The position numbers were made by a program, and so were the translations under genes. A DNA stretch of 34,723 nt from Nitrospira sp. UW-LDO-01 (GTDB lineage Bacteria > Nitrospirota > Nitrospiria > Nitrospirales > Nitrospiraceae): positions 1 through 34,723 of the forward strand of contig NIUT01000186.1 in the NCBI GenBank assembly GCA_002254365.1. Direction: 5' to 3'. Positions 1-34,723 of this stretch are shown one piece after another (the stretch's first letter is position 1; every line of letters begins with the position of its first letter). The notes below the pieces were generated by a model. The model did not search any database, was not told the origin of the DNA, and was given only the letters and a program-made list of their open reading frames with translations.

Positions 1-43
1 TACTGATCGGTCTCGTGGGCTCGGAGATGTGTATAAGAGACAG
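1..43 (+). other. Illumina Nextera adapter left at the contig end (not genomic)
   Basis: Positions 10-43 read as the Nextera read-2 transposase adapter, ending at 25-43 with the 19-bp Tn5 mosaic end AGATGTGTATAAGAGACAG. Positions 2-9 (ACTGATCG) sit exactly where the i7 index lies in the library primer. From memory they are the reverse complement of Nextera XT index N727, and position 1 would be the last base of the P7 flow-cell sequence. This is library-preparation sequence that the assembler kept, so genomic sequence starts at about position 44. It is not a natural transposon end. Confidence 0.97.
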
Positions 44-106
44 AATTGATATCAGTACAATAGAAATCTAACTCATGTCAACTGTTCCGACCAAAACGCT
101 CGAGAT

Positions 107-123
107 ACCTCTCTGTCAGAGGT
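107..123. repeat. Short inverted repeat upstream of tatD
   Basis: Arms ACCTCT (107-112) and AGAGGT (118-123) pair perfectly around a 5-nt loop. No T-run follows on either strand, so this is at best a weak hairpin, possibly the tail of an upstream transcription unit lost beyond the contig end. Nothing else was recognised between the adapter and the first gene at 207. Confidence 0.25.
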
Positions 124-206
124 TCTAATAACCGGTTGGAGACAAAATCGAGGGCACGGTGACGTAGCCATTTCTCTCGAGCAACGGCTCATGTTACGAT
201 GCCCTG

Positions 207-974
207 ATGTTGATCGATACCCACACACATCTCGACGACGCCCGCTACAACGACGATCGGGAGGCCATGATCGCCCGTGCGCGGGAAGCGGGTGTAGAGG
301 CTTTCCTTACCATCGGTTGCGATCTGGCAACCAGCCATGCGGCCGTGCGACTCGCAGACCGGTATCCGTTTGTTTATGCCTCAATCGGGGTCCATCCGCA
401 CGAAGTCAAGCACATCGGCGACGGTTGGTATGACGAGTTCCGTCAGCTCGCCCCCCAAAAAAATGTTGTGGCGTACGGAGAGATCGGATTGGACTATCAC
501 TACAACCACTCCTCGCCGAAAGAACAGCGCGACCGGTTTCGTGAGCAGGTTCAGCTCGCGCGTGAACTTAAGCTGCCCGTCATCATTCACACCAGAGAAG
601 CGCAGGAAGATACGATCACGATTTTAAGAGAAGAGAAAGCGTCAGAAATCGGCGGGGTCTTTCACTGCTTTTCCGGAGATGCCTGGCTGGCGAAGGATGC
701 CTTGGATCTTGGATTTTATCTGTCCTTTTCAGGCATCCTCACGTTCCCGAATGCCACGATGGTGCGTGACATCGCCAAAAACACGCCGTTGGACCGCGTG
801 TTAATCGAAACTGATTGTCCGTACCTCACCCCAGTCCCCTATCGGGGGAAACGCAACGAACCAGCATACGTCTCACAGGTGGCTCAACAGTTAGCCTCCA
901 TCCATAATCTGCCATTGGATGATGTTGCCGAACAGACGAGCACTAACGCAAAGCGGCTGTTCAGAATCGTTTGA
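207..974 (+). CDS. tatD: TatD-family metal-dependent hydrolase (YcfH/YabD-like)
   Basis: Amidohydrolase-fold, two-metal hydrolase of the TatD family. Family members act as cytosolic 3'-5' exonucleases or DNases and some process D-aminoacyl-tRNA; the exact substrate cannot be read from sequence. The metal-ligand set is complete: the H-x-H pair at residues 6 and 8 (DTHTHLDD), E92 (YGEIGLDYH), H128 (VIIHTRE), H153 (FHCFSGD) and D203 (ETDCPYLTP). At 255 residues it has normal family length. The ATG at 207 places the DTHTH motif at the N-terminus as expected; the longer overlapping frame from 191 encodes nothing recognisable. The 3' end overlaps the convergent gene at 961 by 14 bp. Confidence 0.93.
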   Translation: MLIDTHTHLDDARYNDDREAMIARAREAGVEAFLTIGCDLATSHAAVRLADRYPFVYASIGVHPHEVKHIGDGWYDEFRQLAPQKNVVAYGEIGLDYHYNHSSPKEQRDRFREQVQLARELKLPVIIHTREAQEDTITILREEKASEIGGVFHCFSGDAWLAKDALDLGFYLSFSGILTFPNATMVRDIAKNTPLDRVLIETDCPYLTPVPYRGKRNEPAYVSQVAQQLASIHNLPLDDVAEQTSTNAKRLFRIV

Positions 975-1482
975 GATGGCGGTCACGTTGCCGTTGAGAC
1001 TTGGGAAGCTTTCTCGGATTCCCTTTTTTCTCAGGCCCGCGCCGTGGCGTGATGTCTTCTCCTGTATCCAGTTCTTTGTATGGCACCCTCCCGCTTGCTA
1101 TCGGTGATGTCCATAACTTGGAGGCAAACTCCTGAGCGTTCATAACAAAGGCCCCATGGGCCCGAGCCGCGTTCACGATTTCATGATCTGAACTGACTAC
1201 GGCACAGTCTGATCCATACTGCCGTGCGAGTCGTTGAATAACTTGATCAGCTCGCTCCCCCCGCTTGGAATAGATCACCTGTACTCCAGAACGGTGCTCC
1301 CGCTGCTCCGATGGTTGGCCCTGCTGCCACCCATCAAACACGACCGTGAGATGATGATTTTTGCGATGTCGGTACCTCGCTAAATCACGCAGCAATTGCT
1401 CACGAGCGGCTTCAAGGTGCCCGGAAAGTGCTCTCCCCCCTGACAGGAGGTTATACCCATCGATAATCAGGTATGTCGGCAT
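961..1482 (-). CDS. NYN/YacP-type (PIN-like) putative RNA-binding nuclease
   Basis: A 173-residue protein of the YacP/NYN family, related to the Rae1 ribosome-associated endoribonuclease of Bacillus. It opens with YLIIDGYNLL (residues 4-13), the signature first acidic strand. Further acidic positions follow in VVFDGW (around 47-52) and VVSSDHEIV (around 96-104), which make up the expected PIN-like acidic pocket. The C-terminus is very basic (RKLPKSQRQRDRHLKRF), consistent with RNA binding. The ATG at 1482 begins right before the first strand. It is convergent with tatD and their coding ends overlap by 14 bp. The family is clear; RNase activity is inferred from the family. Confidence 0.85.
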   Translation of the reverse strand: MPTYLIIDGYNLLSGGRALSGHLEAAREQLLRDLARYRHRKNHHLTVVFDGWQQGQPSEQREHRSGVQVIYSKRGERADQVIQRLARQYGSDCAVVSSDHEIVNAARAHGAFVMNAQEFASKLWTSPIASGRVPYKELDTGEDITPRRGPEKKGNPRKLPKSQRQRDRHLKRF

Positions 1483-1619
1483 ACCTCACGCTACCACGGC
1501 CTTCAACCGAGCGTCACCGGGGATCTCATCGATCCAACTCGCGTAGTTCTTGACAAGGGAACAGACATCTGAGAATAGTTTCCCATTATCTACCACTGAA
1601 AAGGGGCCGCACAGGGTCC

Positions 1620-2897
1620 ATGCAAAAACGAGAGCCCCGGCTGTTTTCACTCAAGCCTCTCACGCTCATCGCGGCTGGTGGCCTCTTCGCTCTCTTCACT
1701 GGGCTGGGTCCCCAAGCCGTGGCGTGGTCATCCGACAAACCACAGACCCTGTCTATACACGGATCGAAACAGAGTCATATCAGGGGAACCACCGCTTCCC
1801 TTGCTCCGGTGACCATCCGTAATGTCCGCGCGACGACCAGTCCTGAGAAGATTAGGCTCGTTCTAGATCTTGATCGTCATGCCACAGTTATCGAACAGCG
1901 GGCAGTAAATGCGAGCCAGGTGGTCATTGCCCTTCCTGATGCCTGGCTCAGCCAAGCCGCACAGAGCAGGACACTGGACGGAACGATCCCCTCGCCCTTC
2001 ATGGTGACTCAAATCACGCCTCACGCGGTGGCCGTTTCCCTGCCAAGGACCTCGTTCCAATCATATAAGCACTTCCTTTTAACCGATCCTCCACGCTTGG
2101 TCATTGATGTCACCCTTCCCGCAGAGCAAGGCCTGAGCTCCACAGGTACGCCTCAAGAGGCTCCGAAACGTGTGGCCCCGACAACTCCGCAGCCTTTTGC
2201 CCCACGAGCAAAGGGCTACACCACCATAGTGATCGATCCCGGCCACGGGGGAAAAGATCCAGGTGCACGGGGAGTCAGAAAAACCGAGGAGAAAGACATT
2301 ACGCTCAAAGTAGGGCTGCAACTCCGAAAACTCCTGAGCAAACACCCCGGAGTGCGAGTATTGATGACCCGAGACCATGATGTCTTTGTTGAGTTGGAGG
2401 AGCGGGCGAGGTTTGCCAACAGCAACGAAGCTGATCTCTTCGTCTCCATCCATGTCAACTCCCACCCCTCACGGACAGTCAAAGGGATTGAAATCTATCA
2501 CTTTGGAGAGGCTAAGGACCAACGAGCGCTCGAGGTAGCGGCTCGAGAAAACGGGACCCCTATCAGCAACACCGGCGTTGGGTGGGAATACTTGGTGGCA
2601 GATCTCTTAACGACGAAGAAGATTGAGGAATCGCTGGAGCTCGCGTGGAATGCCAAAGCCGCCATGGTGGCTCAGATGAACGGCCACTATGAAATCGACG
2701 ATCATGGCGTCAAGACCGCCCCCTTCTATGTCTTGAGATTCACGAGCATGCCCAGTATTCTGGCAGAAATTGCCTATATTTCAAATCCCTTGGAAGAAGA
2801 GCTACTTCATAAGCCGGTGTTCGTCCAGGATGTTGCCCAATCGCTCTACCAGGGTATTGTCGCCTTCCTCTCAGCAGGCAAGTCTGAGATACGCTAA
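1620..2897 (+). CDS. amiC: N-acetylmuramoyl-L-alanine amidase with AMIN domain (AmiC-like)
   Basis: Periplasmic zinc amidase that cleaves the bond between MurNAc and L-alanine in peptidoglycan during cell separation. Residues 1-35 form a signal peptide with a basic start and a hydrophobic core (LTLIAAGGLFALFTGLG). Residues about 62-166 fit an AMIN domain, which targets such amidases to the septum. A proline-rich linker (about 175-198) leads into an Amidase_3 domain (about 200-420). The zinc and catalytic residues are visible: H209 (IDPGHGG), E224 (KTEEKD), H278 (SIHVNSH) and E383 (ILAEIAYISNP). The length of 425 residues matches AmiB/AmiC. The ATG at 1620 has AAGGGG upstream. truA follows 42 bp later on the same strand, probably cotranscribed. 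Confidence 0.93.
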   Translation: MQKREPRLFSLKPLTLIAAGGLFALFTGLGPQAVAWSSDKPQTLSIHGSKQSHIRGTTASLAPVTIRNVRATTSPEKIRLVLDLDRHATVIEQRAVNASQVVIALPDAWLSQAAQSRTLDGTIPSPFMVTQITPHAVAVSLPRTSFQSYKHFLLTDPPRLVIDVTLPAEQGLSSTGTPQEAPKRVAPTTPQPFAPRAKGYTTIVIDPGHGGKDPGARGVRKTEEKDITLKVGLQLRKLLSKHPGVRVLMTRDHDVFVELEERARFANSNEADLFVSIHVNSHPSRTVKGIEIYHFGEAKDQRALEVAARENGTPISNTGVGWEYLVADLLTTKKIEESLELAWNAKAAMVAQMNGHYEIDDHGVKTAPFYVLRFTSMPSILAEIAYISNPLEEELLHKPVFVQDVAQSLYQGIVAFLSAGKSEIR

Positions 2898-2939
2898 GTC
2901 CATCCCGGTCAAACGTTTGCTTCATCGCTTAGTCCGAAC

Positions 2940-3677
2940 ATGCCCACCATAAAGCTCACCCTCGAATATGACGGCACAGCCTATGCCGGCTGGCAACGTC
3001 AGCCGGACCAGCCGACTATTCAGGCGGCCGTTGAAACTGCCATTTTCGGCATCACCCAGATCAGCGTACCGGTCATTGGTGCCGGACGCACGGATTCCGG
3101 AGTGCATGCCCTGGGCCAGGTTGTCAGCTTCCGCATCAATCGTGAGATGACTCCACGCGCATGGACGAGAGCCTTGAATGCGCACCTTCCTGAGGACATC
3201 GTGGTCAGATCGGTTGAGCTCATGCCAGACTCATTCCATGCAAGGCATTCGGCCAAGGGCAAACTGTACGAATACCACATCCTCAATCGGCCAGAACGTC
3301 CAGCAATTGAGCGAGCCTATTGGTGGCATGTCCACCAGCCCCTTGACGACGCGGCCATGAGTACCGCCGGAATCACCTTAGTTGGGACCCATGACTTCTC
3401 TTCGTTCCAGACACAGCCGACGGACAACGATGATCCCATCTGTCATCTTCAGCAATTCATGGTTTTTCTGGAAGGCGACCGACTACGGATTGCAGTGTAT
3501 GCAGATCGTTTTTTAAAACAGATGATCCGCTCCATCGTCGGAACACTCGTGGAGGTCGGAATGAACAAACGCGCCCCGGGAAGCCTCACCGCCATCCTCA
3601 ATGCACGAAACCGCTCGGCTGCCGGGAAAACAGCGCCGCCACAGGGACTGTTTTTAATGCGAGTTGATTATGACTGA
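2940..3677 (+). CDS. truA: tRNA pseudouridine(38-40) synthase TruA
   Basis: Converts uridines 38-40 in the tRNA anticodon arm to pseudouridine. The protein starts with KLTLEYDGTAYAGWQRQ (residues 5-21), typical of TruA, and carries the catalytic aspartate in GAGRTDSGVHA (D52). Other family blocks are FHARHSAKGKLYEYHI in the centre and FLKQMIRSIVGTLVEVG near the C-terminus. At 245 residues it is complete. The ATG at 2940 places the first strand at the N-terminus. It converges with the phosphonopyruvate decarboxylase gene, whose stop lies 66 bp away. Confidence 0.95.
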   Translation: MPTIKLTLEYDGTAYAGWQRQPDQPTIQAAVETAIFGITQISVPVIGAGRTDSGVHALGQVVSFRINREMTPRAWTRALNAHLPEDIVVRSVELMPDSFHARHSAKGKLYEYHILNRPERPAIERAYWWHVHQPLDDAAMSTAGITLVGTHDFSSFQTQPTDNDDPICHLQQFMVFLEGDRLRIAVYADRFLKQMIRSIVGTLVEVGMNKRAPGSLTAILNARNRSAAGKTAPPQGLFLMRVDYD

Positions 3678-3683
3678 ACCGAA

Positions 3684-3704
3684 CACGGTCAAGAAGTAAC
3701 CGTG
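3684..3704. terminator. Possible hairpin between convergent truA and phosphonopyruvate decarboxylase genes
   Basis: CACGGT (3684-3689) and ACCGTG (3699-3704) form a perfect 6-bp stem around a 9-nt loop, just after the truA stop and before the decarboxylase stop on the other strand. Its place between convergent genes suits a shared terminator. The loop is long and no clear T-run follows, so intrinsic termination is uncertain. Confidence 0.3.
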
Positions 3705-3743
3705 CGGGTGCGGAGTCCCCGATGACACACCCTGATAGAGGAT

Positions 3744-4877
3744 TTACCCTTGAGACCTGATAAAATCCATGAATGCCTGCTTATTCTGGATCGGAGTCGT
3801 GGCCGGTCGGCCCAAATCTTTTCTGGCCCCCCGACGAACACGAATCTCCAGTAGACTAGGGCCGCTCGAGCGTTTGAGGTCTGTGAGACCGCTCGCAAGC
3901 TCCTGCTTCGTCTGAGCTCGTAAGACTTGTCCATAACCGGATGCGCGAGCAACGCCGAGAAAGTCGATCGCCAACCCCACAGTCGGTTGACCACCTACTG
4001 AATCATGTGCCCCATTGTTCAGAATAATATGCTTGAAGTTTCTTGGCTTCAACGTTCCATTGAGAGAAAGAGCTCCCATATGCATCAGCGTCGCTCCATC
4101 TCCATCCAAGCAATACACCGAACGGTCTGGCTGTTGAAGCGCAATACCGAGTGCAATGTGGGAAGCATGCCCCATGCCGCCTACGGTTAAAAAATCCCGG
4201 TGATGGCCGCTCCCTTTTTTGCGCCTGTAGTCATAAACCTCACGAGAAGGCATGCCGGTGGTCGACACAATCACATCACGATCATCCAGTCCCTCGATCA
4301 CCTGATGAATGGCCTCCTCACGCGACAGTGGGAACGACGGGCTCTCAGGCTGAAAAGCCGTAAACGGTTTGAATGTGTCCTTTTTGACAACAAGCGCGTA
4401 GGGGGTACTGGTCTTTCGTGCATGTGCCACGGCATCTTTCAAGATTGTATCCGCATGATCAAGTTCTGGCCTCAACAGGGAGAATGGAATTTCCATCGCA
4501 TCCAGCATGGGCAACATCACACGTCCCTGTTTCTTGTGTTGCGGCTCATCGTGGACGCCTGGTTCCCCCCGCCATCCGATCACAAGCAACATCGGAATAG
4601 CATAGACCTCCTGATCGGCCAAGGAGAGGAGCGGATTGATACTGTTGCCTAAACCAGAATTTTGGAAGTAGACCAACGGAATATTGCCTGTCGCCAAGTG
4701 ATATCCCAACGCCAGCGCCACAGCACCACCTTCGTTGGCGGCGACAATATGTTGATCGGCAGAACTTTCTTGTGCGATACAGGAGCACAACTCTTTTAGG
4801 AGGGAATCAGGTACCCCGCTGAAAAACCCAACGCCATTCGCCCTCAGGCACGCAACAAATTCTTGTGGATCGATCAT
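3744..4877 (-). CDS. Phosphonopyruvate decarboxylase (TPP-dependent)
   Basis: Decarboxylates phosphonopyruvate to phosphonoacetaldehyde. This irreversible step pulls the unfavourable PEP mutase equilibrium toward C-P compounds. The N-terminal pyrimidine-binding half has FFSGVPDSLLKEL (residues 18-30) and the cofactor-activating glutamate E49 in AANEGGAVALALGYH. GWRGEPGVHDEPQHKKQG (101-118) is a block I recognise in this subfamily. The C-terminal half has the TPP/Mg motif, GDG at 259-261 and NN at 287-288. The 377-residue length is normal for phosphonopyruvate decarboxylase or sulfopyruvate decarboxylase fusions and shorter than general TPP decarboxylases. The gene lies 85 bp downstream of the PEP mutase gene, which fixes the substrate assignment. 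Sulfopyruvate decarboxylase is the alternative by sequence alone. Confidence 0.92.
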   Translation of the reverse strand: MIDPQEFVACLRANGVGFFSGVPDSLLKELCSCIAQESSADQHIVAANEGGAVALALGYHLATGNIPLVYFQNSGLGNSINPLLSLADQEVYAIPMLLVIGWRGEPGVHDEPQHKKQGRVMLPMLDAMEIPFSLLRPELDHADTILKDAVAHARKTSTPYALVVKKDTFKPFTAFQPESPSFPLSREEAIHQVIEGLDDRDVIVSTTGMPSREVYDYRRKKGSGHHRDFLTVGGMGHASHIALGIALQQPDRSVYCLDGDGATLMHMGALSLNGTLKPRNFKHIILNNGAHDSVGGQPTVGLAIDFLGVARASGYGQVLRAQTKQELASGLTDLKRSSGPSLLEIRVRRGARKDLGRPATTPIQNKQAFMDFIRSQG

Positions 4878-4962
4878 GCGTTCTTATCCATTCCTTTTTT
4901 CAACCGCCTGTCGCTGACGCTTATTCGACCTGCACCACGCGAGGGCCCAGAGAGACGAAGGA

Positions 4963-6597
4963 TCAGAAGTTCCCCGCCTGAACCAGATCATCGAGACTGT
5001 TGATATCGAGCCAGTGCCCCACGGTATACAACACACGAATCGGCAACTGTCGCTTCAACAATTCCTGTAATAGGTGAGGGATCCCGGCCTTTCGATTCGA
5101 CGGATCGGCCATCATCGTCGAGAGGATGGCCTGAAGTTGGGCCGCTCCGGAAGGAGACACTTTCAGAAACCCCATCCAGACTCCATGGGTCTGCTCTCTC
5201 CCTACCGTATTCCCGAGCTGCTTCAAATAGACCTTGGCATTAAAGGCTTTCTTTGAATTCGGCAAGGAGCATTCGACAAAGCCACCGAGACGCACATAAC
5301 TGCTTTGGTTCTGCCAATCGCTATCCACGAAGATCACAAAATCCTCGTTCTCCTGACAGAGCGCTTGCGGGATGTACTTATTGAAGAGTACATCTCCGTA
5401 AGAAATGATCAAGTCCTTCGATGGGCTCTTCAGCCTGCCGAAGGCCTTCTGTAGTGAATCCAACTCACCGGTGTCGGCAAAGTCATCGTTATCCAAATAC
5501 TTCAGATTGGGCAGATTGACCGATTCCTTCTTATAACCACGGACGACCGTGATGTCCTTAATCCCTACGGCGTTGTAGGCGTCCACAATATGGGCGAGAA
5601 TCGGTGTCCCCTGAATCTTGACCATCGTCTTCGGCTGATGCTCAGTCAATTCCCGGAGTTCCTCGCCACGCGAAGCCGCCAGGACGATGGCCCCGGTGTT
5701 TTCTGCGCCTCGAGGAAGATACCGGTCTTCGGCATCCTGCAATTCCGCCGCATTCTGCAAGCGAAAGATCTCGGCAACGGGAGCCACCTTGTCCTCGATC
5801 GACAGGAGATGCTCCTGTTCTTTCAACGTCGCGGCTGTTTTCTGCATGGCCGCGACGGCGGCCCGGAGCAGGTGATTGGCCCAAATGACGATCGAAACTC
5901 CATGTTGTCGAAACACCTCGGTCGGGGTCGCATAATACTTCGTCGGCACAATTACGACGGGGCATCGATTTCCCCACTCCTGCTTGAACGACAGGATTTC
6001 ATCAGGCACCGACAGCGCGCTATGGATGAGAATCCCGTCTGCTCCGGCCTGACGATACGCCTCGGCTCGGCGAAGCGCCTCCGCCAGCCCCCAGCCGCAG
6101 ATGAAGGCTTCCACTCTGGCGATAATGCAAAAGTCAGCGTCAGTCTGTGCGTCTTTCCCCGCTTTGATCTTGCCGCAAAACTCCTGCATGTCCGCCATCG
6201 GCTGTGCATCCCCCTTGATAAAACTATTCGTCTTGGGAAACAATTTGTCTTCGATACACACGGCAGCAATACGCCGCTGCTCCAGCTTACGAACCAGCCG
6301 CTGCATGTTATTGAAATTGCCGTATCCCGTATCCCCATCGAGCAGGATAGGAATCGTGGTCGCATCGGACATGAACTCCAGATTGTCCAAAACCTGGGTC
6401 CAGCTGGCTTCATTGTTATCCCGAACCCCAAATTGAGCGGAGATCGAGAGACCACTGGCCCAAATACCTTTGAAGCCTGCCTCTTGAACGATTTTTGCAC
6501 TGAGACCATTGTGCGCTTCACAAATAAATTCCAACTGGTCCGACAAGAGAAGCTTCCGAAACTGATGCGCTGGTGTGACACCTGGGGTTGAGCTCAT
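4963..6597 (-). CDS. pepM: Phosphoenolpyruvate mutase fused to a phosphonate nucleotidyltransferase (PepM-PntC type)
   Basis: Bifunctional 544-residue enzyme. Residues about 10-290 are PEP phosphomutase, an isocitrate-lyase-superfamily barrel that forms the C-P bond by turning PEP into phosphonopyruvate. They carry LDGDTGYG (86-93) and the diagnostic [10 protein letters not shown] (116-125), which separates mutases from lyases. Residues about 300-544 are a nucleotidyltransferase domain: [20 protein letters not shown] starts at 303, [12 protein letters not shown] follows, and SYGDVLF (399-405) is the likely metal-binding site. Such fusions activate 2-aminoethylphosphonate with CTP for transfer to glycans or lipids (PntC family). 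The ATG at 6597 follows GGAAAGG with good spacing. No aminoethylphosphonate transaminase was found in the window, so the activated phosphonate is inferred. Confidence 0.93.
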
Positions 6598-6886
6598 AAC
6601 CGACCTTTCCGCTTATCATCAAAGCAATCTGAAACAGACTGCATGGGCAGAACTATACTGTGGTTTTTGGTCGGACAGCATATCCTTTTCTCAAGGAGAA
6701 ATCATCTTTCACCCCTCCGGTCACATCACCAATAATCCCTGGCATCACGTACGGGATTACGCTCCAACATATTACGTGTGAGGCTCGGCTTACCGATACT
6801 CTCCCCTCATGACACGTACGTATTTCTTTGTTATGATACACGCCAGTTGAGCACCTCACCTCTTATTCTACATAAGGAGATCCAAC
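6598..6886. other. Divergent intergenic region between pepM and the PsiF-like gene
   Basis: This 289-bp gap must hold the starts of both divergent transcripts. The plus-strand promoter is described separately. For the minus strand only a -10-like TATAGT (complement of 6652-6657) stands out, without a convincing -35 box. No riboswitch fold or clear operator was recognised by eye. Confidence 0.5.
6809..6837 (+). promoter_or_regulatory. Sigma-70-like promoter for the PsiF-like gene
   Basis: ATGACA (6809-6814) matches five of six bases of the -35 consensus TTGACA. TATGAT (6832-6837) matches five of six of TATAAT. The spacer is exactly 17 bp. Transcription would start near 6844, giving a leader of about 43 nt that contains the AAGGAG ribosome-binding site at 6874-6879. 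No Pho-box-like repeat was clear by eye. Confidence 0.6.
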
Positions 6887-7207
6887 ATGCGGAGAGTTCT
6901 ATGCACCATCGCTCTGACATTCTTTGCGCTCACCCTTGTGGTGACTCCGTTTGCTCTGGCTGCACCTGAGCAACAGAACAAAATGAAGGCCTGCAACGAA
7001 CAGGCGAACGTGAAAGGGTTTGGCGAAGGAAAAGGCGATGAACGGAAGGCGTTTATGAAGGAATGCCTTTCCGCCAAATCGGGGAAAGGTGGAGGCGGCA
7101 AGGAGACTCAGCGGAATAAAATGAAGACGTGCAATAAGGAAGCCGGCGATAAACAACTGAAGGGCGACGAGCGGAAGAAGTTCATGAGCGACTGCCTGTC
7201 TGCATAA
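6887..7207 (+). CDS. psiF: Small secreted PsiF-repeat protein
   Basis: A 106-residue exported protein. Residues 1-25 form a signal peptide (MRRVLCTIAL start, cleavage expected after ALA). Two PsiF-type repeats follow, each with the pattern NKMK-x-CN ... GDERK-x-FM-x-x-CL: about residues 31-64 and 78-105, joined by a glycine-rich linker (GKGGGGK). Each repeat holds two cysteines, suggesting disulfides in the periplasm. PsiF of E. coli is named for phosphate-starvation induction but its function is unknown. The ATG at 6887 has a strong AAGGAG seven bases upstream. The gene is transcribed away from pepM and is monocistronic. Family assignment is solid; phosphate regulation here is not shown. Confidence 0.88.
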   Translation: MRRVLCTIALTFFALTLVVTPFALAAPEQQNKMKACNEQANVKGFGEGKGDERKAFMKECLSAKSGKGGGGKETQRNKMKTCNKEAGDKQLKGDERKKFMSDCLSA

Positions 7208-7220
7208 GCTGGAGTTACCC

Positions 7221-7241
7221 GGCGCGGCATCATGCCGCGCC
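7221..7241. terminator. GC-rich perfect hairpin after the PsiF-like gene
   Basis: Arms GGCGCGGCAT (7221-7230) and ATGCCGCGCC (7232-7241) are perfect reverse complements around one base, so in practice about 8 bp of stem with a 5-nt loop. It lies 13 bp after the PsiF-like stop and 40 bp from the convergent cysE stop, a typical place for a bidirectional terminator. No strong T-run follows on either strand, so termination may be Rho-assisted. Confidence 0.55.
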
Positions 7242-7281
7242 GAGCTGACTTCATCAATACACAAACCGACGATACAATTTT

Positions 7282-7932
7282 CTATTGGTGGGGGGGGGCA
7301 TCCTGATTTTCGAGCTTCTTCCGAAGCTCAATCAATTCCTGCTCTAATGCGATGAAGCGGTCACTGATGGGGTCTGGTAGATCAACTTGATCCATGGTGG
7401 CATCGGGCAAGCGCTCGCCCTGGGATTTGATGACGCGGCCCGGAACACCGATCACCGTTGAATTGGCCGCAACATTCTTCAAGACAACCGAATTGGCTCC
7501 AATCTTAACATTGTCTCCGATCGTAATCCCCCCAAGGATCTTAGCCCCTGCACCCACCACCACGTGATTACCAAGCGTCGGATGCCGCTTACCACGTTCT
7601 TTTCCTGTTCCTCCCAGCGTGACCCCTTGAAAGAGCGTCACATAGTCACCAATTTCTGCCGTTTCCCCGATCACCACGCCCATGCCATGGTCGATGAAAA
7701 ACCCCGTCCCGATCTTGGCGGAAGGATGGATCTCAACGCCGGTGAGCCAACGAGCCAACTGAGAAATCGCTCGTGGCAAGAAAGGAACGCCGATGGACCT
7801 GAGCCGGTGAGAAATACGATAGGCGAGCAAGGCATGAAAGCCTGCGTACGTGAGAATCACCTCCAGCTTACTGGTCGCTGCTGGATCTCGATCAAAGACC
7901 GCCTGGAGGTCCTGTTTGATGTGCGTCAACAT
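7282..7932 (-). CDS. cysE: Serine O-acetyltransferase (CysE)
   Basis: Acetylates L-serine with acetyl-CoA to O-acetylserine, the carbon skeleton for cysteine. The N-terminal helical part (about 1-60) leads into a left-handed beta-helix of hexapeptide repeats: [25 protein letters not shown], then [14 protein letters not shown] and [14 protein letters not shown]. The active-site histidine lies in FIDHGMG and a second in GKRHPTLG. The 216 residues fit the short bacterial CysE form. The gene starts 20 bp after ispF. Its last codons contain a run of nine C on the coding strand (7290-7298), which would make the extreme C-terminus variable if it slips. Related hexapeptide acetyltransferases are the only real alternative. 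Confidence 0.92.
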
Positions 7933-7952
7933 CGGCGGTACATCCGACGGCG

Positions 7953-8438
7953 CTAGGCCGGCTCGATCAAACAGACTGCGTGAGCGATCATCCCCTCTTC
8001 ATGCCCTACTGCGTCTAATCCTTCTCCGCTCTTCACCTTCACGTTCACTAGTTCAGGAGCAACACCGGCAGCTGCGGCGATAGACTCCTGCATCGTCGCG
8101 AGATGCGGTCCGAGCCTTGGCGCTTGAGCCACAATCACCGTATCAATATTTCCTACTCGATAGCCTTTCGTTGTCAGCTTTGCCATCACGTCTTCCAATA
8201 ACTTGAGGCTCGAGATGCCTTTGTACTTGAGATCAGAACTGGGGTAATGCCGCCCCAGATCTCCCTCTCCCATTGCTCCCAATAAGGCATCGCAGACGGC
8301 ATGGACCAGTACATCGGAATCAGAATGACCAAGCAGGCCTTTGCCGTGAGGGATTTCAACACCGCCAAGAATCAGCTTGCGCCCCGGTCCCAATGGATGA
8401 ACATCATACCCATACCCGATACGGAATCCCTTGCTCAT
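7953..8438 (-). CDS. ispF: 2-C-methyl-D-erythritol 2,4-cyclodiphosphate synthase (IspF)
   Basis: Fifth step of the non-mevalonate (MEP) isoprenoid pathway, releasing CMP and forming the cyclodiphosphate. Zinc ligands D12 and H14 are in [10 protein letters not shown] and H46 is in [17 protein letters not shown]. Other family blocks are [22 protein letters not shown] and the C-terminal [19 protein letters not shown]. At 161 residues it has normal length. The ATG overlaps the ispD stop by four bases (8435-8438), so translation is probably coupled with the preceding gene. Confidence 0.96.
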
Positions 8439-9181
8439 CTTGTCCCTTTCATAGCCCCCGACTGACGAGAAGCGAAGATGGCCTCACCGATCACCATATC
8501 TTCAGGCCTTGTCACCTTGATATTTTCTCCACTCCCTTCCACCACCACAACCGGGTGACCAGCCCACTCGAACAGGAATGCGTCATCGGTGGCATGCACT
8601 CCCTCCGCATGGGCTTTGCGATGGGCGTTCAATAGCCAATCTCGCCTGAAGGCCTGCGGCGTCTGAGCCAGCCAGAGCGGTTTTCGATCAACCGTCCGTT
8701 CGATCCGATGCTCCATTCCGACCTGCTTGACGGTATCACGCATCGGCAACGCGATGATCGCTCCTCCCTCTCGGCGCGCCGCTTCAACCACCTCAGTCAC
8801 CATATGCTCCGTCAGAAACGGACGTACCGCATCATGCACCACCACAAGCTGCGTGTCCTCCGGCACATGTTCCAGCGCATGCCGAACTGAATCCTGCCGC
8901 TCCTTTCCACCGGCCACCACCCGCCTGATTTTGGAAAATCCAAATCGTACGGCAAGATCATTCAGACAATAATCGAGATCGGCCTGCGGCACAGCCAAGA
9001 TGATTTGATCGATGACAGGAGAGCGCTGAAGTACCCGAAGCGAGTGCACGACCAAGGGTTCACCGCCCAAAGCCAAAAACTGCTTGGGAACGGCGCCACC
9101 CATACGAAGGCCGCGTCCGGCGGCAGGAACAATGGCCACGGCTAACTGGGTCTGACGAGAAAGCGCGTCTGTCTGGTCCAT
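8435..9181 (-). CDS. ispD: 2-C-methyl-D-erythritol 4-phosphate cytidylyltransferase (IspD)
   Basis: Transfers CMP from CTP to methylerythritol phosphate in the MEP isoprenoid pathway. The CTP-binding loop is PAAGRGLRMGGAVPKQFL (about residues 19-36). VVVHDAVRPFL and the C-terminal TDDAFLFEWAGHPVVVVEG are also typical. At 248 residues it is slightly longer than usual, with a short extra N-terminus (MDQTDALSRQTQ) before the first strand. An internal start is possible, but the ATG at 9181 is the one in view. It overlaps ispF by 4 bp. Confidence 0.95.
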   Translation of the reverse strand: MDQTDALSRQTQLAVAIVPAAGRGLRMGGAVPKQFLALGGEPLVVHSLRVLQRSPVIDQIILAVPQADLDYCLNDLAVRFGFSKIRRVVAGGKERQDSVRHALEHVPEDTQLVVVHDAVRPFLTEHMVTEVVEAARREGGAIIALPMRDTVKQVGMEHRIERTVDRKPLWLAQTPQAFRRDWLLNAHRKAHAEGVHATDDAFLFEWAGHPVVVVEGSGENIKVTRPEDMVIGEAIFASRQSGAMKGTR

Positions 9182-9262
9182 CTGGTTTGCCGGTTCATGC
9201 GGGCGGCGTCATGCAACCAAACCCACGAGATAGAGCAGATAGATCATCTGAACCTGCGTAGA

Positions 9263-10828
9263 TCATGGACGAAGCGTAAGATAAATCGTCCGCCCCTGCC
9301 GTTTGAGCAACAGCAGCACCGCTTGATCTTTCGGCAGCTTGTTGGCAATCCGTTCAAACACCTTCACTGAGGTGACCGTTTGACGGTTCACCTCAAGCAC
9401 GATATCACCTTCACGAACACCCAATTCTTCAGCCGTACTGCCCGGCTTTATTCGAACGATCACCACACCGCGCTCGCTCGATTTCAATCCGTAGCGGCTT
9501 GCCAACTCTTCGTTCAAGTCGCGCACGTCAAGACTGGACAGTATTCCGGTCGGCGTTGCTGAATCTCCCCCGTCTTCTTCACCGCTTTGCGACATCGACT
9601 TGGGCTGCTCGACGATGGTGAGATCGATCGTTTTGGCCTTCTTGTCCCTGATAATCTTGACGACCACCTTTTTCCCGACCGGTGTCTGTGCAACGGCATT
9701 GCGCAGGTGCGTCGGTGAATCCATCGATTTCCCGTCGTACTCAACGATCACATCGGCTCGCTCAAAACCGGCCTTCTTCGCCGGACTGTCATCCATGACA
9801 TCGCTGACGAGCACACCCTTTGTTTCAGTGATTCCAAACTGTGAGGCCAATTCCGGCGTCAACTCCTGAATCGAGACTCCCAGCCACCCACGCACGACTT
9901 TCCCGGTCTGTACAAGTTGGCCCATAATCGACTGGGCCATATTGCTCGGCACGGCAAATCCGATCCCCATATTGCCGCCGCTTTGACTGAAGATGGCGGT
10001 GTTGATTCCCACCAGCTCACCCCGCACATTGACTAACGCTCCGCCGGAGTTCCCAGGATTGATCGCGGCATCGGTCTGGATAAAGTCTTCATACTCAGCG
10101 ATACCAGCAGCCCGCCCAAGTGCGCTGACGATCCCCAGCGTGACAGTCTGTGTCAGTCCGAATGGATTGCCGATGGCCAGGACGAACTCTCCCACTTCTA
10201 ACTTGTCCGAATCGGCCCAGGGCACAATGGGAAGCCCCGTGGCCTCGATCTTCACCACCGCCACATCTGTCTTGGGATCGGTGCCGATCAACTTGGCTTT
10301 GAACTCGCGCTTGTCCGAGAGGGTGACGCGAATCTCATCCGCCTTGCCGACGACATGATTATTGGTAATGATCAGCCCGTTCGAGTCGACAACCACACCG
10401 GATCCCAACCCGCGTTCTTTCTTCTCTTTGGGATGTTCGAACTTTCTGAAAAACTCGTCGCCGAAAAACTTTCGAAATAACGGGTCGTCGAAAGGGGTCG
10501 AGCCCGACCCTTCCCCACGTCCGCTCTTCGTCGCATAGATATTCACCACCGCCGGCTTCACCGACTTGGCAATGTCCACGAATGTTTGGTTGCCCCCGCC
10601 CAGGATAGGCTGCGGAGCCGTCGAGACTGGTCTGACGACAGGAGGCTGTGGTGGTGGCGCAACAGACGATGAATCAGGCACGGCATGGCCATTTGATAAC
10701 CATCCAAGGTCCGCGGCTATGACAAACCCAATGATGATCCCAGCCGTCAACAGCGCCGCTGTCACGACCCAACTTTTCTTTCCCTGTGGGGGCTTGGGAC
10801 TGGACTCGAATTGATTCATAGTATTCAT
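9263..10828 (-). CDS. degP: DegP/HtrA-type periplasmic serine protease
   Basis: Envelope quality-control serine protease that degrades misfolded periplasmic proteins. Residues about 19-45 form an N-terminal membrane anchor or uncleaved signal (VVTAALLTAGIIIGFVIAAD), followed by a proline-rich linker. The trypsin-like domain (about 80-320) has the complete triad: H158 (TNNHVVG), D188 (KTDVAVVKI) and S261 (NPGNSGGAL). A charged loop with FFGDEFFRKF (121-130) resembles the regulatory LA loop of DegP. Two PDZ domains follow, around 320-410 and 430-515. The 521-residue length fits two-PDZ HtrA. A second ATG three codons in (10819) is an equally plausible start. Confidence 0.95.
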   Translation of the reverse strand: MNTMNQFESSPKPPQGKKSWVVTAALLTAGIIIGFVIAADLGWLSNGHAVPDSSSVAPPPQPPVVRPVSTAPQPILGGGNQTFVDIAKSVKPAVVNIYATKSGRGEGSGSTPFDDPLFRKFFGDEFFRKFEHPKEKKERGLGSGVVVDSNGLIITNNHVVGKADEIRVTLSDKREFKAKLIGTDPKTDVAVVKIEATGLPIVPWADSDKLEVGEFVLAIGNPFGLTQTVTLGIVSALGRAAGIAEYEDFIQTDAAINPGNSGGALVNVRGELVGINTAIFSQSGGNMGIGFAVPSNMAQSIMGQLVQTGKVVRGWLGVSIQELTPELASQFGITETKGVLVSDVMDDSPAKKAGFERADVIVEYDGKSMDSPTHLRNAVAQTPVGKKVVVKIIRDKKAKTIDLTIVEQPKSMSQSGEEDGGDSATPTGILSSLDVRDLNEELASRYGLKSSERGVVIVRIKPGSTAEELGVREGDIVLEVNRQTVTSVKVFERIANKLPKDQAVLLLLKRQGRTIYLTLRP

Positions 10829-10856
10829 TCGATTTTATCCGTAACCGTGGGAACGC

Positions 10857-11780
10857 TCACTGAATCGCGCCGCTGTAAATTCCCATGATTGTCTGGAGAA
10901 ATTTAATGGCCTCTGCTTTTGGCCGTTGGAACGAGTTTCGACCGATGATGCTGCCAAAGCCTCCCCCATCCCGAATCCCTCGAGCCTCTTCGAATACATT
11001 CTTATCTTCGCTTTTGGCTCCACCGGAGAAGATTACGATCCGACGCCCGTCGAATGAACTCTGCACCACATGTTTAACCCGCTCTGCCAGCGTCTTGATT
11101 GGAACTTGCGTGGACTCGTACACTTTCTTAGCCGCCGCCTGTTCTAAATGTGCAGTCGGCAATTTCACCTTGATAACGTGTGCACCTAGTTGTGCCGCGA
11201 TCTGTGCCGCATAGGCCACAACGTCCATCGCCGTTTCACCTTCCTTGCTCAGGGCTGATCCTCGCGGATAAGACCACACCACGACGGCCAGACCACTGGC
11301 CTTGGCCTCTTCTGCAATAGCTTGCAGTTGCTCGTACATCGCGCTGCAATGGGCGGACCCGGGATAGATCGTGAACCCGACGGCCGAACACCCTAACCGA
11401 AGAGCATCGTTCACACTGCCTGTGACAGATGGCAGCGGGTCCTTGTCGTCATGCAACACATCATGATTATTGAGCTTGAGGATGAGGGGAATCTGCCCCG
11501 CAAACTCACTCGCCCCTGCTTCCAAAAACCCGAGTGGTGCCGCATAGGCATTGCAACCAGCATCAATGGCGAGTTGAAAGTGATAGTGGGGGTTGTATCC
11601 GGATGGATTCGGTGCAAAACTCCGAGCCGGACCATGCTCAAATCCTTGATCCACCGGGAGAATGACTAACTTGCCGGTCCCAGCCAATTTCCCGGAACGC
11701 AGCATGCGGGCGATATTCGTCTTTGTTCCGGCATTGTCGCTACCATACCAACTGAGAATCTCTTGAACCCGATCTCCCAT
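10857..11780 (-). CDS. fba: Class I fructose-bisphosphate aldolase, archaeal/DhnA type
   Basis: Schiff-base aldolase interconverting fructose-1,6-bisphosphate with DHAP and glyceraldehyde-3-phosphate. ILPVDQGFEHGP, VVVWSYPRGSA, HVIKVKLP (candidate Schiff-base lysine region) and the phosphate-binding IVIFSGGAKSED plus GFGSIIGRNSFQRP mark the DhnA/archaeal class I family rather than the zinc class II type. I chose the ATG at 11780 because GGAGGG (complement of 11785-11790) stands just upstream. A longer reading from a TTG at 11810 would add ten poorly fitting residues. The resulting protein has 307 residues. It lies 42 bp after the FBPase gene, so the two form a gluconeogenic pair. Confidence 0.92.
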   Translation of the reverse strand: MGDRVQEILSWYGSDNAGTKTNIARMLRSGKLAGTGKLVILPVDQGFEHGPARSFAPNPSGYNPHYHFQLAIDAGCNAYAAPLGFLEAGASEFAGQIPLILKLNNHDVLHDDKDPLPSVTGSVNDALRLGCSAVGFTIYPGSAHCSAMYEQLQAIAEEAKASGLAVVVWSYPRGSALSKEGETAMDVVAYAAQIAAQLGAHVIKVKLPTAHLEQAAAKKVYESTQVPIKTLAERVKHVVQSSFDGRRIVIFSGGAKSEDKNVFEEARGIRDGGGFGSIIGRNSFQRPKAEAIKFLQTIMGIYSGAIQ

Positions 11781-11822
11781 AATTCCCTCCAGACAGCTCC
11801 CACAGGTCAAAATGATGCGTGA

Positions 11823-12827
11823 CTAGGCTTTCCCTTGAATGTACGCCTCAGCCTGCTCGACATCGAGACGACTCCCGATGATCAGCGATACGCGCTGGTG
11901 TAATTTTTTAGCTTCAACGTCCAAAATTCTCGTCGTGCCGGTTGAGGCCTTCCCTCCAGCCTGCTCAACGACCCAAGCCAGCGGATTCGCCTCGTAGAGC
12001 AGTCGCAGCTTTCCTTCAGGCTTATCGACTTCCCCTGGATAGAGATAGATTCCCCCTCCAAGCAACAGGCGGTGCACATCGGCCACCAAACATCCGGAAT
12101 ACCGCGCACTATAGGGGCGCCCCGTCGCCTTATCAGTGACTTTAAGCGAATCCAAATACTTCCTTATTCCATCAGGCCACTTGTTATAATTCCCTTCATT
12201 GGCGGCATAGACCTTGCCCTTTTCAGGAATCCTCATTCGCTCGTGCGACAATAAATACTCACCGATATCAGGATCCAAGGTAAATCCATAGACGCCTTGT
12301 CCAACGGTGTACACCAGCATCGTGCTCGACCCATACAGGAGATAGCCAGCTGCAACTTGTTCAGTTCCTCGGCGGATTAAATCGGCTTCTGTCGGTAATC
12401 GATCCGTTCGGCCGTACTTGAGTACGGAAAAAATGGCCCCGAGCGGCATGTTGTTGTCCGTATTGGACGATCCGTCCAGGGGATCGAAGAGCAGCATATA
12501 CTTGCCATGCGGCCAATTGTTCGGCAGCGAGAGCGGATTTTCCATTTCTTCCGAGGCCAGAGCACAGACATGCTCGCTGGCTTGAAAGACCTTGACGAAG
12601 TCGTCGTTCGCAATGGCATCCAGCTTCTTGACGGTCTCTCCCTGGACATTGGTCTCACCGGTCGTCCCAAGGATATTGATCAACCCTGCACGCCGAAGAT
12701 CTTGAGAAATCAGTTTGCCGACCAGGCCGATTTGGGTCAACAGACTGGAAAATTCTCCGGTCGCACCTGGATACGACGCCTGACTCCGAATGATAAACTG
12801 GCTTAATGTGATGGGAAATTGTCTCAT
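11823..12827 (-). CDS. fbp: Fructose-1,6-bisphosphatase class I
   Basis: Hydrolyses fructose-1,6-bisphosphate to fructose-6-phosphate in gluconeogenesis. The metal-binding signature FDPLDGSSN is at residues 114-122, preceded by the acidic ASEEMENP (91-98). The substrate-binding part includes YSARYSGCLVADVHRLLLGGGIY near residue 245 and the C-terminal LLYEANPLAWVVEQAGGKA. At 334 residues it is a complete class I enzyme. Directly following it is the aldolase gene, and the ManB/ManC genes lie upstream in the same direction, so its product fructose-6-phosphate can feed GDP-mannose synthesis. Confidence 0.95.
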   Translation of the reverse strand: MRQFPITLSQFIIRSQASYPGATGEFSSLLTQIGLVGKLISQDLRRAGLINILGTTGETNVQGETVKKLDAIANDDFVKVFQASEHVCALASEEMENPLSLPNNWPHGKYMLLFDPLDGSSNTDNNMPLGAIFSVLKYGRTDRLPTEADLIRRGTEQVAAGYLLYGSSTMLVYTVGQGVYGFTLDPDIGEYLLSHERMRIPEKGKVYAANEGNYNKWPDGIRKYLDSLKVTDKATGRPYSARYSGCLVADVHRLLLGGGIYLYPGEVDKPEGKLRLLYEANPLAWVVEQAGGKASTGTTRILDVEAKKLHQRVSLIIGSRLDVEQAEAYIQGKA

Positions 12828-12877
12828 CCTGCGACTCAGTATAACGGGTTTATCCTACGTGAACAACAACCTCCTAC

Positions 12878-13717
12878 TCAAGACCCCGGCTTGATACTGC
12901 CGACTCTGGACCAACCATCAACGAGGTCGGCGACGATGGCCCCAAGTACGACTTTCGCTTTCATGCGAACAGGGATCTTTCGTTCATCATTCGTGACCCA
13001 GACATGAATATCCCCTTTATTCATGAAGAGACCGTGAAACGGCATGATCACCCTCACTCGTACGGTCTCCACTTTCCCCCAGCCCCCTTCAAGAGACTCG
13101 ATTCCTTCGACACGTACCTCAACCGGCCGGTTTTTCTTATCATGATACACGTTCATCCTGAGTGAGGCTCCCGGCCTGGGCGGCAACACGGCACGGGTAT
13201 AGTAGAGGCATGAAATGATGTCGTGAGTCCCGGCTGGAATGGATAAGGACTCGGTCGTTCCCCCTCTAACGGCAGTGACCGTCCCTTCCTTCTGGTGGAA
13301 CGTATATTCGATATCCTCTTTCTTTTTTCCTTCGCGCCTCCGGAAGGTCAGATGTTCCGGCGTAAGGGTGCCCAAATCCAGCTCCGACTCCACTCGATTG
13401 TCGACAGGAAAGAACTTCGTGATGATCGGTGTGGACCGTGCTGTCCCAATCAACTTGGCGGTGGAGGAGGTCCCCTCTCTCCCTGCCGTGGGAGCCACTT
13501 CCATCACGGCAGTTGCAGCAGTTAGATTGAGCCAGGAGACTTCGTAGGTCAGCCGTTCTCCAATCCTGAAGGGACGTGCTGGTTCACCCAATCCCTCGGC
13601 GGCAGTTGTCTCAAGGGGAACCAAGAGAGTGAACAAAACGGCCCCTATAGCGGCAGGACGACCGATGCTGGTACGGAGACGAGCAAGACTAATCCACGTA
13701 GCGAGAGATTTCAGCAC
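12878..13717 (-). CDS. Secreted DUF3108 protein
   Basis: A 279-residue protein with an N-terminal signal sequence (hydrophobic AAIGAVLFTLLVPLETTAA, about residues 22-40), so probably periplasmic. The body matches the DUF3108 pattern: RIGERLTYEVSWLNLTAA near residue 51, PEHLTFRRREG in the middle, and a C-terminal KGDIHVWVTNDERKIPVRMKAK. Function is unknown. The fold is predicted mainly beta, and members often sit beside envelope genes. The start is a GTG that overlaps the manB stop by 7 bp, suggesting translational coupling to the phosphomannomutase. Confidence 0.8.
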   Translation of the reverse strand: MLKSLATWISLARLRTSIGRPAAIGAVLFTLLVPLETTAAEGLGEPARPFRIGERLTYEVSWLNLTAATAVMEVAPTAGREGTSSTAKLIGTARSTPIITKFFPVDNRVESELDLGTLTPEHLTFRRREGKKKEDIEYTFHQKEGTVTAVRGGTTESLSIPAGTHDIISCLYYTRAVLPPRPGASLRMNVYHDKKNRPVEVRVEGIESLEGGWGKVETVRVRVIMPFHGLFMNKGDIHVWVTNDERKIPVRMKAKVVLGAIVADLVDGWSRVGSIKPGS

Positions 13718-15111
13718 GCAAGCGATCGTTTGGCCTCCCTCAGCTCCTCCTCGATAAGCGCTCGAATGGCGTTGAGTTGGTCGGAAGAGGTCGCTTCAAA
13801 TCTCAGCACTAAGGCCGGTTGGGTATTGGAAGCCCTGATCAGGCCCCATCCATCATCGAATATCGCACGGACCCCGTCGATCGTGATCAAATTTCTCAGT
13901 GCCAGTTTCTTCGGGCCAAGCCCCTGTTTGGTCTGCAGGTATTCCGTGAATTTGTTACGAACACGCTCCACCACATCAAACTTGATCGTGTCTGGGAGAT
14001 CCACTCGTATCTCAGGTGTGACGACCGACTGGGGCAGATCAGACACCAACGCTGAAAGCGGCTGTTGAGCTTTCGCCAAGATTTCCACAAGTCGACAGGA
14101 CGCATACACGGCATCGTCATACCCGAAATAACGATCCGCAAAAAACATGTGCCCCGACATTTCTCCGGCCAACACTGCCGCCTCTTCTTTCATTTTCGCC
14201 TTGATCAACGAATGTCCGGTCTTCCACATCACGGCACGCCCACCACGCTTGGCGATGTCATCGTAGAGGCTTTGGGATGCCTTGACTTCCGAGATGATCG
14301 TACTCCCCGGCTTCTCAAGCAAAATATCTCGGGCGTACAGCACCAAGAGACGATCTCCCCAGAGCACCTGCCCCTGCTCATCCACTGCGCCGATTCGGTC
14401 CGCGTCTCCATCATAGCCGATTCCCACATCAGCTCGATGATCCCTCACCGCTTGCATCAGGTCGGACAGGTTCTCAAGCACCGTGGGATCCGGATGATGG
14501 TTGGGGAAACGCCCATCCAGGTCACAATACAGTCCCGTGACCTTACACCCCAACAATTCAAGCGCTTGCTTGGCGACAAGAGAAGCCGCGCCGTTCCCAC
14601 AATCGATCACGACATGGAGTTTCTGCGCCTTAACGTGTGGGAAACTTTTCTCAATGTATTTCAGATAATCCGGAATAATGGGATGTTCAGAAAGACGCCC
14701 ACTCCCCGTGCTGAACACACCCTGTTCCATGACTCGCCGAAGCTCTTGAATTTCTTCCCCATGGATCGCCGTTTTCCCGAGACAGATCTTAAACCCATTG
14801 TACTCCGCCGCATTGTGACTCCCGGTAATCATGATGCCGCCGCCGACAGGAAGGGTAAACAACGAGAAATACACCAACGGGGAGGAGCATATCCCGATAT
14901 CGATGACATCAAGCCCACCGGCAAGAAGCCCCTTGAGTAGCGCCTGATGTAACAGGGGAGAACTGAGACGACCGTCACGACCTACGCTGATTGTCTTGAC
15001 TCCGCGTTTGCTTGCATAGGTGGCGTACGCAAGCCCCACCCGCTCAGCCAATTCCTCCGTCAGCTCGGTGCCGACGATTCCTCGAAGGTCATATTCGCGA
15101 AATAAACCCAT
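13711..15111 (-). CDS. manB: Phosphomannomutase/phosphoglucomutase (ManB/AlgC type)
   Basis: Alpha-D-phosphohexomutase, probably converting mannose-6-phosphate to mannose-1-phosphate for GDP-mannose. The phosphoserine loop is MITGSHNAAEYNG with S98. The usual proline after SHN is alanine here, a minor variation. The metal-binding DGDADR lies at 234-239, and the sugar-phosphate loop RASNTQPALVLRFEA is near the C-terminus. The 466 residues match AlgC and PMM/PGM enzymes, which often accept glucose too. The ATG at 15111 has GGAG upstream at good spacing. It follows manC by 72 bp, which supports the mannose assignment. Confidence 0.92.
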   Translation of the reverse strand: MGLFREYDLRGIVGTELTEELAERVGLAYATYASKRGVKTISVGRDGRLSSPLLHQALLKGLLAGGLDVIDIGICSSPLVYFSLFTLPVGGGIMITGSHNAAEYNGFKICLGKTAIHGEEIQELRRVMEQGVFSTGSGRLSEHPIIPDYLKYIEKSFPHVKAQKLHVVIDCGNGAASLVAKQALELLGCKVTGLYCDLDGRFPNHHPDPTVLENLSDLMQAVRDHRADVGIGYDGDADRIGAVDEQGQVLWGDRLLVLYARDILLEKPGSTIISEVKASQSLYDDIAKRGGRAVMWKTGHSLIKAKMKEEAAVLAGEMSGHMFFADRYFGYDDAVYASCRLVEILAKAQQPLSALVSDLPQSVVTPEIRVDLPDTIKFDVVERVRNKFTEYLQTKQGLGPKKLALRNLITIDGVRAIFDDGWGLIRASNTQPALVLRFEATSSDQLNAIRALIEEELREAKRSLAC

Positions 15112-15183
15112 AGGTATCTCCGCTATGCCGACAAGCTACCAAGCAAGAACTCTGACATGGTGTCGGCCTGTCATCGTGCTAAT

Positions 15184-16638
15184 TTACCAGCGACTCGCAG
15201 TTCTTCCGTAATCATCCTTAAAACGGACGATATCATCCTCACCAAGATACGGGCCATTCTGTACCTCGATGATATGCACGGTCTCATGCCCTGGATTTTC
15301 CAGGCGATGTTGCGTCTTCACCGGGATGGCCGTACTCTGCCCAACCTGCAAGTCAAAAATCTCTTCACCCCTGGTCACCCGTGCGGTACCGGCAATCACC
15401 ACCCAATGTTCACTGCGTTGATGATGCAGTTGGAGCGAGAGTCGCCCGCCTGGGTTGACCGTCACACGTTTCACTTTGAATCCCGGGCCCTCTTCCAACA
15501 CGGTATATGAGCCCCATGGGCGCTGAACGGTCAGATGCTCCAAATGTTCCGGCGCCTTCTGCTGTTTCAGAATATCGACGATCTTTTTCACATCCTGTGC
15601 CCGAGACTTCGGGCAGACCAACGTCGCGTCCGGTGTATCCACCACGACCATATCTTGCAATCCGATCGTCGCCACAACCCGCCTGTCGGCATAGACGATG
15701 GACCGGCGACTCTCCAGATCGACCACTCGCCCTGTCGTCACATTCCCGGCCTTATCCTTCGAGGCCACTTCATCCAAGCTCCCCCAACTCCCGACATCCG
15801 ACCATTTGAAAGTCACCGGGATCACGGCCGCCTTCGACGAGCGTTCCATCACACCATTATCGATGGAGACTGGTTTGATGGTTCGATAGAGATTTTCAAT
15901 GCCTGACTTGGGTGCCTGACTCATACGAAGTGCGCTGATTCGATCCATCGCTCTGGCAATGGCAGGTTGATGTCGGCGAATCTCTTCCAAAATCGTCGCA
16001 GCCCGCCAGATAAACATCCCGCTGTTCCAATAATAGTTGCCGGCCTTAAGATACTGCGTCGCCTTGGCAACATTGGGCTTTTCCACGAATTTGTGAACTG
16101 AGAACCCCCGCAGCTTTCCTCGTTTTCCCAATGCAACCTTGTCGTTCGGCTTGATATATCCATAACCGGTTTCCGGACGAATCGGCTTAATGCCGAAGGT
16201 CACCAAGTAACCTGCTTCCGCCAATTGACAGGCCAGTTGAACCGCCGCTTCGAAATCTCGCTGACCGGTCACCACATGATCGGCAGGTACGACCAGCATG
16301 ATTGCATCAGGATCCCGTCGCTGAGCCTCCAGAGCAGCCAAAGCAATGGCAGGGGCCGTGTTCCGTCCTTCCGGTTCCAACACGAACCCCTGAGCAAGCT
16401 CCTCTTTCCAATCGATGAGTTGCACGCGAATAAGGTCAGCTTGTGCGGCATTGGTCGAAATCAAGACATTGGCTGCCGGGGCACAGCCAAGCACACGCCG
16501 CATCGTTTGCTGAATCAAGGTATGCTCGCCGCCGATCCGCAACAGCTGCTTAGGAAACAGATGTCGGCTCAAGGGCCAAAACCTGGTCCCGCTTCCTCCC
16601 GCCATAATGACCGGATAGACGGCATGCCTGTTACCCAT
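15184..16638 (-). CDS. manC: Mannose-1-phosphate guanylyltransferase / mannose-6-phosphate isomerase (bifunctional)
   Basis: Two-domain enzyme. The N-terminal nucleotidyltransferase (about 1-350) has MAGGSGTRFWPLSRHLFPKQ (13-32) and builds GDP-mannose from GTP and mannose-1-phosphate. The C-terminal cupin (about 370-484) has VKRVTVNPGGRLSLQLHHQR, HWVVIAGTARVTRG and HRLENPG, and acts as phosphomannose isomerase on fructose-6-phosphate. At 484 residues it is the standard type II fusion. With ManB downstream it gives a full route from fructose-6-phosphate to GDP-mannose. Its start overlaps the preceding phosphatase gene by 8 bp. Confidence 0.95.
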   Translation of the reverse strand: MGNRHAVYPVIMAGGSGTRFWPLSRHLFPKQLLRIGGEHTLIQQTMRRVLGCAPAANVLISTNAAQADLIRVQLIDWKEELAQGFVLEPEGRNTAPAIALAALEAQRRDPDAIMLVVPADHVVTGQRDFEAAVQLACQLAEAGYLVTFGIKPIRPETGYGYIKPNDKVALGKRGKLRGFSVHKFVEKPNVAKATQYLKAGNYYWNSGMFIWRAATILEEIRRHQPAIARAMDRISALRMSQAPKSGIENLYRTIKPVSIDNGVMERSSKAAVIPVTFKWSDVGSWGSLDEVASKDKAGNVTTGRVVDLESRRSIVYADRRVVATIGLQDMVVVDTPDATLVCPKSRAQDVKKIVDILKQQKAPEHLEHLTVQRPWGSYTVLEEGPGFKVKRVTVNPGGRLSLQLHHQRSEHWVVIAGTARVTRGEEIFDLQVGQSTAIPVKTQHRLENPGHETVHIIEVQNGPYLGEDDIVRFKDDYGRTASRW

Positions 16639-17212
16639 TCTCCCTCCTCACTCTCCCCCTCCGCTTGTCCGCCTTCACTTCGACTCGCGATTGGAGTATC
16701 AACTCAGCGAGCTCCCTGACTGCTCCTTCGCCACCTTTCTTCTGACAGATATAGTCAACGACCTTCAACACCTGGGGAATGCCGTCTGCAGGAGCTGCCG
16801 AAAATCCCACCGCTTTCAAGGCTTCAATATCATTGACGTCGTCACCAATGTACGCCACTTGCTGAAGCGAGAGCCTGTGCCGTGCGGCCATCTCTCGGAT
16901 CACCGAGAGCTTATCCATCACGCCCTGATGGAGCTCAGGGATGGCAAGCTTTTCCGCCCGCCTGGCCACCAATCGCGTTCGCTCTTGAGTCACAATGGCC
17001 GTAATGAGCCCAGCCTTCTGCAAGAGTTTGATTCCCATCCCATCGCGGGTGTTGAACTTTTTCCATTCGTCGCCCGACTCGGAATAGTACATACCGGCAT
17101 CAGTGAGGACTCCGTCCACATCGGTGGCAAACAAACTAATTTCTTCAAGAAGAGCAGGAGAGCGTCTCTTCTGTACAGAGTGTCGTCTTGTTGGTTTATG
17201 TGGCAACGCCAA
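16631..17212 (-). CDS. KdsC-like HAD phosphatase
   Basis: HAD-superfamily phosphatase without a cap domain, of the KdsC (3-deoxy-octulosonate-8-phosphate phosphatase) group. Motif I is FATDVDGVLTDAG with D31 and D33, and motif IV is YIGDDVNDIEAL (GDD at 123-125). IVTQERTRLVARRAEKLAI replaces the VTGR stretch typical of KdsC and resembles the phosphatase region linked to sialic- or nonulosonic-acid enzymes. No kdsA, kdsB, kdsD or nonulosonate genes are present in the window. The start is uncertain: the first possible codon is a TTG at 17212 with no good ribosome-binding site. It overlaps manC by 8 bp. Confidence 0.8.
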   Translation of the reverse strand: MALPHKPTRRHSVQKRRSPALLEEISLFATDVDGVLTDAGMYYSESGDEWKKFNTRDGMGIKLLQKAGLITAIVTQERTRLVARRAEKLAIPELHQGVMDKLSVIREMAARHRLSLQQVAYIGDDVNDIEALKAVGFSAAPADGIPQVLKVVDYICQKKGGEGAVRELAELILQSRVEVKADKRRGRVRRENG

Positions 17213-17372
17213 GAGGTGTACTCGACGACTGTGGTGAAGGGTTATGATACCTGACAGATCGGACTTTGCAAAACAAAAACACGGCCCACCGATCCTGCGT
17301 TACACAAGCCTCGTTCGGAGACTTCGGCCTCACACGTGCGAACAACTCCGACCAGGACCTCAGCTGGAACAA

Positions 17373-18251
17373 TCACGTCGGCACGTCTCCCCGTGAAAGC
17401 TGAAAAGGCCTTGGTGAAAAAGCTAGGTCTCGTGCGGCATCGCCATGATCAAATACCAAGTCACGGTTCATGCGTTCGGCCATTTCCGTCGTCCAATTGC
17501 GGTATCGCGGCAGCCGACGAAGTACCGTCACCGCCAGACGAAAGAGCCATCGGGGAATGGTCGCCAGCCGTGGGTCTTTACCAAGAGCAACAAAAATGCG
17601 GCGAACCATCTCCCTGTAGGACAAAGTTTCGCCGCCTGAGAGATTATACGCCCGATTCCCAGCCACAGGCACCGTGATGGCTGACACGCAGGCCATTGCA
17701 ACATCCTCCACATGCACAGGCTGACGCAAGCCATCAGCCTGTCCCAACAACGGGAAAAATCCCCATCGATGTGCAAAGCAGGCAATCTCCGTCACATTCT
17801 TGTCCCGCCCAAACCCATAGATCAACGTCGGGCGTAAAATCACCCACTCAACTCCGTGAGCCTCTGCCCACGTACGCAGAGCCTGCTCACCGGCCTGCAG
17901 TCCTCCCACCAGCGCCTGTTCGTCCTCATCTGGCGAAGCCTTCTTTGTGAGAAGGCTCGTCGATGACAGGGCCACCACTCGACGAGCACCACTCGACCCT
18001 ATGAGCGGAAAATACTCCGGCAGCACCCAAATCGGAGCGACACATACCCATTCCGTGATGGATGGAACTTCACGAGAGGCAACCACAGAAGGCGAGAGCT
18101 GCAACCACGTCACCGTTGATTCAGCGTTGCCAGCATATGCAGACCTGGAGAAGGCAACGATCTGGCGGCCACTTTCCCTCAGTCGCCGAATCGCGCATTC
18201 GCCGACAAAACTCTGTGCCCCGAGCACCCCGATCTTGGACGATTCATCCAC
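17373..18251 (-). CDS. Atypical short-chain dehydrogenase / NAD-dependent epimerase-like protein
   Basis: Extended or atypical SDR of about 292 residues. The nucleotide-binding start IGVLGAQSFVGECAIRRL has the G-x-x-G-x-x-x-x-G pattern. WVILRPTLIYG, HVEDVAMAC and NLSGGETLSYREMVRRIF are typical of the sugar-nucleotide epimerase branch. The canonical Tyr-x-x-x-Lys catalytic pair is not evident, so it may reduce or isomerise a non-standard substrate or be a complex-I NDUFA9-like SDR. I chose the GTG at 18251, which overlaps the preceding GT2 stop by 8 bp. The longer TTG start at 18311 would overlap by 68 bp. Confidence 0.75.
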   Translation of the reverse strand: MDESSKIGVLGAQSFVGECAIRRLRESGRQIVAFSRSAYAGNAESTVTWLQLSPSVVASREVPSITEWVCVAPIWVLPEYFPLIGSSGARRVVALSSTSLLTKKASPDEDEQALVGGLQAGEQALRTWAEAHGVEWVILRPTLIYGFGRDKNVTEIACFAHRWGFFPLLGQADGLRQPVHVEDVAMACVSAITVPVAGNRAYNLSGGETLSYREMVRRIFVALGKDPRLATIPRWLFRLAVTVLRRLPRYRNWTTEMAERMNRDLVFDHGDAARDLAFSPRPFQLSRGDVPT

Positions 18252-19143
18252 GTTGAATCCCAAGATGCCGCAAGGTGGACAATGCGAAGTGATATGGGGC
18301 GATGATACCAAAGCGCAGCCAGATGCCTAACGCCACCAGCCACATCAATGGGCCTGGGTACTGATGCTGAAAAAACTTGCGATAAAACCGCATCATCCCA
18401 CGATGCTTATGCCATTCGACAAATATGGGTCGAGAGCGGCTGCACACCCCTTGATCATGCACAACTCTCGCATCGGGCACGAACATGATTTTCCACCCCT
18501 TGCGCCGTAACGCCATGCACAAGTCAAGATCTTCACAGTGCAGGAAATAGCCTTCATCCCAGGATCCGACATCTCGCATCACTTCCCGACGAACCAACAT
18601 ACAGGCACCTGAAATTGCCTCGACCTCAATAGGCTGAATCGGCAACGGTTGCTTATGTAAGTGAAAATCGAGAAACAAGCGTGGCCATCGAGCTGCCAAA
18701 CGAGACAACCCAAATGCTCGCACAAGAGACCGCCAAGGCGTTGGAATAGCCCGCCGCCCCCCCACTTGTTCCGATCCATCGGGATTCATCAATAAACCAC
18801 CCACCATTCCTACATCTGGATTATCGTCTAGCACCCGCATCAGATGCTTCACTGTGTCCGATGTCAGCATACAATCGGGGTTAAGAAAGAACAGGCAACT
18901 GCTAATGGAATGTTCAGCCCCGATATTGCAAGCCGCTGCAAATCCAAGATTCTCTCGATTACGAATAATCTTTAACCTTCGATCACCAGGAAACGCTGTT
19001 GCAAGCTTTGCTAAACTATCGTCGCTTGAGGCATTATCGACCACAACCACTTCATCCACCTGACTTAAGGCAGATGAGGCGCAGGCCCCAAGAAAGTCAC
19101 CCGCATTATAATTTACGGTTATCACTGATACGGTATTGGACAT
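18244..19143 (-). CDS. GT2-family glycosyltransferase (WbbL/rhamnosyltransferase-like)
   Basis: A 299-residue GT-A fold glycosyltransferase. It begins with VSVITVNYNAGDFL, followed by EVVVVDNASSDDSL (nucleotide-binding acidic residues), NLGFAAACNIGAE and FFLNPDCML, where N-P-D replaces the usual D-x-D as in WbbL-type rhamnosyltransferases. VEAISGACMLVRREV and GYFLHCEDLDLCMALRRKGW form the acceptor-side blocks. The C-terminus (PLMWLVALGIWLRFGIIA) is hydrophobic and probably membrane-associated. It likely adds one sugar to a lipid-linked surface glycan. The sugar donor is unknown, since no rhamnose genes are nearby. Confidence 0.9.
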   Translation of the reverse strand: MSNTVSVITVNYNAGDFLGACASSALSQVDEVVVVDNASSDDSLAKLATAFPGDRRLKIIRNRENLGFAAACNIGAEHSISSCLFFLNPDCMLTSDTVKHLMRVLDDNPDVGMVGGLLMNPDGSEQVGGRRAIPTPWRSLVRAFGLSRLAARWPRLFLDFHLHKQPLPIQPIEVEAISGACMLVRREVMRDVGSWDEGYFLHCEDLDLCMALRRKGWKIMFVPDARVVHDQGVCSRSRPIFVEWHKHRGMMRFYRKFFQHQYPGPLMWLVALGIWLRFGIIAPYHFALSTLRHLGIQRG

Positions 19144-19168
19144 TGATCATGTCTTAAGATTGCTTGCT

Positions 19169-19184
19169 CCGCATGGTGATGCGG
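19169..19184. repeat. GC-rich hairpin upstream of the GT2 gene
   Basis: Arms CCGCAT (19169-19174) and ATGCGG (19179-19184) pair perfectly around a 4-nt loop. It lies in the 264-bp gap between wzt and the GT2 gene at 18244, 26 bp before the GT2 start. It lacks a T-run on the minus strand, so it could equally be a leader hairpin or a weak terminator of the wzm-wzt transcript. No clear promoter was recognised in the rest of the gap. Confidence 0.3.
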
Positions 19185-19407
19185 GGAATGACCCACCAGA
19201 ACTCAGCTTGATCAGCATCTTGGTCTCTCAGCAAACCCCGCTAGACCTTTAATGAAGACCTAGAACACGCTAGGCCTACGCACGCAACCAGCAGACTGGC
19301 GTGTAAAGACTCTACAGGGGAACTCGGGGGAGAACTACTTTTCACTTCAGGGTATGACGATGGTTCCACTTGTGCTCTTCGGCTTGGTTCGTTTACTCGG
19401 CGACCAA

Positions 19408-20736
19408 CTACGTTGCAGTTAGCCTTTGCACCTTAGCCACATACTCCAAATTAACAAACCCATAACACCCAGGCGTGTCGGCAAATTTCAGTTTGGCAAG
19501 AGAGCGCCGCACATCCAGGAAGGTCTTCTCCCCAGTCTGTACATGGTGGCAACCGATGTTGAGGAAATACTCTCCGCCAACGACGTGTGAGCGCCAATGC
19601 AGCCGCACGAGCACGCATTCGCCGGCCGCTGCGGTCAGGTAAGGGCCTTCTGCCATTTCCGAGTTGGTGCCCGCAATGTAGGTTCCGTCCACCGATACCA
19701 GCGCGAAACCAAAGGAGACTCGCTCTAGGCTCTCTCGAAAATGCAGTTTTACCAGCAACTCGACCTCCGCATGCTCGGGGATCTCAGGCGGATCGATCAT
19801 GTCGCCGACCACAATCTCAAAATCAACCAGCCCGACCGCTCCGCTGCCCATTCTCGTTTCATGCGGGTTGTACGCAGCCCTACTCGCCGTATAATCCGTC
19901 GGGTCCGATGTCAGAATGTGCCGCTGTCCGACTACGACACGGCTCTTCACTTCAGCCTGTTGATCAGGCAAATCGACCGTTTCCTGGTGAGGCACCTGAT
20001 TACCGAACAGCAGTGCATGATAGTGCGTGACCGCCTCGGAGATAGGGCCGACATGTACCACTCTCCCTGCATCGATAACCACTCCGCGGTGGCAGATTCG
20101 CAAAAGCGTATCAGTTGCATGTGAAACAACCAAAACAGTCTTCCCTTGCTCCATGAAATCACGGATTTTCTGGTAACAACGATGTTGAAACCGTGCGTCA
20201 CCGACGCTCAGCGCTTCATCGACGATCAGTATCTCAGGATCGACGTGAATCGCGGCAGCGAAAGCAACCCGCACGAACATGCCAGAAGAATACGTCTTGA
20301 CCGGTTGATCAAAGAATTCTCCGATATCGGCAAACGCCTCGATTTCTGGCAACCCTCTCAACATCTCGCGGCGCGAGATTCCCATAATGGCACCGTTGAG
20401 GATTACGTTCTCCCGTCCGGTGAACTCAGGATTAAAGCCAGCCCCCAACTCCAGGAGAGCAGAGATACGTCCATTTACCACAACCTCGCCATGCGTCGGG
20501 TGCATCACCGAACAAATGACCTGCAATAAGGTCGACTTTCCTGAGCCGTTGCGCCCCAAAATACCGATGACCTCTCCGCGACAAATATCGAAACTCACAC
20601 CCTGCAGTGCCCAGAATTCCCGGTGATATTGTTTCCGAAATGGGTGAAGTGCTTCGAAGAGTCGCTCTTTGGATGAGGAGAAGAGCCGAAATTTCTTGGC
20701 GACCTCCCGAACGGAAATGGCTATCTCCTCCCTCAT
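19408..20736 (-). CDS. wzt: Polysaccharide ABC exporter ATPase with carbohydrate-binding C-terminus (Wzt)
   Basis: ATPase of a Wzm/Wzt exporter that carries lipid-linked glycan across the inner membrane. Walker A is GRNGSGKST (61-69), the signature is YSSGM (149-153) and Walker B is ILIVDEAL (169-176), with the switch histidine in LVVSHATDT. Residues about 270-440 form an added beta-sandwich of the Wzt C-terminal type. In E. coli O8/O9a this domain recognises a terminal cap on the polymer before export. The 442 residues match long Wzt proteins, so substrate-specific export of a modified glycan is likely. The gene starts 10 bp after wzm. Confidence 0.95.
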   Translation of the reverse strand: MREEIAISVREVAKKFRLFSSSKERLFEALHPFRKQYHREFWALQGVSFDICRGEVIGILGRNGSGKSTLLQVICSVMHPTHGEVVVNGRISALLELGAGFNPEFTGRENVILNGAIMGISRREMLRGLPEIEAFADIGEFFDQPVKTYSSGMFVRVAFAAAIHVDPEILIVDEALSVGDARFQHRCYQKIRDFMEQGKTVLVVSHATDTLLRICHRGVVIDAGRVVHVGPISEAVTHYHALLFGNQVPHQETVDLPDQQAEVKSRVVVGQRHILTSDPTDYTASRAAYNPHETRMGSGAVGLVDFEIVVGDMIDPPEIPEHAEVELLVKLHFRESLERVSFGFALVSVDGTYIAGTNSEMAEGPYLTAAAGECVLVRLHWRSHVVGGEYFLNIGCHHVQTGEKTFLDVRRSLAKLKFADTPGCYGFVNLEYVAKVQRLTAT

Positions 20737-20746
20737 GGATGGCAGC

Positions 20747-21568
20747 TCACATCACGTCGGGAAATTCAGGTTGCAAGCGGCGAAACGTGTAACTCCCCAC
20801 CATAAATACCAGTGTGCTAACCAACCAGAAATAGAGCGTTGCCCCGACGCTCGGCCACGCAGCTGAGTCAAAAATCAACAAACCTCGATACCCTTCGATG
20901 ATGTAATAAAGCGGATTAAAAAACAGTAAGTTGTGGTAGTTAGGCGGCATGATTTCTGGTGACCAAACAATTGGTGTGATCCAGAACCACATATTAAGGA
21001 TGATGGCCAGACCATGACCAATATCCCGATAGAATACTTGGAGGGCAGCGAGCAGCCATCCAAAGCCCAGCAACAACATACAACTGCAGACAAAGAAATA
21101 GACGACCGCGAGCCGCTCCACTCGAAATGCAACTCCGTAGAAAACGAGCAAGCCGGTGAAGATAAGCAGAAAAATGGCGTGCGCCCCTCCTCCTGAAACA
21201 AGGTGCACAAAAGGCAATGTTTCCGTCGGGAACACTGTCTTCTTGACAAGATGAGGGTTACTGGTAATCGACTTTGTGATGGCCTGCAGCGTTTCGTTAA
21301 AGAAGAGCCACGGGATTAACCCACAAACGAACCAGAGAATAAACGGGGCATTAGCAGGGCCTTGCGCCCGGAATCCGACTGCAAAAACAAAATAAAAAAT
21401 CACCACTATTGCAACGGGATGGATAAATGCCCAGCATATGCCTCCTATAGTGCCAGCATAGCGAGTTTCCAAATCACGCAGGGCCAGCGCCCAGATCATG
21501 CTGCGATACCGCACTAAACTGCGTGGAAGCTTCCCCAGATCAGAACGGGTTGAAACACCTGTCTTCAA
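20747..21568 (-). CDS. wzm: Polysaccharide ABC exporter permease (Wzm)
   Basis: A 273-residue ABC-2 type integral membrane protein with about six hydrophobic segments, for example IVVIFYFVFAVGF, FILWFVCGLIPWLFF, IFLLIFTGLLVFYG and VYFFVCSCMLLLGFG. MIWALALRDLETRYAGTIGG near the start is the usual interfacial helix of this family, and PEIMPPNYHNLLFFNPLYYI near the end is also conserved. The predicted start is TTG at 21568, since an ATG 24 codons later would remove the expected N-terminal tail. A purine-rich stretch (AGAGGGGAAGAG) stands upstream. It partners with the wzt product. Confidence 0.93.
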   Translation of the reverse strand: MKTGVSTRSDLGKLPRSLVRYRSMIWALALRDLETRYAGTIGGICWAFIHPVAIVVIFYFVFAVGFRAQGPANAPFILWFVCGLIPWLFFNETLQAITKSITSNPHLVKKTVFPTETLPFVHLVSGGGAHAIFLLIFTGLLVFYGVAFRVERLAVVYFFVCSCMLLLGFGWLLAALQVFYRDIGHGLAIILNMWFWITPIVWSPEIMPPNYHNLLFFNPLYYIIEGYRGLLIFDSAAWPSVGATLYFWLVSTLVFMVGSYTFRRLQPEFPDVM

Positions 21569-21587
21569 CTAATCTCTTCCCCTCTTT

Positions 21588-22415
21588 CTAACCATCGCAG
21601 ACATCCTGCACAGATACACAGCTTAGTCGACAGTCCGCCACAACCTCGCCGTAGCCTAGTGAGGTGCACAATGCATCAAGGTCAGGCGCATGATGGAACT
21701 TAAGAAAGTTGATCATGTCATAATGATGTGCCCCCAGAACCTCACCGTGACTCCCAGGTATCCCCTTTCTGAAATGTGCTCCGGTCCCACCTCGGGATGC
21801 CCGCGCCTCGCGCATAGCCCCAAGGCTGGAACTGTCGAGCAGTATCTTCATCGATTCAGGCGAGACCCTCGCATCAAGGAATGATGCCAGACAATTGACC
21901 TCCCTGCCCTTATCCATCACTAAGCGGTCGTAGACCATAATATGACACGGATACTCACGAGACCAACGTAGCATTTCTTGGATTTGATGCAAGTAGTAGC
22001 CAAAGCCATGCCAATGGAACTCTTTCGATGTCGCTCCGCAGAGCACCAACGATATCCCCTGGTCTACAGTCATACGAGCAAAGTACTCGGCCGTCCTCGT
22101 CCCGTGTCCGATTTCCTTGTCCACATCAAGCGCAAAATGGAAATACTGAGAGACTGCAAGGTCATAGATGTTGCGGACAAGAAAGATGGGTCTTGCACCA
22201 GCTTCAACAATACGCCGCTTGACCTGCTCGCTCGGCACATTGTGCCAAATGAAAAACTGGCCAGGCTCAAAGACAATGGGCTTAGCACTCTCATAATCTG
22301 CGCCAGCCGACATATCAGGCGTCAGAATATCTAGGCCTGTCATGCCCTCGATGAGATGTTCGAGCAGCTTTGTTCCTGACTTGAATACAGTCGCGACAAA
22401 AATCGGCTTCGTCAT
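21588..22415 (-). CDS. PAPS-dependent sulfotransferase-like protein 1
   Basis: A 275-residue protein of the Sulfotransfer_1 fold. The 5'-phosphosulfate loop is FKSGTKLL (residues 11-18), close to the P-K-S-G-T consensus. The 3'-phosphate site is VRNIYDLAVSQYFHF with R81, D85 and S89. The C-terminal GTGAHFRKGIPGSHGEV resembles the R-K-G-x-x-G loop that closes over PAPS. It would transfer sulfate to a hydroxyl or amine of a sugar. A cytosolic location is expected, before export by Wzm/Wzt, whose gene follows 19 bp downstream. AAAGG precedes the ATG at 22415. The acceptor is unknown. Confidence 0.85.
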   Translation of the reverse strand: MTKPIFVATVFKSGTKLLEHLIEGMTGLDILTPDMSAGADYESAKPIVFEPGQFFIWHNVPSEQVKRRIVEAGARPIFLVRNIYDLAVSQYFHFALDVDKEIGHGTRTAEYFARMTVDQGISLVLCGATSKEFHWHGFGYYLHQIQEMLRWSREYPCHIMVYDRLVMDKGREVNCLASFLDARVSPESMKILLDSSSLGAMREARASRGGTGAHFRKGIPGSHGEVLGAHHYDMINFLKFHHAPDLDALCTSLGYGEVVADCRLSCVSVQDVCDG

Positions 22416-22437
22416 TTCGATGACCTTTCAACGAGGC

Positions 22438-23286
22438 TCATAGCTGGTACCCTAGTGCCTGGAAGTTGTCTTTGGCTTCACGACTAACGATCTTTTCAAA
22501 TGCCTCGATCTGCCAGTCCGGCCATGACTGCCTAAGCTCAGCCGGATGCGCACGCAGAGTGGTCTCACCACGAAAAGGACGCCAGACCCACGTATAAATT
22601 TGGTCCAGCAATTGTTCACCATAGCTGACCCGACCGTGCGTCAGATAGCCAACGATTTCGCAAAACAGATCGCGACTGCGGACAACTTCCTCAATTGGAA
22701 TTTGCCGAATTGGCATCTTCGTGTCCCCGACCACATCGTTCATCTTTAGGAGCCCTTGATATGTCGTCCACACTGCAACATCAGTCTTCTCGTACGGCTT
22801 GAGTCCCAAACGCTTAAATAGTTCGTGATCACAGGCATACCGCCACTCATGTTCCAGTGGCCCCATTTCACCGCCCAACATCCGCATGTTCGTCACACGC
22901 CACCTGACGTGAAAAAACAGCCAGGCATAAGGATGACGGGTAAGCTGAACGATGCGCACGATATTCGGCCAGGTCTCCAACACCGGCTGCATCATCGTCG
23001 CCCGGTAAGAGTAGCAGTCGCCGATTGCAGTATACGTCATGCCGACATCAGCGATAAATCGGGAATACTTAATAAGGTCCGGGCGTTGCGCCCGCGTACG
23101 TTCCTCCGGAAAATACTTAGGTCGTGACCCCTCATTGGCCAAATAGGTCATCACCTCAGGACTCGCATTAATGGCTTTGACGAACCAGGAAAACCAGTGA
23201 TCCGCGGCATATCCCCAGGAAGTCACGTAGAATACGTGGCTCAGTGCATCGTTGACGCTGCTCCCATCAATCGGATTGGTAGCCAT
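22438..23286 (-). CDS. Divergent sulfotransferase-like protein 2
   Basis: A 282-residue protein that looks like a distant sulfotransferase. FYVTSWGYAADHWFSWFVKA (residues 19-38) occupies the place of the PAPS loop but lacks the K-S-G-T core. IVQLTRHPYAWLFF (R117) matches the 3'-phosphate site. The C-terminal pattern (DWQIEAFEKIVSREAKDNFQALGY) is the usual sulfotransferase ending. Loss of the lysine makes normal PAPS catalysis uncertain. It could be a specialised sulfotransferase or a non-catalytic partner of the neighbour 22 bp downstream, with which it shares little sequence. GGGGGGAAG stands immediately before its ATG. Confidence 0.65.
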   Translation of the reverse strand: MATNPIDGSSVNDALSHVFYVTSWGYAADHWFSWFVKAINASPEVMTYLANEGSRPKYFPEERTRAQRPDLIKYSRFIADVGMTYTAIGDCYSYRATMMQPVLETWPNIVRIVQLTRHPYAWLFFHVRWRVTNMRMLGGEMGPLEHEWRYACDHELFKRLGLKPYEKTDVAVWTTYQGLLKMNDVVGDTKMPIRQIPIEEVVRSRDLFCEIVGYLTHGRVSYGEQLLDQIYTWVWRPFRGETTLRAHPAELRQSWPDWQIEAFEKIVSREAKDNFQALGYQL

Positions 23287-23297
23287 CTTCCCCCCGA

Positions 23298-24719
23298 CTA
23301 TCGATCAAGGTCTTCAATAATTTGCAGGGCACGATGATGCCAGCAATGCCGCTGCCGAATACATTCGACTGCTTGCATGCCAACGCGTATACGCCCCTCC
23401 GAATCTTTCAGCCAGCGCGTCGCGTCCTCGTGAAAGCTTTCAACCGTATATCGTCCATAATGCACGTCGGGCTCAAACTCCGTGAGCATACCCCCGGCCT
23501 TGGTATCATGCGGTGAATCATGCATGAATATGAAGCCGCCGACCGCCATGCATTCAAGTGTCCGGCTGTGAAGTCCAAGTCCATGGGTATTGTTGCTGAG
23601 ATTGATCTTCGATCGGCAATAAACGCTGAGCAACTCACCGATGCTTTCAATAACACCCTTGTAGTAGGGTCGGGTGAAGTCATGCAAGGCAAGGCCCGAG
23701 CCATACAGCTCAAGCGAATCTGTGACACCTGCTGCGAGCTGGATCAGCAACCTGCGATCCATGATGCGTGGATACGATTGGGCAAAGTAGCTGGTCGCCC
23801 TAGCAAGAGGGCTAAGGCCGTCGGATGCGAAGTACGTTCCCTCTTTGGCAAGGAAGCGGAACACTCGTGCCTTGAAGTCTCCCCGCCCATTGAAGCGCGC
23901 AGCATACGGCTTCAACAACCTGGACAGCGTATCGGGCTCTTCAACTATTGCCTTTCCTGGCGGTTCCATCGGCACATCGGAAAACGTCTTTGACAGCTCG
24001 CCCATGGCATCGGCCAGCATATGAATATCGAGTTCGCCTCGCAAGGGGCGATAGAACCCTTCGACAACCTGCGCGATTGCAAGAAGTGCTGCATACGGAA
24101 CGTAGTCCACCGGCACATACTTGTTGAATAACAATCGACGTACTGCCCAGATCCCTTTTGAACGGCCCAAGCATGGGACGCCTCCAATCAGCTTGTCGAT
24201 ATACCACAGCAAGTCAGTACGCAGGCTTGGAGTGAGCGCAACGGGCGGCGGCAAAGCGCCGCACAGTGACATGTCTATATCCTGTACCAAACCCCGGCGT
24301 GAGAAGTTTAGCGTGGCCTCGTCAACTCCGGTAAACAGACTACCCACGCGACAAGGGATGGGGGTGACAAGACCGAGCACTGCGGCATCACCGAGCGCAT
24401 AGAGTATATCGTCCCCCCGAAAACGCTCTGCAAAGCCCGAGAGAGTTTCCGGAAACACATCCTGAAACCATGCCACATGCCGTACAATTTTCGGTAGCGG
24501 CACGGCAAGATCACGCGTCCGATTAATCTGGATCACCGTGTCGATGGACAAACTCTGACAAGCTTGGTACAACTCCACTGCCGAAAGCGGCGTTGGCATC
24601 GCGCCTGCGAAATGGCCGATCCTGTTGAAACCATCCGCAAGCCCCTGAACCATCCGCTGATCATACGGGCTCGCGACATTCGGCGTAATTAATATGCGCC
24701 TGGACTTTGATGTGCTCAT
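23298..24719 (-). CDS. CgeB-like glycosyltransferase family protein
   Basis: A 473-residue cytosolic protein. The C-terminal third fits a GT-B-type glycosyltransferase of the CgeB/Glyco_trans_1_2 group: YYKGVIESIGELLSVYCRSK, INLSNNTHGLGLHSRTLE, then CMAVGGFIFMHDSPHDT and a terminal HHRALQIIEDL. The N-terminal two thirds (ILITPNVASPYDQRMVQGLADGF onward) should be the acceptor domain but are not recognisable in detail. I chose the ATG at 24719, which overlaps the upstream GT2 stop as ATGA, over a longer frame at 24806 that would overlap by 91 bp. Expected role: sugar addition during glycan assembly. Confidence 0.75.
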   Translation of the reverse strand: MSTSKSRRILITPNVASPYDQRMVQGLADGFNRIGHFAGAMPTPLSAVELYQACQSLSIDTVIQINRTRDLAVPLPKIVRHVAWFQDVFPETLSGFAERFRGDDILYALGDAAVLGLVTPIPCRVGSLFTGVDEATLNFSRRGLVQDIDMSLCGALPPPVALTPSLRTDLLWYIDKLIGGVPCLGRSKGIWAVRRLLFNKYVPVDYVPYAALLAIAQVVEGFYRPLRGELDIHMLADAMGELSKTFSDVPMEPPGKAIVEEPDTLSRLLKPYAARFNGRGDFKARVFRFLAKEGTYFASDGLSPLARATSYFAQSYPRIMDRRLLIQLAAGVTDSLELYGSGLALHDFTRPYYKGVIESIGELLSVYCRSKINLSNNTHGLGLHSRTLECMAVGGFIFMHDSPHDTKAGGMLTEFEPDVHYGRYTVESFHEDATRWLKDSEGRIRVGMQAVECIRQRHCWHHRALQIIEDLDR

Positions 24720-25849
24720 CTGACTTGCCGACTCATTCCAACAGCAACCTTGCACGCACGAGATACGATTGTCGGATTCCATAATCGATCCCGCACTACA
24801 ACCCACCGATATGTAATGATCCTATACCAAAGCATCGGTAAAACATCGAAGGGTCGCAGGATTAAAAAAGCCATTAGGGTCCTGCTCCTAGCACTTCGCA
24901 GAAACCGCCAAAGTACGCCCAGCCATTTGCATGCCCCCTGCTCCCAGGCACCGCCGATATCAGGCCATTCATTCTCCCTTAGGGCACGGATGGCCGAGAA
25001 CCGAATACGACGACGCGTACGCTCGATAAACTGCTGACTAAACAAAGCTGGAGACAATTGGGGACCTTTGTCCGCTATGCCTTGCAACAACGTCGTCTCC
25101 AAATGCGCATGATCGGTTAAGGTCTTCCACAAGTATCCGCCATCGTGTCGCCGCATTACACCAAATGGAGCCGGACAGAATATGGCACCTTTGAGGCTAG
25201 ATATAGTCAATGCAGCAAATAGATCCGCAAGACCTCGGTACTCCAGATCAAACCCCCCGATGCCCTGGAGGGTTTCCCGATGGAACAACATGGTTGTCCC
25301 AGTGAACCAGCTTCCCACTCTGTTGGCCAAACCTACACATTCCTTCGGCGTAAAGCCTGTCTCTTGAGTAGCCACGACAGCAGACGGGAATACCTGCTCG
25401 TAGTTACCCTCCGCATCCGCCGACCAAACCATTGCCGACCACAAGCCCGTCGGCCCTAATCTGGCTATCGCAGTTTTTGCATGAGCCAATATCTCTCCAT
25501 CAAGATGGTCGTTCGACGCAAGAAAAAGCACGTAGTCACAGGTCACATACTGAAGGCCAACGTTGAGGGCGGCCATTGTCCCCACACGTTGCGAATTCAC
25601 AACAATCTGCGCTCCAGACACTCCATTCAGGTACCGCGCAGCCACGGCGACGCTTTCATCGGTCGAACCATCGTCAACAAGAATGATCTGATCAGGTCGC
25701 AGGACGAGACCAAGAACGGATTCAAGACATGCAGGGAGGTACTGGGAATCGTTGTAATTCGGAATAACGATGGCTACGGTCGGCTGACTGCGCTTCGTCA
25801 CCACTCTCTTCCAACTTGGTTGGCGGCTCTCATGCAATAGCCCATGCAC
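24716..25849 (-). CDS. GT2-family glycosyltransferase
   Basis: A 377-residue GT-A glycosyltransferase. TVAIVIPNYNDSQYLPACL (24-42), QIILVDDGSTDESVAVA, VGTMAALNVGL and DYVLFLASNDHL are the donor-binding blocks, with N-D in place of D-x-D. VGSWFTGTTMLFHRETLQGIGGFD forms the acceptor region. The C-terminus is hydrophobic and basic, suggesting membrane contact. The start is a GTG at 25849 with TTGAGGTA just upstream; no in-frame ATG exists near the N-terminus. It is coupled by a 4-bp ATGA overlap to the CgeB-like glycosyltransferase gene, so the two probably act in one assembly sequence. Confidence 0.88.
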   Translation of the reverse strand: MHGLLHESRQPSWKRVVTKRSQPTVAIVIPNYNDSQYLPACLESVLGLVLRPDQIILVDDGSTDESVAVAARYLNGVSGAQIVVNSQRVGTMAALNVGLQYVTCDYVLFLASNDHLDGEILAHAKTAIARLGPTGLWSAMVWSADAEGNYEQVFPSAVVATQETGFTPKECVGLANRVGSWFTGTTMLFHRETLQGIGGFDLEYRGLADLFAALTISSLKGAIFCPAPFGVMRRHDGGYLWKTLTDHAHLETTLLQGIADKGPQLSPALFSQQFIERTRRRIRFSAIRALRENEWPDIGGAWEQGACKWLGVLWRFLRSARSRTLMAFLILRPFDVLPMLWYRIITYRWVVVRDRLWNPTIVSRACKVAVGMSRQVR

Positions 25850-25923
25850 TACCTCAAGGGGTAATGGTCACAACGTGCCTTTTAATAAAACAGGTACTCC
25901 TCCTCGAACGCCTGGGATCTGCG

Positions 25924-27063
25924 TTAGAGGAAGTTATGATGAAGGGGTTTGGCCCCGGTACCGGGTTGAATGCGTTGGATCCCCTTAGCGTGGTTGTCCA
26001 ACGCGACACTGACATAATGCTGAATCGGAAGGGTACCCATCATCGTTTGCGCATTGAACGCCGGTGATGCCAGATAATCCATGGCGCGCCAGTACCGCGT
26101 CGACTTCCAGATATCCTTAAACCGCTCTTCGGTGAAGTTCCCGATGTGCAGCTTGGAGTAGCGCGCGTTAAAAAACATGCCGGATGGTGCCACCAGGCCG
26201 CTCCCGCTGATCTGCAACAGAAACTGCGGGCCATAGAACCGCTGATAACTTGGCTTGTCGCCATCCTTGATCTTCGTCCACTTGACGATCACCTTCGTCT
26301 GCTCATTGCTCATGGCCTCGGCTTGCTCCAAGAGGTCGTGCAGACTCTCGTACTGGCTGTAATCGATCCCGAGCGTGCCCTGCTCATCATCCGAGCAATG
26401 TTTAATCACAGCGTAATCCGCTCCGAGATCAAGCCCGAGCTGGGCGAACGGAATGATTTCGTCCTTTAAATGCGGCATCAGGACCATCTGGATGCCGAGT
26501 GTGACGGGCAAATCCATTCGCCGTTTAAAATCAATGGCGTAGCGGATATGTTCAATGGCACGATCAAATACCTGCGTATGTTCCGGACCCTTGTACATGA
26601 TACTCGCGTAACTCTCAGGGCGACCCGCCGCCACTGTGAACCGTACCCACGTCAATGAGGGTAGGACCTGCTCAATCTTCTCAGGTCCCCACTCCCATGC
26701 ATTCGTCGCATTCCCCACGTTGATTCCGAGCTTCGCCGCGTGCTGGATGAACGGCACGTACGCTTTCGACAACGTGCTTTCGCCGTCGGACACGAGCGAG
26801 ACGCTTCGAATGCCGATGTCAGCAAAATCGTCGAGAAGGTTCAACGCATGCTGCGTACTGATGCTGCTACGCGCCTGGGACTCCTGCATCATTGCGTAAC
26901 AGAATGAGCACATTGAACCGCAAGCACGGGTGAGAGACATGTCGACGCTGACAGGGGCGATTCTTGCACCGGCCTCCCATGCTTCCACCCGATCGTAATG
27001 ATAGGACAGTTTGTGCGAGTCGAGAATCAGAGCCCCTGCTCTAGTTTGAACAGCAGTCGTCAT
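25924..27063 (-). CDS. Radical SAM protein without auxiliary-cluster cysteines
   Basis: A 379-residue radical SAM enzyme. The cluster motif C-x3-C-x2-C is at C48, C52 and C55 (CGSMCSFCYAM), followed by a glycine-containing SVSLVSDGESTL block. The N-terminus LDSHKLSYHYDRVEAWEAG matches that of the other radical SAM protein encoded at 32645. The C-terminal part keeps the SPASM-like layout (GLVAPSGMFFNARYSKLHIGNFTEERFKDIW), but every cysteine expected there is gone. Reaction and substrate are unknown. It is coupled by a 4-bp ATGA overlap to the small protein encoded just upstream, which may be its partner or substrate carrier. Confidence 0.88.
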   Translation of the reverse strand: MTTAVQTRAGALILDSHKLSYHYDRVEAWEAGARIAPVSVDMSLTRACGSMCSFCYAMMQESQARSSISTQHALNLLDDFADIGIRSVSLVSDGESTLSKAYVPFIQHAAKLGINVGNATNAWEWGPEKIEQVLPSLTWVRFTVAAGRPESYASIMYKGPEHTQVFDRAIEHIRYAIDFKRRMDLPVTLGIQMVLMPHLKDEIIPFAQLGLDLGADYAVIKHCSDDEQGTLGIDYSQYESLHDLLEQAEAMSNEQTKVIVKWTKIKDGDKPSYQRFYGPQFLLQISGSGLVAPSGMFFNARYSKLHIGNFTEERFKDIWKSTRYWRAMDYLASPAFNAQTMMGTLPIQHYVSVALDNHAKGIQRIQPGTGAKPLHHNFL

Positions 27064-27398
27064 GCTTTCACCTCGATTCCGCGAAGATTGCGGAGTGAAT
27101 TTCTATCTCCTAACGCTTCAACCCATACGGTCAACCCGCCATCGACGGCCGATTTGATATAAGCCTCGAAATCCAACAGCACGGTTCCTCGATCACCCGC
27201 CGAGAGAGGCTCGTTGAGTTGTACGATGACCTGACCATCATCTTTAGCCGCAACGATCACCAGCAACCTCCGGAACTGTTCCTCACCGGCGACCATCGCT
27301 TTCTCCAGACTGGACAGACGCTCTGCTTCGGACCGTATCACCCATTCGGGAACAGGCATAGGGGTCTCGACATTGGCATGGAACAGATTACTTCCCAT
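27060..27398 (-). CDS. Small unknown protein coupled to a radical SAM gene
   Basis: A 112-residue protein I do not recognise. It is acidic and cysteine-free, without a signal peptide or membrane segment. The middle has EEQFRRLLVIVAAKDDGQVIVQL and a C-terminal alpha/beta stretch DFEAYIKSAVDGGLTVWVEALGDRNSLRNLRG. The start chosen is the ATG at 27398, preceded by AAGGGGGG at suitable spacing; a GTG nine codons earlier is possible. The stop overlaps the radical SAM ATG by four bases, and the E1 beta gene ends 29 bp upstream. Context suggests a partner, scaffold or substrate of the radical SAM or E1 enzymes, but nothing in the sequence proves this. Confidence 0.7.
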   Translation of the reverse strand: MGSNLFHANVETPMPVPEWVIRSEAERLSSLEKAMVAGEEQFRRLLVIVAAKDDGQVIVQLNEPLSAGDRGTVLLDFEAYIKSAVDGGLTVWVEALGDRNSLRNLRGIEVKA

Positions 27399-27427
27399 GG
27401 ATTCCCCCCTTGGTTGGACAGGCACGG

Positions 27428-28516
27428 CTAAAATGGACCGGAGAACTCGCGATTGGGAGCATCGTGCGGTCCTTTGCGAACCAGCACCGCAGACATTCTC
27501 CGGTAACCATCCGCCTCTTTTGTTTTGCCCATAAGGTCGAGAGCTGCATCGGCAATTGTTTGAGGGCCCGGGTAATAATCCTCGGCCATAAAAGGAGACG
27601 TTGGGGTCGGAAAGTCTGGGGAAGCGATCCGGACCGGAGGCGCCTTCAGAAATGAGAACGCCTGCTCGACAACCTGGCTGATCAGTTCACCGGCGATGCT
27701 CCCAGTCCGAAATGCCGTATCCGCAACAATGAGACGGCCCGTTTTTCGCACTGAAGTGAGTACGCTTTCCACATCGAGCGGGCGTACGGTCCGCATGTCG
27801 ATGACATCCAACCCAATTCCCATCTCCATCGACATCGACTTCGCCGCAATCAGCGCCTCAAAGGCCATATATGAGAATGCTGCCACCGTCACATCGGATC
27901 CCTCATGCAGGGTCCGCGCTTGACCGATAGGAACCCGATAGTAGTAGTCCGGCACATTATCCGAGACGTGATGAAGCCATCGATGTTCGATGAACAGAAC
28001 CGGATTGTCGTCTTCAATAGCGGCAATCATCATGCCTTTTGCGTCATGAGCCGTGGTCGGCATGACAACCTTAAGTCCCGGGACCATCGCAAACATGGCT
28101 TGCAGGCTCTGAGAATGCTGAGGCCCCTGCCCCCACCCTCGTCCCACAATCATCCGAACCACCATCGGAACCGACGCTTTTCCATTAAACATGTAGTGCC
28201 ATTTGGCGGCGTTGTTGACGAGCTGGTCCATGGCCAACAAAGCGAAATCAATGCGCTGATGGATCATGACCGGCCGGATACCAGACAATGCCGCACCGAT
28301 ACAGGCCCCGGTAAGCCCGTTTTCCGACAGCGGCATATCGAACACCCGACGCGCTCCATACTTTTGACACAACCCGGCCGTGGTGTTGAAAATCGCTTTC
28401 GGATCAGGAACCCCCTCGCCGATCACGATGACGCGCGAATCCTTCTCCATCGCCTGATCCAGGCTTTCGCGTATGGCTTCAGCAAACGTCAGTTGACGCT
28501 CCGCGACATCATGCAT
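27428..28516 (-). CDS. TPP-dependent E1 beta / transketolase C-terminal-type subunit
   Basis: A 362-residue beta subunit of an E1-type 2-oxoacid dehydrogenase or related TPP enzyme. LTFAEAIRESLDQAMEKD opens the pyrimidine-binding domain, and MPLSENGLTGACIGAALSG has the cofactor-activating glutamate region. WGQGPQHSQSLQAMFAMVPGL and a C-terminal transketolase_C domain (GLDVIDMRTVRPLDVESV) follow. The ATG at 28516 overlaps the alpha subunit stop by 8 bp; a longer frame from 28672 would run far into the alpha gene. No E2 or E3 gene is in the window, so a stand-alone carboligation or decarboxylation reaction on a sugar or keto-acid is possible. Confidence 0.9.
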   Translation of the reverse strand: MHDVAERQLTFAEAIRESLDQAMEKDSRVIVIGEGVPDPKAIFNTTAGLCQKYGARRVFDMPLSENGLTGACIGAALSGIRPVMIHQRIDFALLAMDQLVNNAAKWHYMFNGKASVPMVVRMIVGRGWGQGPQHSQSLQAMFAMVPGLKVVMPTTAHDAKGMMIAAIEDDNPVLFIEHRWLHHVSDNVPDYYYRVPIGQARTLHEGSDVTVAAFSYMAFEALIAAKSMSMEMGIGLDVIDMRTVRPLDVESVLTSVRKTGRLIVADTAFRTGSIAGELISQVVEQAFSFLKAPPVRIASPDFPTPTSPFMAEDYYPGPQTIADAALDLMGKTKEADGYRRMSAVLVRKGPHDAPNREFSGPF

Positions 28517-29471
28517 ACACCTTCTCCCAGGCATCCTTGATAGTCGGTTTGCTGCTCGCCAGGGCAAATTCGAATGCGGCGGATACTTCTTTCCGAATCT
28601 GAGCCTCGATCCCAGTACAGGCTTGCTGATCGAGACAGCCGCTCTGCAGTAAGACTTTCCTGTACCGATCAATCGGGCAATTATTCATACCCGATTCAAT
28701 TTCCTGTACAGATCGGTACTTGAGGTGGTCATCGAAATCAGGCCCGCAGTGTTCTCGCCAACGGTAGGCATCAAACTCCAAGAACTGCGGTCCGCGCCCA
28801 TTGCGAGCATTTTCTACTGCTGTCCGTACGAGCGAGCTAACCATCTCCACATCATTGCCGTCTGCCGCGACAGCGGGCATGCCGTGGGCCTCGGCAATCC
28901 GATAGATAGGACGATTGGGCTGGCGTTCGTCGCGGCGGGTATATACGGAAAAATCGTTGTTCTCGCAGACAAAAATGATCGGTAACCGGTGTAATGCCGA
29001 GAAATTCAGCGATTCATGCACCACGCCTTCCTCAAAACACCCATCACCCAAGAAGCTCACCGTAACATCAGGAGTTCCTTTGAGCGAGGCGGCCCACGCG
29101 GAACCAACTGCTAACGGAACCGTCCCACCGACAATCGGCGTGGCGCCCATAAATCCGACATCCAAATCAACGAGATGCATGGAGCCTCCCCGGCCTCCAC
29201 AGCAACCTGTCACCCGGCCATACAGCTCAGCGACCATCGCGCTGAGATCACCACCTTTGGCCAGGTAGTGACCATGCGCGCGATGATTGCTAAACACTTT
29301 ATCCTCTTTGCGCAGAGCTGCACACACACCGACGGCAATAGCTTCTTGCCCGATACACAAGTGCATCGGGCACCGCATCATCTGTTCGGCATAACGAGTC
29401 GCCAGCGCTTCCTCGACCCGCCTGATACGGAGCATGGCACTGAACAAGCTCCTCTTGGTCTGGTCATGCAT
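28509..29471 (-). CDS. TPP-dependent E1 alpha subunit
   Basis: A 320-residue alpha subunit. SNHRAHGHYLAKGGDL, GRGGSMHLVD and the TPP/Mg motif (GDG at 142-144, NN at 171-172, in FLGDGCFEEGVVHESLNFS and VCENNDFSVY) are complete. The length and order match pyruvate/acetoin dehydrogenase E1 alpha. I chose ATG 29471, which has GAGGAG upstream, over the TTG at 29489. It forms a heterotetramer with the beta subunit encoded next, with translation coupled by an 8-bp overlap. The location inside a glycan cluster, with no E2/E3, argues against ordinary central metabolism. Confidence 0.9.
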   Translation of the reverse strand: MHDQTKRSLFSAMLRIRRVEEALATRYAEQMMRCPMHLCIGQEAIAVGVCAALRKEDKVFSNHRAHGHYLAKGGDLSAMVAELYGRVTGCCGGRGGSMHLVDLDVGFMGATPIVGGTVPLAVGSAWAASLKGTPDVTVSFLGDGCFEEGVVHESLNFSALHRLPIIFVCENNDFSVYTRRDERQPNRPIYRIAEAHGMPAVAADGNDVEMVSSLVRTAVENARNGRGPQFLEFDAYRWREHCGPDFDDHLKYRSVQEIESGMNNCPIDRYRKVLLQSGCLDQQACTGIEAQIRKEVSAAFEFALASSKPTIKDAWEKVYA

Positions 29472-29489
29472 CGGCAACCGTCTCCTCAA

Positions 29490-31013
29490 TTATTTCAGCA
29501 AGGTCGATACGTATTTTTTTAGCGCAACGGGATCAATCGGCTCACGATTACACACGATCTGTACATCCATCGCCGCTGCCACGCTTCCCACAAAGGCGGC
29601 GACTTCGCTTGGGAACCCTCTGCCGAGGCAGAGAGACGTTAAGGAAAGAAGTGCATCCCCCGCACCGATACGATCAATCACTCGGGAAGAGAGGGCCGGC
29701 ACTTTGTGAAACGCGTTTTCCTTGGCGTCAAACATCATCATCCCTTTGGTCCCACGCGTGATCGCCAAATGACCGGCACCGATATTCGCGGCGATGGATT
29801 CAGCGACCTTCTCCAACGGATCATGCCTGTTGTGCGCCGCCAACCGCAGCTCCGGCTCGTTCAGCGACGCAAAACTTGCGGACGGATACCGATTGATGAC
29901 GTGATAACCCCGATTTCCACTATTGATCTGCGTATTGACCGCAAGAAACCGCGACTTGGCACACAGCAATCGAACCATGTCGTTGGAAATAAACCCATTG
30001 CCGAAATCGGCAACCACAACGACATCAAATTTTGCAAGATGGTCCGTCAACCACTGGTGAATGTACGTTCCGGAATCCTCCAACATCGGCTCGTCATGGA
30101 AAAAGTACACCTCGAAGAGTTTTGAGAGATCACTGTCGACAAACCGTCTTTTGGTGACCGTCGGCGCATTCTTGAAATACGAAAAAATCGGTGTAATGTT
30201 CTGATGCAACTTCTCTCGTATGAACTCCTCATGACTCTGGGTGTCACCCAGCCCCGCAACCAAGGTCACCGATTTGGCAAATCGAGCAATATGGTTGGCA
30301 ACCGCCATCGAGCCACCCGCAAATTGCTCCTCGGTATCATACTGCACGGCCAGCACGTTGCCCTTCCCAGTCTGTCCCAATGGGGACACATAATGATACT
30401 GATCGATGATGGCGTCGCCGACGACCAATACATTGAGCGTATCAAGGACTTCGACCATGCGATGGATTTCACGATCAGGCCACTTCACACGAAACCGATC
30501 AAGATAGTCCTTGGTATCGGGACTGAACACCCCGAAATGTTCGTTCAGCAGACTGCTGGAGCTAAATGTGATCTCATCCGTGTAAAAGATTTCACCGCCA
30601 TGCGCGTGTACGGCCTCCTGCTCACGAATGATGTTTCCCGTCACATCATTGCCATGAGAGCGATACTCGCTTCCCTTGGCGTAGACGCTCGGCTTGATTT
30701 GATGCAGGGCATCGACAGCAGTCACGGCATAGTTGATCGCGACGAAATCCACGCACTCCAATGCCGCGAGATTTTCGGCGCGTAGCAGTTCGTTAAAGAT
30801 AGGACGACCAGGACCTTTGTTGACGTATGCGTCCGCAGTCACCGTCACAAGGAGGACATCGCCTTCTTTTTTCGCGCGTTGCAGATAGCGAATATGGCCG
30901 GTATGCATGAGGTCGAAGGTGCCATGACAGAGAACGACACGTTTACCCTGCTCCCTGAGTTCATGGGATCGGCCTGCAAGTTCATCTAGGCTAAGGATCT
31001 TTCTGCTCGACAT
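29490..31013 (-). CDS. HldE-like protein with swapped domains: nucleotidyltransferase then PfkB kinase
   Basis: A 507-residue fusion. Residues about 24-160 are a cytidylyltransferase-like domain with CHGTFDLMHTGHIRYL (H37 and H40 form H-x-G-H), as in the C-terminal half of HldE/RfaE. Residues about 190-505 are a PfkB/ribokinase-type sugar kinase: VLVVGDAIIDQYHYV, EEQFAGGSMAVANHIARF and the catalytic DRIGAGDALLS (GAGDA at 450-454). In E. coli HldE the kinase is N-terminal, so the order is reversed here. The expected reactions are phosphorylation of a sugar phosphate at C1 and nucleotide activation. The sugar is probably heptose-like, but specificity is unproven. It starts 6 bp after the SIS gene. 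Confidence 0.9.
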   Translation of the reverse strand: MSSRKILSLDELAGRSHELREQGKRVVLCHGTFDLMHTGHIRYLQRAKKEGDVLLVTVTADAYVNKGPGRPIFNELLRAENLAALECVDFVAINYAVTAVDALHQIKPSVYAKGSEYRSHGNDVTGNIIREQEAVHAHGGEIFYTDEITFSSSSLLNEHFGVFSPDTKDYLDRFRVKWPDREIHRMVEVLDTLNVLVVGDAIIDQYHYVSPLGQTGKGNVLAVQYDTEEQFAGGSMAVANHIARFAKSVTLVAGLGDTQSHEEFIREKLHQNITPIFSYFKNAPTVTKRRFVDSDLSKLFEVYFFHDEPMLEDSGTYIHQWLTDHLAKFDVVVVADFGNGFISNDMVRLLCAKSRFLAVNTQINSGNRGYHVINRYPSASFASLNEPELRLAAHNRHDPLEKVAESIAANIGAGHLAITRGTKGMMMFDAKENAFHKVPALSSRVIDRIGAGDALLSLTSLCLGRGFPSEVAAFVGSVAAAMDVQIVCNREPIDPVALKKYVSTLLK

Positions 31014-31019
31014 ACCGTA

Positions 31020-31604
31020 TCAACCCACCAGACCCACCCCGAACCTGTCGGAGAGATTGTGCAACAGGAACTGATGACCGACTTCCACCAATCCATAATC
31101 CGCCGAATTGATCCAGAGATTCAGATCCCCGAGAAAGCGGAGCGGATTGTCCTGCGCAAACCCACTGAATGTCACAACGTAACCTCCCGCAATGGTCGCT
31201 TCCGTCACGGCATTCCTGATATTCATGGACTTCCCCGAACTACTGATGGCAATCACCACATCACCCGCTTTGACCAGTTGCTTGACCATTCGCCCGAGTG
31301 CGTTCTCGTACCCAAAATCATTCGACATGCAGGTCATCAGAGAACTCTCGTGCAACGTTGTCGCTCTCAACTTGGCAACGTTGAAGAAGTCGGTGACGGC
31401 ATGGCTCGCCACGGCGGCGCTTCCTCCGTTGCCGATCACATAGAGATGCCCCCCATCATTACGGAGTTGATTCAATCGGCGCCAGAGATCCTCCATTCCC
31501 GCTTCAAGGAACAGAGCCGACCCATCCCTGTGGGTTACTTCACAACGAGTGATGAGATCAGAAAATTCAACCACCCGAGCAGCAAGAGCAATCTCTTGGA
31601 TCAC
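31020..31604 (-). CDS. GmhA-like SIS-domain sugar isomerase
   Basis: A 194-residue SIS protein similar to phosphoheptose isomerase GmhA. VIGNGGSAAVASHAVTDFF is the phosphate-binding P-loop region, and VVIAISSSGKSMNIRNAV is the second sugar-phosphate loop. SNDFGYENALGRMVKQL and LVEVGHQFLLHNL keep the family layout and the C-terminal histidine. The glutamate pair after the first histidine in E. coli GmhA (H-F-A-E-E) reads H-A-V-T-D here, so the catalytic site has changed. The start is the GTG at 31604, because AAGGAG (complement of 31612-31617) stands 7 nt upstream. An ATG at 31676 would overlap the epimerase gene by 61 bp. Confidence 0.85.
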   Translation of the reverse strand: MIQEIALAARVVEFSDLITRCEVTHRDGSALFLEAGMEDLWRRLNQLRNDGGHLYVIGNGGSAAVASHAVTDFFNVAKLRATTLHESSLMTCMSNDFGYENALGRMVKQLVKAGDVVIAISSSGKSMNIRNAVTEATIAGGYVVTFSGFAQDNPLRFLGDLNLWINSADYGLVEVGHQFLLHNLSDRFGVGLVG

Positions 31605-31615
31605 TATTCTTCTCC

Positions 31616-32602
31616 TTAGACACCCAAGTGCTGAAACCACGCTTGGGTCGCCTGGCTGATACTTGAAGGATCCCATACTGGCGCATCCTTCCAGTCGTTG
31701 ATATTCCTCAACATCATTTCCACCCCGGCTTCAAACGTAACCTTCGCCTTCCAGCTCAGGAAGGTTTCAATTTTTTCGACGGATGCAAACGTGCAATCAG
31801 GTTCACCCGGACGCTTGGGGATATGCACGACCGATCCTCCCAAGAGTTCGACCAGACGATTGACACTGTAATGATTGCCGCTGCCCACGTTCATCGCGAC
31901 ACCCGTGACCGAGGACTCAGCCGCGGCAAGAAACGCGCCGGCAACGTCCGTCACGTAGGTGAAGTCACGGGTTTGCTTGCCATCGCCGACGACGGTATAG
32001 GGATGCCCGTTTAGCTTCTGTGCTAGAAATACACCGAAGACGGCCCCGTAGGCCCCGCTTGTTCGAGAACGTGTTCCGTAGACATTGAAGAGCCGCAATG
32101 AAAGCGCGGGAAGTTTATAGACCTGAGCCCAATGCAGTACCAGCTCCTCGCCCAGATACTTCGTCAGCGCATAGGGATATTGCGGTTTGATCGGAGATGA
32201 TTCTGGCGTCGGATAGATATCCGGAATACCGTAGCTTGACGAGGAGGCTGCGTAGACGAACCGCCTTGCGCCGCACATCCGCGCACACTCTAGCACATTG
32301 AACGTGCCGGTGACGTTCGTGCTGTAATACTGTGCCGGCATTTCAATTGAGGGGACGATATCCGCAAGCCCCGCAAGGTGAAAAACCCAGTCCACTTCTC
32401 GAAAAGCCGGTTGCAAAGACGGGAGATCGCGAATGTCCGCCTGAACGAAGGTACACCGTGGATTACTGGTCGCAGCTTTCAGATTGCTCATCCGACCGGA
32501 TGTGAGGTTGTCCACAACGATGACGTTATGCCCCTTGTGGAGCAAGAGTTCCGTTAAGTGACTTCCGATGAATCCTGCCCCTCCCGTAACCACACACTTC
32601 AT
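31616..32602 (-). CDS. NAD-dependent nucleotide-sugar epimerase/dehydratase (extended SDR)
   Basis: A 328-residue extended SDR. The NAD-binding loop is GGAGFIG (7-13) and D31 selects NAD (VVDNLTSG). The catalytic pair is Y144 and K148 in YPYALTKYLGEE, with the serine in AASSSSYG (around 119-125). LRLFNVYGTRS and the C-terminal VNRLVELLGG, CTFASVEKIETFLSWKAK are typical of the UDP-glucose 4-epimerase (GalE/WbpP) branch. Likely role: epimerising an NDP-sugar for the glycan, possibly UDP-GlcNAc/GalNAc or the product of the HldE-like enzyme. Specificity is not readable. It ends 11 bp before the SIS gene. Confidence 0.9.
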   Translation of the reverse strand: MKCVVTGGAGFIGSHLTELLLHKGHNVIVVDNLTSGRMSNLKAATSNPRCTFVQADIRDLPSLQPAFREVDWVFHLAGLADIVPSIEMPAQYYSTNVTGTFNVLECARMCGARRFVYAASSSSYGIPDIYPTPESSPIKPQYPYALTKYLGEELVLHWAQVYKLPALSLRLFNVYGTRSRTSGAYGAVFGVFLAQKLNGHPYTVVGDGKQTRDFTYVTDVAGAFLAAAESSVTGVAMNVGSGNHYSVNRLVELLGGSVVHIPKRPGEPDCTFASVEKIETFLSWKAKVTFEAGVEMMLRNINDWKDAPVWDPSSISQATQAWFQHLGV

Positions 32603-32644
32603 ACGACGTTATCCCTCATGTATGACTGGCGCAGTCGCATCAAC

Positions 32645-33745
32645 TCAAATGAAATTAACGTGCTCAATTTTCTCTTCGCGCAGCGTGAATAAATATCGAT
32701 TCACCTCATCCATCCGGCAATTCTTGCGACAGTCTTTAATATTCAATTCATGCCGCACATAGTGAAAATTGGTTTTCCGTTCAGGGCCTTCCCAAATCGA
32801 CTGAAACGTCCGCTCATTAATGTTTCCATACGCAAAACGCTCGTCAAGCAGATACGCGCTACAGCCATACACCGCGCCATCGGCCATGATATAGGCCCAA
32901 AAGAACGGAGTGGCATTGCATTTGGTATAGCGATCACTCTCATCTTGAGCGTATTTCTTCATCGTATTTTCACGAAACACCACATGGAAGGTCTCGGTAT
33001 TGAGAACCCGAAGCGTATCGGCCAGCGCCAGATAGTTGCTGTAGTTGATATCCTCGTACATGTGCGTCTCACTGAACAGGTGTTGAGAATATGGTTTGAC
33101 AACAAGATAATCAAGACCGATTTCATCCCGGCAAATTTTCGCAAGCAGTTCCATCTCATGCGCATTCTCTGGCAGTAACACAGCTTGCGCTCCCAACGCA
33201 CACCGCAATCCGGCCCGTCTCTTGGCGGCGACCGCATTCTTAAGATTGGCAATCACCCGATCAAAGTCTCGCTCTTTCGTGCAATGAATCTTGGCATAAC
33301 TCGCTGCCGTCCCCGCATTCACCGAAGTCTTGATCCACGAAGTCAGCGGAAGGGACCGCTCGATGAACGCCTCGTTCAGCGCCGTGGCATTGGTCGTAAA
33401 CGATATATCGATACCGGCAGTGCTGGTAGCACTGACGATCTCATTGATGTTCCGATGAAGGAGCGGCTCGCCTTCTCCGGCAAACATGATGCTCTTGACT
33501 CCCAGACGCCCCATTTCAGCAACGCGCTCTGAGAACATCTCGACATCCAGCATTCGACTCTTGTAACCGATGTAATCAACGGCGCAGAACGTACATCGAT
33601 GGTTACAGGCACCCACAGGGGACACCTCGATATAAATTGGGTAGACGGCCTTTGCCTTTTCCCACTCATCGCCTGCATCCAAAAACTGCGTGACACGTTG
33701 TGGATGATAGATGAGTTTATGGCTATCGATTCCAAATTTATCCAT
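32645..33745 (-). CDS. Radical SAM protein with SPASM-type C-terminus
   Basis: A 366-residue radical SAM enzyme and first gene of the long minus-strand run. The cluster motif is C47, C51 and C54 (CNHRCTFCAVDY). The C-terminal auxiliary-cluster cysteines are C276, C295, C339 and C343, with ADGAVYGCSAYLLDE and AYGNINERTFQSIW as typical SPASM sequence. The N-terminus GIDSHKLIYHPQRVTQFLDAG is clearly related to the second radical SAM protein (25924-27063). Substrate is unknown; SPASM members modify peptides, act as anaerobic sulfatase-maturases or dehydrogenate sugars. AAGGG precedes the ATG at 33745. Confidence 0.9.
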   Translation of the reverse strand: MDKFGIDSHKLIYHPQRVTQFLDAGDEWEKAKAVYPIYIEVSPVGACNHRCTFCAVDYIGYKSRMLDVEMFSERVAEMGRLGVKSIMFAGEGEPLLHRNINEIVSATSTAGIDISFTTNATALNEAFIERSLPLTSWIKTSVNAGTAASYAKIHCTKERDFDRVIANLKNAVAAKRRAGLRCALGAQAVLLPENAHEMELLAKICRDEIGLDYLVVKPYSQHLFSETHMYEDINYSNYLALADTLRVLNTETFHVVFRENTMKKYAQDESDRYTKCNATPFFWAYIMADGAVYGCSAYLLDERFAYGNINERTFQSIWEGPERKTNFHYVRHELNIKDCRKNCRMDEVNRYLFTLREEKIEHVNFI

Positions 33746-34282
33746 TCATCACCCTTTTTATTGAGTGCACCACCAGAGACAAGTGGGAATTACGCAAGCC
33801 ATCATTCCCCCAGTCCTAACTTTACAGACTGAGCTGTAGCAATTTCTGCAAGCGAATGGTGGGACTCTACCAAATCAGCTCCCATTGAGCAAACAATCGA
33901 AAGACCTGCTCCCCATATTTCCGATGGACGTTCCTGATTTTTTCACTATTCACACAGTGATTACAAAACTCCGTGTGCCTTGATCAGTAACCGTTCAAAA
34001 TCATGTATTACCCAAACCGTGAGAATGAGGCGCTATCGCCATTAAGTGTCTCCACCTGTACTACAATGACTTGATCTCCTCACGCTGTGACAACTACTTC
34101 ACCACACCTGAGGAAGTATGATGATATAACTCGAAGCTTGAGAAGAAACTAGTCGACTCTCCAGTATCGTGAGAGACGGTCGAGCAAAAACAAGATTAAT
34201 CAGACCTGCCTTAGGATCGAGCCTCTGGAGCGGATGCCGCTATACCGGCTGAGATCTTCACGATGAGCACCGATACCGCTCA
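33746..34282. other. 537-bp non-coding region between cysC and the glycan run
   Basis: No open frame of any credible size was seen on either strand. It is visibly richer in A and T than the genes around it. It must contain the leader of the 14-gene run, whose first gene starts at 33745. An imperfect dyad TCACT...AGTGA (33943-33960) and a short AGCGG/CCGCT hairpin near 34226-34238 are the only structures I noticed. No -35/-10 pair was convincing on the minus strand. It could hold a promoter with a non-sigma-70 sigma factor or a small RNA, which cannot be decided by eye. Confidence 0.6.
33943..33960. repeat. Imperfect dyad in the leader region of the glycan run
   Basis: TCACT (33943-33947) and AGTGA (33956-33960) are inverted around 8 bp, forming an 18-bp dyad about 200 bp upstream of the first radical SAM gene. 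The size fits a dimeric regulator site, but no specific regulator can be named and chance occurrence is quite possible. Confidence 0.2.
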
Positions 34283-34723
34283 TCATTTATTCTCGCTGTC
34301 TTGTGCAACCTCCACGGGCCATACGAAACCACGACGCATCAATTCATCGATCACCTGTCTCGCACAGACCTCAAGAGATTCGGTTCCTGTCCTGACAGCC
34401 AGTTCAGGGGTTGCGGGCACTTCATAGGGAGAGGAGATCCCGGTGAATTGAGGAATTTGTCCAGCTCTCGCCTTCTTGTACATGCCTTTCACATCGCGCG
34501 ATTCGCAAATGGCCATGGATGCGTCGCAATAGATCTCAATAAAGTCTCCTTGCTCAACCATGCCACGCACCCGTGCGCGGTCGGCGCAATACGGCGAGAT
34601 AAATGCAGTGAGAACGATCACGCCCGCGTCCATAAACAGCTTCGCCACCTCGCCAATGCGTCGGATATTTTCATGGCGGTCGTGAGGTGAAAATCCCAAA
34701 TCACCACAAAGCCCATGGCGCAT
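34283..34723 (-). CDS. cysC: Adenylylsulfate kinase (CysC), 5' part cut off by the contig end
   Basis: Phosphorylates adenylylsulfate (APS) to PAPS, the sulfate donor for sulfotransferases. The visible 146 residues begin in the middle of the protein: RHGLCGDLGFSPHDRHENIRR follows the D-G-D-N motif in complete CysC proteins, so the first methionine here is internal. The Walker A loop lies beyond the window. VIVLTAFISPYCADRARVR, FIEIYCDASMAICESRDVKG, YKKARAGQIPQFTGISSPYE and the C-terminal helix are all typical. The reading frame is open to the last base. It is on the same strand as the sulfotransferase genes about 11 kb downstream and would supply their cofactor. Confidence 0.93.
   Translation of the reverse strand: MRHGLCGDLGFSPHDRHENIRRIGEVAKLFMDAGVIVLTAFISPYCADRARVRGMVEQGDFIEIYCDASMAICESRDVKGMYKKARAGQIPQFTGISSPYEVPATPELAVRTGTESLEVCARQVIDELMRRGFVWPVEVAQDSENK

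Follow-up and report, generated by a model that had tools for sequence, protein, structure and literature searches.

Several described phosphonate systems resemble parts of the gene set analyzed here. In a lichen Nostoc and in Burkholderia, clusters comprising pepM, ppd, an AEP (aminoethylphosphonate) aminotransferase, an NTP transferase, a CDP-alcohol phosphatidyltransferase and hpnL were read as phosphonolipid clusters (PMC5987646). In Treponema denticola, PntC and the aminotransferase (AEPT) are joined in one protein, Tde1415 (6PD1/6PD2; PMC6697681). Active enzymes of the PntC family carry the signature GxG(T/S)Rx4-8PK, and alanine mutants of the Treponema PntC at R15, K25 and K153 kept less than 10% of the activity (PMC6697681). 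According to the same work, one third of Ppm enzymes are PEP mutases fused to PF12804 domains. Phosphonopyruvate decarboxylase is also known as a heterodimer, RhiEF of rhizocticin synthesis, for which structures are available (9IZ3/9IZ4; PMC12141560).

The whole stretch of DNA analyzed here (the window, 34,723 nucleotides) is contig C186 of a Nitrospira assembly, G000, which has 3.9 Mb in 230 contigs and is 99.4% complete. An earlier note on this DNA had described a PEP mutase-nucleotidyltransferase fusion and a decarboxylase at 3744-6597, and both genes were confirmed by position and score. The pepM gene (4963..6597, minus strand) encodes PepM1, a protein of 544 aa in which a PEP mutase is fused to an NTP-transferase-like domain (PF13714 with PF12804/PF00483). 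The ppd gene (3744..4877) starts 85 bases downstream, likewise on the minus strand, and encodes a single-chain phosphonopyruvate decarboxylase of 377 aa. PepM1 scored 390.7 bits against TIGR02320 (cut-off 319.55) and Ppd 490.1 bits against TIGR03297 (cut-off 312.5). With both scores well over the curated cut-offs, truncation of either gene was ruled out. The best solved matches of the window Ppd were the beta and alpha subunits of RhiEF (9iz3). The pair is flanked by a convergent truA downstream and a divergent psiF-like gene upstream, so that the unit consists of two genes only. The upstream gene (6887-7207) contains a psiF repeat (PF07769); the name PsiF goes back to phosphate-starvation induction in E. 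coli.

The mutase domain of PepM1 (residues 12-283; 5749..6564, minus strand) had mussel PEP mutase (1m1b/1pym) as its best solved match (E 2.2e-117), and the mutase half aligned with this enzyme of known structure without gaps, catalytic motif included. The mutase signature reported in the earlier note was found at residues 116-125 (6223..6252, minus strand), which match EDKxxxxxNS and align to the motif of 1m1b. Among 32 aligned relatives, E116, D117, K118, N124 and S125 were invariant. A structure search with a mediocre AlphaFold model of PepM1 (mean pLDDT 67) also ranked 1pym/1s2u at the top. By motif and alignment, PepM1 is a canonical PEP mutase with predicted PEP to phosphonopyruvate activity. 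Homologues share 96-75% identity in Nitrospirales and 63-64% in a spirochaete. Of 80 relatives in named genomes, 78 are labelled Nitrospira, Nitrospirae/Nitrospirota or Nitrospirales/Nitrospiraceae, including one Nitrosospira record with the same synteny; the remaining two belong to one 'Nitrospinota' MAG and one spirochaete. Among the window genes scanned, a set that left small ORFs aside, no aminotransferase family match was obtained, and besides pepM-ppd no phosphonate-tailoring gene was recognized in the window.

The module had been described in the earlier note as lacking a transaminase. This holds for the window genes scanned but not for the genome. When G000 was searched for class V aminotransferases, eight places matched, one of which (C78:3631-4713) lies within a phosphonate operon on contig C78 (locus L171), in line with the proposal that phosphonates are made and the gene for the middle step lies elsewhere. 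The genome-wide search for a transaminase, a reductase and a transferase suggested in the earlier note thus yielded the transaminase and a candidate CDP-alcohol phosphotransferase, both on C78, and no reductase of the Fe-ADH type. Gene identities, order and co-occurrence, as well as the state of the motifs, are read directly from the DNA. The operon begins with ppdA (C78:2390-2938) and ppdB (C78:2935-3516), which encode separate alpha and beta subunits of a TPP enzyme nearest to RhiE/RhiF; each matched the corresponding subunit of RhiEF (9iz3) best. Unlike RhiEF, which serves rhizocticin synthesis, PpdA/PpdB stand in a putative lipid pathway. G000 thus carries two Ppds, the single-chain form in the window and the two-subunit form on C78. 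The AEP aminotransferase that follows scored 353.2 bits against TIGR03301, just under the curated cut-off of 360.8, and its best solved match was the Treponema PntC-AEPT protein (6pd1).

The next gene (C78:4698-5429) encodes a separate PntC-like nucleotidyltransferase (NTase), which matched 6pd1 best and then LicC. In contrast to Tde1415, PntC and the aminotransferase are two separate proteins in Nitrospira. The signature of the separate PntC reads GVGKR...PK and was counted as GxG(T/S)Rx4-8PK; GVGKRLWEVTQHRPK has G, G, R and PK, but K at the T/S position. Equivalents of Tde-PntC R15, K25 and K153 are kept. As to specificity for AEP over phosphocholine, the equivalent of E196 is kept as well, and the position of E104 is D, which differs from Tde1415 and agrees with LicC. 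Further downstream lie a CDP-alcohol phosphotransferase (C78:5454-6917; PF01066), in which the motif DxxDGxxARx8GxxxDxxxD is readable (IDCCDGEVARLTFTESPFGAWLDIALD), and a membrane protein of the HpnL/LPG_synthase_TM type by family match (C78:6898-7947). The phosphonolipid set described for Nostoc and Burkholderia (pepM, ppd, AEPT, NTPT, CDP-APT and hpnL) is therefore present in G000 in full. Unlike those clusters, it is distributed over two contigs and has Ppd in single-chain as well as two-subunit form; the C78 operon is without a 2OG-Fe(II) oxygenase and its phosphotransferase has a long N-terminal extension. The same operon order was found in 12 other Nitrospirales genomes: ppdA-ppdB-aminotransferase-pntC was kept in 13/13 operons read, and the phosphotransferase and membrane protein were present in 12/13. 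Going by predicted functions, the genome encodes every step from PEP to CMP-AEP plus a plausible transferase. Divergent from ppdA, a pair of neighbouring ORFs that resemble each other (177 and 189 aa) and contain NDPxGFxxxPWG was seen at L171:1214-2320, and ORFs similar to this pair occupy the same place in L172, L173, L174, L178, L181 and L182.

We consider it likely (probability about 0.8) that pepM-ppd of the window provide the first two steps of a single AEP pathway, the rest of which is encoded on C78 of the same genome. Every activity named in the following is inferred from sequence, as are the lipid as acceptor and what the domain on PepM1 does. PepM1 would convert PEP to phosphonopyruvate, which would be decarboxylated to phosphonoacetaldehyde by the window Ppd or by the two-subunit PpdA/PpdB (C78:2390-3516). 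The C78 aminotransferase would then form AEP, and the separate PntC-like enzyme would activate it to CMP-AEP. The CDP-alcohol phosphotransferase would pass AEP on to an acceptor with a hydroxyl group, for which a diacylglycerol-type lipid is the most likely candidate, and the HpnL/LPG-synthase-type membrane protein may help to place the product. On this reading, the NTase-like domain of PepM1 is a modified, conserved PntC relative; its probable role is to bind a nucleotide, an intermediate or a partner, not to activate AEP.

A membrane lipid is preferred over a glycan as the acceptor of AEP, with moderate confidence, because of the family membership of the C78 genes and the reading of similar clusters in PMC5987646. 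In Mycetohabitans and Roseomonas the gene kit is contiguous and carried by plasmids or large replicons; in Roseomonas it adjoins hopanoid genes. By tblastn it was largely together in Burkholderia and Cupriavidus, with single matches missing, and partly so in the spirochaete L080. Phosphatidylserine decarboxylase was found in 9/9 genomes tested, G000 included; normal phosphatidylethanolamine is thus also expected, and the idea that the AEP-lipid substitutes for phosphatidylethanolamine was rejected as needless. The earlier note had pointed to a surface glycan, and AEP could be placed on such a polymer; the exopolysaccharide whose genes lie further on in the window would be one example. In favour of this, cell-surface tailoring is the presumed role of most bacterial AEP (PMC6697681), and the window does hold a large glycan cluster. 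We regard a glycan acceptor as unlikely, since the scanned genes of the window and of C78 showed no LicD-type domain and PntC is adjoined by the CDP-alcohol phosphotransferase and the HpnL-type gene. Moreover, pepM has other neighbours in loci such as L014 and L044, so that nearness to glycan genes is not kept across the order.

The glycan cluster itself (15184-34723) contains radical SAM proteins, ABC export genes (19408-21568), a sulfotransferase (21588-22415), a dehydrogenase-E1 pair (27428-29489) and an APS kinase that runs to the contig end (34283-34723); its content suggests a sulfated polymer. Within its span lie an HldE-like gene (29490-31013) with reversed domains, the cytidylyltransferase (residues 29-117) preceding the PfkB kinase (residues 194-485), and an adjoining SIS-domain gene (31020-31676).

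The C-terminal domain of PepM1 (residues 301-544; 4966..5697, minus strand) had been assigned to the PntC type and to the activation of AEP. The assignment to the domain family stands (PF12804/PF00483; best solved match LicC 1jyk, E 2.9e-8), but the nucleotidyltransferase signature is altered, which makes activation of AEP by this domain doubtful. In place of the GxG(T/S)R of active enzymes, residues 309-313 read SRGEE (5659..5673, minus strand), while the PK of the signature is retained. With pLDDT below 50 at residues 310-318, the AlphaFold model does not allow the altered loop to be judged. We compared 80 sequences, the window and 79 relatives. R310, G311, K323 of the PK motif and D402 were invariant (80/80), and S309 and E313 were present in 79/80, the exception being the spirochaete with A and D. 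The signature arginine is thereby replaced by E in 79/80 and by D in 1/80. Proteobacterial fusions show SRGxG, with G at the arginine position in Burkholderiales, and the fused domain of PepM2, a divergent putative mutase, shows GFEKQ or close variants. PepM1 shares domain order and families with the fused PEP mutases of PMC6697681; that work groups the fused domains with nucleotidyltransferases by Pfam, whereas the signature was consistently altered in the sequences examined here.

Omega values of the fused domain were 0.03-0.11 (ten computable pairs), compared to 0.01-0.05 for the mutase half. Together with the invariant altered motif, this indicates a functional modified module, and a decaying remnant was ruled out. 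Because the motif is altered and a separate PntC is present in the same genomes, the fused domain is probably not the AEP-activating enzyme. Conversely, it could be an active phosphonate cytidylyltransferase with a rearranged pyrophosphate loop, in which case the separate PntC-like protein would have another substrate. The purifying selection, the invariant K323 and metal-site aspartate D402, and the fact that NTase-PEP mutase fusions are common (PMC6697681) would all fit such an enzyme. It is nevertheless quite unlikely: at the position of R15, Nitrospirales and the spirochaete have E or D and Burkholderiales have G, the K153 position is variable in fused domains, and every cluster examined with such a fusion carries, in addition, a separate PntC whose signature is intact or nearly so.

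The relation between the two loci was examined across 197 Nitrospirales genomes, in which the aminotransferase (counted at E <= 1e-87) was present in 181. PepM1 was found in 124 genomes and PepM2 in 56, with 17 having neither. Not a single genome had both, where 35 would be expected if the two were independent (Fisher value 2e-34, not to be taken literally as the genomes are related). The exclusion holds within the window's own genus (36 PepM1, 25 PepM2, 2 neither) and is thus not merely an effect of deep lineages. In PepM2 genomes read for gene order, pepM2 lies divergent beside the ppdA operon; in several more distant genomes it is located elsewhere. In the PepM1 genome G018, a PepM2 fossil was detected beside the ppdA-aminotransferase operon (L173:12012-12526; G018:C5), with residues 11-164 at 46% identity, residues 529-559 at 90% and the middle missing. 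Three genomes of genus g3, L197 (G027), L198 (G116) and L199 (G138), which are 99-100% complete, retain ppdA-ppdB-aminotransferase; PepM, PntC, the phosphotransferase and the membrane protein were not found in them. The replacement by PepM2, the fossil in G018 and the joint absence in g3 argue that PepM1 feeds the C78 operon. Points that weigh against a single pathway are the three genes retained in g3 where no PepM was found, the presence of two Ppds in G000, the location of the loci on different contigs and the slightly low score of the aminotransferase. On this comparative pattern, the mutase is exchanged within an otherwise conserved pathway.

Distribution of the decarboxylases bears on the same point. 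The single-chain Ppd occurs in 38 genomes, every one with PepM1. This leaves 86 of the 124 PepM1 genomes without it, and in 81 of these the two-subunit Ppd is the only Ppd found, which means that the two loci must cooperate there. In G000, the Ppd beside PepM1 makes the C78 Ppd look redundant, as would be expected if the window pair supplied a separate phosphonate product, unconnected to the C78 operon. Given the 81 genomes, the mutual exclusion of PepM1 and PepM2 across the order and a window that offers no other recognized phosphonate-tailoring gene, we judge such a separate product very unlikely. Hardly credible is the reduction of phosphonoacetaldehyde to hydroxyethylphosphonate, which would then be activated, as the earlier note had considered given the absence of a transaminase from the window: an AEP aminotransferase lies in an operon with a Ppd, and a search of G000 for an iron-type alcohol dehydrogenase (Fe-ADH, the reductase type tested) found none, the sole family match being 3-dehydroquinate synthase (AroB), judged by its translation.

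At the place of EDKxxxxxNS, EDNV[YF]PKRCS was present in 12/12 PepM2 sequences read. Two PepM2 sequences had nearly the same score with TIGR02320 as with the phosphonopyruvate hydrolase model (271.4/259.2 and 276.5/272.9 bits), below the cut-off in each case. Gene context and the exclusion of PepM1 favour a mutase. We see an even chance that PepM2 with its EDN-x5-CS motif is a functional PEP mutase and replaces PepM1 in 56/197 genomes, and that in both mutases the fused NTase-like domain is conserved, non-activating and perhaps regulatory, the separate PntC being the catalyst. A published survey requires the EDK-x5-NS motif (PMC8931226), and PepM2 would consequently go uncounted in it. L190 (G026:C55) holds a third type of fused PepM with EDKLFPKVNS, which shares ∼44% identity with PepM2; a PntC-like match lies near it on the same strand.

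The earlier note had considered phosphonate decoration notable in this organism. Phosphonate capacity in Nitrospira is not new, since all Nitrospira MAGs of a previous study encoded phosphonate clusters (PMC9765116). None of the papers searched, which included few subscription titles, was found to describe the distribution over two loci, the exchange of mutases, the EDN-x5-CS variant or the altered fused domain, and the literature searched contained no paper on a Nitrospira PEP mutase. Since mutase-fused NTase domains consistently lack the arginine of the pyrophosphate loop, caution is called for in scoring such fusions as active phosphonate cytidylyltransferases. As two mutases exclude each other and one is without the textbook motif, surveys that count phosphonate producers by motif may underestimate them. 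Soils, waters and treatment plants have Nitrospira among their main nitrite oxidisers. An AEP pathway present almost throughout the order would, if true, make Nitrospira a steady source of reduced phosphorus.
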